Positions 1-64,000 of a DNA stretch of 64,000 bases are shown here, in pieces. Under the pieces are notes generated by a model. That model had not been told where the DNA came from and searched no databases. It saw nothing but the letters and a program-made list of their open reading frames with translations. The stretch is from positions 124,001-188,000 of the forward strand of contig JAMAHW010000087.1 of NCBI GenBank assembly GCA_023627715.1. The letters are read 5' to 3'. The position numbers were made by a program, and so were the translations under genes. The DNA is from Periconia sp. R9002. Its lineage: Eukaryota > Ascomycota > Dothideomycetes > Pleosporales > Periconiaceae. The stretch's first letter is position 1. Each line of letters starts with the position of its first letter.

Positions 1-1141
1 GACAAAAGAGGTGTGGTTGGATTGAGATTGGAGACATTTCGAAGTAGTTCATCGCAATGTTCCATATCCCTGCATAGATTGCGCTAAGCTGGTTTCGGGG
101 TTAACGGATCTAACTTGGTTTTAATTTTTCCTATCAACCACTCATCTGCGCGTTTGGACGCATGCGTGTAGAGTGATGTTTTCAAATTTCAAACTCTTAG
201 AGTTGTGTAACAATCAATGATCGCTCTCTAATGACCACTCAATCCACTCAACGATGCTCCCCAAAAAAAATAAAGAAAAAAGATCATAGGACGTGACGAG
301 AGCTACAACACCAATTGATGGTAATGCAATTTTTGGTAGCTATGTACTTAGGCAGATACGTGCTACTACTGTTACTGCTACCAGTAGGTACATACAGCAA
401 GCAAAAGCAATCAAAACCTCAACAGTATCCCAGAGGAAAACCTTCCGCTCCAAAAGGAAATCTTTCGTTGAAATTGCTCATCCTTTATTAGCTATTTACC
501 TGAGAAGAAGAAAAAAAGCCGAAAGTCTCTGCAGAATTGAACAAACAAAAGGATATATGATATATGATAGATAGCTGTATATTCCCCAGGTATAACAGTC
601 CCAAAGCCTTTCATTGCATCAAGCCATAATATGTATGGCGACCCCGACCAAGCCAAGTTGAGAACCGCTCATTCTCGTGACCAGCTCACAAACTCAGCTC
701 AGCAGAGGGAGGAAGAAGAGAACCGTCAAAAGGGGTTTTATACCAAAGCATGAAGCAAAACCAACCACACCCAATCGTCGCAGAGGATAAGGTATACAGC
801 ATAAACGAAGCATATAGGACAAAGGAGATGGCTGGATAGTAATAGTACAGTCAATGTAGCGCTAGCAAGTCCAAAAATTGCAAAGAGAAACGACCTCGCT
901 CTGAAAGATGATCGACTGAAAGACGGCATAGGTATCGTGAAGGGAAGCAAGGACAAAGTAAAGCAGAGAACAAGACAGACAAAAAGGAGAGACGTGAGCG
1001 CGTGATGATGACAATCTATGTCCGTTGTGTGGTCATCCGGTTCCCACGTAGGACATACCCAAATCCCCTGTCTGAGTAAAACGCCAGTGATGACATATTT
1101 CTGGTAGATGGAAACAAATATATCAGAGGTAGACGTGTATG
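1..1141. other. Intergenic, 3' side of the PH-domain gene
   Basis: No convincing gene was seen. The short open frames here (for example 293-574 and 738-956) have no recognisable domain and no splice context. The right part, roughly 700-1141, probably contains the 3' untranslated region of the minus-strand PH-domain gene. Confidence 0.5.
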
Positions 1142-3694
1142 CTACACGGGAACCGCTCGGTGGGAGTCACCTGAGGGCGGCCCAGGGAGAAGAGGGAGCG
1201 GCATGTTTGGTGGTGGGGCCGGTGGAGGCAGCATGTTGGGCACACTCCGGCGGGGTGCAACAGTTTTCGGGGGCGACAGCTGCTGACCTTGCCCCCTTAA
1301 TACAGGGACGCTAGGTGTTGAGGACAGAGTAGGTGTAGCAGGTGTAGTCAGACCCGTGGGGGCCGCAGATGAGCGCTTACCCGGCACGAATGAAGGGGTG
1401 GTAGAGATGGCGCGCGCAGGGCGGGACTGAGAAAGAAAAGGTGCAGTGCTCGAGCGAATCTGTACCGAGTTAGGGCGACGCAGCTGCTGCCCCGCTTGCT
1501 GCGCAGATTGCTGATTCTGTAAGCTATTGCTCGGGGGTGGCTGTGGCCTTGAATTCATAGCGCTGGTGGACGGCTGCAATGGGGATGTCGCAGAACGGTT
1601 GATCACGATACCAAGCGGGAGAGGTGCCGGTCCTGAGCTTCCAAGAGAAGAGAATCGCCGTGGCACAACAACAGATCCATCCTTGTTGGTTTGTGATTGC
1701 GGTCGCACGGGGAAGGGTCGGATATAGGGTTTTGGAGTGGATGAGATGCGACGCTCCGAATGGTTGGATAGAGTGGTGGAACTGGGCAGGCTGCCCAATG
1801 TAGACGGAGGGCGAGCCGCTGAAGGTGGTGTGGGAGCGGGCTCTTTTGGTGGTGGTGTGGCAGTTGTCGAAATTCTTGAAGGCGGGGCGCTTGAACTCCT
1901 TGTGCTGTATCTAATCAGATTAGGGGGGTTGTAAGGTCGTCCTGCAGGGATAGCACTGTAGCGAGCTGGGCGGGTACTCGGGGTGACAGAAATCGAAGGC
2001 GCCGGCGCGGAGACGTTGACGTTGGGAACACTGCTATGTTCGGCGCGTGAGGTGGAGCTATAGGCAGAATTACGTTGAGAAGTGGAATCGGTGGCAGCGG
2101 ATAGTGAGGTGTCCTCATTGGTGACGGGTAGAGGCTGCATGGATCTGCGACGGTTCGTGCTCATGTGAAACGACTTGAGGGATGTTGCGCTTCGCAACGG
2201 CTCTGCATCTGCAGGCGAGAATCCTTCCTTGAGCGGCGAAGTGGACGCCGGCGACGAATCTCGCGACGTATCCACAGTTCCTGTTCCCGACGCAGACGTT
2301 GCAGATATGTACGAGTGGCGGCTGTGACGAAGTTGGTCAAGCTGCATTTGGTCATGCGAAGCCGCCGTTGTAGCGATGGAGGGTGCCTCGACAGACCTGC
2401 GGCCGATGCTATAGCGAGAACGCACACTGATGGAATCAGCCACACTGGACCGTTTCTCGGTGCGATCGCCTTCCCATTCCGACATGATGATTTTGGGTGA
2501 GTCTGAGTACTGCGACTGCAGCGGCGAATCCACCGGGTTCACTTTGCTCATGCGATTTGGGTTGCGCTCCGCCGGGTACTGAGAGGACGATGTATCGGTC
2601 GAGATCTTCTCAGACACATTGTCAGTGGAGGACGAAGCTCGACTGGAATCGTCGCCGATCTTGGTTCCACCGAGGTTTTCAATCTCGCGGCGCACCGTGG
2701 TCATCCATGATTCCATCTCTTCAGCACTCTCCATAACCAGCAGAAAACTTGTAGCCGTCTTTCGGGCGCTGCTTCCCTGCAACCGAAGCCGCGAGAAGAT
2801 GGAATGGCGGGGCGCTGTTGTGACAATGCCATCTTCGTTTGCGCTTTGCGATATCTGCAAAACCCAGTGTTTTCCCGGTATCAAGTCGCAAGCGAAAGCG
2901 GCCGATTCGTTGCCCAATTTCAAAACCTTCTCCGGCATTCGATCAAATGTTCCCTCGCCAGCGTACTGTAAAACGTATCCGGAAGGGATTAAGACGTAAA
3001 CTTTGTTGGTCAACTGAGGAGTGGGACCCGTTATGGGATTGGTCATCAAGCGCCTGTTGGGTTTCTCCAGCTTCTTTTGCTCGGGGATGTTGTCCAGATC
3101 GGGTCGGCTGCCTGCCTTCTCCCGTAGTAACTCGGCTTGTCTTCTCTGACTCTGGGTCCTTAGGAGTGCGTCGGGGGAAAATGCACATGCTTGTACGGTA
3201 GCATGCTTGATGCCTTGCTGGTAGGCCTGGAATAGCGGCAGCGGCTGCCAGTCTTCTTCTATCATGCTCGTCGGTCGCTCCATGCTTGAGGAACGTGTGG
3301 CTATCGGGTTGAACATCTGGCTGGTGCGCATCCTTTGCGCTTGCTGTGTGTGAGGTGGGGGATTTTGCCTCAGGGAAGACTTGGGCGGGGATGGGAGGGG
3401 CTTGTACTGCTCCTCCTGGGGTGGCATTGGGACTGCCAGACCAACTTCTGTGTGACCTCTCGCCTTTTCCACCTTTGGTTTACTGAACAAATTGAACAAG
3501 GACATTTTCGATGGGGTACGTTCCAGTTTAGGCGCGGGTTTTAAAGAAGTCGAGCTGGTAGATGGTCCCTGTGCTGCCTGTTCGCGCATATTCACTGTAG
3601 ATTTGGAGCGTCGCCATAACGATGACGAATTGTCGTGGGCTAGATTCCTCAGAGCATGTCCAGGGGACAATCTGGATTTCTCATTGGGAGCCAT
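1142..3694 (-). CDS. PH-domain protein with long disordered tail
   Basis: This is a single-exon gene of 850 residues. Residues about 231-338 look like a pleckstrin-homology domain: alternating hydrophobic strands starting at KVYVLIPSGYVLQY and a closing helix containing SAEEMESWMTTVRREIENL with the conserved Trp. PH domains bind phosphoinositides or proteins at membranes. The N-terminal 230 residues are basic and Ser/Pro-rich, with the motif SLFNLFSKPK near residue 65. Residues about 345-850 are low-complexity Ser/Thr/Pro-rich sequence, probably disordered and heavily phosphorylated. Filamentous ascomycetes commonly carry such long PH proteins of unknown role, and I infer a signalling or cell-cortex adaptor. 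The first ATG of the open frame is used. Upstream, on the minus strand, lies a long pyrimidine-rich leader. Confidence 0.85.
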   Translation of the reverse strand: MAPNEKSRLSPGHALRNLAHDNSSSLWRRSKSTVNMREQAAQGPSTSSTSLKPAPKLERTPSKMSLFNLFSKPKVEKARGHTEVGLAVPMPPQEEQYKPLPSPPKSSLRQNPPPHTQQAQRMRTSQMFNPIATRSSSMERPTSMIEEDWQPLPLFQAYQQGIKHATVQACAFSPDALLRTQSQRRQAELLREKAGSRPDLDNIPEQKKLEKPNRRLMTNPITGPTPQLTNKVYVLIPSGYVLQYAGEGTFDRMPEKVLKLGNESAAFACDLIPGKHWVLQISQSANEDGIVTTAPRHSIFSRLRLQGSSARKTATSFLLVMESAEEMESWMTTVRREIENLGGTKIGDDSSRASSSTDNVSEKISTDTSSSQYPAERNPNRMSKVNPVDSPLQSQYSDSPKIIMSEWEGDRTEKRSSVADSISVRSRYSIGRRSVEAPSIATTAASHDQMQLDQLRHSRHSYISATSASGTGTVDTSRDSSPASTSPLKEGFSPADAEPLRSATSLKSFHMSTNRRRSMQPLPVTNEDTSLSAATDSTSQRNSAYSSTSRAEHSSVPNVNVSAPAPSISVTPSTRPARYSAIPAGRPYNPPNLIRYSTRSSSAPPSRISTTATPPPKEPAPTPPSAARPPSTLGSLPSSTTLSNHSERRISSTPKPYIRPFPVRPQSQTNKDGSVVVPRRFSSLGSSGPAPLPLGIVINRSATSPLQPSTSAMNSRPQPPPSNSLQNQQSAQQAGQQLRRPNSVQIRSSTAPFLSQSRPARAISTTPSFVPGKRSSAAPTGLTTPATPTLSSTPSVPVLRGQGQQLSPPKTVAPRRSVPNMLPPPAPPPNMPLPLLPGPPSGDSHRAVPV

Positions 3695-6434
3695 GGCGAG
3701 TATGGCCGTTGTGCGATGGATGTTCTCTGCTGTATTACTGCATGAACGCTGTTGGAAGAACTAACAAGCCGGTGGTAGGTGACGTGATGAAGGAGTCGAG
3801 GAGATCAGGCCCACGAAACGGAACAGAACGGAACGAGGCGCACGGCGGGTTGGGTGTGGTCGTATAAGAGGGCGAAGGGAATCGCGATGCGCAATGTGGC
3901 CAGTGTGGGGTGGTGAGACTGCGATGGGGGGGCCTTGAATGTGTATACGAGCAGGAGCCACCAGGACCCTCGAAGGTTGTCGTGTCGTGGCCAGGTAGCA
4001 ATGAAGGGCGGAGAGAAAGGAGACGGAAAACGAGTGACAGTGTGTTGGTATGAAGGGGTGAGGAGGTGGAGAAGGGATAGAATATTCCTTGTAGTTGGTT
4101 TCGGATAGGCAATCTGGCAAAAAGAGGAAGGGGAAGGGAGTGTGATAGCCGCGCGGGGCTTATTATTGCAGATTGATGAAAAAGGGTGGTGGGTGAGACC
4201 AAAGGCGAGGGAATACCGAAGACGTCAAACGAGAGGACCGGGCATCTGGCGTAGTTGCCCTAGGGAAGGAGATGTGGTGCATATACGGGGGGGGGATGAT
4301 GATACTGGGGAATAGAGCAGAGCAGAGTTGAGGGGAGGAGGGAAAAAAAGGAAAAGCAAGAGGACAGACTGAAACGGCTGGAGAAACGTTGATTGCAGGG
4401 CGGCGGATGGGGGAGCGGGCGCCAGGAAGGGCCGGTAGCGATGCAAGTGCGCAAGTAGGCTATCCGCAAGGGTTAGGGTGGGGTGGGGTGGTTCTCTTCC
4501 TTCGCTCAGTAGCTACCTACTAGTAAGTATGTATACAAGTTCAGACATAGCAATTGTTGTATTATAGTACTGGCTGTTATCTGTACCTGCGCCTGAGTTC
4601 AAGACGCCGCGAATCTAATTACAGCATGCACTGTGGACCGCCATCGAAGCCATGGAGGCGTCTTTTGGCATGGGAAAATGCAAGACTCAGTGCTGGGGGA
4701 GGGCTCGGAACGCTGTGTGGCCCCCCCTATTGCCTCGAGCAGGGCAAGCCAAAGCGGCGATGGCGTCGAGAGCCCTGCGGCGCTAGGCTGGCTTGTCGGT
4801 AGGGCTTCATAGTAATACCACACCATGGTACGGCGGGTTTTGAGCCGTGTTTGACTATGGCTGTTGGCTCCAGACGGCTCCACCTACTTTTCTTCTTCCT
4901 CCCCCCATTTCCCCGTCTGACGGACTGACTGACTTGGACTGAGGAAGCGAATTGCTTTTGTGGCGGCCCCGTGAGACGGACCGTCGCTGCCCCTTTGGCT
5001 CCCTTCATTCATCATCTTCATAATACTTGGGATAGAATTGCCATTTGGAGGGCTGCTCTTTTTTTGTGCAGTGCTGTGCTACCTACTGCTGGCTGTGCCC
5101 ACTCCTGTTCCCAGCATCAAGGACCGTGGCCCCCCCGCCCGCCTCCGATTCGCAGGCGACAGGCTTCGGATGCCTGTCCGCAAGGCGATCAGCTAGGGGG
5201 ACCGTGGAGCGAAAAGCGCGTCTGGCCAGTGGCCGCCGCCTTGGGACCACCAGGACCTTCATCACCTCACCTCACCTCGCCGATGGACCCCCGCCGTGTC
5301 ATGTCGCGCCCTGGGTTTCCCGTGCATATTGATTGTAAAAAAAAGTCGAGTCGCGACATGGGGCCTCCAGCACTGTACGATGCCGATAAATTGACCATGT
5401 TATCGTCGACGCGCCTCGGTACGCCGTGGGGGAGTCAAATATAGAGCGAGGCGCATGGCACGACCAAGTCTGCGAGCACGTGTGGCGAGCGTGCCGTGCC
5501 ATGCCATTGATGTTTGCGTTATACAAGTGCACTCTTGGCCAACCATGAACGCACCGAGTACAAAGGGATAACACAAATACCGTATTGAGCACGGAGCCCG
5601 ACCCGACAGTCGAGCAAGCGGCGTGAACAGCTGCGCAGGCACGACGGCAGGAAAAATGCAAGCAGCGCACAGACAGATGGGCGCCGTTGAGGGTCGATCG
5701 CGCCCATGTGATTCGGTGCGGATGCAAATGTTCGGGCCGTGAGGAAAAAAGGTCGCGGTCGCGTGGGGCACGCGTCCCTTGCAGCCTGTGATCATCACAA
5801 CAACAATACTCGCATGCGTCGCGCTTCTTCCCTATGCGGACACGCAAGAGTCAAGACCTGAACTGACTGTTCGTGATTGTCCAGGAACGGTACCAAGTCG
5901 GTATGGTATGACTAGATGCATACATTTTGTGCATAACGAAGCCCATTATAATCCGAATCACATGGAGCTTGACAAGTTTGAACAATGGGCCACGCCGAGG
6001 ACGAACGAACCTGAACCACGGCCAACAGGAACCACCAGTCAGTCAGCTGAGTGTGGAAATGAGCGGCGGCGGTCGACTGCCATTTCCGCTCGTCATGTAT
6101 TTCAGACAATCCGTGAATCCATCCAACCTCGGACCCCGTGTCGTCCCGCTGTTGGATTCTTGGAACATGTTGCTTACCAAAGACATTGTCCTCTCTCTCT
6201 CTCTCTCTCTTTGATCTGTGCTTTGATCTGTCTAGGTACCCAGCTAGCTCGAGTTAGTTACCCCGCTACTACCAATCCCATTCCACCACCCTCTCCCCAC
6301 CATCTCACCACGACAGAACCACTTTTCATGGCATCACTCCGTCATCACTTCACCACATTACCGCCCTCTTACCCGTGACCTGCTTGGCCGCAATTCTTCA
6401 CTGCCTTTTTCCATCCCCAATCACCTCGTCTGCC
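3695..6434. promoter_or_regulatory. Long divergent intergenic region
   Basis: About 2.7 kb separates the minus-strand PH-domain gene from the plus-strand coiled-coil gene. It should hold both promoters and long 5' leaders. It contains G-rich and C-rich tracts, repeated GGTGGGGTGG-like blocks near 4480 and a CT microsatellite close to the plus-strand start. Open frames in it (for example 5779-6378 and 5299-5847) look like chance frames in GC-rich leader sequence and show no domain. Confidence 0.5.
6191..6211. repeat. CT dinucleotide microsatellite
   Basis: An uninterrupted run of about ten CT units lies about 225 bp upstream of the ATG at 6435. Pyrimidine tracts are common in filamentous-fungal promoters and 5' leaders, so it may belong to the core promoter region of that gene. 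Confidence 0.8.
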
Positions 6435-7404
6435 ATGCCGCCCGATCTCAACTCACTGCCCCCCTCCTCCCCGTCCCCCTCAGCTACGCCCTTCCAGTCC
6501 CGCACCCCCGCCGCTCAACCAACATCCACCGTCATGTCTCAGTCTCCGCCCGCCTCTCACACCCCTCCCCACTCCCTCGCCGCTGCCGCTACTATGAACG
6601 CTGGCATACAGAATGAGGATTTGCGTCGCCAATCCTCGGGCAGTATTCGAAGGGATGCAGAACGTGCACGCCGCCGATCCAGCATACGGATGAACATCAA
6701 CCTTAACGATCCAACCGTCCCCGCCCCGGGTGAGATGCAGCAGAGCCCGAGCTCACGAAGCCGCGCGGGTGCATGGCCACATAGCCCTCATCACGAGCGC
6801 AATCCAAGCCTGGGTGAGCTGCACCAGGAGTTGGAGTATGAGCAGGAGGGTCAAGTGGTACGTCGCACACATGAATCAAGGGTTGCACGGCAGCAATGGT
6901 TCAGGCTGACAGTGGGGAACAGAACCGTCTACTCAGTATGATTCGCCAGCAACAACTGCAGATTCAGCAACTACAAGCCGCGAACCCACAATCTTCGACC
7001 TCTGCCGTAGATGACAGTACTCCAACCTCGCCAGCGCTGCGCCCTTCGTCAGGGCATGGCCCCGGGCCCTACGAAGGCTACGACATATTACCCACCCCTG
7101 CGCTGCATACCCGGGACGAGAGTGCATTCTATCAAGCGGAGACGCAGATGTTGACGCGGGAGAACCAGATGCTGAAGTTGCGGATACGAGAACTGGGTAA
7201 GTCGGTTATCACTTTTGTTCGCTTGATTCTGTAGCTAATTATTCTCCAGAACGTCAGCTCTCGGGTGCAAATAGCACCAGCCCAACAACACCGCACTCTC
7301 CCGTCCTGACATCCGGCTTGCATAACAGCCCGACAACAGGCCGAGCCCGACAGACCAGTACTGAGGTCTCTGAAACGACTCCTGCGGCAGAGACAACGAC
7401 TTGA
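6435..7404 (+). CDS. Small coiled-coil protein, function unknown
   Basis: Three exons are proposed, 6435-6857, 6923-7196 and 7250-7404, with introns 6858-6922 (donor GTACGT) and 7197-7249 (donor GTAAGT, acceptor CTCCAG). The joined frame encodes 283 residues. The N-terminal half is Ser/Pro-rich. The middle has a basic stretch (DAERARRRSS) and a conserved-looking SLGELHQELEYEQEGQ helix. Exon 2 begins with a Gln/Leu heptad coiled coil (NRLLSMIRQQQLQIQQLQ), followed by a second helix (LTRENQMLKLRIRELERQL). The tail is Thr/Ser-rich. No catalytic domain is visible. The coiled coils crossing both splice junctions support the exon choice. An alternative start at 6534 would shorten the N-terminus by 33 residues. 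I do not recognise the family. Confidence 0.7.
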
Positions 7405-10143
7405 TTCTCCCTCTTCCTCGCTTTTCATTTCCTTCTTCTTCCTTGGGCATCAATGGAGTTTGAAGCGGTTCTCAATGTAGCATAGCAAACACGGCGTTTT
7501 TCTTTCCTGCCATCTTGACTGATTCTCTTGGGGGGGTTAAAACATGATCGGGAATACTACGGGTGGGTGGTCTTGCTTTGTAGATTTGACAGCCAGCGAT
7601 TACCCTACGGCGTCACGCATGCTGATGCCTGACGAACCGTTTCCAAACCATGTGTCAAGACAAGCGACATACCTAGCTGGCGTGCGTGGTTATCTGGGAA
7701 CAATCTTGCAGCTGGGAGTTTTACCACAACAGATAAAAACAAACAATACAAAGCAGGACAAGCAAGTAGCCTGGCGCTCAAGGAGCTACTTCGGTCTTCA
7801 ATACCACGTAACAAAGTGGAGCTTTGGTTCGTGTTAAGTTTCCCACACCGTGTTTTGTTATGCGTGCTGTGACCTGAAAATGACAGTTGAAGCAACGTGA
7901 AGAACAAACCTGAATCAAACAATCTTCCCAGACATCTCAAACCGAGCCACACACATCGCCACAGCAAGTACATACACCTGAGTACTAGCAACCCTTCAGC
8001 CCTTGAGTCGTTCGGTCAGAACACATACATACACTATCCAAACCTCAAGAATCCATGCTTACATACACACATCAATGCACTTGGAATACAAACAAGGATC
8101 AATCCTTCTATTTTCTCCAAATTCAACGATTTTCATTCTCAACTGTTCATCTACACTACCTATCTCTCTCTCTCTCTCTCTCTAAATATCTCCACGCACG
8201 CACGTCCATATATGAACTTTTTTTCCTATTCTCTCTCTTACTGTTATTATTAACACCTTGGGTACACATCTTTTCTGTTTTCAAAGAAGGTATTAGTTAT
8301 ATAGTAATGTTTGTGTTGATTAGGTAGGTACCCCATACATAGGTACATAGATTGGAGAGAGAGAGAGAAGAGGAGGAGGAGGGGGGGGGTTTTGTTTTCC
8401 CCTTCCTTCCTTCCTTTGCGGGGTGCTGTGTGGTGTGCTGCTGCCGGAGTACCTGTATGTCGGAGACCACTTTTCTACAGGTAGGTTGGACTCAAGGTAC
8501 AGAGTCGGTTGTTATTGAGACACCTCGTGGTGTGGCGTATTAAGACACTGATAATGTACTGTAACCAACCTAGTTATATTTGACTAACTTTGTATCTGCG
8601 ATATAGGTAGGTCTCAGATATAGAGAGAGAGGGGGGGGTGGGGTGGGGGAGACGTATATTGTATATCCTCTATATATATACCGTTGAACAACTTGATGGT
8701 CTCTCGTACTTCTTCTAGTCGCTACGTAGCGTTACCGTACTATAGCGTACGTTTTATATTAGTTTGTTTGCATACGGGGAAGTGTGTATGGTGTTTTTTG
8801 CCTTCTTCTTTGTCCGAAAGGATAGGGATCGGGATGTGAGGAAGGGAAAGGGAGCAAAATATTGAACTAAAAAGACATGGTTCATATCTAGGAGGTTTGA
8901 AGTATTAAACCTTTGAGGACTGTACTGGCTAAGATAAATGAATAGAACAAACGTCGTTCGCAAGAATTCTTATTGAGTTTATGTATTAATACATATGTCT
9001 GGGTGTGCTAGTAGGTGTGTGTTATTGGGTTTGTTAGCGAGGGTCTTGTTTAGAAAGAAGAAGAGGGAGGAGAATGGTGAAAGGAGGAAGGTAGGGAAGG
9101 GGAGTGGAGTTTTGTTATTTGATTCTTGGGGTTTGATGGGAATACGCAATGCTACTTTAGGGATAACAGGTTAACGTTTTTCCTTGTTTGATAGAAGGAG
9201 GTTGGGGTAGGGTAGGGGGGGTGGTACTGTGTGGGATGTTTGTTTTTTTGTGAGGGGGTGGAGGTGTCAACTGGTTGTTGCTGTGGGAGGAGGGGTGGGG
9301 GGTTGTTTAGGTTTGTATAGAACTGTGCTGTTGGATAAAGAAAGAAAGGTTGTGTTTTCTGTCTTACCTTTTGCTGTGATGAGGGGAGGGTGGTGTGCAT
9401 AGAGTGTTTTGTTTTAGGGGGTTGATAGATAACATCTCTATGTAGGCCTCCAGCCAAAGACACTTTGTGTAATTCTTTTGTACCTTGAGTTGATACTCTG
9501 AGCAGTTTCATCAATCGTTTTCGATGAATAATAGACTTTTATCTTGATAGATGTGTTCAACTATCCTTACCGATGTCAATGTAAGACAGAAATCTATTTT
9601 AGAGAGCGAGTCCTTAATCTGTACGTAGAAGTGAATCGCCAAGTATACAAATGTAACATCAATCTACGTCAGTTACCTTCCCAAAATCTAAACCTCGCAT
9701 AACGACATCACATCTCCGTATGATCCCCCCAGCAAACCCCAAATTCATGTTGTCTATTTTGAGTTTTGTACAAGCCCGTCAAGTTTCCTAGTTAGGATGG
9801 GAGGCCTTGACGGGGGGCCTGAATGTACTATCCCGGGGAAATTGAAATACCCTAAACAGCTGAAAATACGCAGCTGAATCACCATTTCACCCGGAAATCT
9901 TCGCTACGCAAGGCTGGAATATTAGTCAGATGGCTAATTGTATACGCGTTCGTTGGGTGGCGTGGGTGGCCTTGGTGGGCAGCCTCGTTGTGGTTTTGAT
10001 GATTTATAAAAGTCGACTGTGGTGTTGGGAACGTTTTTTTCAGCGCAACTTGACTTTTACCCAGATTTCTTCTTCATTTTTTTGCATTGGCATATCTTCT
10101 ATCACAAGCCTTCCTTTCTAGAATCTTCCCCCATTGTCTTTAG
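7405..10143. other. Gene-poor spacer rich in simple repeats
   Basis: No gene was seen in about 2.7 kb. It holds a CT run (8163-8183), purine GA/GGA/G tracts (about 8354-8390 and 8622-8652), several TAGGTAGGTACC-like motifs (about 8322-8350) and TG-rich minus-strand frames such as 9152-9514 that lack domains. A TATAAAAG element at about 10005, roughly 140 bp before the next gene's ATG, is a good TATA-box candidate. Confidence 0.55.
8163..8183. repeat. TC/CT dinucleotide microsatellite
   Basis: This is a run of about ten TC units inside the non-coding spacer. It creates spurious Leu/Ser-repeat open frames on the plus strand. Confidence 0.8.
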
Positions 10144-11388
10144 ATGTCACCAGACCTTGAGACGATGTTGAAAATACTCACTTTCTTCACGATGTTTACC
10201 ATCGCGGCGCATGCCCAAGAAGCCACCATACCCGTCTATCCCCTGACAAACTCCAGCGGAGCCAACAAGACAAAATACTTCTCCGACCCGTACCATGTCC
10301 CTTATCAGAACAACAAGGGCATCTACATCTCGGGCACCACCCACCAGTACCTAGAATGCGATACCTCCCTCCAGCCCGAATGCGCTACTGCCTCCCCCAA
10401 CAAATACGACAGCGACCATTCCATAAAGCAAGCCGTGAACAATTCCGGCATAACCATCTGCGGTGCCGCTGGAATCCATCCATTCCAGAGCGTAACCAAC
10501 GGAAAACGATCGTGGGACGCGGTAGTCACACTCCACGTGCAAAACGGCACCGAATGCAACGGCATCTCAGGCTGGAGTGTCATCGTCCACGCGCACCCCG
10601 AAAACGCATCCGCCGTCGATCTCCCTCCCACATCCTGGATCGGCGACAAAGTCATGATCGGCTCCTTCACCGAAGACGTCGACGCCAACTACGACGGCAA
10701 ATACTTCCAAACCCCAGACGGGAAACTCTACCTCATATACCAAAAACAACACTCCGCGCAACCCAAACGCGACGGCGTCATCGCAGTGCCCATGGACGAC
10801 CCCACGACCAAAACCCCAAACACCGAACCCGTCTGGCTCCTCCTCCCGGACGACGATTTAAACTCGGAGAACTACGTCGCCGGCGACGACTTCAAGCTCA
10901 TCGAGACAGGCAACCTACGCGCCATCAATGGAAAATTCCTCATGGCGTACTCCGTCGGCGCGTACAACCACCCCTCGTACAAAATGGGCGTCGCGTACTC
11001 CGACACGTTCCTCCCCGCCAAGGGCCAGCAGTACCGCAAGGTGATGAAGGAGAACCCGCAGCATCTCTGGAATTCGCAGGGGAAGAAGGAGGTGTTTTAC
11101 CTGCTGCAAGCGGATCAGGACCAACCTGGCTGGCACTACGTGGGCGATCAGGTCGTGGCGCCGGGTGTGCCTACGGTTGCGCAGATTGGGCCTAAGGGGG
11201 GTTGGGTGGCGATGTTTGCTGGGTATGCTCATGATGATCATCCGACGAAGGATGGTACGAATAAGTTTCCTGCGAATCATCGGAGGCCGTTCTTTATCAA
11301 TCTTGACGTTAACGTGCCGGTCAACAAGTCGGTTAAGGACGCGAGCGATGAGGAATTGCAGAGCTGGATTGTTCCTTCTCATAAGTAG
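10144..11388 (+). CDS. Secreted beta-propeller glycosidase-like protein
   Basis: This single-exon gene encodes 414 residues. The start has two candidate methionines. The second (10165) directly precedes a signal peptide, LKILTFFTMFTIAAHAQ, and is the more likely start. The mature part has motifs typical of GH43/62-like five-bladed propellers: FSDPYHVPYQNNKGIYISGT at the start, a blade with GKYFQTPDGKLYLIYQ, and YVAGDDFKLIETGNLRAINGKFLMAYSVG. The final blade has GGWVAMFAGYAHDD. Several N-glycosylation sequons (NSSG, NKTK, NGTE, NASA) fit secretion. I infer an extracellular carbohydrate-active or related enzyme. Without an alignment I cannot assign catalytic acids or a family number. A TATA-like element lies near 10005. 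Codon usage is strongly C-ending, suggesting good expression. Confidence 0.75.
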   Translation: MSPDLETMLKILTFFTMFTIAAHAQEATIPVYPLTNSSGANKTKYFSDPYHVPYQNNKGIYISGTTHQYLECDTSLQPECATASPNKYDSDHSIKQAVNNSGITICGAAGIHPFQSVTNGKRSWDAVVTLHVQNGTECNGISGWSVIVHAHPENASAVDLPPTSWIGDKVMIGSFTEDVDANYDGKYFQTPDGKLYLIYQKQHSAQPKRDGVIAVPMDDPTTKTPNTEPVWLLLPDDDLNSENYVAGDDFKLIETGNLRAINGKFLMAYSVGAYNHPSYKMGVAYSDTFLPAKGQQYRKVMKENPQHLWNSQGKKEVFYLLQADQDQPGWHYVGDQVVAPGVPTVAQIGPKGGWVAMFAGYAHDDHPTKDGTNKFPANHRRPFFINLDVNVPVNKSVKDASDEELQSWIVPSHK

Positions 11389-11819
11389 GAGTGATAAGTG
11401 TGTAATAGGTCTGGCCTTTTGAACAGGTGGAAGTCCGCAGCAGAAGTTCTTGCTGTGTTTCTTTTTCGTGGGATTGTAGAAGAGAAGGACGTTAGAGGTT
11501 TGCACTTAAGCTAGATTAATTTGTATAGTTCCTTTTCATAACACATAGACTTCCTTTCTTATATCACTCACTTAACATTACCCTTATTTTGACTTTGGAA
11601 AAGCATTATGTAGTCTCAGCTCTGCACTTCCATCAATGCTATGAATAATTGGAGATGATTGATGATGCGCTAGACTCAAGCTGGTATAGATCAACTACCC
11701 ACCCAAGGTCAGCAACAGCATCTCCGCCTTACTTACAGCCCCTTCATTCTTTACTTCCCTTTCCTCGCCCTCCCCAGAGTCCAAACCATAAAAACACACA
11801 CAACTTTCTTCCTCTAAAA
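11389..11819. other. Intergenic spacer
   Basis: This holds the 3' untranslated region of the secreted protein gene and the promoter of the next gene. A CA/CT-rich leader precedes the ATG at 11820. Nothing else was seen. Confidence 0.5.
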
Positions 11820-12293
11820 ATGCCAACCCCCACAATCCCCCCCTTCTACAACTTCTTCTTCACCTCCCTCGACCCCATCATCGCCCTCTCAGCCGCACTC
11901 ACCAACTTCCTCTCCCAAGACTTCCTCGTCAATTCCATCGTTCCCAGAGCGCTTCGGACCGAAGAAGATATAAACCCGCAGTACAAATTCGTCTTTCAGC
12001 AAGCCGGCGGGGGCATGCTCGCATGCGCTGTGCTTTCGGGGGGTCTCCTCCGCGCGACGAACGATTTCAAGGTCTGGAAGTATGTGCAGTTTGCTATTTT
12101 GTTGATGGATTTTGCGGCGTTGTATTCGTTTTGGGATGCTTTGAGCTTGCAGGGGAGGTTGGGGGTGGGGTCGTGGAGGAGTGAGGATTGGGGGACTGTG
12201 GGGTTGACGGTGGTTATTACGCTTACGAGGGTTGGGTTTTTGGGGGGAGTTGGGTTTGGGAAAGGGCGGGCCGGGAAAACGAGGACTTCTTGA
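11820..12293 (+). CDS. Small four-helix membrane protein (DUF7704-like)
   Basis: This single-exon gene encodes 157 residues. The frame stays open upstream to 11649, but the ATG at 11820 follows an A-rich leader and starts MPTPTIPPFYNFFFTSLDP, which matches how this family begins. Four hydrophobic helices are visible: around residues 10-35, a central AGGGMLACAVLSGGLL segment, VWKYVQFAILLMDFAALYSF, and a C-terminal TVGLTVVITLTRVGFLGGVGFG. The basic tail is GRAGKTRTS. These proteins are common in ascomycetes, have no known function and resemble the four-helix membrane family called DUF7704. A role in an internal membrane is a guess. Confidence 0.7.
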   Translation: MPTPTIPPFYNFFFTSLDPIIALSAALTNFLSQDFLVNSIVPRALRTEEDINPQYKFVFQQAGGGMLACAVLSGGLLRATNDFKVWKYVQFAILLMDFAALYSFWDALSLQGRLGVGSWRSEDWGTVGLTVVITLTRVGFLGGVGFGKGRAGKTRTS

Positions 12294-13175
12294 TTTTAGG
12301 GGATGTATGTGTTGCAATAAGATGGAGTATATATGTAGGGAGCCACATGACCCTAGGTCACGGATGCGACATTCACTCAAACAGTACTAAAAGCATGTTT
12401 GAGCATCATGGAATAGCGTGCTCTGCTTGAATCCTTGCTATCATCAAGCTCTGGGCCAGGTTCTATCGAATCGGCGTTGTTGTATTGCTATACCCAAGAA
12501 AATTGTTATATTTGCTTCGACGTGTGCGACAGTTTTGACGGTTGATTTTAAAATAATGTAATTTCCAGTTGGAAATATGATATACCGCCTTTACTTAAAT
12601 CGTAAGGATGTTGCCTATATTAGAAGTGCAGATGTCCGTCGCTATCAAGATGTGTGGTCTGGCGTTTACGCTCTTTCTGCTTGATGATATGAATCAAAGG
12701 GGTGGGCGAGGTGAATACTGCTGATTTCACAGCATCGACTACTTTTAGATTTGTCACACAACTCCAATGAAAATGTGGAACTCACTTTATCTTTAAAAGG
12801 AATCAAAATCTCCAAAATATATCAAATTATCTCAATCGATTATAGAGCAATTAGCTACTTCGTAAATCGGTGGATGCTTGCTTTTCAGAATTACCACTAA
12901 CCGTTGCAATTAGGAGTGATTGCTAAGAATGACGGGTTGTTTGTTCTTTGTAGATTTTTGCATTATGTACAGATTTTAATACGAGAACGGAGCGGATTGA
13001 CTATTATCCGGATGGCAAAGTTGCCAGCTGACAGCTGGGGGCGACAAGGCTGAGCAGCATCAGAACTTATTGCTGCTTGCCAGGCTCTTGCGAAATGAGT
13101 TGCGGCTCTATGAACTTGTCTCTGGGACAGCGACCCTCAGATCTCTCTTTTTCTGACTGGATTTAAAGAGCGCCG
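12294..13175. other. AT-rich intergenic spacer before the NACHT gene
   Basis: About 880 bp with no gene-like frame. The middle (about 12540-12990) is AT-rich. The last 100 bp contain the leader of the NACHT gene. Confidence 0.5.
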
Positions 13176-16100
13176 ATGGCGCGTCGACTGCGCCGCGATG
13201 AGTACACGGTAGGATGGGTGTGTGCGTTGCCCGTCGAACTGGCGGCCGCGCAAAAGTTGTTGGACGAAGAGCACGGCCCCTTGAAGCCTAATGTGGGCAC
13301 CAGCCATGATGGCGACGAGAACTTGTATGTTCTAGGATCTATCGGCGGACACAATGTTGCTATCGGATATCTACCTGCTGGTAGAATTGGTATAAGTCCA
13401 GCAGCAGCCGTGGCAATACGGATGCGGGCAACATTCCCGGGGCTTCGATTTGGGCTAATGGTAGGGATCGGAGGAGGTATGTATGAATTTGCTCAAATTT
13501 AACAGTGCTGGCATTGAATTTTGTCTTAGGCGTCCCTACTGTAGAGGATATCCGGCTTGGAGATGTGGTAGTTAGCCAACCTAGTCATGCCTTCGGTGGA
13601 GTAGTGCAGTATGACTCTGGTAAGGCAACTCTGAGTGGATTTCAAAGAACAGGGTCATTAGACTCTCCACCGGAGATACTTCTCACTGCAATAGCTCGAG
13701 TGCAGGCAAATCAGTTGCTCGGCAGAAGCAGGCTTTTTGAGTATGTTACCGAACTGGGTTCTAGCCCCATATTTCAGCGCAGCAAGACGGGGCCCGACAT
13801 CCTTTTCCCAGCCTCTTATGAACACCAAAACGGACAGACATGTGGGTTGTCCCGCGAATCTCAAATATTTTCTGAGCTTATTCCCATGATATAGGCGATG
13901 CGTGCAGCATTGAAAAACAAGTGAGAAGGCAGCCACGCGATAGCGAAGACGTTGTAGTGCACTATGGAACTATTGCTTCAGGAAATCAGGTGATCAAGAA
14001 CGCCGTGGAAAGGGATAATGTCAGCGCTGAGCTTGGTGGGGTACTTTGCTTCGAAATGGAGGCAGCTGGCCTGATGAATAACTTCCCATGCCTCGTCATT
14101 CGGGGTATCTGCGATTATGCTGATTCGCATAAGAACAAGAGGTGGCAGCCATACGCGGCGGGCACAGCGGCAGCGTATGCAAAAGAACTGCTATTAGTGA
14201 TACCACCAGCAGATGTAGCAAATACTCGCACGGCGGAGACACTGATCACGGGTACATTTGGTTAGTGCGATTTGCGCCTTTTTCTTATTCCTTCACTATA
14301 TTGGTATTTCTATCGTGTGGAAGCTAATCAATAGCAGACGTTCATAGCCGAGTCCACAGCCTAGGAAATGCACAAGATCCGGAACAACTACATACAGACC
14401 GCGCCATCAGCTCCAGTCTGACGTTCAAGACTGACGAAAGAACCGGCGGGACAAATCCTGCACTGCCCGGTCAGCGAAGACTCGACACTCAACTTGATAC
14501 TCCGTTACTTTCACATGAGAAAAGAAAAGAAATACTAAACGACCTCCACTTCAGACAAAGAGACGCTCGACTTATCAGTCTCAGACCCGCTCAAGCCAAA
14601 ACATGTTCGTGGATGCTCAAGAATGTCCATTACAAAGAGTGGACTGCGGCAAACAAGTTTGATATACACCCTAGATTCTTTTGGATCAAGGGAAAACCGG
14701 GAGCTGGGAAGTCCATCATGATGAAGTTTTTGTTCAATGAGGCTAAGAAGACCATGAAGGAATGTATCATCTTATCATTCTTCTTCAACGCTAGAGGCGA
14801 GTCTCTCGAAAAGTCAACACGTGGTCTATATCGGTCCTTGTTTATACAGCTTTTCGAAAAAGCACCAGAAACTTGGATGGTTTTCAATCACTTTGACGTG
14901 CATGAAATTGAAATCATTAGAGATATGGATTGGTTGGACAAGAGTCTACAAGATCTATTAATCTTAGCTTTCCATAAGCTTGAAGATCGTCGAGTTGTCT
15001 GTTACGTGGATGCTTTAGATGAGTGTCCCGAGGACGATGTTCGTGAAATGATCACATTCTTCGAAAGACTTGAAGAACTGGATAGGGCAGAATTTCGCGT
15101 GTGTTTCTCCAGTCGACATTATCCAGAAATCAGTATCCGGACCGGCTTTCAATTGGCGCTTGAGTTAGAACAAGAGCACAAAGATGACATCAATCTTTAC
15201 ATCGATACCCATTTGAACTTGGGAGGAGACAACCAAACCGAAGATATCAAGGCCGAGATCCTGCGCAAATCATCCGGAATCTTCCTCTGGGTCCATCTGA
15301 TCATTCCCATCTTGAACAAAGAATATGACCGGGGACGAATCAAAGCTCTGAAGAAACGGCTTACCACGATTCCTACGGGATTGCACGATTTGTTTCATGA
15401 GATACTAACGAGGGATGACAAGAACATAGATGACCTCTTTGTGTGTGTTCTGATCCTACTCTTCGCCACACGTCCCTTGAGGCCGGATGAATTTCGTGTT
15501 GCAATGGAGACCTATGGCGAAGATGATGACACGTATAGTCCATACGATCCAGCCGATATGACATCAGAAAGTTTGAGAAAGTTCGTTCTAGATGCTTCCA
15601 AGGGGCTTGCAGAAATCACAAAGTCCGAAAAACCAACAGTCCAGTTCATTCACGAATCTGTGCGAGATTTCTTCCTTAACGAAGGAGGACTGAAGAAGCT
15701 ACGGCCCGATGCAGAAAATTTTGAAGGACTTGGACATGATATCATTAAAGGGATCTGTTTGCACCAGCTCTCCTCGCACCACAAGTGCTATGAGAAGTAC
15801 GCACCGACGCTGCCCAAGACGAGTGACTCACCACTGCATAAAAAGCAATGGCCCTTTCTGCTGTATGCAGCATACAATGTCTGCAAACACGCGAATTTAG
15901 CGCAAAAGTTGGGCTTGGACCAGGCTTCATTCCTAAAGCATTTCCACACAGAAGCTTGGATTCGTGCCGACAGCCGTTTCGTTAACAATGCGCTTCCCAC
16001 GGATTGTCATATTTTATATGTTTTAGCAAAGTGTGGTTCTGAAGAACTTGTACGAATACACCCTGACCGGAGTAATTATCTTAAATTGGAACACGGACCA

Positions 16101-17708
16101 TTTGGAAATCCATTAGTAGCAGCTTTACATCACGGCCATAGTGATGCCGCCCGCGCGTTCGTTGACCTCCCACCCCAGACAGTGGAACAGCAGACAGCAG
16201 AGGCTGAACTCTCCTGCCATCCCACACTATGGGATGATTCTGGTGAGACTTGTCATCACATCCTGGCATATTTGTGCGATTATGGTGATGTAGAGCTGTT
16301 GGAGAGGGTCTTCCGCTCTGAACGTTTTGTTCTTTTCGGCCCCGATGAATGCGCTGTACAATGCCTGAAGTATACATCTACGGAAGCTGTTGTGGAGAAG
16401 CTTGCAGAGCTTGGAGTCTGTACGCCTCCCTACTACGACAGCAGCGAGGATGATGACGAGGTACCTCTTGCATCGCTTGACAATGAATCCTTTCCAGACG
16501 TTCATCTACCTCATCTGAAATCCGTTTTGAAAAAGCATCCATCAATTGGCTACGATCCAATTTGGGGGCACGACTGCGGTTTGTTGGCATACGCTTCTGG
16601 GAAAGGATTCAGTCAGATCGCGAGGCTTTATGTCAAAATCGCTACCGTAGGCGACAGAAGAGGTGCTCTTCTCGCCGCAGTCGAGGGCCGTATCAACCGG
16701 CGAGGTCGAGTTGCAATCCTGAAGTATCTGACCGAAGCGGGTCTGGCTCTTGAACGGAATGATTCTTTGAAAGCAACCATCGCGGGCTACCTCTTCGGTG
16801 CGATTCGCCTGCCACACAATGAAGACGTAGTCGCATTTCTATTATCTACATCACTGGTAGATATGCATACAATGGTGGAGGGCGTCACTTTGTTCCACTG
16901 GGCAGTCCAAGAAGGACGTTACGCTAATGTCAAACTCTTTTTGTCGTTCGGCTGTGACCCAATGGTCCGTGACTCGCGAAAAGCCACCGTTCTCATCTAC
17001 ACTGTCAAGTTCAGCGATCTCCGCTCGTTTCGTTGCATACTTGCCAATAAGATGTGTAAACCTGATTTACAGGATGAGAATGGCCGGACAGCCCTCATGT
17101 GGTGCGCAATGGTGGGTGATGAGGTTGCTGTAACAATGGCCTGGGATCTTTTGAAGCGAGCAGACGTAGACCCCAATTTGAAAGATAATTCCGGTCGAAC
17201 TGCGCTGATGCGAGCAGTGCAATCTGGAAACCCAAGGATGGTGGAGATCTTGCTGCATTCCAAAACCATTGATCCCAACCTGGGACCAGTTCGCGGATAC
17301 ACGCCCCTAAGGTTGGCCTTCAAATTGTACTTGGAAACCAAATCATGTACAGGTCGCGAACCTCAGGTATTCTGGGAGATATCGAAATTATTGCTACTTA
17401 CTTGGAAGGTGGATCCTGACAGTGTGCAGAGACTCCCTACACCTTCCCAAATCGCCCGTAATAATGGTTTATTCCGGTTAGTAAGGCTGATAGAAGCGTT
17501 TTCCAAGTCTCGGGATTCCCTGAATTTCTCCGGCGTCGAATCTCAAGAGTTGGAGAATTTGAGTTGGCGTGACACCTCAGATGCGCAAACTGTCGCCAAC
17601 TCTCACACCTATGGTAGTTCCGATTATGGTAGTTCCGATTATGGTAGTTCCGATTATGGTAGTTCCGATTATGGTAGTTCCGATTATGGTAGTTCCGATC
17701 TAACGTAG
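13176..17708 (+). CDS. PNP/NACHT/ankyrin NLR-like receptor
   Basis: Four exons are proposed: 13176-13476, 13530-13841, 13895-14260 and 14338-17708. The introns are 13477-13529, 13842-13894 and 14261-14337. The product has 1449 residues. Residues about 1-320 form a nucleoside-phosphorylase-like (PNP_UDP_1) domain with [33 protein letters not shown] and [10 protein letters not shown]. Residues about 440-620 form a NACHT-type P-loop NTPase: Walker A GKPGAGKS (445-452) and Walker [11 protein letters not shown] (about 546-555). A helical region and ankyrin-like repeats follow (for example [21 protein letters not shown], about 1290). The last 30 residues before LT are six identical YGSSD units. Fungal STAND/NLR proteins with this order are linked to non-self recognition and incompatibility-type cell death, which is an inference here. 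The reading frame is intact and all splice phases fit. Confidence 0.9.
17610..17699 (+). repeat. Six identical 15-bp tandem repeats in the NACHT gene
   Basis: The unit TATGGTAGTTCCGAT occurs six times in direct succession with no mismatch. It is in frame and encodes YGSSD repeated six times at the extreme C-terminus. Zero divergence at synonymous positions points to recent expansion or ongoing homogenisation, so copy number is likely to vary between strains. Confidence 0.95.
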
Positions 17709-18244
17709 TATCAACATGGCTGGTTAAGAATACAAGGACGATACATCCCACACGGAAATCAAAGTCACATCCAAAGCACCTGGCATATTTCATTTCACTC
17801 TATGAAATATCAAACACTATCAACCAATAGTTACCTGTGCACATCCCCCAGCCAACGACGTTACCCGAGATCTTTACCTAGTGTTTATACCGTGATTGAT
17901 TACACCAATCGATTGCCAAGAGAAAAAAGGTTGGGATGAAACACTATCAAAGCCGATCATCTAATGTTTCTGTGCACCACGCTCATAACAGAAATTCCCC
18001 AAAAGGGGCATGACCGCCGACCTAGCGACCCTCAACTGTTGAGACTTGTATCGAACCTCTCTTCGGCATGTCCGACGTGAAATCATGACGAAATTATGAC
18101 TTGCCAGAGTGTGGGAGCAAATTTCCTGGTGTCTCAAAGTTTCTCAAGATACTCTTGCCATCTCTTGTCCCCCTCAGGTATAGTTGCGACAGCATTGAGA
18201 TCCTCACTTGCCCGCTCGCCATCAAATCTGAGTGCTGCTTACAG
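17709..18244. other. Spacer between convergent NACHT and F-box genes
   Basis: Convergent 3' ends meet here. The spacer contains a repeat relic (17830-17925) that resembles a second copy at about 46556-46665. No gene was seen. Confidence 0.5.
17830..17925 (+). repeat. Dispersed repeat relic, copy A
   Basis: This stretch aligns by eye with 46556-46665 in the same orientation. Both begin TTACCTG, share a TGCAC..TCC..AGCCA..GAC.TTACC core, and then the 17-nt block ATACCGTGATTGATTNCAC followed by a CAAT..ATTGC block. Many differences are C/T or G/A transitions, as expected for RIP-mutated transposon pieces. The parent element is not identifiable from these fragments. Confidence 0.6.
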
Positions 18245-19336
18245 CTATGCATCGTCGTCTGAAGAAATGCTCGTAATATCAGACTCCTCTTCAGAGGATT
18301 CTTCGTCAAAAACCTCGCCATCGTCATCCCACTCCACACCATGACTCAAAAAGACATTCTTGTTTGTCAAAACATCAAATGCCTGCATTGTGATATCTGG
18401 AACCCTAGTCACACGCATTAATATCCTTATTGTCTTTGGAGCTGCTAGACGTGGCACGAGATCTTTCGCTTGCTTCTCCATATCCGCTTTTAGCTGAGGA
18501 AAGTCAGGAAAGTCGATTGGGGCGTCCCTACAACATGTAGCGTGCACATCCGAGGGGTTCAGAGGGATTCGAGGAGACCAATTAGATTCATCGGATAGAC
18601 TGAGGTTGATGAGTATCTCTTTTAGATGTAGATTGGTATCATGTTGTTGGGGTTTCAGGACATCAGTACAGATGGTCCGCATGCGCAATCGTAAACGTCG
18701 CAGCGTAGTAAGAAGCGCGGCAATATTCGTGCAAACATGAGATTCTTCACCGTGCGGTATAACTTGAGTACCACATAAATCCAGATCCAGACTAGTCAGG
18801 CCGCTGGTGGATAGGAAGGCGCGTACGGTACGATAGAAAAGGTAGTCGCAAAAAAGGTGGTCCCGGCGTTGCAGAAAAGGGAGCAGTGGGTCTGATTCGA
18901 TTGAAGCTTGGATACGCAGAGTTCGCAGTTTGCGCGATTCAGCTGTGGTGGTGGCGAGGTAGAAGAGATTGTTGTTGAGCTTTGTTATCCAGGCTGCGTG
19001 CACCTCGCGTCTGTGGACCTCGTCTGAGGCATCTATCTCCCACGTATCGGGTCGAGATGGCGCGAGAGAGTCCCAGTCTTGGAAGCCCTCTAAATTTACT
19101 TCTAGCATTTCCACATTGTCTTTGATTCGAGGTAGTTCTGATTCCACGTAGGGAGAGGACAGCAAGCGTTGTAGTGTGGCCTGCGTAACGTAAAACTCCC
19201 GGAAACACGCGATATAGGCAAATTTGCTCCACTCCTTACAGACCGTGAGGCGTGATATGTCTGAGCGGAAGAATTCCGAGCCAATATACTCAAATATCTG
19301 AAGCAGCGTTTCAGATGGAAGTTGAAGAAGCGACAT
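18245..19336 (-). CDS. F-box protein
   Basis: This single-exon gene encodes 363 residues. The N-terminus MSLLQLPSETLLQIFEYIG..SRLTVCKEW is an F-box motif (residues about 3-45), which binds Skp1 in SCF ubiquitin ligases. The rest contains leucine-rich segments (SGLTSLDLDLCG, LRRLRLRM, LKEILINLSLSD) that could form a degenerate LRR-like substrate-binding region. The C-terminus is strongly acidic (EWDDDGEVFDEESSEEESD), a frequent feature of this fungal F-box group. The second F-box gene at 47013-48563 has a similar acidic end. The substrate is unknown. The gene is convergent with the NACHT gene. Confidence 0.8.
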   Translation of the reverse strand: MSLLQLPSETLLQIFEYIGSEFFRSDISRLTVCKEWSKFAYIACFREFYVTQATLQRLLSSPYVESELPRIKDNVEMLEVNLEGFQDWDSLAPSRPDTWEIDASDEVHRREVHAAWITKLNNNLFYLATTTAESRKLRTLRIQASIESDPLLPFLQRRDHLFCDYLFYRTVRAFLSTSGLTSLDLDLCGTQVIPHGEESHVCTNIAALLTTLRRLRLRMRTICTDVLKPQQHDTNLHLKEILINLSLSDESNWSPRIPLNPSDVHATCCRDAPIDFPDFPQLKADMEKQAKDLVPRLAAPKTIRILMRVTRVPDITMQAFDVLTNKNVFLSHGVEWDDDGEVFDEESSEEESDITSISSDDDA

Positions 19337-20740
19337 GATGTGTGCGTGTTACATGTCAGAGTCGAAGGAATGAAGGAATGCTCGGCAGGGTTTGAGCAAA
19401 TGTCTCACGCTGTCTTAGTAATCCAACGGGTCCTAAATGGGTAATATAACGTGACCTGACCATCGATTGTTCAATGACAATGAAGAGTATTTGAAAGTAA
19501 AAGTGGAAAAACGGATTCTGTTTGCTCACTAATCCGCAAGTGAGATCCAACGTCCACATGTCACAATTGATGCACGTAATTAGCACCTAATATATGTAAC
19601 GTGACTTGATGTACACACTGCCCAATGTAAGTACCTCCAGGATGGTATCATTCACCTGGTCTTTTGAACACCTCACTGGAGTGTTTATTTGGCTAACGAA
19701 ATGGGGAATACTAGGAAGTATTAGCTTTACAACTAAAGAATAGCGAATGGCTTACAACATCGATATTGGATGCTGAAGAAAGCCCTGGCTCACACTGCGA
19801 AAGAGCCCACGATCTATTCCTATTGTGCTGTCTAGATCTTCATTACGTTGATTTTCTTTTTCGATGAATAATATAATCTATCTAGAGTGGTTGACTGGAG
19901 CGAGGCAGAGGCGGCTCGAATCGAGTAGTTGCCTGTCTCTCCTGATCTCTTTATACTTCTAGGACTATCTCAAGAGAAGAATCAACTAATCGTTGAGTTT
20001 GAAAAGCTAGTTGTATAGTTTGTAAGAGGGTAGAAAACCGAAAAGAGTGAGATTGTCCGAAATAGTGAAACGAAGTTTGAATGCCAGAGCATTTTTCATA
20101 ATTAGATCTAGACGTTAATGCTGTTAGCTGCACCATGATTAGGCTTACGGTTTCTTGGCCACTGGCAAGTCCTAGCCTTTAGATTTGCTCATCCTTTGTA
20201 GTGCAGTAGGATGAACAATAATAAAAAAATTTAGGCGCAAGATATTGCATAGAATAAAAGTTTTACAGGTTACAAACTTTCCTGTAGTCGCTAGATTTAA
20301 CGCATCAACGTTCACCCAGGGAAAAATTGCGCTACGTAAAGAGCAATTTCACCATAAGGCGCCGTCGAACTAGGGCTTCTTGCCCCATTTGTCCGTGGTC
20401 GGGCATAAGATCGGGCATCGGCTTTCGGTTAAGGAATCCCCTGGCGACGTTGCGATGCTTACCCATATAGGGAAGGACAGCTATATCTTTTGTGGCAGCA
20501 TTAACATGCCTTGTTCGACTATCACCTTATCTACTTCAACAAGTATTCTTTAAAGCCGACTGATGAATGACCCTCAGATTACCAATCTCGATGGCTTCCA
20601 CATGAATTGTCTATGCATCACTATAAATTACTACGCTCAAGTCATGAGTGACGACGTGTATCAGCATTCTGACTTGCACAAATCTCGAAGACTACTAAAG
20701 ATTCTTTTCTGAACTGGCCAATCCATTCATATCAGCACCA
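19337..20740. other. AT-rich intergenic region
   Basis: About 1.4 kb lies between the divergent F-box and dehydrogenase genes. No supported gene was found. Short frames (19356-19586, 19951-20136) lack domains. The block around 19680-20330 is AT-rich and looks like decayed sequence. The stretch TCGATGAATAATA near 19862 also occurs near 9520, but this is too short to call a repeat. Confidence 0.5.
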
Positions 20741-21635
20741 ATGGCTTCCTTTCTTGTCACCGGGGCTAGTCGAGGACTAGGATTCGCTTTTGTCAAAGAG
20801 CTCATCGATCTTCCTAGCGCCGGAGTCGCGAAAGTCATTGCCACCGTACGAGGTGATGCCCCTGCTCTCGATGAGCTCGTCTCTAAATCTTCCGGGCGCC
20901 TTTTCGTCCTCAAGATGGATGTAGCCAAGCAAGATTCCATCAAGAAGGCCGCAGTCGATGCCGAATCTATCTTGGGTGATAAAGGTCTCGATGTACTCAT
21001 AAACAACGCGGGTATATGCCAATATGCATTCAATGGTACTGCATCTATGTGAGTGCTCCATGTCTCTAGTATGGTAGGGAAATTACGATAGTGACATGAA
21101 CTAACGACATTCAGGGACAACCTCGAGGAGAGCTTCAACGTCAATGTCATGGGTGTTCACTGGACTACACGCGAGTTCCTTCCTCTTCTTCGCAAGGGAC
21201 AATGGAAGAAAGTCGCAAACATATCCACAACTCTAGGCTCTATTTCACTAGCTCCGTCGTTCGCTGCAATGCCCGCTCCAGCATACAAGATCTCTAAGGC
21301 TGCCCTGAATGCCCTGACTGTACAATACGCTCTAGACTACCAGAAGGAAGGTTTCACCTTCATGGCTCTCTGCCCCGGAGTAAGTACCGCGGACGCACGT
21401 TAAACTTCATGTGTCACCGTTCTGATATCCCATATAGTGGCTCAAGACCGATCTGGGCGGCGGCGACATGGCCGATCTTACGGTCGAGGAGGGTTCCAAG
21501 GCTTCCTTGGACATCATCTTCAAAAAGGGCCAGGAGGTCAATGGGAAGATGCCGAAGGTGTTTGTTAAGGGCTGGGATACCCCAGAGAGCGCCAAGGGCC
21601 CTAATGTATACGACGGTACCAACGCCCCTTGGTAA
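20741..21635 (+). CDS. Short-chain dehydrogenase/reductase (C-factor-like)
   Basis: Three exons, 20741-21048, 21115-21379 and 21438-21635, encode 256 residues. The introns are 21049-21114 and 21380-21437. It is a classical NAD(P)-dependent Rossmann-fold reductase. It has the cofactor motif TGASRGLG (7-14), NNAG (88-91), a catalytic Ser around 145-147 (SISLAPS), YKISK (Tyr160, Lys164), and CPGWLKTDLGG after the active site. The overall pattern resembles the sniffer/C-factor group, which reduces carbonyls on small molecules. The substrate is unknown. No neighbouring gene suggests a pathway. Splice phases (2, then 0) and the uninterrupted motifs support the model. Confidence 0.88.
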
Positions 21636-22096
21636 ATAAGAATACAACCTAGCTCGAAGACCGCGTCAAAACACGATACCGTTACGTGATGTTCGGAGCG
21701 TTGACACCCTAGCCATCGAATGTTGGACTACTTAGCAGGGACGAAAGCAAGAGGCACGTCAGTCATTGAATGTCTCGAAAGCGGTGGACATACGAAAAAA
21801 AATCAGTATCTATCAAACTATTCATTTGCTATTATCGTGGAGTGTCGAGGAAACATTATGCTATGAAAATTGATGAACACGCCAAATCACCAACCGAAAA
21901 ATTCCCATTCACCGCCCCACCGACATTTGGGATTAATGTTACTGCAGATCCTGCTGCCTCTGTCATAGCAATTTGCGTGTAAGACGTGAGTACTGTTTTA
22001 TCTAAATTCGTACCGTTTGAGTCCGAGTGTACTTCCGTGGCTTTTCTCATTAGTTGAGTTAATGAAGTCGCCGCGACGTCAGATGGGCTACTCACT
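21636..22096. other. Spacer between convergent SDR and FHA genes
   Basis: This 460-bp spacer lies directly downstream of the FHA frame on the minus strand, where a kinase domain would continue in the usual fungal FHA-kinase layout. I saw no kinase motifs (no GxGxxG, HRD or DFG on the minus strand), only short frames without domains. Confidence 0.5.
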
Positions 22097-22984
22097 TCAG
22101 CAAGCATTGTAAGACGCGCCAGCAGTGGTCAGGTGGCTATCGATATCAAGCCTGAATGGGATCGCCGTTTGCATCTCAGCCAGGTATGCATCCCTTAGAC
22201 CTTTGTACTGAGTCGGGCAGGAATGGGCTTCGGGGTCTACAACGTCCACCAATAACTCGATAACAGGGGCGTTGGGAAGCTCAGCAATGTCATGACCGGT
22301 TATGATCCGTTTGTTTTTGATGTCAGGGAAGAGGATCCACGTGAAGTCGTTCGATTTGTCCCTTGGTTTGTTGCGTTTTCGATCTGGTGGATTCTTTCGT
22401 TTTTCGTTCCATCCCTGGCCATCATAGCTGACTGCTGTTCCATGTGTGGACGAGTCTATTAACACGAGCCGACCGTGATCGTCGAACGTGATCCTAAAAT
22501 GTGAACGGCTTGTGCCACCTTTGGAACTCCCAATAAGCACATCGCAGGTTGCTGGGTTGCTGCCGAATACCCATCCGTCCTGGATATTCTTCGGCTTTTG
22601 GTCGAATGTGAAACGCAGCTTGTCGCCATCCCCTTCGCAGTCCTCATCTCCTATATTCGTCTTTGGCGTCAACTCTCGACTAGTAGTGGCATCAAGAGGA
22701 TATTGGGGTACATAATATCGTTCGTTGTGCGGATGTGGGAACCATTTCTGGGCGTCATAGCTCATTGCCTTTAGTGTGAAAATAACGTTCGGGTCTTCTT
22801 CCATTTTGAGATAATACGGCCAGGAACGTTTAAGTCGGGAGCTTCTTGAGGGTGCCGGATTCTGAGGAGAGATTGGAAGACCCGCAAGATGCATTTGAGC
22901 CCTCAAAGGCTTTGGGTCGAGCGCCATAAAATACGGCAGAAAACCCGCCAACGCGAGTTTACTGTGCCTCCTTGAGGTTTTCAA
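22097..22984 (-). CDS. FHA-domain protein, apparently truncated FHA-kinase
   Basis: The open frame has 295 residues. The true start may be Met61 (22804), because MEEDPNVIFTLKAM resembles the N-terminus of fungal FHA-kinases. The FHA domain covers residues about 125-235: WVFGSNPATCDVLIG, then the phosphothreonine-binding TSRSHF (159-163), then LVLIDSSTHGTAVSY. FHA domains bind pThr peptides. The tail, APVIELLVDVVDP..YKGLRDAYLAEMQTAIPFRLDIDSHLTTAGAS, looks like the linker that in related fungal proteins leads into a Ser/Thr kinase domain. Here the frame stops at once and no kinase sequence follows. It may be a functional FHA-only protein, a broken gene, or a gene whose 3' exon was lost. Confidence 0.65.
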   Translation of the reverse strand: MKTSRRHSKLALAGFLPYFMALDPKPLRAQMHLAGLPISPQNPAPSRSSRLKRSWPYYLKMEEDPNVIFTLKAMSYDAQKWFPHPHNERYYVPQYPLDATTSRELTPKTNIGDEDCEGDGDKLRFTFDQKPKNIQDGWVFGSNPATCDVLIGSSKGGTSRSHFRITFDDHGRLVLIDSSTHGTAVSYDGQGWNEKRKNPPDRKRNKPRDKSNDFTWILFPDIKNKRIITGHDIAELPNAPVIELLVDVVDPEAHSCPTQYKGLRDAYLAEMQTAIPFRLDIDSHLTTAGASYNAC

Positions 22985-23312
22985 ACTGCATGGGTATGTT
23001 ACGACGCTCCAATACCTGTAGGGTGCTGCCTGGAGCAGCCACCCACCTGAGTTGGCATTGATTGATGTAAGGGAGCAAGCGCGTATCGATTGGCAACGAA
23101 GGAAAGGCGGGAGGAAAGACCCGAGCGTCTACATGCGGGTTAGCGCCCAAACTTAGCCCCCATGGGGGAAGTGAAACTCCGGGTCATGTGACCGCGCTGT
23201 GCCGTGTATATGAAACTCTACCTAATCGTTCCTGCCTCCCTCACCATCTCACATCCAAGGCTCGCAACCGCCGGCCACATCCGCCATTCTCAACTCACTC
23301 ATCACCCTCAAT
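22985..23312. other. Short intergenic stretch with promoter-like sequence
   Basis: The left part is the promoter or 5' end of the FHA gene. The right part (about 23200-23312) is GC-rich and pyrimidine-rich (CCTCCCTCACCATCTCAC) with a TGTATATG element near 23210. It looks like the core promoter and leader of a plus-strand gene that is not intact. Confidence 0.4.
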
Positions 23313-23366
23313 ATGCCATTAATTCCAGCCGAGGAGCTGGATAGTGTTGGCAAGCGCCGGGGCTAG
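23313..23366 (+). pseudogene. Possible 5' stub of a decayed gene
   Basis: An ATG after a promoter-like leader opens a frame of only 17 codons (MPLIPAEELDSVGKRRG, stop at 23364). Just beyond it the composition turns AT-rich and all frames are broken. I read this as a possible first-exon remnant whose body was lost or mutated. The evidence is weak; it could be a chance frame, or an exon ending before a long intron. Confidence 0.25.
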
Positions 23367-24058
23367 CTGAGTCTTAGTACTGGTCTTAATTCTGAGTTGG
23401 GGTTCATCGACATGTTATTCTAAGCGCTTGTACAATCCTCACAGCCAAATATCTTACAACAAACTACCTACGGATGTATATGGTAAGAAGTGCGAAGTTA
23501 TCTCGCATTAGCTAGGCTTGGTGATTCACTTTCCAGATACTAATAGCGCGTGTAAAGCTAATAATAACTTCTAAGAATTATAACAACATTTTAATAAGCT
23601 ATCAATGATTTCTTAAAAACTTATTGGCTTAGTATTGCAGATTAATATTCTAGCTAAGAGTCGCATTCAGTAGGCTCCAAACCACAAGTTTCAATCTTGA
23701 TTCTACTTCATTCCAGAGCTGGCTCGATAGTCTTAAACAGCGCAATGTTGAATTCCTCTTTACCCAGTCGCACGATCTTGAGCAATACACTTAATACTTT
23801 TGATTAAAACAAGCAATCGACCACCACTCTACCTTTCTATTTTCTACCAATGATTGTCTCAAGCATACATAAATTTTAATCTAAGCCTTAATTTTGGTCT
23901 GACATCCAAGGTCGACCGCCGTAATGTTGTACAGAGAGAAAGAAAAAAAAAGATATTTTCCAACGTATTTTCTGAATATACAAGACTCTACAAGAGCCAA
24001 AGCATTTTCTTGTGAAATGCGAACAAAATATCTCGAGAGAAGCTACCGAGAGCTTTGA
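23367..24058. other. AT-rich decayed block (RIP-like)
   Basis: About 690 bp of AT-rich sequence, densest at 23470-23900, is full of TAA/TTA/TAG triplets on both strands. No open frame of note was found. The composition resembles repeat-induced-point-mutated transposon sequence. The right edge reaches the 3' end of the lipoxygenase gene. Confidence 0.5.
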
Positions 24059-26053
24059 TCAAACTGAAAAGAACCACGGAATGTACGACGGATTGATAGC
24101 CGTCCAGCAGAACGGAATACCTTGTCCAGTACACATTCCATCATCCTCGATCTTCCTAGCATCATTCTTGTCACCCAACTTGGTCATCTCTGCCAAGTAC
24201 TTATCTGCGGCATCGTGAACCTCCTTCTCGGCAAAACGAGCGAGGAAATCAGTCCCAGAGTACGCGTAGGCCAATGTGCGCGGCGGGTCCATCGTCCTAT
24301 ACCGCGGGCGGTTGAAGCTCGCCACGAACCCAATGTATGACACGGAAGCAGTAGCGTTAGGCAAAAAGGGAATGATAGACTCGACGCCTTTGGCTTCGGG
24401 GACAGGCTTGTATAGGCCTCCAGGATGGAACGGTAGGATGAGCGAAGAGCGCACTGGATCTCCGGCATTGATTGTGTGGTGAGCGACTTGGAGCCAAGCA
24501 TTGTGCGTGAGGACATCGACGAGAATCTCCTTAGCCGCTTTTTCAGGGAACGACGCGACCGGAGTCAGACCTTGCGCTTCTACTTCTGGGCCGGTGGGTC
24601 CGCGGCGAACTTCTTCGAACCAGTCGCCAATTTCTTGGTCGGCCGTGACTTCTTCGTCGGACTTGTAGTAGGTATCAACGAAAGTTGTGAAGAACTCGCG
24701 CTGAATGCGCACAATCTCGGAGGCGTCATCCCAGAAGGGGAAGGTTTTGAAAGGCGAGTTTCCGGCTTCGTCGAGGAGACCGCGGGTTTGGAGGTCGGTT
24801 TGAAGGTAGTTGGGCTCAAAGGCGCCGTATTTTGGCCAGTTTTCTGTGACAAAGTTTCGGCAGCCTATCTGACTGATATGGAAATTCTCATCCCAGTGGC
24901 CCCTGATCATAATCAGTACAGTCGATGATGGGGATAAGGGGGTGGGTTAACTTACATGGGGTTGAAGCACAACAATTCACCAACAGGACGAGCAGAGTAT
25001 GCTTGGTAATTGAGTCTGTCAAGGACCGCCATGACGGGGTGCGAATCGCTCAGGGTACGCATGGCAGCCTCGTGCAGAGCTTCTCCCACGTTGTGTGTAG
25101 CCGTAAGATGCAAGATTTGCAAATGGAACTGGTCGGCGACGTTGAACATGATCTTGGCAAGGAGCCAGTCGTTTTCGTCGTCGAGAGGGGTGTACGTAAG
25201 ATCCGTGCCGGTGTTGGTGCGAATACCTAGGGGGAGCAACTCTTTCTTGTCGTTGAGATAGAAAAGTGCGGAGATGGGTGCCCCATACTTGTCGTTGAAC
25301 TGGGAGGGGACGTAGACGGTATGGTCGGCTTGATACCTATCTACAAAAGAATTAGCAAGATACCGTTAGAGCCGGGGGGTAACTTACGATCAACGGCAAA
25401 GAGACGATTGGCGGAGAGTAGCTCGGCGACTGTCGAGCCTGCAATCTTCTTTGCGTCCTCATCAGAGATTTCGATGAGCTGCGTGTCGTTGTCGCTCGCC
25501 TTGTAGAGGGAGTGAGGGCGAACCAGTCGCTCTCCTCCGAAGAAAGAATCGAGGGTATAGTTTGTTAATGAACCTAGAGCAGGCTTCAACGGCGACGAGT
25601 TAAGCCACTGGTCTTTGTACAGCACGGTTGCGTAGTCGTCAAGTGTCCTCAATGTGCCGTTTTTCTTCGGATATATGTCAGTGGATACGTGCGATATGAA
25701 GCAAAGGGCTTTCTTACTGCAACAATTGCCTGCTTAATCTGCGCGACATCCTTTTGGATGCTCCCCGTGATGATCTCGCGATCAACAACCCACTGATCCC
25801 AAGCAGCCGCTACGCGCTCTTCACCGAGTTTGCCCATGGGAAATGCAGCTGCATTGCCAATTTGGGATATGTTGTAGAGGAAGTTGTCGTGTCGGTATGC
25901 AACTTCTTTTCTACGGGCTGCTGGATTGGCATCTTTCTGAGAAATAGTCACCGTAGTTGTTCCATTGCTGTCGCTCTGACGGGTGTGCAAAACTGCCGCT
26001 GTGACAGAAGTGCTACAAGCTAATAGCAAAGGGAGAAAAGCCAGCCGAGGCAT
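24059..26053 (-). CDS. Secreted lipoxygenase, manganese-type
   Basis: Four exons, 26053-25718, 25664-25388, 25340-24956 and 24902-24059, have 51-53-nt introns and encode 613 residues, close to known fungal Mn-lipoxygenases. Lipoxygenases oxidise polyunsaturated fatty acids to hydroperoxides. A signal peptide (LAFLPLLLACSTSVTAA) and N-glycosylation sequons indicate secretion. The metal-ligand motif HLTATH gives His282 and His287. HHTIN gives His474 and Asn478. The chain ends ...PWFFSV, so the C-terminal ligand is Val613. A terminal Val rather than Ile is characteristic of the manganese enzymes. Also typical are WLLAKIMFNVADQ before the ligands and RTLSDSHPVMAVLDRLNYQAYSARPVGE after them. An upstream in-frame extension to 26194 precedes the signal peptide and is rejected as the start. 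Confidence 0.9.
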
Positions 26054-27923
26054 AACGACTGGGGAAGAGAAATACAGAAGAAAGGATATGTACTGAGACC
26101 GCAAACCCTGAAACAAAAAAGAAACGAAAGAAGGTCTAGCAAGCGAGTGAACGAATGGAACAACGAATGACGATGAAATGTGTACAGTGAACAATAGACT
26201 ATGTAGAATTATATATTCCTATCTTCAATGTCGACACCAAGGCGCAATTACCGCATAGTGAAAGATGGCGTGGGATCTGTGGGATTCTTTTTGTCCGTAG
26301 TAATGTGGTACCCACAATTCTACGGATTATGGATACATACCAGCAACACATGTAGCCAATAGCATCCTTGCGCGATCGCTTTCTCTTCTCATCTCAAGTG
26401 CTGGTGTCACAATCGACTATTGACGTTCCTTGTTCGCCCGAAACCTCGAATAGAAAAATGAAATAGGTCTTTCGTATTGCCGTGTAGCTTTCTCGTAAGT
26501 CGGATCTAGTAATAGAGAAAGAGATGCTGCAAGAAATACCCCGAGCAGAAATAGCTTGAAGCCGGAGTTGGAACCAGTGACATTGGTCTTCACGAATAGC
26601 CGAACGTAACTTGTTCCGAACAAGGACCTTTCTCGTGCGCATCTGCCTCCAAATGATCTTCCTAACTCTTTGTAGACGTATCTAAATAAGCTTTGACCAT
26701 GTCTCTCGGGAAAATAGCAGGAGCCTACACCTTAAAGGCTTAGTGAACGGACAAGCCGTATCACCATAGCACTAAACAGCAAGTACCGAAGTGACTACGT
26801 TTACATGATACCTCAAGTGCTGTCGTGATGCATTTCTGCCAGGTACTGAATATTCCTATCTTTGAGATGGCTGTCCAAGCAATTGCTCTTATTAAGGCTT
26901 CAGCGACATGGATCCAGAACAATCGCGGTTAAATAGCTTCAACCAGCATGAAGGCGGAAAATAGGTGTGTATATAGGGCGGAGTCTGTGCCAAGTTCATG
27001 CTTCTGATCCACATCGTTAGACTTCTTTTAGCAAATGGCAAGACGATCCCTGTATCACCCGTTAATCTCCGCCCATCTGGGGAAGCAAAACGGCGTGCGC
27101 GAAAAGCAAAGAGCACTTTGAAAGCTAGCAGAATTTTTTACTAAGCTGACCTAGCAGGCACGCCTCACACCAGCAAAGCATGAAAAATTTGGATTTGTGT
27201 AGCTTCTTTGGTCAAAAAGCTGACCATTGTAAATATATGAGCTGCTACAAAAATATCTGACTGAACTTGCAGCATTACCAATCAAAATTAGAACGAGGAT
27301 TGATCGTTCCTCTAGATGTCTTGTTCAACGCCAGAGATATTAAACACGTAAAGTACGAATCAACACAATCCCGTGGAATTAAAATGCCATCAAACGCCTT
27401 GCTAATGATATTAGTGAGGGAAGAGTAATGTGTGAAGCGTGCCCGCGTGAGGATTCGAAAACATCAATGGATACAACATGGAATGTTGGAACTGAACTGC
27501 AGTCACGTTTTGTGAGGGTCTCATGTATTATTGTAGGTGCATGTTCATGTATTGGAGCACTAACTAGCTATATGGATACCTACCTAGGTATGTTACTACC
27601 GGTATGCCCGGCCATGTGGCCCGTTGCTCCCTAGCACTTGCCATACCCTGGCACGTTTTGAATCCGTGCTGCATCAATGCGTCAGGAAGTTCTCTTGAAG
27701 CGAGTAAAAAAATGAGATCAGGACGAAGCCGTCCAATCTAGCTGTTCTTTTACTTATTTGTAGTTGCTGAGAATGTGCCGTATATAATAATGCTAAACGG
27801 AGTACAAACCAATGTGGAGCAATAAAACGTATCCAAAACCAAATGTATTCCACCGAAACCGATATGAGGTATATATTAAAAAAAAAGAAACAAGACTATA
27901 CAATCAACTCCTTCAACAACTCC
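26054..27923. other. Intergenic region, no gene seen
   Basis: About 1.9 kb holds the lipoxygenase promoter on the left and the 3' side of the nitrite reductase gene on the right. Short frames (26417-26623, 26892-27116, 27428-27634) have no recognisable domain. The 27120-27420 part is AT-rich. Confidence 0.5.
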
Positions 27924-30900
27924 TTACCAATCCAACCCACCGACCCCTCGTTCACCACCAGCCAATATCGCCGCCGCCTTCCCCTGCTCTCCCAACCCAC
28001 CCTCCAAATGACTAACCCTCGTACCCTTCCTCCCCTTCCCACTGCTGTCCCTCAACTTCTTATCCAAACTCGCAAACGGATCCTCCGTCTCTGACTTCTT
28101 AACCACAAACTTACTCGTCCCCAACACGCTATCCAACTCCTCGACGCTCGGGAGCTTGACATACAACCACCCATCATCTCTCTCCTCAACGGGGAAAGTC
28201 GCAATGTTGACTTGGTCGTCGTTGCCGCAGCGCCCGGCGTCGGGACCAGAGAGTTCGTAGTTGCGCTTGTGGTACGGGCACGAGACCCAGAGTTTGTTGG
28301 AGGCGAGATCGTCGCCGATGAGGCCGTCTGACAGCACGAACGCGCGCTTGTGCGGACACATTTGCTGTGTGCAGTAGTAGATGCCCTTGACTTTGAAGAC
28401 AGCGAGCTGTGTGTCGCCGCGCTTGACCGCTTTCGAGTCGCCTGTCGGCAGATCCCTGAACTCGCCGGCCTTCACGAGGGGCTGCCAGCTGAGGTCGGTC
28501 CATTTGTGGTTCTTGAAGTCCTCGGTGATGGAGTCCTTGGGCCAGTAGGAAGGACGCTCCTGGCCGCGCTCTTTTGTGGGTTCGATGGTGGGTTCGATGT
28601 TTTCGGTCGTGTTTGCGAATTGCGAGAAGAGGGCGCGTTTTTCGGGGGATTTGAGGACCTCGGTCCATTCGCAGAAAAAGGAACCTACGAGGTCTTGCAT
28701 TTGCTTCTCGAGGTCGGCGCAGATGCCTAGTTTGTCTTCTAGGATGACTTCTTGGAGGTACTTGATGCCGCCGGGGAGATTCTCGATCCAGCGCGCCGTG
28801 CGCTGAAGCTTGTCCGCGGTGCGGATGTAGAAGGACAGGTAGCGGTCCAGGATGGGGATCACGTCGTCTGGTGGCACGTCCTTTGCGAGGAGTTCGCTGT
28901 GGCGGGGTTTTGCGCCTCCATTGCCGCCGACGAAGATGTTGAAGCCTTTCTCAGTGGCGATGAGGCCGAAGTCTTTGTTTTGTGCTTCGGCGCATTCGCG
29001 CACGCAGCCTGAGACGCCGCCTTTGATCTTGTGTGGTCCGCGGATCGACTTGTAGCGCTCTTCGAGTCGTATGGCCATGCCTACACTGTCGCCGATGCCA
29101 AAGCGGCACCATGTTGTGCCTACGCAGCTCTTCACTGTTCGGAGTGACTTCGCGTACGCGTGTCCTGATTCCATACCGCCATCGATCAAGTCTTGCCAGA
29201 TTGCTAAAAGATCTTGCTTCTTGGCTCCAAACATGTCGATACGCTGACCTCCGGTGATTTTGCAGTAGAGATTGTATTTCTTCGCCACGGTTCCAATAAT
29301 GATGAGTTTTTCGGGAGTGATTTCTCCACCCGAGACTCGCGGAACGACGGAGAACGTCCCGTTTCTTTGGATATTGGCCAGGAATCGATCATTGGTATCC
29401 TGCAACCCCCGTCGAGGATCATCCAAGAGATGCTTGTTGAACAAACTCGCGATGATGGAGCCTATTGTCGGTTTGCATGCCTCGCATCCCGTACTTTCTG
29501 GGGTTTTCCCGCACTCCTTCATGACCGCTGCGAAGTCCGTCAACTTCTTTACGTAAATAACGTTGAAAAGATCGGCTCGAGAAAACTCAAAGTGTGGGCA
29601 GAGATGATTCTTGACTTCTTGACCCATGGAGGCCATTGTTTTGTTGAAGATGGTTTGTACGAGAGGCATACAGCCACCGCAGCCCGTGCCAGCTTTGGTG
29701 CACGATTTTACATCGCCGATGGACTTGCATGTGCCGTCTTTGACGCTGTTCACGACGTCGCCTTTGGTGACATTATGACATGAACAGATTTGAGTGTCGT
29801 CCGTCCTGCTACTGTTAGCCACTCTCCAAAACACAGATAGTTTGATGGAACACTCACAGATCAGACCCGTCATCGTCTCCTTTCGTCGCGCCAACTATCA
29901 ACTCACTAGGTGGAATCTCCAACGGTTTCTGGTTCTTGACCATCGGCACCAATTTGACGTAGTCCTTCGTATCACCAATCATCATACCTCCCAGCAAATA
30001 TTTCCCATCCATCGTGAACAGATACTTCTTGTAGACCTGCTGAAACGGATCCTTGTACGTCAAAGCCTTAACTGGTGGCGGTGCAGGTCCATCGGTCAAA
30101 CTCTTCACTTTCTCCCTCTTATCTGTTTCCCTCGTCTTCCCCACCTTCGCTCTGCCAGGCATATCCTTCGGTCCATCACGGTCCGCGAAGAAGTCACCGA
30201 AACTCGCGACTTCGACACCCAGGAGCTTGAGTTTTGTGCTGAGATCAGGGCGCTTGAATTTCCTCGGGGCATGCGCCTTGGCTTGGGTGAGATTGAAAGC
30301 TAGCACGTCGGCCATTTCTACGCCGGGCGCGATCAGACCGAAGGTTTGGTTTTCCCAGCTGGCGCATTCGCCGATGGCGTAGACATCTGGAGCGGATGTA
30401 GATAGGTCGGGTGCGACGACGATACCGCCGCCTCGGTCAGCGCATTTGATGCCGCATCTTCTGGCGAGCTCGTCGCGGGCTTTAATACCAATCTATGTTT
30501 CTGTCAGTTCGCAGTCGCTTATGAAAGAATGAGATAGGCGTACAGCAAAACAGATGGTCGAGCATTCCATACTCTCACCATCCTCGAAAACAACACCTTT
30601 CACGTAATTTTCTTCGTCGACTTCAATCTTGCCCACACGTTTGCTGAGCATAACGTCTAGACCCAGGGCCGTGACTTGCTCAACCACCATGCCGCCAGCA
30701 TCTCCATCTAGCTGTCTGCTCAGAACCCATCGATTCCTCTCGATCAGCTTGACTTTGCCAAATTCCTCGAGATCCATCATTGCTTTCGCTGCTTCGAGGC
30801 CAAGAAGTCCTCCACCGACCGTAATGCCCGTAGTGCCTTTCTTTGTTGCCGCGAAGTCGATCAGTTTTTGAAGGTCATCTGGTTTTGAATTAGTATACCG

Positions 30901-31701
30901 GCTGGCTTCCAGATTTACGTATTACTCACCAATAGTTCGATACACAAAAACACCTTTGGCATCGTGGCCAGGCGTGTGTCGCGGAAGCAAGGCATCAGAT
31001 CCCGTGGCCAAAACCAAAACATCGTACGATACACTATCGCCTTGGGACGTTTTCACTTCCTTCTTCTCCGTATCGATTTCGGTAACTAACGTATTCAGAT
31101 GGTAACTCAGCGAGCCCTCCGGCATGGATGAGTACTACTGCCGAATTAGCAAGATTCTCAGCTCCGCAAGGTGGACAGAGCAAGCCGCGGTAAACGTACC
31201 CATTCTCTCGGGTTCAAAAACAAATCTTCGACCCTCCGATGCTGGAAAAAACTCGTCAATCCAACGCGATTGTACGCTAGATGTTCCTCCTCGCCGATGA
31301 CTACAATGTCGTATTCTCTCCGCTTAACATCGTACTTCAGTAATTTCTCACTAAGAAGCGATTAGCTGGGAAACTTCGTACTCGTTTTCGCGCTCTCCAC
31401 CACCAAAAGGACAAATAGATACTCACATGAACGCAATGCCCACCATTCCCAACCCCACAACAACAATTCTTTTCCTCTTTCCCTCTGTTGCGTCATTGAT
31501 AGCTTCTTCTTTGCCATTCTGCCGCATTTCTTGTACCTTCTCGGGTAATTCATTCACCCCTGTGTCGCCGTTGTACAGTTTCGCGGTGCTTGCATCTTTC
31601 TCGCCCCAGGTCGGGTTTTGAGGTGGCGAGGCTGGCGGACTGTGGGAAGACATGCTGGAAGGCTCGAGGCCTGGTGTGGGTATGGGTTCCGACTCGGCCA
31701 T
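27924..31701 (-). CDS. niiA: Assimilatory nitrite reductase [NAD(P)H]
   Basis: Six exons are proposed: 31701-31427, 31350-31200, 31134-30930, 30878-30544, 30492-29858 and 29805-27924. They encode 1160 residues. The enzyme reduces nitrite to ammonium with six electrons from NAD(P)H in the cytosol. Domains run in order. An FAD/NAD(P)-binding part starts at [14 protein letters not shown] and includes [14 protein letters not shown]-like [2Fe-2S] region carries Cys541, 543, 576 and 579. The siroheme/[4Fe-4S] core has CVGTTWC (761-767) and GCVREC (801-805). A C-terminal Rieske-type domain has Cys1017-x-His1019 and Cys1043-x2-His1046. Fungal enzymes of this type are 1100-1180 residues. It is divergent from the nitrate reductase gene. 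An upstream in-frame extension (to 31869) is not needed for a cytosolic enzyme. Confidence 0.95.
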
Positions 31702-33442
31702 TTTTTGTTGTAATTTGCGATGCTTTTGGAATCTTCTTTGGAATTTCTGCTTCAGCGACTTGAGGCCAGTGCTTTGTAGTTGAAACGGATTGAATGCAGT
31801 TGATTTTGCATGCGCGGCTATGCTCGTGAGGTGGAAGGTAGTGATCGTTCTAAAATGTGGTCGTAGCACTCTCTATGCGGTACACTCCGGTCCAAATCGA
31901 ACCAATCCACGTGAATTAGTATGTGCAACAATAAGAAGAAGTATACTGTAAGTGAACAAACACCACAGTTTCTTCCAACCACACTTCGAACTTCGAAATG
32001 TAAGCAACACGAAGCCGAAGAGAAGCGTGACGAATGGAGGAAGCAAGATCAAAAGGCAGAAGCTCAGAAAGAAAAGTAGATATCAATTCCTCATTAGTCC
32101 ACCCTACCCACGCGTAGCATTACCGGTACCTAGACGCGCGCAATCGCATGACGAACCACGGGAACCACGTCGCAGTTCAACAACGCCACACACAGATTGC
32201 GAGCCGATCACCTACCTCCTCGCAGATAGATACACAACATCTCATCAAATCGTATTACCTCTGAGACTTATCTCCAGCCTGACATGCGCCCAGCACCCCG
32301 CGGAACAGCCATACGATCAGGAACATGCGATGTGCGAGCGGAGATGCACGACTTCGACATCATACCTCCAAGTCCCTCGCTCATCTTCCAATCAGAGATT
32401 ACGAATTAACGACTCTCGTCTATCCTTAGCAACTAGATAGAACTCCGGGGAGAAGGGGGAAACGAAACGTGTGTTCGCTGGTTGCAAGGGGTTGCGATAA
32501 GAGAGTGGAGTGCGGTTGTGGATCTTCCACCTCCGCGCTAAAGAGGCCGAGAGCGCTAGGCTGGATTGGAGTCTGGTTTTGGTGAGAGTGAGAGATAAGA
32601 ACTTAACGCCATTTTTCTAAAAATCTGTAAGCAAGGAAACGCAGGATGGCGGTTAGAGCGGTCTTCAAAATACTTTGATACGTACATATCAATGTGTACG
32701 TGTGTACTGAAATTCGATTCTGGACGTGATGGAGATTGAAGTGAAGCCATCTGGTTATCTATTACAACCAGGTGTACTGATTTGATCTGTGTAAATACAT
32801 CTTGGTGAAAATTCCTTAAATGAAGAATTTGTAAATACGGATTACGTGGACTGATTCTCCCATTGGAGTTTTGGTCGGCATTCTGGATGGCATTCGGGGA
32901 GTCCGAGGAGATGCCTGGCAAAGGTCACTTCTTGCTCTTCAACGCAAAACTGAAAGTGCTCTGAATTCCTCTCCACGGGGGGATATATTGATGCAATGCA
33001 GACATCTGGACATCAATACATGTATCAGTTGATCATTGATGTGTACGTGTCAATCTATTGACATCATGCTATTGTGAACCAATTGTAGGATCGATGATGA
33101 TGATTGGTCACAGCTGAAGGATAAAAAGAGCCAGAGACCCAAGTTCCATGTTGAAAAATCCATGGACATGGATTGATGGACCAGTTAACGTATTCAACAT
33201 TTGACATCTGGAACCACTTAACATCTGGAGATGTATGCACGTGCGTCAAGGTAAATCACGTGATGATTACCGGACCACGTGCATCGATTGATCGATTGAG
33301 TACATTAAAATTGCACCATATCGACTACAATTAGTGAAACATCTCCCACCAAACCCTGAAAAACGGCTGTAGCAAGTGCATCAAAGCGTGTTCCAGTTCA
33401 ATCGACCGTCAAATTTGTGACCACTGGACTTCAATGTTATTC

Positions 33443-33450
33443 CCGCGGAG
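33443..33450 (-). promoter_or_regulatory. Candidate NirA site
   Basis: The plus strand reads CCGCGGAG, the reverse complement of CTCCGCGG, an exact match to the NirA consensus CTCCGHGG described in Aspergillus. It lies in the shared nitrate-assimilation promoter. Confidence 0.6.
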
Positions 33451-33591
33451 AAGCAAAACCAAAAATAATGTGGGGCATATTCTTGCTCAAACACCTCGAG
33501 CGTTCCATGACTCCTTCACGTCTTACCTATCATGAAAATGGGAGGGATTCAATATCAGTTCATTTGTCGAAGTGAACGCCTTTTTCGACAT

Positions 33592-33599
33592 CTCCGTGG
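33592..33599 (+). promoter_or_regulatory. Candidate NirA site
   Basis: CTCCGTGG is an exact match to CTCCGHGG. It is 142 bp from the other exact site and about 1 kb upstream of the nitrate reductase start codon. Confidence 0.6.
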
Positions 33600-34598
33600 A
33601 CAAACATGTTCTGCATGGACCGACCATGCCATGGCCCACCGCGGCCCGCACTCGGCTTCTACTCATGCACCTTCCGTCGTTCTAGCCTGGAATTACACAT
33701 GGTCGAGACAGGACACGGTGAGGCCTTTTTTCCCCGTCTCGATTGTCACGCTTTTCGAAGAATTGGGGAGACTGAAGCCAAGACTGAAGACTGAGCTTTT
33801 ACAGGAAAGTGCACGCATTGATTACGAAGGAGTATTATTCAACGACCCGTCTCCCGACATTAAAGAAGAAAGGAAGTCCATATACGAGACTTCGAGAAGA
33901 GGTTGGATGTAGTACGACTGAGGCCCTTGCTCCTCAAGCCACGTTCAGGGTGTTTCCCCACTAAAGCGCGCGATGGACCCAATATTGTATACATCGGCCT
34001 CGCTCCAAACCGTCAGGGGTGCTCAAAACATGGCATTCTTTGATGCACGAGCAAGAAATTACTCACGGTATGATGATCTCCGTTGATGTTGCGGCTGGTG
34101 AGCTCGTCTCGATTGGATCGCTTAGCGTCAAAAGATAAGGATGCATATCAGCGCCGTCACACGGGAGTCCGCCTCTCTTGGTTGGGCGATAGAGTACGTT
34201 GACAGTTTCGATGAGCGAATCTCCCCCACAGACGCGAATGGATTGAGGATCGTGGTATTGCGTAAAGCCCCGGGTAAGCGTCTAGATCCGCTGCTGATTT
34301 CGGCATTGGTCAAGGACATCTCCTTTCTCCGCGTCGTGTTTGGTCTGCGGATGATGACATGACGAAGGCCCAGCCGATGTACACTTACCCATTGGGTAGT
34401 CTTCAGTCGATTTGTTTTTATGTTTCACGATGCACGGTCGCTCTGCATAACAGTGGGTACTTTTTGATGCCTTTTACTTTGTGATAGCGAACGTTCTCTG
34501 CTTTGCTACCGTGCATCTCGCTGCGTTGTCTGCACATCTCCTCCATTGTAAACCCGACTTTAGTTTTCGTCATCTTGACCCTGTCAGCACGGCCAATT

Positions 34599-37455
34599 AT
34601 GACATCCGTAGGTTCAGAGACTGCCACAGAGACGGTGACGATAAGCAAGGACGTTTCTCTACCGCCTACACCACCAGAGACCGTCATTGATGGTGACGAC
34701 GAAGGCAAAACCACACACGATCAAAAGGATGAGGATTTTCCTCTCCCACCGCCAACATCAATACCAGACAAGGTCTTGGACATCGACAAAGGGACGCCAG
34801 ATGCACATGTGCCAAGGGACCCTCGATTAATCCGGTTGACGGGCGTACATCCGTTCAATGTCGAAGCCCCGTTGACGGATCTCTTCAACGAAGGCTTTCT
34901 TACGAGTCCCGAGCTGTTTTATGTACGGAATCACGGTGCTGTACCGGTCGTGAAAGATGAAGAGATTCCCGACTGGGAGTTCTCGGTAGAGGGGTACGTC
35001 TTAAGATTCATGATTCAATTCCTTGCGTTGACAATTTGTACAGAATGGTAGCGAACCCGATCAAAATCACGCTGAAGGAACTATTGTCAGATTATGAAAA
35101 TGTCACATATCCCGTGACTCTTGTATGTGCCGGAAACAGGAGAAAAGAGCAGAACGTCGTTCGCAAAACAAAAGGTTTCTCATGGGGGGCAGCTGGCCTG
35201 TCCACTGCATTGTTCACTGGTGTAGTAATGAAAGACATCATAGAAAAGGCAAAACCTCTCAGGAAAGCAAAATACGTTTGCATGGAAGGTGCCGATAAAT
35301 TGGTATGTATTGCGATGCGAGCCGGAGGTTTCGAGCTAATATTCCATAGCCTAATGGTTACTACGGTACTTCTGTAAAGCTCAACTGGGTCATGGATCCA
35401 AACCGCGGTATCATGCTTGCTCATCAGATGAATGGCGAGATGCTTCGACCAGATCATGGACGGCCTCTGCGAGCGGTAATCCCCGGCCAGATCGGCGGAC
35501 GAAGCGTGAAGTGGCTAAAGAAGCTCATTGTCACCGCGGAACCAAGCGATAACTGGTACCATATCTACGACAACAGAGTGCTTCCGTAAGTTCATCCTAC
35601 ATCAATTCACGATCATTGCTTACCTACTTAGTACTATGGTGGATCCCGACGAAGCTACAAGAAACGAGAACTGGTGGAAAGACGACCGCTACGCTATATA
35701 TGACCTCAGCCCTAATTCCGCAACCGCATCCCCTGCGCATGACGAAAAGCTTGACCTCGCCAAAGCAGGAGAATACTACACAGTTCGAGGGTACGCATAC
35801 AGCGGCGGTGGGCGTCGAATAACACGTGTCCAGTTATCATTAGACCAAGGGAAGACCTGGAGGCTCGCCAATATCGACTACGCAGAAGACAAATATCGAG
35901 CTTTCGAAGACCGTCAGCTGTTTAAGGGACGGCTAGATATGGATTGGAGGGAGACAAGTTTCTGCTGGTGTTTCTGGGACTTGAAGATTCTAGTGGAAGA
36001 ACTGAAAGATGCGAAAGATTTGGTCGTGCGAGCAATGGACGAAAGCATGTGTATTCAGCCAAGAGACATGTACTGGTCGGTGCTGGGGATGATGAACAAC
36101 CCATGGTACCGCATCGTCATACACAAAGAGCAAGACGAGCTTCGCTTCGAGCATCCAACACAGCCGGCGCTCATGGCGGGTGGCTGGATGGACAGAGTGA
36201 AGAAGTCTGGAGGTAACTTGACGAACGGGTACTGGGGCGAGAGGATAGAAGGGGAAGACGCGAGCGCCATTGAGACGGAAGACCCGAAGGAAATCAAAAT
36301 GACCAACGACAGCGTCAAGCGTGAGGTTTCTCTCGACGAACTCGAACAACACAACAACCCCGAAACCCCATGGTTCGTGCTCAACGGGGAGGTATACGAC
36401 GGTACAGCCTTCCTGGACGGCCACCCAGGCGGTGCGCAAAGTATCATCTCAGCCGCCGGAATGGACAGCACAGATGAATTCATGGCGATCCGTAAGTCAC
36501 CCTCCCCACCCCTATCCCGCACCCACAAACCAACCTCTAACACCTCACAGACAGCGAAACCGCCAAAGCAATGATGCCAGACTACCACATCGGCACCCTC
36601 TCCGCCTCCTCCCGCCTCGCCCTCGCCACACCCCCATCCCCCACCCACTCCCCCTCCACGGACCCAACCCCAACCTTCCTCAACCCCCGCACCTGGAAAA
36701 AAACCCTCCTCCACTCCCGCACCTCCGTCTCCCCAGACACCCGCATCTTCACCTTCTCCCTCGACCACCCCACCCAAACCCTCGGCCTCCCAACCGGCCA
36801 ACACCTCATGATCCGCCTCAAAGACCCCGTGACCCGCGAATCCATCATCCGCTCCTACACGCCCATCTCCCTCACCTCCAAACAAGGCACCTGCGACGTC
36901 CTCGTCAAAATCTACGCCGACACGGCCGAGCGCGCCGGCGGTAAAATGACGAAAGCGCTCGACGCCATCCCCGTAGGACATTTCGTCGAGATGAAGGGTC
37001 CGATCGGGAAGTTCGAGTACCTCTCCCGCGGAAACTGCAGCATCAACGGTAAACCACGCCGTGTGGCGAGGTTCTACATGATCTGCGGCGGGAGCGGCAT
37101 CACGCCGATTTTTCAGGTCCTCCGCGCTGTGATGCTAGATAAAGACGACCCCACCACATGTACCGTCTTAAACGGCAACCGTTTATTGGAAGATATATTG
37201 TGTAAAGACGAACTCGACGCGTTTGCCAGCGAGAATCAGGACAGGTGTACGATTGTGCATACGCTTACACAGGGGCCGGAGAGTTGGGAGGGGAGGAGGG
37301 GCAGGATCGATAAGGCGTTGCTGGAGGAGTGGTGTGGTAGGGAGGGGGAAGGGGATGCTTTGGTGCTGATATGTGGGCCTGAAGCGTTGGAGGTGGCGGT
37401 TGGGAAGGCGTTGAGGGAGGTGGGGTGGAGGGAGGAGGATGTTTTGTTTTTTTAG
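34599..37455 (+). CDS. niaD: Assimilatory nitrate reductase [NAD(P)H]
   Basis: Five exons, 34599-34993, 35044-35302, 35350-35585, 35632-36491 and 36551-37455, have introns of 46-59 nt and encode 884 residues. The enzyme reduces nitrate to nitrite in the cytosol, feeding the divergent nitrite reductase. The N-terminal molybdopterin domain has the Mo-ligand Cys160 in LVCAGNRRKEQN. A dimerisation domain follows. A cytochrome b5 domain has haem ligands His561 (HPGG) and His584, the latter codon being split by intron 4. The C-terminal FAD/NAD(P) reductase part has RSYTP (684-688), CGGSGITPIFQ (from 762) and CGPEALE. The N-terminal 70 residues are acidic and variable, as in the family. The start ATG at 34599 begins MTSVGSETATETVT. 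The frame extends upstream to 34503 without support. Confidence 0.95.
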
Positions 37456-38356
37456 TAGAGCAATGGGCGTGGGGTTTGGGGGAGTATATATATCATGGGT
37501 TAGCGTTGGGGTTTTTTTTTCTTTCGCTGTTGTGTATGTTACTGTTTTTGCGTAACTACTTGGGTATGTGGGGAATGTTTATGTACATATGACCCCTTTT
37601 TTTCAATTTTTTTTCAAAGTACCAAGATTGACACTGTCTTGGTTCTTTCAAAACTCCCCTTACTTTTTTATTTTATTTTTATATCTCAGCAGAATGTAGC
37701 CTCATCCACCTACCGACATCTTTCTATCAGTCTAACATCTAACATTAGCACACGTACATACTAACCAACATCCGCCCAAAAACCCTCAACCTACCTCTCT
37801 CCCCCCCCCCCCTCTCTTTCCCTGCCCCATCTCCCTTTACCAAGTCCTTTCCCCTTCTCCCCTCCTATTTCCCTCTCGAACTAACGGGATTTTTTGTGCG
37901 TTTCGTTGGGTTCTTGAGTGGTATATCCAATACATATGCGTATATGTGCAATACCACCTCTAAGAGGAAAGCAGGACGGGAAGCTAAGAAAAGGGGGTTG
38001 TATGTAACGTTTCTTTCTTTCTTTCTTATTGTTATCGTTTTTCTTCCTCTTTGCTACGTTAAATGAAGTGTATAGATGCATGATCAAGGTACAGATATAT
38101 AGTACAGAAAGGGTGGGGGAGTGAGATGGTTGTGCGCGTACGTGTATATATGTGTGTATATGGGGTTACAACAGAGACGGACAGAAAAAGAGAGAGAAGT
38201 TTATCATCTACCCACCCATTGTACGCGTCGACACATGGTATCATATCATACGATGCAAAGACAAGACAAAGAATGCAAAAACAACACAACGACGATGTCC
38301 GCCCAAACTCCGAGCACATGCAAATCCGTTTATGACAGCGAACCCGAAACAACCCT
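37456..38356. other. Spacer between convergent genes
   Basis: The 3' sides of nitrate reductase and the K+/H+ exchange-related gene meet here. It contains T-rich and C-rich tracts, including a C run near 37801-37812 and a TTTCTTTCTTTC repeat near 38010-38025. No gene was seen. Confidence 0.55.
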
Positions 38357-39394
38357 TCAAACGTCCTTTTTGTCCGACTGCACGACCTTCTCAGCTTTTT
38401 CGTGTATGACTGTTTCCTTTGGTTTCACCTTCGACGCTGCTGATGCTGCTGCCGCCGCCGCTTGTTCCAACTCTTTCTTCTCTTCTTGCAACCTAACTTC
38501 CTTCTCCTTTTCCAGACTGCCACGGACCTGCTCGACCGCTCTTTCAACTTCGAGCTCTAGATCCGGCAGGCCGAGCTGCTCGGCAACCAGCTTCCCGTTC
38601 CAGCGCTGCAGCACCATGGCGTCTTCCTTGCCCCCGTTGGTCTGTTGCCGGACCACGCGCGCGATTTCTTCGGCCTGGGTACGCGTGGGACGCGGGGCCG
38701 CGCGGGAGGCGTCGCGGGTGGCGTGGATGAGGCCGGCGGTGTAGACTTCGTCGAGGAGGGCGGACGGGGTTGGGGTGGGGAGGTTGTGGGAGAGGAGGAA
38801 GGCGAGGGTTTTGCTGCCGTTGAGGGCTTTCCAGTGCGACCAGGCGCGGTAGACTAGGTAGAAGAAGGGAAGGTTGGGGACACTGGGGTTGGAGTGGTTA
38901 GTAAGGATGGAAGGGGGAAGGGGGGAGGAGGGAGGAGGGGAGAAGTACATTGGGATGAGCATAAATGGTGCTGAGAAGGGCATGGCGACGATGCTCCATA
39001 TCATTTTGCGCCGGTGCATGGCCTGGCGGTCGTTTGCTAATTGCTTGAGCAGAGTGGGTATTTTGTCCTGTTGGAGGTATAGGCCGGGAAACACAATGTT
39101 CCATTCTTCGGTTCCGTCTTCAATGGCTTTGCGCCGCTTCGCCGACAGGGCGGGGACTGTCTTGAGGCCCCATTCCTCGTAGGGGATGCGCTTGAGGGCT
39201 TGGTTGCCGTAGAAGGTGACTTTTTTCTTCCAGTTCAGAGGGGCCTTGGAGTCGGATTCCCAGGCTACCCAGGTCTCGTTTGCTTTGTGGGTGAGGCGGT
39301 CGAGGAGGGTGCGTTTGTTGGTGGGAGAGGCGGGGAGCTTTTCGCAGTAGAGGAGGGAGCGCCGCGTCGAGATGGGCAGGAGGAAGAGGCGCAT
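38357..39394 (-). CDS. Mitochondrial K+/H+ exchange-related protein
   Basis: Two exons, 39394-38949 and 38882-38357, encode 323 residues. The 66-nt intron (38948-38883) has donor GTACTT, a TTACTAACC branch site and acceptor CCCCAG. Because 66 is divisible by three and has no in-frame stop, the frame also reads through. Removing it joins APFMLIPI to VPNLPFFYLVYRAWSHW, which restores the family sequence. The N-terminus MRLFLLPISTRRSLLYCE..RLTHKANETWVAWE matches the Mit_KHE1 family (yeast YDL183C), inner-membrane proteins linked to mitochondrial potassium/proton exchange. Two hydrophobic segments flank the intron position. The C-terminus is a Lys/Glu/Ala-rich coiled coil. The ATG at 39394 is chosen over an upstream in-frame one because the family starts there. 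Confidence 0.85.
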   Translation of the reverse strand: MRLFLLPISTRRSLLYCEKLPASPTNKRTLLDRLTHKANETWVAWESDSKAPLNWKKKVTFYGNQALKRIPYEEWGLKTVPALSAKRRKAIEDGTEEWNIVFPGLYLQQDKIPTLLKQLANDRQAMHRRKMIWSIVAMPFSAPFMLIPMYFSPPPSSPLPPSILTNHSNPSVPNLPFFYLVYRAWSHWKALNGSKTLAFLLSHNLPTPTPSALLDEVYTAGLIHATRDASRAAPRPTRTQAEEIARVVRQQTNGGKEDAMVLQRWNGKLVAEQLGLPDLELEVERAVEQVRGSLEKEKEVRLQEEKKELEQAAAAAASAASKVKPKETVIHEKAEKVVQSDKKDV

Positions 39395-40315
39395 TACGGC
39401 GCGCGCGGTGTGTATGTGGTGTTTGGGAAGGTAGAGTGTCGAGGTGAGGTCAGCGCATAATAGATCAAATGCGGCGCAGTGTAGTGAGATGGTAGGGCTG
39501 ACGTCGGTCGAAGCTTTTTTGCGTATATGCAAGATATGCGGGTACAAGAGATCCGATCAGATTAGATGCAGGAGGGAATGCGAAGGAGGAGTAGTGGTGG
39601 TGGTGCAGTGTTTCAAAAGTCGAATTGCCTGAAGCTTGAATTTCTGGAGGAGCTAAAAAGATGACTTCATGTGGTTACGGTGGTGGATCGACGTCGACAA
39701 TCTAAATTGGCCAATTTCCCTGGCAGCGGCCAGGCAGCCCAATGCGGAACTGACGGGGATTCGTTGTCAGCGAAACAACCACAGACCATCCGTTCCTCTT
39801 TCAACTTCACCATCCATCTCTCACCCAACACCGCCAGCCAGCCACCGTCGTCGACCCTCTCCTCGCCTCTCGTCTTCTTCCCTTCTCTCTCTCTCTTCTC
39901 TCCTCCATGCGGGCGTCGTCGTCGTTGCTGTCGCTGTTGCCGTGCGCTGTTTGCTGTTCGCCTTGGCTCCCACGTAATCGTACATTGACCTTTAATCTCT
40001 AGACTAAGTAGTCCGCCAAGCGCGGCCCATCTATCGTCTCGTCTTCATTCGCTCCCTTGGCCGTTGATTGCTTTTGCTCCTCCTGGCCGGTCTACCTAAT
40101 TGCTTTGTTTCGTCGTTTCGTTTCGGCGCGCTGAGCGTTCGTCGTCTGCTTCACCGTCCCCGGGCCTCTCCCTTCGCAACATCGCCCTAGCCCACCGCAC
40201 CACTCGTCCTCACCCGGTGAAACTGCGTCGCGAGTGGTGGGTTTCGCGCTTTTCTTGGTGACGCAGACGGTGACGAGAGCATTGTACAACCTGCATCTCC
40301 AGCGTTTTTCCCGAC
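39395..40315. promoter_or_regulatory. Bidirectional promoter region
   Basis: About 920 bp separates the divergent K+/H+ exchange-related and SRF1-like genes. The right half is pyrimidine-rich (CT and TC tracts about 39780-39920). The frames here lack domains. Confidence 0.5.
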
Positions 40316-41637
40316 ATGACGGGCTCCAGGCCCACGGTTGACAGTACCGCCGACATCCACCATCATGCCAGTGTCCCTTTTTCCCAGCAGTCCCCACCGA
40401 CCTCGTCTCCTTTTCTGTCCCCTCACCTCGCCGCACAGCAGCCGCCGCACAATTCCAGCTCGCCTTCGCCCTCACACTCCAACTCATCCGCTCCGCCGCC
40501 TACCGCCTCCTCGTTGGGCTCCCAGCAGCGTCCGCCGTCGGCCTCGCTCTCGACCGTGAGAAAAGAACATAGCCAGTCCATTTCCTCCAATCCCCTCACC
40601 GTGGCCTCTTCCGGTAAATCCACCAGCTCCAAGACCGAGCGCCGGGAACACCAACACAAGGTGCGCACCCTTCCGCCCTGGGTCCAGTCCGCCGAAGAAG
40701 ACGACGACGATGATGTTGCCGACGCTACCTCCCTCCTGCTCCCCCGCACACCTGTCTCCGCGCGCCCGCCATCCCACAATTATACCCCCACACCAAAGCC
40801 CAATTCCGTCCCCGGACGCAAGTTCGATCACGTTCGCGAAGGGACGCCCGTAACCCAGGTCGTTTCGACGTCCGACCAGGCCTCCAAGTGGCAGCAGTTC
40901 ACAAAGGCCTCCTCCCTGGACCACGTCCGACCGCCCTCGTCGCGCGGTCAGATTGTCGACGATGACTGGATGCGGGAGAATATGCCGGATCTCGAAGAGC
41001 CCTGGCAACCCATGGATCAGGAAAAGAAGGAGGAAGAGAAAGGGTTTTGGCTCTTCAACAAGGAAAAGCGAGCCCGCTCCCACCGCGCCCTCATGAACCA
41101 CCCCATGGTCCCGCTCGCCGTGCGCATGATCGTCCTCACCTTCTCCGTCCTCGCCCTCGCTCTCGCCGGCTCCATCTTCCACAGATCCGATAACCAGCGA
41201 TGCGAGAACTCGTCAACGTGGATGGCCATCCTCGTCGACGTCGTCGCCATCTTGTACACCATATACATTACGTACGACGAGTACACGTCGAGACCACTTG
41301 GCCTGCGCTCGCACAACGCCAAGATGCGGCTTATTTTTCTCGATCTTGCATTTATTGTCTTCGACTCCGCGAATCTGAGCTTGGCGTTTCAGGCCTTGAC
41401 GGACGAGCAGTGGGCGTGTCGGGATCAGAGTGAGGAGGCTGGATTCACACTCGACAATTGCCCTTATTCACATGATATTTGTGTGAGGCAGAAGGCACTG
41501 ACGGCTACGTTGCTGGTTGCGTTAGTGGCGTGGCTGGGCACATTTACAATTAGCACACTGAGGTATGTATCTCTTCCATTTTTCATGCAAGCACGTGCTG
41601 ACTCCTGGATAGACTTTTGGAAAGAGTGGCTAGATAG
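40316..41637 (+). CDS. SRF1-like regulator of phospholipase D
   Basis: Two exons, 40316-41562 and 41613-41637, encode 423 residues. The 50-nt intron (donor GTATGT, acceptor GGATAG) leads to a tiny last exon encoding LLERVAR and stop, so the protein ends STLRLLERVAR. Unspliced reading would add a hydrophobic tail that does not fit the family. Residues 1-215 are Ser/Pro/Gln-rich and disordered. A conserved block IVDDDWMRENMPDLEEPWQPMD precedes four membrane helices: MVPLAVRMIVLTFSVLALALAGSIF, WMAILVDVVAILYTIYITYDEY, MRLIFLDLAFIVFDSANLSLAF and ALTATLLVALVAWLGTFTIS. The block and helices resemble yeast Srf1, a regulator of phospholipase D Spo14. Cysteines between helices 3 and 4 may form lumenal disulfides. 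Confidence 0.85.
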
Positions 41638-42607
41638 CCTTCTATTCCCATACGTTCTCTTCTTTTCTATTCATACATAATCCTCTCTTTACGCTTGTAA
41701 CACCACCGTTCTATTGTTCTTGCACCACCTTGCATCTTGTTTGCATACACGAATCCGCCCTCGGAAATCTCTCCGTGTTCCCCTTTCTTTGCGTGTTTTT
41801 CCATTTTCAAAATATGGGTGGCCATCTGAAGCGTGTCTTTTTTTTTCTTGTTGTCCCGCCTAACTTGCATGGCACTGTTTTATGCGCGTTTGCCTTGTCC
41901 GTCCCATCTTTTCAAGATCTTTTTGTTTTGTTTTAGTCTGCTGCTGCCGCTGGTTTGTTTTTCTTGCATTTCCAGGCGTTTCTTTCTTTTCCGTGTGTGT
42001 TAGGGAGTCTGTGTTTTGCGCTTGTTCGATTATACCGTCTGCGTGTGAGTGTGAGAGCCAAAAGACGGATGGGATATAGAAAGCGAAGGATGGATTCAGC
42101 ACACTCTATCTAATCCGACCGAGAGAGAGGAACGAGACACATGGCTCGAATGGAAAGAGCACCATCACTCCATTGAAATCAAGGAATGGAAACGGGGGAA
42201 GAAAGAATCCCATCCACCCCACCCCCAAAGGCAGTTAGTTCTATAGCGACAGTGTTCACTCGGTCCTCCCGAAACCGTCGAACAAACTAGATGAGCACAT
42301 ATATCCAAATCGAAACATTGATCCAAATCCAATATCAAATCCTGCTTCGCTTCCAATTGTGTCCCAGACACCTCTGAGACGCAGTAAATTTCCAATGCAT
42401 CTACATACATAGGTACTCAAGGGAAACAGGTAACCTTCGACACGTATATCGTCCACCTCTACCTTATATACATCTAGGTATATATGTATATACCTTCCCT
42501 AATACCCCACCTCACCACACCATCCACACCATCCATCCACCCACCCTCTGCCATTCCCTTCCTACTCTCCCCTATCCCCCCGCACCCTAAACAAACCTTC
42601 CAAAAAC
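41638..42607. other. Spacer between the SRF1-like gene and 5S rRNA
   Basis: The left part is the T-rich 3' untranslated region of the SRF1-like gene. No other gene was seen; frames such as 41860-42102 and 42165-42456 have no domain. Confidence 0.5.
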
Positions 42608-42620
42608 AAAAAAAAAAAAA
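42608..42620 (-). terminator. Pol III poly-T terminator of the 5S gene
   Basis: A run of A on the plus strand is a T run on the minus strand, immediately after the 3' end of the 5S rRNA. It is followed by GTTTTTGG, giving a second T run. Oligo-T is the standard RNA polymerase III stop signal. Confidence 0.85.
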
Positions 42621-42739
42621 ACATACAACAGCAGGTATTCGCTAGTGGTCACCCACCTAACTACTAATCCGCCGGTACCATGCTTAAGTTCTGCTGAGCG
42701 GACGGGAAGCACTGTTTTCATGGTCCTATGGTCGTATGT
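42621..42739 (-). rRNA. 5S ribosomal RNA
   Basis: The minus strand begins ACATACGACCATAGGACCAT and ends ACCTGCTGTTGTATGT, 119 nt, so the two ends pair (ACATACGAC with GTTGTATGT). Internal blocks characteristic of fungal 5S rRNA are present: GCTTCCCGTCCGCTCAGC, ACTTAAGC, and GGTGGGTGACCAC. The gene stands alone, not in an rDNA array, as is usual in filamentous ascomycetes, where 5S genes are dispersed. Pol III transcription from internal control elements is expected, and a poly-T terminator follows directly. Confidence 0.97.
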
Positions 42740-42882
42740 GGAATATGGTGTGAGATTGTGGGATTATATAGATAGCAATAGTTAGCACTGCCTACAATCT
42801 GTACGTCGATCGGGTCAAGGGAGAAGAAAATGGATTGCAACCCACCCTGCCCTTTACACACACACACGCAAAAAAAACCCTC

Positions 42883-44265
42883 TCAAACGTTTCCGTCTCC
42901 AAATACCCACCTCCTCCAATTTCCCGCCAAAACCCTGACCCCGTGCTCGAGTTCCCACCCTTTAACCCAGCACACCCTGCGCACGATCTCCTCGAGGCGA
43001 GCGTCCATTGCGGGGCCCGCGGTGTGCAGGTCGGATTCGACGAGGAGCATGTGGTCGGGGATGGCGTTGATGACGTCGATGAAGGGCTGTGGGGTGTCTG
43101 TCAAGTCTCGCGGCTGTGAGGATGGGGAGGGAAGAGGGAGCGAGGAAAGGTTGATGGCGTGCGAGAAGGAGAAGAAGAGTGAGGCGGGGATGGTGGGGGA
43201 GAGGTAGTGTGCTTGGAGGTGCGAGGCGGTGCCGGAGTAGGAGTGCAGGCATATGCGTGGGGGGTAGGGTTTTTCCCCCACCACTGCTGCTCTTTGTTTG
43301 TTTCGAGGGTTGGGAGGTTCATTTTCCGGGGTTGATGCGTTTGGGTCGTTTGGGTCGTTTCCCTCCTCCTTCATCCTCTTCTTCTTCGCGCGTTTACTCG
43401 GCGCGGGAGATTTCTCGTGGCCTCGCCATAGCTCCTGAAGCACTTCGAAGACGAGTCCGTGGGCTTGTACCCCGTGCACGCTCACGCCGCGGCCCATTTC
43501 CGCCGCGAGTTGCAGTTGCCGCTTGAAGATGCGTTTCTGGTGGTGCGGCGCGCAGCGGAAGGGCGTGAGTCGGCGGCCTTCGCGGCCCCCAGGCGTTAAC
43601 CCTTCTTCGTCCCCATTTTTAGGGGATGAGGACGGGTCTGGGATCCGGAAGGAGCGGTCCAGGCCGATTTCGCCGACGAGTGCGTATGGGTGGGTGGATA
43701 GGTGTGCGCGGGTTTGCGCGAGGAAGGCGGAGAAGGGTTGTGGGTCTGGGAGAGAGGTGAGGATGGGGGCGTGGGATTCTTGGGGGATCGGGCGGAGGAT
43801 GGAGGTGTAGTGGGATTGTTTGGTTGGTGGTTTGCGGGGTGTGAGGGATGGATCGTTTGGTTTCGTGTTTTCCTGTTCGATGGTGGGATTGCTGGCTTTC
43901 TTGGGATCGTTTGGATCGTCTTTTTTGGATGTGGTGGACTTTTTCGTGCTTTTCTGGTCCCCTGAGGCGACATCGTCGGAGTCGGAGACTTCATCGTCAA
44001 TCCACATCATGTGTGCAAACCACGGATGCCACCCAAAACACGGCACTACTTTTTCCTTTGGCGACCAGCTTTCAATATTCGGTGACTGAATCCCGTATTC
44101 CTCGGCAGTCTGGGAAACAAGCTCCTGGTCCTGGCCCCGCGTCGCCATGACCGTCAAACATCTTGCCTTCATATCGGGAATCGTGCGGATGCTGGACATG
44201 GTGTCTGTTGGGTGGCAGTGCGCGTCGTAGACGCCTATGTGCCATGGGAAATCTGGTTCGGCCAT
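42883..44265 (-). CDS. TatD-family metal-dependent hydrolase (Scn1-like)
   Basis: This single-exon gene encodes 460 residues. The TatD/amidohydrolase TIM-barrel signatures run in order: metal-binding DAHCHP (14-19), CFGWHPWF (about 76-83), LVGEIGLDRSFR with the bridging Glu (about 200), GVSVHGVQAHG, ICLHSYSGT with a His ligand, and LLVESDLHT near the C-terminus with an Asp ligand. TatD proteins are 3'-5' exonucleases or related hydrolases. The fission-yeast relative Scn1 is a Cut9-interacting factor. The chain is longer than a bacterial TatD (about 260 residues) because of low-complexity insertions: an acidic/Lys/Pro stretch about 90-150, and a basic Lys/Pro/Asn stretch about 290-325 (RAKKKRMKEEGNDPNDPN). 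The start MAEPDFPWHIGVYDAHCHP is the only good one. Confidence 0.9.
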   Translation of the reverse strand: MAEPDFPWHIGVYDAHCHPTDTMSSIRTIPDMKARCLTVMATRGQDQELVSQTAEEYGIQSPNIESWSPKEKVVPCFGWHPWFAHMMWIDDEVSDSDDVASGDQKSTKKSTTSKKDDPNDPKKASNPTIEQENTKPNDPSLTPRKPPTKQSHYTSILRPIPQESHAPILTSLPDPQPFSAFLAQTRAHLSTHPYALVGEIGLDRSFRIPDPSSSPKNGDEEGLTPGGREGRRLTPFRCAPHHQKRIFKRQLQLAAEMGRGVSVHGVQAHGLVFEVLQELWRGHEKSPAPSKRAKKKRMKEEGNDPNDPNASTPENEPPNPRNKQRAAVVGEKPYPPRICLHSYSGTASHLQAHYLSPTIPASLFFSFSHAINLSSLPLPSPSSQPRDLTDTPQPFIDVINAIPDHMLLVESDLHTAGPAMDARLEEIVRRVCWVKGWELEHGVRVLAGNWRRWVFGDGNV

Positions 44266-44588
44266 TTTTTCCAGCTGTTATGTTTTATTTTGATTTTGTT
44301 CGTGGGTGGTTGGTTAGCTTGTTGCTTTCATTCTAATTTCCAACCCTTCTGGATGCTGTGCAGGAAAACGATCCCCTAATTCTATCTACAAAAGGGATCC
44401 TCCTCTTCTCCAGAGCTCTAGAAAAAATCAGTCTAAATGAATTCACCGAACGGGTTGTAAGCAGTCTGTGTTAAAAAAATATCGAAACTTTTCCGTTCGT
44501 CATACCTTCGCAATGACGTACGTCTGAAGCTTTCTACTTCACCAGACGCGCTAGACCCGACCTAGCCTAGCGTATGTGTTTTCGAGAA
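44266..44588. other. Promoter of the TatD-like gene and spacer
   Basis: About 320 bp contains the upstream region of the TatD-like gene. It is bounded on the right by the MITE. No gene was seen. Confidence 0.5.
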
Positions 44589-44589
44589 C

Positions 44590-44758
44590 TACAGAGGGGT
44601 GACACGCCGGGAGGTTATATCTCAGGTAGCTAGTATACCAGGCGTTATCAGAAATTAGATAACTATACCAGACATACTACGTAGGTCGTAGAGCTTCTAA
44701 TTTTTAGAGTCTATTAGTCCTTCTGATATATGACTTCCCGGCGTGTCACCCCTCTGTA
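44590..44758. mobile_element. 165-bp MITE with TA target duplication
   Basis: Perfect terminal inverted repeats begin CAGAGGGGTGACACGCCGGG at 44592 and mirror at 44756; 21 bp match exactly, then imperfectly for about 10 more. The element is flanked on both sides by TA (44590-44591 and 44757-44758), the duplication made by Tc1/mariner-type transposases. The interior is AT-rich with an inner inverted pair (TAGTATACC..ACTATACCA) and no coding capacity. This is a non-autonomous miniature element. A damaged relative of its left end lies at 63711. Confidence 0.88.
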
Positions 44759-44848
44759 GGTACACGGTTGCCCCGCCGAGTCAATCGAAAGCCCGGACCA
44801 TCAACACAACATCGACTCTTACGTCGAGCGAGCCTCCCCATATCCTCA

Positions 44849-46265
44849 ATGCATCCCGTCTCAGTTGCGGCCTGGATCCGCGAACTTGAACCTCGCGCCC
44901 GCACTCAACCGTGTTCCTCTTCCTTAAGTAGTTGCAAGCGGCGACGGGAGGCTGATAGTTGTAAGGGTTTGTGTGAGCGAAAGAGATGCCGTGTTACCTA
45001 TTCCTAATCTTTTATACAAAGAAGCTCTTTCCAACGAGTCCATCGTAGACGATGATGACGACGACGACGACCTCCAGGCCTGTTCACAGTCGCAATTTTC
45101 CAACCGCTCGACCAGCCCCAAGAAAATTACTTCCCTATGGAACGTTGGAAATGGAGTGACACATACACCCTTGGCTCTCACAACCGCTTCAAAACGGGAG
45201 CAGCTCGGTGGAAATGGGCTTGCACTCTTGGAGAAGCTGGAGGACGTAAGCAATGGGCCTGCCGTACCCGCGAGACTCCAACAACGACTCGCAGAGGCGG
45301 ATATGGGCAAGGTGAGGCAGCACCAGTTCGACACATCGGATGAAAGGCCAGTCGACGAGCTGCTGTGGGAGCTGCGGATCATACAGGACATCATTTCGCT
45401 GTCACACCGGTGTTCGGACAACCGGGACCATGAGACCGAGTGGAACAATCGCGTGCACACCAAGGTGCTGGAGCTGGCGTTGGGAAACGATGAGACGAGT
45501 GTTGGGTTTCGAAGCGTAACTGCAGCCAGAATCACACCGGAATATCGTCCTACGCATTCGAACAACCTCACAACTGGTAAGATCGTAGATTACGCCATTC
45601 ACCTTGAGCCCTCCGGTCCGGCACGCGACATTATATCATCCCTTGTCGGCATGTCGACTGATTCCATCAACCACGTGGGCTATGAGGGTCTAAGTTCTCG
45701 ACCTATCGCTGTGTCAATCGAGACCAAGACCGATAATCGGACCGTGGAGGAAGCGAAGGTACAGCTGGGCGTGTGCGTGGCGGCGCAGGTAGCACGGATC
45801 GAGGCACTTTTGAGGCAGCTTACTGTGAAGGGGCCAGCATCAGAGGCATGGCCTAGCCGATTGGAATCGGAGACGGTCACACCAGGTCCACGGAAAAGCC
45901 GCGAGAAAGGTAGCCAGATACCACGACCAGAGAAACCACACGCGCAGGAATCAATCCCGTCTCCCCTCCTCGCAAGTCCCTCTGATCTCCTCTCACAGAC
46001 TGTGTTTCCACTCATCCACATCCAATCCGAATGGTGGAGGCTCTTCTTCGCCCGCGTCACGCCTTCAAACGCTCCTCACCCATCGAATCCGGGCATTCAC
46101 AGGCCAATGTCGAGTATTCAGATCTTTCAGTCGGTTCTCTTGGGAGGCACGGCGAACATGGTACAGACATATCGGCTGGTCAAGAGCTTAAAAGTCCTAA
46201 GGGATTGGGTTGATAACGACTTCCGCACGTGGTGGGATGTGCTTTTGGGGGTTCGCGAACGTTGA
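44849..46265 (+). CDS. PD-(D/E)XK nuclease-like fungal protein
   Basis: The main exon (from about 45022) encodes an acidic run of eight Asp, a helical part (VDELLWELRIIQDIISLSHRC), an ALGNDETSVGFRSVTAARITPEY block, and RPIAVSIETKTDNRTVEEAKVQLGVCVAAQVARI. The ExK core (IETK) followed by EAxxQLG is typical of the fungal PD-(D/E)XK nuclease-like family. The start is split. An ATG at 44849 opens MHPVSVAAWIRELEPRAR..SSCKRRREADSC in another frame. An intron at about 44967-45021 (donor GTTTGT, branch CCTAAT, acceptor AAAG) would join them, giving 453 residues. The donor is weak, so a frameshift is the alternative. The MITE ends 90 bp upstream. Nuclease activity is not shown. Confidence 0.72.
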
Positions 46266-47012
46266 GGGGTGCCGTGGATGAGATTGCACCCAAATAGGTG
46301 ATTATTCACTAATTGCCAAGCTAGACTTCCGAAGGCTGGATGTCTGACTGGAATTCAGCAGTTGCGTTTAACTATAGTGCTATCTTTGAGGTTGTCTTTG
46401 AGAGTATTTTGTTGCGAACTAGCTAACGCTTAACGTATGTACAATATCCTCCTCGGCGACTTCTTAGCCTTATACATTAATTTTAGCTTTGTTAATCTGG
46501 CTAAGCTAAAAGTTGTGATATCTTGGTCATTACATATGTAACTTCTATTGTTCACGTGACTAATACTTACCTGTGTGCACGTCCTAGCCACGGACATTAC
46601 CTTGAGACCCGAACCAGTGTTGATACCGTGATTGATTTCACTAATCAATTGCGAAGAAGAAGACACTTTTGATTTTGTAAGTAAGCTACTACGTAGAGGC
46701 TATACTAGTTTAAGACTTTATCTAGAAAGCCGCTTTACGGCTATCAACACCTCACATCTCGCACCTAGTTCGTGCTGTTCAACTTACTAAGCGTTGTACA
46801 ATTACCGGAAATCTCTATTCATTATAGGTCTCGCGCGACATGCGACCTGACATTCGGCCCCCCGTGTTGTTGCCTAACAGATGGCTAGAAATCGCTCAAA
46901 TTGGAAGTGGCTAGACTATTATGGGGCACACCAAAGCAGTATAACTTCGCAGTGAGAAGCCTTCGAATTTTCACACTCACCTTCATTCTTTTTCAGATCA
47001 AACAAAAGCAGT
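46266..47012. other. AT-rich spacer with repeat relic
   Basis: No gene was seen. The spacer is AT-rich at 46380-46560 and contains copy B of a dispersed relic (46556-46665). The last 100 bp are the leader of the F-box gene. Confidence 0.5.
46556..46665 (+). repeat. Dispersed repeat relic, copy B
   Basis: This aligns with 17830-17925. The best-conserved block is ATACCGTGATTGATT, followed by a CA/CTAATC.ATTGC segment, with an upstream ACCTGTG..GCAC.TCC..AGCCA block. The two copies are about 29 kb apart, in the same orientation, and differ largely by transitions. Confidence 0.6.
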
Positions 47013-48563
47013 ATGGTGTCACCTATCGAAATACTCCCCCCAGAGATTTTCCGCAATGTCCTTTCCAATCTCGAAAGCATTGACGCGCGCTGCCTTATGC
47101 AAGTCTCTAGAGCTTACTACGCTCTCATCGAACGCATGGTCTGGAACACAATCGAACTACATCGCGAAGATTTCCATGTTGAAAACTCGTTTAAAGAACT
47201 CCGGGAAGAAGAGAGTGCCGTAAACCGAGAACCAATATTTCGCCTTCGATCTAAGGAGTGGCTGAAACGACGGAGCGACAGACAAGCTCCTCGTCTGACA
47301 CAGAGGTTCCTCGAGTTATTTTCGACACACGCAATGAGTGCAAATAGGCTGGACGAGGGGAGAAAGTCTCATCTAGGAGCACTTGTTACCTGGCTCTGCC
47401 TGACGATTCAGCATAATGCATGGAACTGTTTCGCCAAATTCACCAACCTCGAATATCTAGAGATTTCTGCCTTTTGGATGCATTGTGATGCGTTCTCAGC
47501 ACCAGACGAGGCGCCAAAAAAATTGCGCACTTTGAAGCTACGTGGCTATCTCCCACGAGAATTTGTCCGGTGGCTGCTGAAGAATCCAGAGAACTGCCAA
47601 GAATTGCAGCTTGGTGTTCTGGATTTTCCGGTTAGCTCGCATCTCTCGCCACCCGAAGATCAGGTAAATCCTATACCACCGGAGATGCAGATTCCAGAAG
47701 ATGTGGAAGACTTGTCAGTTGAAGAGCAAGAAAAATGGGAAGATGTTGATGACTTGGACCACCAAATCGTAGCTCCCCGTGCTTTGGCGTGTTTGTCCGC
47801 CGACATCATGAGCCGAATGAAACAGCTCAGAAAGCTATACCTGTGCAAGCCATCTTCTTTTAGAGAAGGTTATGATGAACCACTCTACTTCTCTGATTTA
47901 TCAGACCACCGGATTTTGGAAGAGTGGGATGCTCTGATCCGGGCTACTTGCAACACTTTGGAATATATCATCTTGGATTCAAGACCCGTTGCAACAGAGA
48001 ACGAAAATGATGGTACGGGAAACGCCGAATATATGTGGATCAACGCGAACGGAGATTCGTATAAACTGTTTACGGAGATGGTGCTACCGACTCTGCTTGA
48101 GAGTCAAAACTTTCCATTTCTCAAAAAAATTCGACTTTTTGGGTTCGAACGGCAAATCGAAACCATGGATTTTCACAATAGATATCCTGAACTACCGAAT
48201 GAATCCGTACAGATACCTTCCCAGCTTAGAGCCGCATTCCCCGATGCGGTGATAACGGTAAGTGCATGCTACTCCACGCTACTGTTATAGTAGCAATTAA
48301 GTACTTTGGCAACTCTGATTTCATCAACATTAGCTAACTTTAATTTGTACTCTAGGATCATAAGGGTGCCAGATTGAGTGTATGGGATGACAGTGGAGAA
48401 GTCCTTTCATGTGAGTAAGACTGGTACGCAGAGGGTAGCAGAGACTCTAGAGCACTTTGCATACGCATCTAATTATGAGCGCCATAGCTAACTGTTTGAC
48501 TCTGTGTTAGTCGACGAGGTACTTAATTGTGATTGGTTCTATGATTCCGACGACGATTCTTAG
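47013..48563 (+). CDS. F-box protein with acidic tail
   Basis: Three exons, 47013-48257, 48356-48410 and 48511-48563, encode 450 residues. The introns, 48258-48355 (98 nt) and 48411-48510 (100 nt), are longer than the window's usual 50-60 nt. The F-box is at residues about 3-45: SPIEILPPEIFRNVLSNLESIDARCLMQVSRAYYALIER. The middle has LEYLEISAFW, LRTLKLRGY and LRKLYLCKPSSF, suggesting an LRR-like substrate region. The spliced end reads DHKGARLSVWDDSGEVLSFDEVLNCDWFYDSDDDS. The acidic Tyr/Asp/Ser ending and both phase-consistent junctions support splicing over the read-through stop at 48290. A role as an SCF ubiquitin-ligase adaptor is inferred from the F-box. The target is unknown. Confidence 0.8.
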
Positions 48564-49017
48564 TCTGCAGTCACATTATCGTACTGTTTCACATCTCGGA
48601 TCAATTATCACCAAACGCGTGACTTGTCTTCGAATGAGTTGTTAAAAGTGAAGCGTTCGAAAAGACTTATTTACTGAAACGATTCCGACTTGCAGCCAAC
48701 GGCACATTAAAGACTAGTGGAATGGATATTAGCAATAAAGGGATTAGAGATAGTGGAACGTCTGTTTTATATTGTCGCACAAAGCAGCAGAACACAGAAA
48801 TTGCTATGTCTATACATATGTTTGTGCTTCTATAACATAGTTGTCACATAAATACTGACCCAGCTGCTACGAATTATCCTGAAGCCGAAGAACTAATGTC
48901 GCTTTCTTTGTTTACCAATCAGTAAAGGTGCCCAAAGATGACATGCAGGTGTTCGAGTTGATTTATGGCTGCATCAAGTACGAAAAGTACTTACAGGGTA
49001 CTTCAAGCAGCTTTAGC
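48564..49017. other. Spacer between convergent genes
   Basis: About 450 bp between the F-box gene and the minus-strand glycosyltransferase gene. No gene-like frame was seen. Confidence 0.5.
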
Positions 49018-50283
49018 CTAGACTTCTAGTAAACCTTTCCTGTATGTTTTCTCAGGTCGCGGCGCTTTAACATATGCAATCTCTTCTCTCGTCTGCCTGA
49101 AATTCTCACACCCGTAGCGAAACAGCTCGGCGAATGTTCCCTCCTTACAGTCATTCCCGTCCTGATCCTCATCCCAAAGCTCTCCCAACTCCTTGTCGTG
49201 GGTCAACGCCTTTCCCCGAAAGACCTTTTGCATACTCGATCGAGACAGCAGGCGCCAAACCAATCGCTCAGCATCTTTATATTTTCCGTCTGTTTTGTCA
49301 CCATCCACCGGCAATCGGAAGAGATCAAACATCCTCTGACCACAGCCTTTGAATCCTAGCGTTGTTTCCGCACCCCAGGTCTCTTCCAAACCGTCCCAGA
49401 GGAGCACCTTGTTCGCCCAGTAGTCGACACCGCTGAAGCCATCACCCGCGTCTTCGAGCAGGCAGACGCGGTTCCAGCACATGACCTGGGTGACGTACTC
49501 ATCCACGATTGCCGCATCTTGGCTGATATTCCACTGGAACTTCTTTGCTCGCTCGAGGTCCAATGGCTGCTCAGCGAGAATCTTCATCAGTGGGTTTTTC
49601 ATGAGACCAGCAGAGTTGGTGTGGCCTTCCCACAAATGACAGAAAAGTTTGTGCCTGGTCAGAGTCATTGTCAATGGATATTCCATTAATGCTGATTTAC
49701 GGGAGAGCAATTACCATCGATGGATGAATGGGTTTGCCTTTCTGGCAGAGACAAAATGATTACCGATATGAGTGCCATACACCCATGGAGCTGCGATCTC
49801 GTAAGGACTGTTTGGGTCCTCCAGCTTCGCCCAACAAATGCGATCGAAATTTCGAATTACCGGTATGCCCACGTCTAAGAAAATACCGCCATGTGAATAT
49901 AAGCAAGCCCCACGAAGCATATCGGCACTGTGGGGCCCTACGTAAGGGCCATCCATCGTTCCGTGAACGAATGAATCCGGTAAAACCGCCTCAGGAACGT
50001 ATTTCATAAAGTAGTTGTTTGAGTCTGTAGTACTGTCCAGTACACGCACAGTCCAACCATCATAGTCGTGCATGCGGACCCAGGAACAGACATTTCGCTG
50101 GCACCATGGTGGCATGGAATGGATCCCCGCGTGCCAGAAGGCCCAAATGTTCTTCTCCGATGTCACCGGGCGGAAGGTACCGAGATTCTCGAGGATTTGT
50201 TCATCACTTCGTTTGTCTTGAGCCTCGACAAACGAAAGTTGGTCCCGATGTGCGGGAGGGATCTCGAATTTCGGGGTCGACAT
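49018..50283 (-). CDS. Glycosyltransferase, GT32/capsular polysaccharide type
   Basis: Two exons, 50283-49715 and 49654-49018, with a 60-nt intron (49714-49655), encode 401 residues. Sequence signs: NIWAFWHAGIHSMPPWCQRNVCSWVR (from 45), then YVGPHSADMLRGACLYSHGGIFLDVG with the DXD-like LDVG (136-139), then FDRICWAKLEDPNSPYEIA. This is the pattern of the fungal capsular-polysaccharide-synthesis/GT32-like group, which transfers sugars from nucleotide donors. No signal peptide or membrane anchor is visible, so a cytosolic enzyme acting on a small molecule is possible. It lies at the left edge of the P450-rich cluster, with its 5' end facing P450-1. It could glycosylate the cluster product, or simply be a neighbour. 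The second Asp of a canonical DXD is replaced by Gly. Confidence 0.78.
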
Positions 50284-50859
50284 GAGGGAGTTGACGGTTC
50301 AGTATCACGAACCGGCAATACAAATTGAAATGGTTCGAGAGCATCCGCTGCTTATGTAGATAACATTCAACAGTGGTGCTGGATATAGACCAATTCACTG
50401 CATGACTTTAGGGTTTCATGAAACATCCCACTACCCCTCCGTACCATAAAATAAAACACCTGTAAATAACACAACTCACCTACTCTAGTAACAGCTCTCG
50501 ACGTACTTCACTAATAACCCCACTAAGCGTATTTAGGCAGGTATACATTGAGCTGGCCTAAATCCCCCCCAAACCGGCGATATGTATGTAGTTGGGGATG
50601 TGGGTGGGCCTTATAAGCGCTAGCAGGGGGTTACCCCTCAAGACCCATACTGTACTATGTAACTATGCATAGTGCAGAAGACCTCCTGCACGCTGCTCTT
50701 GTCCTCCGCTGCAGTCAGCATCCTACAAAGCAGCATGGATTGGAACAGTGCAGAAAGACTGCCATGCTTGGGCATCAAGTATTCGCATCTTGCTGCCTTC
50801 TACGTCTGCTATTACTCTTGTGTTCTTGAAGTGTAATCTGGCTGTGGTCTCAGGCAATC
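50284..50859. promoter_or_regulatory. Divergent promoter, glycosyltransferase / P450-1
   Basis: A 576-bp region between divergent start codons, suitable for shared control. No recognised site was assigned. Confidence 0.45.
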
Positions 50860-52601
50860 ATGTCGACTGGCACTGCGACTACCCTGGATGTGCTCACCTC
50901 CAACTCCTTTGCAAGGCTTGCAATTTCTCTCACAGTCATCATCGCCGCCTCATACTATGGACGTATCTTGTATGATGCCTTCCTCGGCCCGCTCAGCAAA
51001 TTCCCCGGCCCAAAACTCCGAGCAATGAGCAAAGTCCCTGGACTGTATACCACCATCATCGGCCGCGAAGCCTACGCGCGCGCAAAACTCCACGAAAAAT
51101 ATGGGCCCATTGTCCGTGTCAATCCCACAGAGATATCATTCAACGGCGGCGCCTCCGACTGGGAAGCAATTTACAGCTTTAAGAAGCCTAAGCCTGTTCG
51201 AGATCCCCAATTCTATGCTGTTGGCGTGAATGGGTGTCCGGATGTGGTCACCGCCGACGAAGAAAACCACTCAAGGCAGCGGAAAATTTTGTCTACTGGT
51301 TTTAGCGACCAAGCAATCAAGGGGTACGAACCACTGTTGAAGTCATGGTCCCAGAAGATGATCACGGAGATGTCGAAGCTGGCTAGCAAGGGCGGTAAAG
51401 TTGATATGCTCAAGTATCTTAACTGTACCACGTTCGATATCATGGGTGAGTGCTATACGCTTGAAAACTAAGCCACGTCACAGTCTCATTGTTTTTAGGA
51501 GACCTAGTGTTCGGCGAAGGCTTGGGAATGCTTGAAGACGGCGAGCTCTCGCCGTGGGTGCAAACCATCTTCGCTGGATTCAAAGCCGGGACATTTTGGA
51601 GTTGTGTGATGCAGTACTCGGCTATTACCAACTGGTTGGTCATGAAGCTCCTTTTCAGCAGCAAGAAGGTCCGTCAAATGCAATGGGAAAACTTCCAGTA
51701 TTGTCAGAGTCGCATGGATAAAAGACTTGCTCGCGAACCCGCGCATTCTGATCTGTGGTCGAGGATACTGTCCAAATCCAGTAGCGCTGAAAGGTTGAGT
51801 CGTGATGAATATCATTCGAACGCTGTCACGTTCATGGTAGCTGGTGAGTGGTCTAGACCATGCTTTTTTTTCCTTTACTCGCTGACCATGTAGTACAGGG
51901 ACCGAAACTACTGCTACGGCCCTCAGTGGTTTGATCTACCTTCTCCACCAGCCAGACAACAGGCATGCTCTAGAAAAGCTGAAAGCAGAAGTTCGCGGCA
52001 AGTTTTCCAGCTTTGAAGAAGTCACCTTAGAAAGCCTGGCCCGTTTAGAGTACATGCATGCTATTATCCAGGAAGGGCTCCGGATGTACCCGCCAGTAGG
52101 TTTTCTCAGAGTCTAACAGCAGCTGGGATTAATCAAATGCCATAGGCTCCTAGTCAACTTCCACGACGAACACCTCCCGGAGGCATGGTAGTCAACGGCC
52201 AATTCATACCAGGAGACATTACTATTGACGTACATCCCTTGGCGACATTCTTGTCATCGACACACTTCAAGAACCCGCGGAAATTTCGACCAGAGCGGTG
52301 GCTGGGTGATCCAGAGTATAAAGACGATCACCTGGATGCAGTGGAACCATTCTCGTATGGTCCTCAGAACTGTTTAGGCAAAGTGAGACAACCAACATTT
52401 ACCACCTTTTGAGCATAGAATCTCAGCACTAACAGATACGTTTAGAGTCTTGCCTGGCATGAAATGCGACTGCTCCTGGCAGCTCTGATCCTCAGCTTCG
52501 ATGTTGAACTTGCAGCCGAAGCCAAAGACTGGATCGATCAGAGGATCTACGTGTTGTGGGAGAAGAACCCGCTCATGTGCACACTGAAAACAGTCTCCTA
52601 A
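50860..52601 (+). CDS. Cytochrome P450 (P450-1)
   Basis: Five exons, 50860-51445, 51499-51843, 51899-52095, 52146-52382 and 52446-52601, encode 506 residues. An N-terminal membrane anchor (FARLAISLTVIIAASYYG) precedes a Pro-rich hinge (FPGPKLRA). The I-helix has AGTETT (oxygen activation), the K-helix EGLR supplies the ExxR pair, and FRPERW is present. The haem loop is FSYGPQNCLG with Cys452. It would be an ER-anchored monooxygenase using a P450 reductase. The N-terminal and haem-loop style resembles the CYP65-type enzymes of fungal secondary metabolism, but the subfamily is uncertain. It is convergent with P450-2. All introns have GTGAGT/GTAGGT-type donors and correct phases. Confidence 0.9.
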
Positions 52602-53007
52602 TCTCCCTAGATAGTGAGACCTCACACACGACAGGCTAGCCTACTTTAGCTCAGCCCTATTTAGGTACCTAGACCATGTACCTTTAGAAGATTAGCTTAG
52701 ATTAATACTAGCTTAAGTAGGAACAACAACAACATTTGAAGAAATATCAATATATGTAATAAAAGGATCAGATTGATATCATTTGAGTTATTCAGAGCAG
52801 CAGAAAGTGTAGAATCCAGGATGTACTCTACTATCGAGTCTAAGCGTTACAGTAATATCACGGTTAGAGTCAATCAAACTGACTGTATTAATCTGTCCTG
52901 TAAACTAGTTCAAGCTCACTTTCATACTATTCTAAGTAAGAACGATCAAATACAATTAAGTTCTTCTCGTACTCTGCCCATTCAAGCTCAACCATACGTC
53001 AAGAGTT
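52602..53007. other. Spacer between convergent P450-1 and P450-2
   Basis: About 400 bp of AT-rich 3' sequence. The frame 52773-53036 has no domain. Confidence 0.5.
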
Positions 53008-54724
53008 TTATTCGCGCTTTCGAATACGCATCCTAGCCCTAGGATCGGCAAGTCGGACAACCTCATGCCTAATGTCCTGAGGCGGATCATCACCAGGAAC
53101 GTACCCAAACTCATAATCCAAGAGTAAAATAGCCAACGCAATCTTAATCTCATTTGAAGCGAAGAACCGACCTGGGCACGCATGCGAGCCTTGTTCGATC
53201 TCGTTAGCAATTGCAGTAGAAGTCTAGGTGGGAAGCAACAATACCGAAACCCCAACCCATCTGATCAGCCGAAGGAGTGCTGAATTGGTGCTGGTTTTGC
53301 TCGCCTGGTCGTTCTCGTAGCTTCGCGAAGCGCCGCATGTCGAACGTTTCGGCGTTGGGGAAGTGCGTGGATGAGTGCGCCCAGGAGTTCTCGACCATTA
53401 GTGTGCTGCCTTTGGGAATTACAGTGCCGTCAGAGAGGAGGACGGGGGCTTTGGCGTAGCGTAACATGGAGGCTAGAGAAAAGAAAAAGGTCAGTCTTTG
53501 TTGCATGGGTAGAAAAAGTGCGGGGATTGTTACTAGCGAGTAGGTCCCTCGTCCTCTGGCATTCCCGCATGAAGCTGTCCAGCAATTTCATATCCCCCAG
53601 TGCCTGCTTCGTCCATCCACTCTCGTTGAGAACGCGACGACAATCTTCGCGCAGGGGTTCGATGAGCTCCGGCATGTCGCATAACTGCAGCAGGCACATC
53701 GTCATTGTTTCAGAGCTTAAGTGGATCGCGGCGAGGCTGAAAGAAAGCTGGGCAGCAGCGTAGTCAATTTTCCGCCCTCTTGCACATTCCACCATCCACC
53801 CGATCGCGTCTGCGGTTTTGGACGACCCCTCGCTCTGTATCTGCGCCTTCCGCCGATCAACGACGGGTTGGATGAGGACTTGCGCTCGCTTGTAATACTT
53901 CCTTGCTTGCGTGCAATTCTTGGAAAACCAATGGAAGATAGGTCTAACCAGTCCATGCTGCGAACGTAGCTCGCTGATAGCCTCAAAGCTGCAAGCGGTG
54001 TAGTTCTTGGTGATATCTAACCATTCTTGATTGCGGCAGAGCTCAAGCCCAAGAAAAACACGAGAAGAAAGTCCTGCAACTGGCGATTAGTGGAATTGAG
54101 ACGAGAATGGCGTGAGGAATGGTCCCCGTACGAGCAATGATATCCTGGACGTCCGACTTGATTACACGAGTCTGCCATTCCTTGCTTTCTCCAAAGAGGT
54201 CGTGGTATGTCAATTGCGTCTCTTCGACTAGGCCTGGATCACGGGGTCAGTGATCAGCACATTCAGCCGAAGAGATATGTATGAGGGTCAAGGGTATGTA
54301 CGTTACCTTCGGTAATCAACCCCAAGCTTTGCGTAAGCTTCTTTCTGACAACTTCTTGGATGAAGGTATCATTTTCCAGAATTTCTCGAAAGGGCTGGAG
54401 CCCTGGATACGACGTGAAGCTATCCCTCGCGTGGGCGTCGTTGAAGCTGAGGTCCGGATGGTTCTTAAGTTCATTCGCAAACCGATTCGGGACGACTATT
54501 TTGAAGTTCGTCCCGGTCTGAACCTGGAAGCAACTTTCGAACTTTTCGCCGCCGCGCGCGAGGAGTCCTCGGCCATCCTGTAGGTACTCGTTGCGATCGG
54601 TGGAGAGCACGGGGATTTTGGCGTAGGGCTTCTTGCTGTTTTGGTTGTAGAGGAGGTAGGTCACGAGGACAGTTGCTCCGAGAACGGGGGCGGTCCAACC
54701 GGACAAGAGGTTTGGATATTCCAT
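53008..54724 (-). CDS. Cytochrome P450 (P450-2)
   Basis: Five exons, 54724-54307, 54233-54132, 54073-53534, 53472-53245 and 53189-53008, encode 489 residues. An N-terminal anchor (WTAPVLGATVLVTYLLY) is followed by KIPVLSTDRNEYLQDGRGLLARGGEKF. The C-helix region has IIARLSSRVFLG. The I-helix is SFSLAAIHLSSETM, without the usual AGxxT acid. The ExxR is ECQR, and LLSDGTVIPKG and FDMRRF follow. The haem loop, rebuilt across intron 4, is WGFGSHACPGRFF with Cys434 and Trp in place of the first Phe. The AAIH and SHACPGRFF style is shared with P450-3 and with fungal diterpenoid, gibberellin-type and indole-diterpene P450s. It probably oxidises a terpenoid; the substrate is unknown. Confidence 0.85.
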
Positions 54725-55477
54725 GGTGGTGGTGCGTTGATCATATGAAAATAAGATAGTAAGAAGTAAGAGGGTAGTACCCCGTGCCAAACAGCTTATT
54801 TTACAGCTCAAGGATGGTCACTGGTTCAACGCTAATCAAAATGGGGGCGTTATTATCTAAGAACTTTTCCCATGCAATAGATGGAAACGTATCAAGGATT
54901 TTGCATACTAAATTTAGTGGATACCCAGCGTAATAGCTAGTATATCTTAAGATACTGAGTAAAATTTTTTGTAAACCTTTTAGAAGTTAGAAGGTAGCTT
55001 CTAGTAAATTTAAAAACTATATAAAGCTAGAATAAAGTACCGATAACGTTGCTAATAGTATCTTCTTTAATTACGTGAATACACCGATATAGTGCTCGGC
55101 TAATTTACGATCTTCATGTATGCTCTACGGATGAATTGTTTTAAGATTCTAGGGTTTAAGGCCTACCAATGCATCGTCCTCGCTAGTATAACGACGTCGT
55201 GATTTACCGGAAATGGATAAATCCCTGCAAGGCATGCTACATCCCGCTGATTTGAGCCTAGCAACGATGATTCGTACGAGATGATGCGGTGTAGCGGCGT
55301 AGTGCTGGCACTGCAGGATATATGTAGGTCTGACATCCCACATTCATGTATGATGTGTGCTACTTACCTAGCTACATGTACATACCGATGTATGCCCAGG
55401 CTACATACCCCATCCATGCGTCGCGGCGCTAGGCCGAAAGGAAGATAGCTCCCTCCCCATCCTTTAATATGTACATA
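54725..55477. other. AT-rich block inside the cluster
   Basis: The part at about 54830-55140 is AT-rich, with many stop triplets in all frames, and looks like mutated transposon remains. It separates P450-2 from the UbiA-like gene; the latter's 3' side is on the right. No gene was seen. Confidence 0.5.
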
Positions 55478-56398
55478 CTATGGATTTGCCAACCATACTG
55501 GCATCAATCCAACGAGGGTACCTAAACCCCATGAAAACATGGCAGAACGCCGCTTACGTAGCGCAAGAATGCTGAACGCTCCCCAGAAAACGGTCGATCG
55601 AACGACGGATAGTACGGCACTTCCACCACCGAATAGCGTGAGTGACAAATCGCCCATCAGTGTGCTCCCACCTAAGAAGATCAAGGTGCGACGAATACCA
55701 AATGCAGTAGCCAAAGTCGTAACGTTGTTTTGTTTGTCTTCTTGGAAATCTCGCACATCACAAATCGACTCCCACAGGAAGTCGTAAAGGACTGTGTACG
55801 TCAAGACTCGAAAGTGCCCCGCGCCTGAAGCATCCTCCGGATCAAGCATGATTCCGCGAAGGTACAAGACGACTGCGGTCACGTCCATGAGCCCGATGCA
55901 TGTTGCCCCGAAGAGGGACTTGAAAGGGCCGAGGAAATACTTGAGCTTGACTGTGGAGAATTTCCCGGTTTTGAGCGAGTACACGGGAATCAGTGGCATC
56001 GCGTGCACGATGGCCAGCAAGGGGACACCGAGCAGTCGAAGAAGTGCTAAGAGTCCACAATGCATTGTGCCATAAATGGCAAGAGCAATGAAGGGGCTTG
56101 CAAAGACGACAATAGTCCTGAGCCAAGTTTTCCTCGTCTGCCGGGGGAGGTCGGCGGCCTTATCCATGACTGCATCAGAAAGTCAGCTTCGATTCTGGAC
56201 CGTGTATGATGACGACTCACTGTCGATCAGCACGTGAAGAGCGAAAAGTAGCACAAGTATTGGAGTGTCGAGCGGCTGTTTATCTCCAAGCGTCACTCGC
56301 GACGCGCTCACTGCAGGCGGGATGTGCATTGCTCCATTGATAACAGGAAGCAGGAAACTTGCTCCTACAATTGACCGTGTAAGCTCTGGTTGAGACAT
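55478..56398 (-). CDS. UbiA-superfamily prenyltransferase or terpene cyclase
   Basis: Two exons, 56398-56221 and 56169-55478, with a 51-nt intron, encode 289 residues in seven to nine membrane helices. Two aspartate-rich motifs are visible. The first is D59-I-M-D62-K-A-A-D66, whose second codon spans the splice site. The second is D197-V-R-D200-F-Q-E-D204, followed by [13 protein letters not shown]. These bind Mg2+-prenyl diphosphate in the UbiA fold. Family members transfer prenyl groups to aromatic acceptors, and some fungal ones are terpene cyclases. The chain is short and the first motif differs from the common NDxxDxxxD, so I cannot choose between transferase and cyclase. It is divergent from the toroid gene across 665 bp, which suggests co-regulation. 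Confidence 0.8.
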
Positions 56399-56400
56399 AC

Positions 56401-56426
56401 TGTTGGCCGGATGTCGATGGTTACAG
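56401..56426 (+). repeat. Direct repeat copy 1 (promoter)
   Basis: This begins TGTTGGCCGGATGTCGATGG and lies directly upstream of the minus-strand UbiA-like start codon. Its partner is at 56555-56580. Confidence 0.65.
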
Positions 56427-56554
56427 ACAGTAGTTCTTCCGAATGTAAAGAATGACGAAGTTGGTCTGAAGGATTTCTTTGGAGCAAGATATGGTTACTA
56501 ATGAAAAAGATGAGGAGGATCGTAGGACCGATCGCGTGATCGATTAAGATATGT

Positions 56555-56580
56555 TGTTGACCGGATGTAGACGGTAACAG
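56555..56580 (+). repeat. Direct repeat copy 2 (promoter)
   Basis: This begins TGTTGACCGGATGTAGACGG, 154 bp from copy 1 and in the same orientation. The two differ at four of 26 positions. Confidence 0.65.
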
Positions 56581-57063
56581 CTAGAAACTGTTGGGTTCTA
56601 AAAGATGACAAATTAATTTAAAGGACTCTTTTTAGTATGGAGATTCTGTACCTACTAATAAGCAAAAAGGCGATAAGCAGGACCATTTAGTGCCTTGGGG
56701 TCACATGCTGAAGCAAGGCCCCACTTCTGCAAGGCAGGATACAGGCAGATCTCAGATGGATGCCGTATTTACTGGGTTTTTTTGGATTTTCATGCAACGC
56801 CGAACATGTAAGACTGCACTGTCACTGCAGGATCAGCTTGGCCCCACCGTTAGCAGCCACTAGCGATCCTTGGTCTTGTTTGGCAACGACGCTTCCGTTT
56901 TACCATGGCCACGACGGATATCACTCAGCTTGCAGGATGTTGAAGGGCGTGTGTGTACGGTGGCTTTTAGGTACCTACTTGCGAGGGGAATTTAATTCGC
57001 CATCACCACGAGCAACTACAATCTTCAAGTCACCATTTAGTCACCATTCAATCAAATTTCATC

Positions 57064-58207
57064 ATGTCCAATCTCGCAACCGTAGACAATGCAATTCGTA
57101 AGGCCGAGGAATGGCTCGAGTCTAACAAGAAGACTTTTCTTTCTGAGACGGAGAATGGCATCGACTTCAAAGATAACTTCGCTGATCTGCTGATACTGGA
57201 GCTCTCCAACAGATGGTGAGTAATAAAAGCTCCCGGTCTTAATATTCGAGACCGTTTCAATAACAAATGGATCTCAGGGACTATGTAGATCTTCGAATTC
57301 CAGAACGACGATGGCATTACTTCGCTGGTGAGTGACATCCTCTCAACAACTCACCACATAGACACTGACCTTGTGTGATAGTCAAACCGGTCATTGTACC
57401 AGCAGACTACCCCGAGGATAACGACACCAACGCCGTCGCCTTTTCCATCGTAAAGCCGACCGAAGCCCGAGCCAAGGTATTCCTTGACGAAATCCTAGCG
57501 TGCAAGAACGCGGATGGTATCGTACAAGTATTCCACCCCCGTAAAACCTATTCTACAATGTACTTGCACTCACGCACCATCAGGTCCACCTCGACCCCAA
57601 CCGGCCAAGAATGGCGCCCGAAGTTAGCGCCAACATCCTCTCGCTCTTCTACCTCTACGGCCGCGGCCACGAAGTCCAAGAGTCTCTCGGCTACCTAGAG
57701 AAAACAATGGCGCTCGACGAGTACCAAGAGTCACGGTACTACTTCCTCCCAGAGCCACTCTTCTTCTACACCTGGCGGCTCCTGTGCATCGCCTCGGGAT
57801 GCGCCATCGGAACCATCAACACCCAGCGCCTGCCCAAGGAGCTACACACGCTGAAAGACCACCTGATCAGACGAGTAAGCGCTCGCGTAGGTGCCAAAAC
57901 CGACAACGCGTTGTCTCCCGCAATACGTATCTTGATCAGTCAGTCGCTGGGGATTGAGTACGATGCTGATGTGCAGGTTTTGCTCAACTTGCAAGAAGAT
58001 GATGGGAATTTCGGGAAGGCATGGTATGTGAGGTATGGGTCGAATGGGATTAGGATACATCATCGAGCGTTTGCTGTTACTATGGCTGTTGTGGCGCTGA
58101 CGAAAGCGAAACAGCATATGGTTGCGACGAAGAAGACGGGGGTGAGCCTTACGGGTCTTAGCTGGGTTTGGGACAGGGCGTCGACTGCGCTTTCTATCTT
58201 GAAGTAG
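57064..58207 (+). CDS. Alpha/alpha-toroid terpene-cyclase-like protein
   Basis: Four exons, 57064-57215, 57278-57327, 57382-57527 and 57584-58207, encode 323 residues. Helical repeats and the segment [17 protein letters not shown] (QxxDG at 253-257) resemble the QW-type repeats of squalene/terpene cyclases and related toroids. Other conserved-looking blocks are [41 protein letters not shown]-like [13 protein letters not shown], and [24 protein letters not shown]. No DxDD acid motif of class II cyclases and no DDxxD of class I enzymes is seen. The length is that of a single toroid domain. It might be a partner subunit of the divergent UbiA-like enzyme, or a stand-alone cyclase. Splice phases are 2, 1 and 0, all with clean donors. 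Confidence 0.75.
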
Positions 58208-58443
58208 GAGGGAATAGCTTCTCAATGTACTTTGTTTAGGCTGAAGCTGGCATGGATTAATCTAGATTTTGATTTTGCTACGTTGATCATTTTTCGTGTT
58301 TTCGCCATTGTGATGAAGAGTCAATCATCCACCTACTCGTCGAAAAGGGTACATCTTCAATCTGAACAAGGGAATCACGTGATTAAAAACGCTTCTCAAT
58401 TCAAAACTATCTACCAGGCTCAGTCCACTTTCCACCTCTACCC

Positions 58444-59463
58444 CTACTCTATCCAGCGCATGAACATATCCCTCGATAATTCTTCAGAGTACCCAGCATA
58501 ACTAGCCTCACCCTTCATATACGTCTTCGCCTCACCCGCTCCATACGACCACGAAAGAATATGAATCTTATTCGTGTCACGCGAAGGGTGGTCCGCGAAA
58601 AACTTCCTCATCCGCTCGTTCTTCAGCCCCGGAAAGTTCTGCGCGTCCTTGGTGGGCGCGTAGAAAGCTACGCGGGGGATGTGGCCTGTCTCGGGGATGA
58701 TTGTGACGCCAAAGGTTTGCTTGGGGTGTGTGTTCTCGCTGATGACTTGGATATCTTCTTCGGACGGAGGGGCTGAGCCTGCCAGACCGACGTACTTGGC
58801 GGCACGTTCAGCGGTCAAGCCTCCGTCGAGCAGGAAGTAAACGTTGATACTGCGGTTGGCGTAGTCCACGGCCGCGAAGTTGACGTGCTCGAGACCTGCG
58901 GCCTGGAGATCGGACACGCGGGATACCGCGCGGTCTGGGAGGCCGTGGTTAGACAGGATGTCCTTGATGGGTTGCAGACGACGGAAGTAGATCCAGTTCT
59001 TTGCGATTCCGCGGCTGGGGTCAAAGTCGCACCATTGCTCAGCGTCCTCTTGGGCACTCCAGGATCGAACTACTTTGGCGAGTTGGTCGTCGGGAGAGAT
59101 CCAGCCGGCATTGGTTAAGATGGCGGTGGTGTCGATCCGTTTGCCGTGGAAGGCGAGGCGGAAATTGACCACGTCGGCGGGTTTGCTCGTGCAGCGGAAC
59201 CAGACGTAGGAGTCGTCGAGGTACGGGTCGAATGCTTCGAGGATTTGCTGGGTTACCTTGCTTGAGTAGGGCGCATCGAGCGAGTGGCAGAGCGTTGAGA
59301 GCTCTGATTGAAAGGTAGAGCGGTCGAATGTTTCGACGGCGGCGACAGCCATGTCTTGGAGGATTTTTGGGGGTAGCTCACGTGTGATAGGTGAAATAAC
59401 GTTTTTGTAGAGGTATTGAGAGGACTTGGTGCACAATTGAGAAGTTGAGGGTTGCAAATGCAC
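58444..59463 (-). CDS. ABBA aromatic prenyltransferase, CloQ/NphB (Orf2) type
   Basis: This single-exon gene encodes 339 residues, close to the usual 300-330. The family is soluble, binds prenyl diphosphates inside a ten-strand beta barrel, and prenylates phenols, naphthalenes or phenazines without a DDxxD motif. Recognisable parts are VVNFRLAFHGKRIDTTAIL, WCDFDPSRGIAKNWIYFRRLQPIKDIL, HVNFAAVDYANRSINVYFLL, TFGVTIIPETGHIPRVAFYAP, and IHILSWSYGAGEAKTYMKGEASY, the last typical of the barrel's end strands. This type is best known from Streptomyces, with a few fungal members such as those described from Aspergillus terreus and Botrytis/Sclerotinia. It is not a DMATS indole prenyltransferase. It is convergent with the toroid gene, 236 bp apart. 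Confidence 0.85.
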   Translation of the reverse strand: MHLQPSTSQLCTKSSQYLYKNVISPITRELPPKILQDMAVAAVETFDRSTFQSELSTLCHSLDAPYSSKVTQQILEAFDPYLDDSYVWFRCTSKPADVVNFRLAFHGKRIDTTAILTNAGWISPDDQLAKVVRSWSAQEDAEQWCDFDPSRGIAKNWIYFRRLQPIKDILSNHGLPDRAVSRVSDLQAAGLEHVNFAAVDYANRSINVYFLLDGGLTAERAAKYVGLAGSAPPSEEDIQVISENTHPKQTFGVTIIPETGHIPRVAFYAPTKDAQNFPGLKNERMRKFFADHPSRDTNKIHILSWSYGAGEAKTYMKGEASYAGYSEELSRDMFMRWIE

Positions 59464-60712
59464 CTAGACCTAACCTCCCGAGAGATCAAATATTTAGGAA
59501 TCCCTAAGCCGTTTTCTCACCATACACATCAATGATGTCCTTGTTTACTTACCCTACCCCTATATGTACTTTCCTAACCCTTCCCTACTAAATCCTGCGT
59601 ATTTTTCTTAACTCAACTATGTATTTAACAACTAATTCCTATAAAACTTAATAACTTTCTATATTATTTCACATATAGTTAACAATCTAATCCACAACGT
59701 TTTTTAATATAAAGATATCCTATTCAGGCCATATACCCCCACCTCTCCTACTACCCATAAATCCTAACATCCACCCCTCCCCCTCTCCCCCTCTCCCCCT
59801 CTTGCATAATCTTTTAGCGTCAATGTACATTACCAGCTGACAAGTCCTCCTCCCTGCTCACCCCAGCAAAACCATCAGCTCAGCTACTAGGTACATACAT
59901 GATGCGGGGGGTTCCTTAGCCCAAAATCCACCCCCGTACAGTACCCACAACAAACAACAAAACGTCACGTCATCAATGTGGGGTTCAATCCCGACCCCAA
60001 CAATTTTTTCTTTTCAGGCGACCAGCGCGGGGTTGTCGCGGGGTTTCTTATCGGAATGTATCCAAAGTTGAAAAGGAAATAAAAAAGCCAAGAAATAGTG
60101 CTGATGGTGTTGCGTCTAGGCAAACCACCGGGGTAAAGGTCGTTACGATTGATATACATGCAGCTAGAGCACAAGGAGTAATGTCGGCCCGCCCGCTGCG
60201 CTGCGGGATACCTAAATGCATGTAGGTTGGTTTTTTTTAAGGCGTTACACGGGGGTTTGGCAAGGGATATGTGTAGGATGGTTTAGTTGGTGTAAGTTGG
60301 TTAGGTTAGTGTAAGAAGGAAATGCCATTACCCCGAGCTGAGTTAGGTAGCTACAACGGGTGCTACGCTACGCTATGCTGAGGCCAGCGCTGAGCTACGC
60401 TGTTGGGAAAATGCTGCACACTACATACGTAAGTATGTTACTGGGGACTTGGGTATAGGTCATGCGCTGTCGAAAGGGTGTACGGTACGTACGTTTCGCA
60501 CGAAAGACTGGGGACGTTATTCTTGGGAGAGCACTTGAGGTTATCGATTTGCGTTTGTTGTTACGATACGAGACTCACGCATGAGTTTTGCGCTACTCAA
60601 TGTACTTTGTTTGAACGAACAACTAAATCTTTTTGTCGCCTTGAAAAATTCCTATACGTTCACAACAACAAAATCAACCAATTAACTTCTTCCCCCGCGA
60701 GGAAAAAAAACA
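59464..60712. other. AT-rich intergenic region within the cluster
   Basis: About 1.25 kb. The left part (59520-59720) is AT-rich. A CCCCCT-type minisatellite lies near 59774-59801. Frames 59965-60174 and 60478-61011 have no domain; the latter overlaps the next gene's 5' end in another frame. The last 150 bp are the leader of the methyltransferase gene. Confidence 0.5.
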
Positions 60713-61489
60713 ATGGGGAACAAGCATCTCACCTCCCTCGCCCCCAACCTCTCTCTCTACACAAACAGCCTCGAAGAAACCCGCTTCTTCTACCAGGAAA
60801 TCTTCCTCGACCACGCCTACGACATCGCCCCCCTACGCCCGGACGCCTTCATCGTCGACGCCGGGGCCAACGTGGGGCTATTCACTCTCTACATGAAGAA
60901 GAAGTACCCAAGTGCACGCATCATCGCGTTCGAGCCGGCGCCGGAGACGTTCAAGATGCTGAAGGCGAACGTGGAGGAACTGCACGGACTGACGGGCGTG
61001 GAGTTACATGACGTTGCGTTGGGCGCGGAGGAGGCTACGAAGACGTTTACGTTTTACCCGACGGTGCCGGGGAACTCGACGCTCGTGCCTGAGGAGAAGG
61101 AGATGGTGCGGGAGGTGTTTCATGGGTTGAGTGGGGACTGGGGGGATTCGGCGGAGAAGATGTATGGGAGGAAGCAGGAGGTGCCGGTAAGGGTGTGTCG
61201 GTTGTCGCGGTTTTTAGAGGGGAGGGAGGGCGTGGGGAGGATTGATATGCTCAAGGTTGATGTTGAGGGTGTGGAGTTGGAGGTTTTGAGGAGTTTGGAG
61301 GAGAAGCATTGGAGGTTGGTTGATAATGTTGTGGTGGAGATATGTGATTTGAGGGAGGGACGGTTGGAGGCGTTGGAAGGGTTGTTGAGGGGGAAGGGGT
61401 TTAAGACGAGGACGGAGAGTCCAGAGTGGAGTCCGAGGGAGGGGAAGATGTATATGGTTGTTGGGCAGCGCGAGAGTGGTAAGGCTTAG
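60713..61489 (+). CDS. FkbM-family SAM methyltransferase
   Basis: This single-exon gene encodes 258 residues. The SAM-binding Rossmann motif is FIVDAGANVGLFTLYM (about 46-62), followed by acidic post-I IIAFEPAP (about 69-76). The FkbM hallmark IDMLKVDVEGVELEVLRSL is about 177-195, then VVVEICD. FkbM enzymes O-methylate hydroxyls of secondary metabolites or sugars. There is no signal peptide. Within the cluster it would be a tailoring enzyme. Codon usage shifts from C-ending at the 5' end to G/T-rich downstream, a composition switch seen in other genes here. The start is the first ATG after an A-rich leader. Confidence 0.88.
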   Translation: MGNKHLTSLAPNLSLYTNSLEETRFFYQEIFLDHAYDIAPLRPDAFIVDAGANVGLFTLYMKKKYPSARIIAFEPAPETFKMLKANVEELHGLTGVELHDVALGAEEATKTFTFYPTVPGNSTLVPEEKEMVREVFHGLSGDWGDSAEKMYGRKQEVPVRVCRLSRFLEGREGVGRIDMLKVDVEGVELEVLRSLEEKHWRLVDNVVVEICDLREGRLEALEGLLRGKGFKTRTESPEWSPREGKMYMVVGQRESGKA

Positions 61490-61779
61490 GTTGGGAGATT
61501 GGGAAAGTTTAGAGGGGGTTTAGAGATTAAGACTTAGCATTCTATAGAGCTTTCGCGAATAAACATCATCGATATTGGGACGATCCGCCTAGCTACGCAT
61601 AATTCACCTATCGTGTCTTCCTTCCTTTTTGTTCGTTGCTTCATCATGAATAGATTTTGAAAGAAAATATACCTAGGTCTACCTCTTCCTCTACTTTCCC
61701 TTCCTTACTCCAACTACCTCTCTGTCCCCAGCCTCCTTTCCCTACTCCCTTTGCTATCCCCTTACAAGCTGCACACCGT

Positions 61780-63532
61780 CTACTTCTTCCGACGTATGAG
61801 AATCTTCTTGCTATACGCCGGCCCAATCCCATCAGCCGAAACCAAATTCTCAGGACGTCCCTCACCATCAAGGAGCTTCATTTCATAATTCAACAACAGA
61901 TACGACAAAATAACCTTAATCTCATTATTCAGGAAGAAGCGGCCAGGGCAAGCATGAGGACCATGGCCAAAGGCAATGAGATCATTCTGGCCAATTCCCG
62001 TCTCAATGAAGGTGTACTTGCCGCCCGAGGCGCTGTCGCCGCCGCGCAGCTTGAGGAAGCGATTCCCGTCGAAGTCTTGCGGGTTGCCCCAGCGCTGCGG
62101 GTCCATGGCCATGAAGTATGCCGGGACCGCGAAGCAGCAGCCCTTGGGGAGCACGGTGCCGTCGTGTAAGGTGATGTCCTTCATCACCTTGCGCTCGAAG
62201 GTGAGGAGGCCTAAGGGGTGGATGCGCTGCGACTCCTTCATGAAGCTGTCTAGCTTGCGCAGCTTGGGCATGCTGGACTTGGTCAAGTAGCCGTCCTTCT
62301 CCTGGGATAAGACGTCGGTGATTTCGTCGCGGATGGGTTCGATGTACTCGGGCCGCGCTAGCATGTCGAAGATGATGTGCGTGCTCAGCATGGTGGTGTT
62401 GTGGATGGCGGCTGTCGATACCACCAACTGCGTGTGCGCGTGGACGGTTAGATCTTTCTTCTTCTCTGGAGGCACGCTGTTAATATGCCATGTAGTCAGA
62501 TTGTTGGGCGCGTTGCCCTCGGCGATGAGCCGCAGCCGCTCGGGTACGACGTCTGCTAGAATCTTCTTCATTCCGTCCAGCGAGCGCTTGATGCCTCGTA
62601 CTTCCTCAACCCAGAACTGGGCAATTGGACGTTGCCAGGCTGGATAGCGTGAGATGGCCTCGATCGCCTTGAAAGCGACGAAGGTGAAATCAATGATGTT
62701 CTGGAGGTAGGCAGGGTTGCGGTTGAGTTCGGAGCCGGCGAAGACGCGACCAGAGACGAGAGCGACGGCGCGCGTGAGGACGTCGCCGAGGGCAATCTCC
62801 TTCCAGTCTGGAGGCGGTATTAGCGAACGAAATCTCTCGTAAATTCTTCGTATATATCTGTCTACAAGTGCGCCTTCAACTTACCATCGCATTCGCCCAG
62901 GCTGCTGTTGAAGGCGTACTCGGTTTCTTCGAAAATCTCCTTCATCATACCGCCGATGTTTCGCGTCAGGTCGTGCTTGACGCAGTGGAGCAGGTGTTTA
63001 GGGTCGTGTCCGATAGAAGTTGGCGTCAAACGGGTGTATCTTGTAAAGAATCGCTAGGGGGTTGCGTCAATCCAATTTCATGAAAGTCCCAATTTTGGAT
63101 CCATAGACAGGTAGCGGGAACTGCCTTACATCCGTGTTCTTTGCCTCAAGCGAGACGTACTCCTCCGGGAGGTAGCACAGCTCACTGATGAAGCGTTCAG
63201 GCAGGACCACGACGGTGCCATGCCGCGCCTTGAGCTGCCAGAGCTGGCCGCGGTACTGTACAGCAAATGGTCAGCCAAAGCTAGGAAAATTTAATCCCAT
63301 CGACTCGGTTTCCAACCTTCTCGCAGTTGACCGAAAGCGCATCTTGCAAATTTCCAAGCTCAACCTGCCCTTTCTTGACCACGGAGATGTCGACGAGCGG
63401 GATATTGGGGAGTATAGGCGGGGTGTGTTCGCGGGGCAGAGCGAGAAAGTACGCAACTACCAGCACCAGGGCGCCTATGACGACGGCACTCTGCGTCTGG
63501 TGCTGCGCCGCGTAAGTATAAATCTGGTCCAT
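61780..63532 (-). CDS. Cytochrome P450 (P450-3)
   Basis: Four exons, 63532-63317, 63255-63130, 63053-62885 and 62807-61780, encode 512 residues. The N-terminal anchor is SAVVIGALVLVVAYFLALP. Family blocks are YRGQLWQLKARHGTVVVLPERFISELCYLPEEYVS, LVSGRVFAGSELNRNPAYL, the I-helix TQLVVSTAAIHNTTMLST, the ExxR ESQR, TLHDGTVLPKG, and the haem loop FGHGPHACPGRFF with Cys457. The layout is that of the fungal CYP68-like terpenoid oxidases, including gibberellin-pathway P450s, and it resembles P450-2. Similar positions of several introns suggest the two are paralogues. The first intron's donor is GTTGGA, which is unusual; the others are GTAAGG and GTAAGT. Confidence 0.88.
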
Positions 63533-64000
63533 TGCTATATAATAGCTAAAGAAAACTTGGACAATGTAGATTAAATTTGTGAGTAACTACAATCTACGAG
63601 AACTCCCCCTGCTATAAGTACTTAGCCGAGTAGCCCAGAGTAGAGAGCTCTCGTACGATAAAATAACCGGCTTATATTTTTCTTTACTGCCTTACTTGCG
63701 TATTACCTTGCAGAGGAGTGACATGCCGGGTAGCTAGTGTACTAGGCGTTATTTATAATTAAGATTAAGTCGATCGAGGGTGCAGAGCCTCGAATTTATA
63801 CGACTTCTTAATCCTGCTGCTTATATGTAGCATCGTGATTTGACACCCAACATATCAACTAGAGAAGATATCCCAAAACCTTATCCCTACATACTTTCCG
63901 TGTTTTGAGTGAATGTCTCCACCCGTGACCCGCCTCACGTGGCCCACTGTATAAATACATTAGGTATATACCAGACTACACCTTCTATTCCATCCCAAAC
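63533..64000. other. Window end with MITE relic
   Basis: This holds the promoter side of P450-3 and an AT-rich stretch with a relic of the MITE left end at 63711-63760. No gene start was recognised before the window ends. Confidence 0.45.
63711..63760 (+). mobile_element. Decayed left end of the same MITE family
   Basis: This begins CAGAGGAGTGACATGCCGGG, differing from the intact terminus at 44592 by one G-to-A and one C-to-T change. It continues with TAGCTAGTGTACTAGGCGTTAT, which matches the intact interior after a gap of about 14 bp (GTAGCTAGTATACCAGGCG..). The right terminus was not found within the window, and the left flank reads TG rather than TA. Confidence 0.7.

Follow-up and report, generated by a model that had tools for sequence, protein, structure and literature searches.

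The locus studied here raises the question of which of its genes could build the scaffold of a product, for a sequence-only reading had described it as a terpenoid or meroterpenoid cluster without a standard backbone gene. It lies in a window of 64,000 nucleotides (G000:C87:124001-188000), the whole stretch of DNA that was analysed, within an assembly that totals 42.9 Mb over 267 contigs. Spliced gene models were built by hand and their families were then checked with Pfam. Eight genes at 49018-63532 were rebuilt in this way, with GT..AG borders at 16 of 16 introns and intron lengths of 50-77 bases (Table 1). The eight adjacent genes first read from the sequence are thus real, and Pfam supports each of the calls of three P450s, a CloQ/NphB-type prenyltransferase and an FkbM protein.

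Table 1. Gene models of the locus (positions in the window)
Gene	Position	Strand	Exons	Protein (aa)	Feature
Glycosyltransferase-like gene, Caps_synth family	49018..50283	-	50283-49715, 49654-49018	401	
Cytochrome P450 A	50860..52601	+	5 exons	506	haem motif FSYGPQNCLG
Cytochrome P450 B	53008..54724	-	5 exons	489	haem motif FGSHACPGR
Divergent UbiA-superfamily membrane protein (UbiA)	55478..56398	-	56398-56221, 56169-55478	289	
Predicted free-standing class II terpene cyclase, TCbeta domain, AstC/AsDMS type (TCbeta)	57064..58207	+	57064-57215, 57278-57327, 57382-57527, 57584-58207 (4 exons)	323	DNDT at residues 80-83
CloQ-type ABBA (PT-barrel) aromatic prenyltransferase (ABBA)	58444..59352	-	1 exon	302	
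FkbM-type methyltransferase	60713..61489	+	1 exon	258	Pfam 62 bits
Cytochrome P450 C	61780..63532	-	4 exons	512	haem motif FGHGPHACPG

The best candidate for a scaffold-forming enzyme is the toroid protein, TCbeta. No Pfam family matched it at E values up to 1. Over residues 10-292 it shows homology to AstC, a fungal drimane synthase (PDB 22ty; phmmer 4.9e-35), within the class II cyclase domain of that enzyme, and the protein is also homologous to the bacterial drimenol synthase AsDMS. This homology and Foldseek confirmed the single-domain alpha/alpha-toroid that had been proposed, an alpha6-alpha6 barrel. The DxDT acid/base motif reads D80-N-D82-T83 and is present in 11 of 20 homologues, the remaining nine sequences not covering it. 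N133 and Y169 retain the Asn and Tyr by which the catalytic Asp is oriented, and four of the five mapped phosphate contacts of AsDMS are kept as well (AsDMS R513 and S514 fall outside the mapping). Homology and residue conservation thus predict that the toroid belongs with AstC and AsDMS among the class II terpene cyclases; the residues known from other work to be essential are mostly kept. The description of a cluster without a standard backbone gene therefore has to be abandoned; the sequence-only reading had looked for DDxxD.

TCbeta also departs from these enzymes. Of the 21 AstC residues mapped, nine are changed; among them are the two of the diphosphate gate (Q265 to P, K451 to N) and T264, which is V here. 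A His occupies the position of AsDMS Y373, where the Y373A variant of AsDMS is dead. There is no N-terminal HAD domain, the 323 aa model aligning to the TC domain of AstC alone, and the cap by which HAD contacts FPP in AstC is absent with it. A Pfam search for a HAD part in one upstream ORF and three relatives, run without an AstC HAD positive control, gave no match at all.

Several further comparisons concern the same protein. Its assignment as a protein prenyltransferase beta subunit or an oxidosqualene cyclase was rejected, for drimenol synthases stood far above both in Foldseek and in VIA, the latter covering only chains already ranked by Foldseek. PF28380.1, a precomputed Pfam label on 15 of the 20 toroid homologues, had no match in the Pfam copy used here, and an NCBIfam search with the core proteins gave nothing near any cut-off. 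A search of genome contigs for a bacterial relative of UbiA or TCbeta, with a reach of close relatives only, returned 14 and 36 pattern matches, none of which was confirmed. A second, divergent AstC-like TC sequence lies at G000:C39:163799-164574 (locus L016, ~4700-5900, - strand), with 31-32% identity in two pieces. One TAG falls inside a matched piece and, by eye, the DxDT stretch is degenerate and no HAD part obviously adjoins; the sequence is possibly a dead or changed paralogue.

The UbiA-superfamily protein scores weakly in Pfam UbiA (21.7 bits against a cut-off of 34.2), while 11 of 16 relatives match that family at E<=0.01. When its own genome was searched with PF01040, 16 matches were listed at other places and none at the window's gene, which together with the weak Pfam score marks the protein as strongly divergent. 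It had no match among PDB sequences. For the relative P0021, the 12 best Foldseek matches of a low-confidence AlphaFold model (pLDDT 55) were all UbiA-family chains, three of them at E <= 0.001; 6m31 and 7bpu are UbiA-family structures.

Two Asp motifs are present, IDxxDKxxD (residues 58-66) and DVRDFQED (197-204). The second, as D(V/I)RDxxED, occurs in 16 of 16 homologues; of the first, 12 of 16 carry DKxxDL and 5 of 16 also reach far enough to show the leading VLID, the other sequences starting after these points. In the accessible text of PMC9835599, prenyltransferases carry NDxxDxxxD and DxxxD, and UbiA-type terpene synthases carry NxxxG/AxxxD and QDxxDxxxD. Compared with NDxxDxxxD, motif I keeps every Asp and replaces Asn by Ile; compared with the synthase NxxxG/AxxxD, it carries Asp where G/A is expected and lacks the Asn, and so departs from that pattern. 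Motif II keeps the three Asp of QDxxDxxxD with Gln replaced, giving (A/C/S)DxxDxxxD. Motif I therefore leans towards a prenyltransferase-like rather than a terpene-synthase-like protein, as far as residues can tell. YxxxK, a further motif named in the part of PMC12790560 at hand, was not evident by eye in the UbiA protein. The nearest relative, P0021 of Viridothelium virens (85% identity over the whole length), is labelled "Prenyltransferase vviA", a label that also points to a prenyltransferase. Given this relative, part of the locus may already have been studied, and the existence of a named vviA caps its novelty; a literature search on the vvi label and on Viridothelium virens found no paper.

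The assignment of the ABBA protein is clear. It scores 206.3 bits in PTase_Orf2 against a cut-off of 22, its gene is the only PTase_Orf2 match found in the genome, and its nearest solved structure is CloQ (2xm5, E 2.9e-42). Seventeen of its 19 homologues are 61-85% identical to it and the other two 37-38%, one of these being from Bisporella (37%). Enzymes of the CloQ/NphB group prenylate aromatic substrates and, in the portion of PMC10344970 at hand, need no divalent metal except for NphB. An aromatic acceptor is accordingly our guess; it is a guess because no acceptor-making gene was seen.

If these three proteins work together, their genes might be kept together in other fungi. One protein database search per core protein gave 20 toroid, 16 UbiA and 19 ABBA homologues, in lists of 90% clusters that may hide members. 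Consecutive locus tags join all three genes in Zasmidium cellare ATCC 36951 (M409DRAFT_29807 ABBA, 29808 TC, 29809 UbiA) and in Trypethelium subeluteriae (Q9165_006770 UbiA, 006771 TC, 006772 ABBA). Two genes have consecutive tags in a second Zasmidium cellare assembly (PRZ48_012120 ABBA, 012121 TC) and in Periconia macrospinosa (DM02DRAFT_569562 TC, 569563 ABBA). In Periconia digitata, TC and UbiA lie on contigs of the same size (5,846,744). Within the 90% cluster lists, P. macrospinosa and Z. cellare PRZ48 had no UbiA match, P. digitata had no ABBA match, and Viridothelium virens had a UbiA match and no TC or ABBA match.

Homologues on contigs of equal size were counted as sharing a contig, an indirect sign to which locus tags are superior. 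By this criterion seven contigs carry TC and UbiA, eight carry TC and ABBA, and three carry all three; a partner was present for 12/20 TC, 7/16 UbiA and 8/19 ABBA homologues, and no partner for 8/20, 9/16 and 11/19, respectively. Six of the eight partnerless TC homologues are on contigs below 2.5 kb, one is on a contig of 21.8 kb (Trypethelium eluteriae) and one on a contig of 70.5 kb. In the named Dothideomycetes, identity to the window's proteins is 76-83% for TC, 68-85% for UbiA and 65-85% for ABBA. Zasmidium belongs to Mycosphaerellales, Periconia to Pleosporales and Viridothelium to Trypetheliales, all within Dothideomycetes; Trypethelium is likewise a member of Trypetheliales, and Trypethelium and Viridothelium are lichen fungi. 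The linkage of UbiA, toroid and ABBA is thus conserved, with three consecutive tags in two fungi and two in two more assemblies, and this lends support to the pathway-like set that was first proposed: lack of such linkage had been named as one half of what would refute it, and that half did not go against it. A joint function of all eight genes is what we infer, the linkage in relatives having been examined for UbiA, TCbeta and ABBA. A literature search on the combination of these three found no paper.

The remaining five genes at this locus probably have tailoring roles. The three P450s match Pfam with E values of 4e-66, 3e-37 and 6e-36, and P450 B and P450 C share 29% identity. The gene at the left edge, whose membership in the cluster is uncertain, had been called GT32; a Caps_synth-type glycosyltransferase fits better, with 35.5 bits over a cut-off of 24.5 as its best Pfam match, against 19.9 under a cut-off of 23 for Gly_transf_sug (GT32-type). 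In its GGIFLDVG stretch the second Asp of DxD is missing, so that the DxD is degenerate.

The F-box, PDDEXK_12 and TatD genes (Pfam) to the left of the glycosyltransferase gene place the cluster start most likely at 49 kb at the earliest. On the right, contig C87 ends at 188124, 124 bases beyond the window, so that the cluster is probably cut off; a search with the last 200 bases of C87 for a continuation gave no match to other contigs. As the sequence-only reading had noted, the eight genes include no evident PKS, NRPS or DMATS; such genes cannot be claimed absent from the whole cluster with the contig ending so soon. By eye, positions 63700-64000 and the last 124 bases of C87 resemble a promoter with a 5' leader, the final bases reading as the TATA- and CT-rich start of a further + strand gene, and this neighbour is probably missing from the contig. 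Farther left, nitrite reductase- and nitrate reductase-like genes (Pfam domains) at 24059-37455, with a lipoxygenase on their left, apparently form a nitrate assimilation region adjoining the cluster. At 14328-17708, one 1126 aa open frame with NPHP3_N, ankyrin repeats and a short SSDYG repeat at its end (NACHT below cut-off) has the predicted make-up of an NLR-like fungal protein.

The divergently transcribed UbiA and TCbeta genes start on either side of 56399..57063, where the single listed + strand ORF of >=100 aa has no Pfam match. By eye, two look-alike stretches, GGATGTCGATGGTTACAGAC and GGATGTAGACGGTAACAGCT, lie at 56390-56640 upstream of the UbiA gene, which suggests a local duplication in the joint UbiA/TCbeta upstream region. 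No k-mers common to six upstream regions were found, the P450 C region being cut at the window end; only two CGG-N0..11-CCG palindromes were present in the upstream regions, both in the FkbM region. The lack of a shared promoter motif weighs against a joint function of the genes.

Taken together, we consider it probable (roughly 60%) that the locus encodes specialised metabolism leading to a prenylated terpene hybrid, or meroterpenoid, with UbiA, TCbeta and ABBA as the core of a cluster that the contig end truncates. The product would most likely be a drimane-type unit that UbiA and/or ABBA link to a small acceptor, probably an aromatic one, before the P450s oxidise it. TCbeta would protonate the terminal double bond of a farnesyl chain, with Asp82 as acid and Asp80 as base, to form a bicyclic drimane-type skeleton, a predicted cyclisation that the sequence supports well. 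With no HAD phosphatase domain attached to TCbeta, the diphosphate would stay on the cyclised product. The membrane UbiA enzyme may then attach a prenyl or cyclised prenyl group to the small acceptor, and the soluble ABBA enzyme may prenylate the aromatic part of the same molecule. The P450s would oxidise and the FkbM enzyme methylate this product, to which the glycosyltransferase may add a sugar. Activity and substrate chain length, which of UbiA and TCbeta acts first, and the acceptor, tailoring and product are putative throughout.

A bolder and less probable reading is that the HAD-free TCbeta keeps the diphosphate on its drimane-type product and that UbiA transfers the cyclised terpene to an acceptor that ABBA also prenylates. 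A C8-C9 double bond makes the C11 diphosphate allylic, easing such a transfer; the AstC product has this double bond, and the residues of TCbeta do not decide its position. The main reading is weakened by the lost diphosphate gate, the changed Y373 position and the missing HAD cap, which leave room for an MstE-like order: UbiA would farnesylate the acceptor, and TCbeta would then cyclise the chain on this acceptor, in the manner of MstE with prenylated dihydroxybenzoates. We regard this reverse order as doubtful overall.

We consider it unlikely that the UbiA protein is itself a terpene cyclase of class I, like Fma-TC or EriG, acting on FPP/GGPP or on TCbeta's cyclised diphosphate. Its motif II does resemble the QDxxDxxxD described for fungal UbiA-type terpene synthases in the available text of PMC9835599, and its motif I is without the Asn of prenyltransferases; against this, the Asp at the G/A position is that of NDxxDxxxD prenyltransferases, and the Asn of the synthase NxxxG/AxxxD is also absent. 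It seems improbable that two adjacent pathways are present, one in which TCbeta and some of the P450s would make a drimane sesquiterpenoid and another in which UbiA and ABBA would prenylate an aromatic compound unconnected with it. The consulted part of PMC5024094 does describe AstC as an enzyme of astellolide sesquiterpenoid biosynthesis, but the consecutive tags in other fungi would be unexpected of genes with unrelated functions. If the tentative route by transfer of a cyclised terpene is true, its cyclise-first, transfer-later sequence inverts the usual fungal polyketide-terpenoid order, given in the consulted part of PMC10882540 as prenylation, epoxidation and then cyclisation by a Pyr4-type enzyme.

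We conclude that this cluster type is real, conserved and under-described. UbiA, a free-standing TCbeta and ABBA form a three-gene unit kept in several Dothideomycetes, which would escape a search aimed at DDxxD synthases, PKS or NRPS and which offers a handle for mining a putative group of fungal meroterpenoids. The DxDT cyclase domain known from drimane synthases can also stand by itself, and the fate of the diphosphate without HAD becomes testable.

Compared with known systems, the UbiA protein differs from UbiA prenyltransferases in a motif I without Asn, a Pfam score under the cut-off and no PDB sequence match; with these enzymes and the UbiA-type terpene synthases (Fma-TC, EriG, Tps1A) it shares two Asp-rich motifs and, to judge by a low-confidence model of its relative P0021, possibly the UbiA fold. 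The ABBA protein has PTase_Orf2 in common with the fungal PtfAt/PtfBf group of CloQ/NphB-type ABBA enzymes in the accessible text of PMC3227686, a likeness drawn by name and not by sequence. MstE of Scytonema, a class II cyclase of one domain whose crystals contain prenylated dihydroxybenzoates, acts on a prenylated benzoate and is ~12% identical to TCbeta in alignment. AstC-type HAD-like drimane synthases carry a fused HAD, whereas the window's TCbeta is without HAD and without the gate Q265/K451, and stands beside UbiA and ABBA genes. With the HAD-TCbeta enzymes AstC, AacA, DrtB and AncC and with AsDMS, of which AstC and AsDMS alone were compared directly, TCbeta shares the fold, the DxDT motif, the supporting Asn and Tyr, and the main phosphate-binding Arg.
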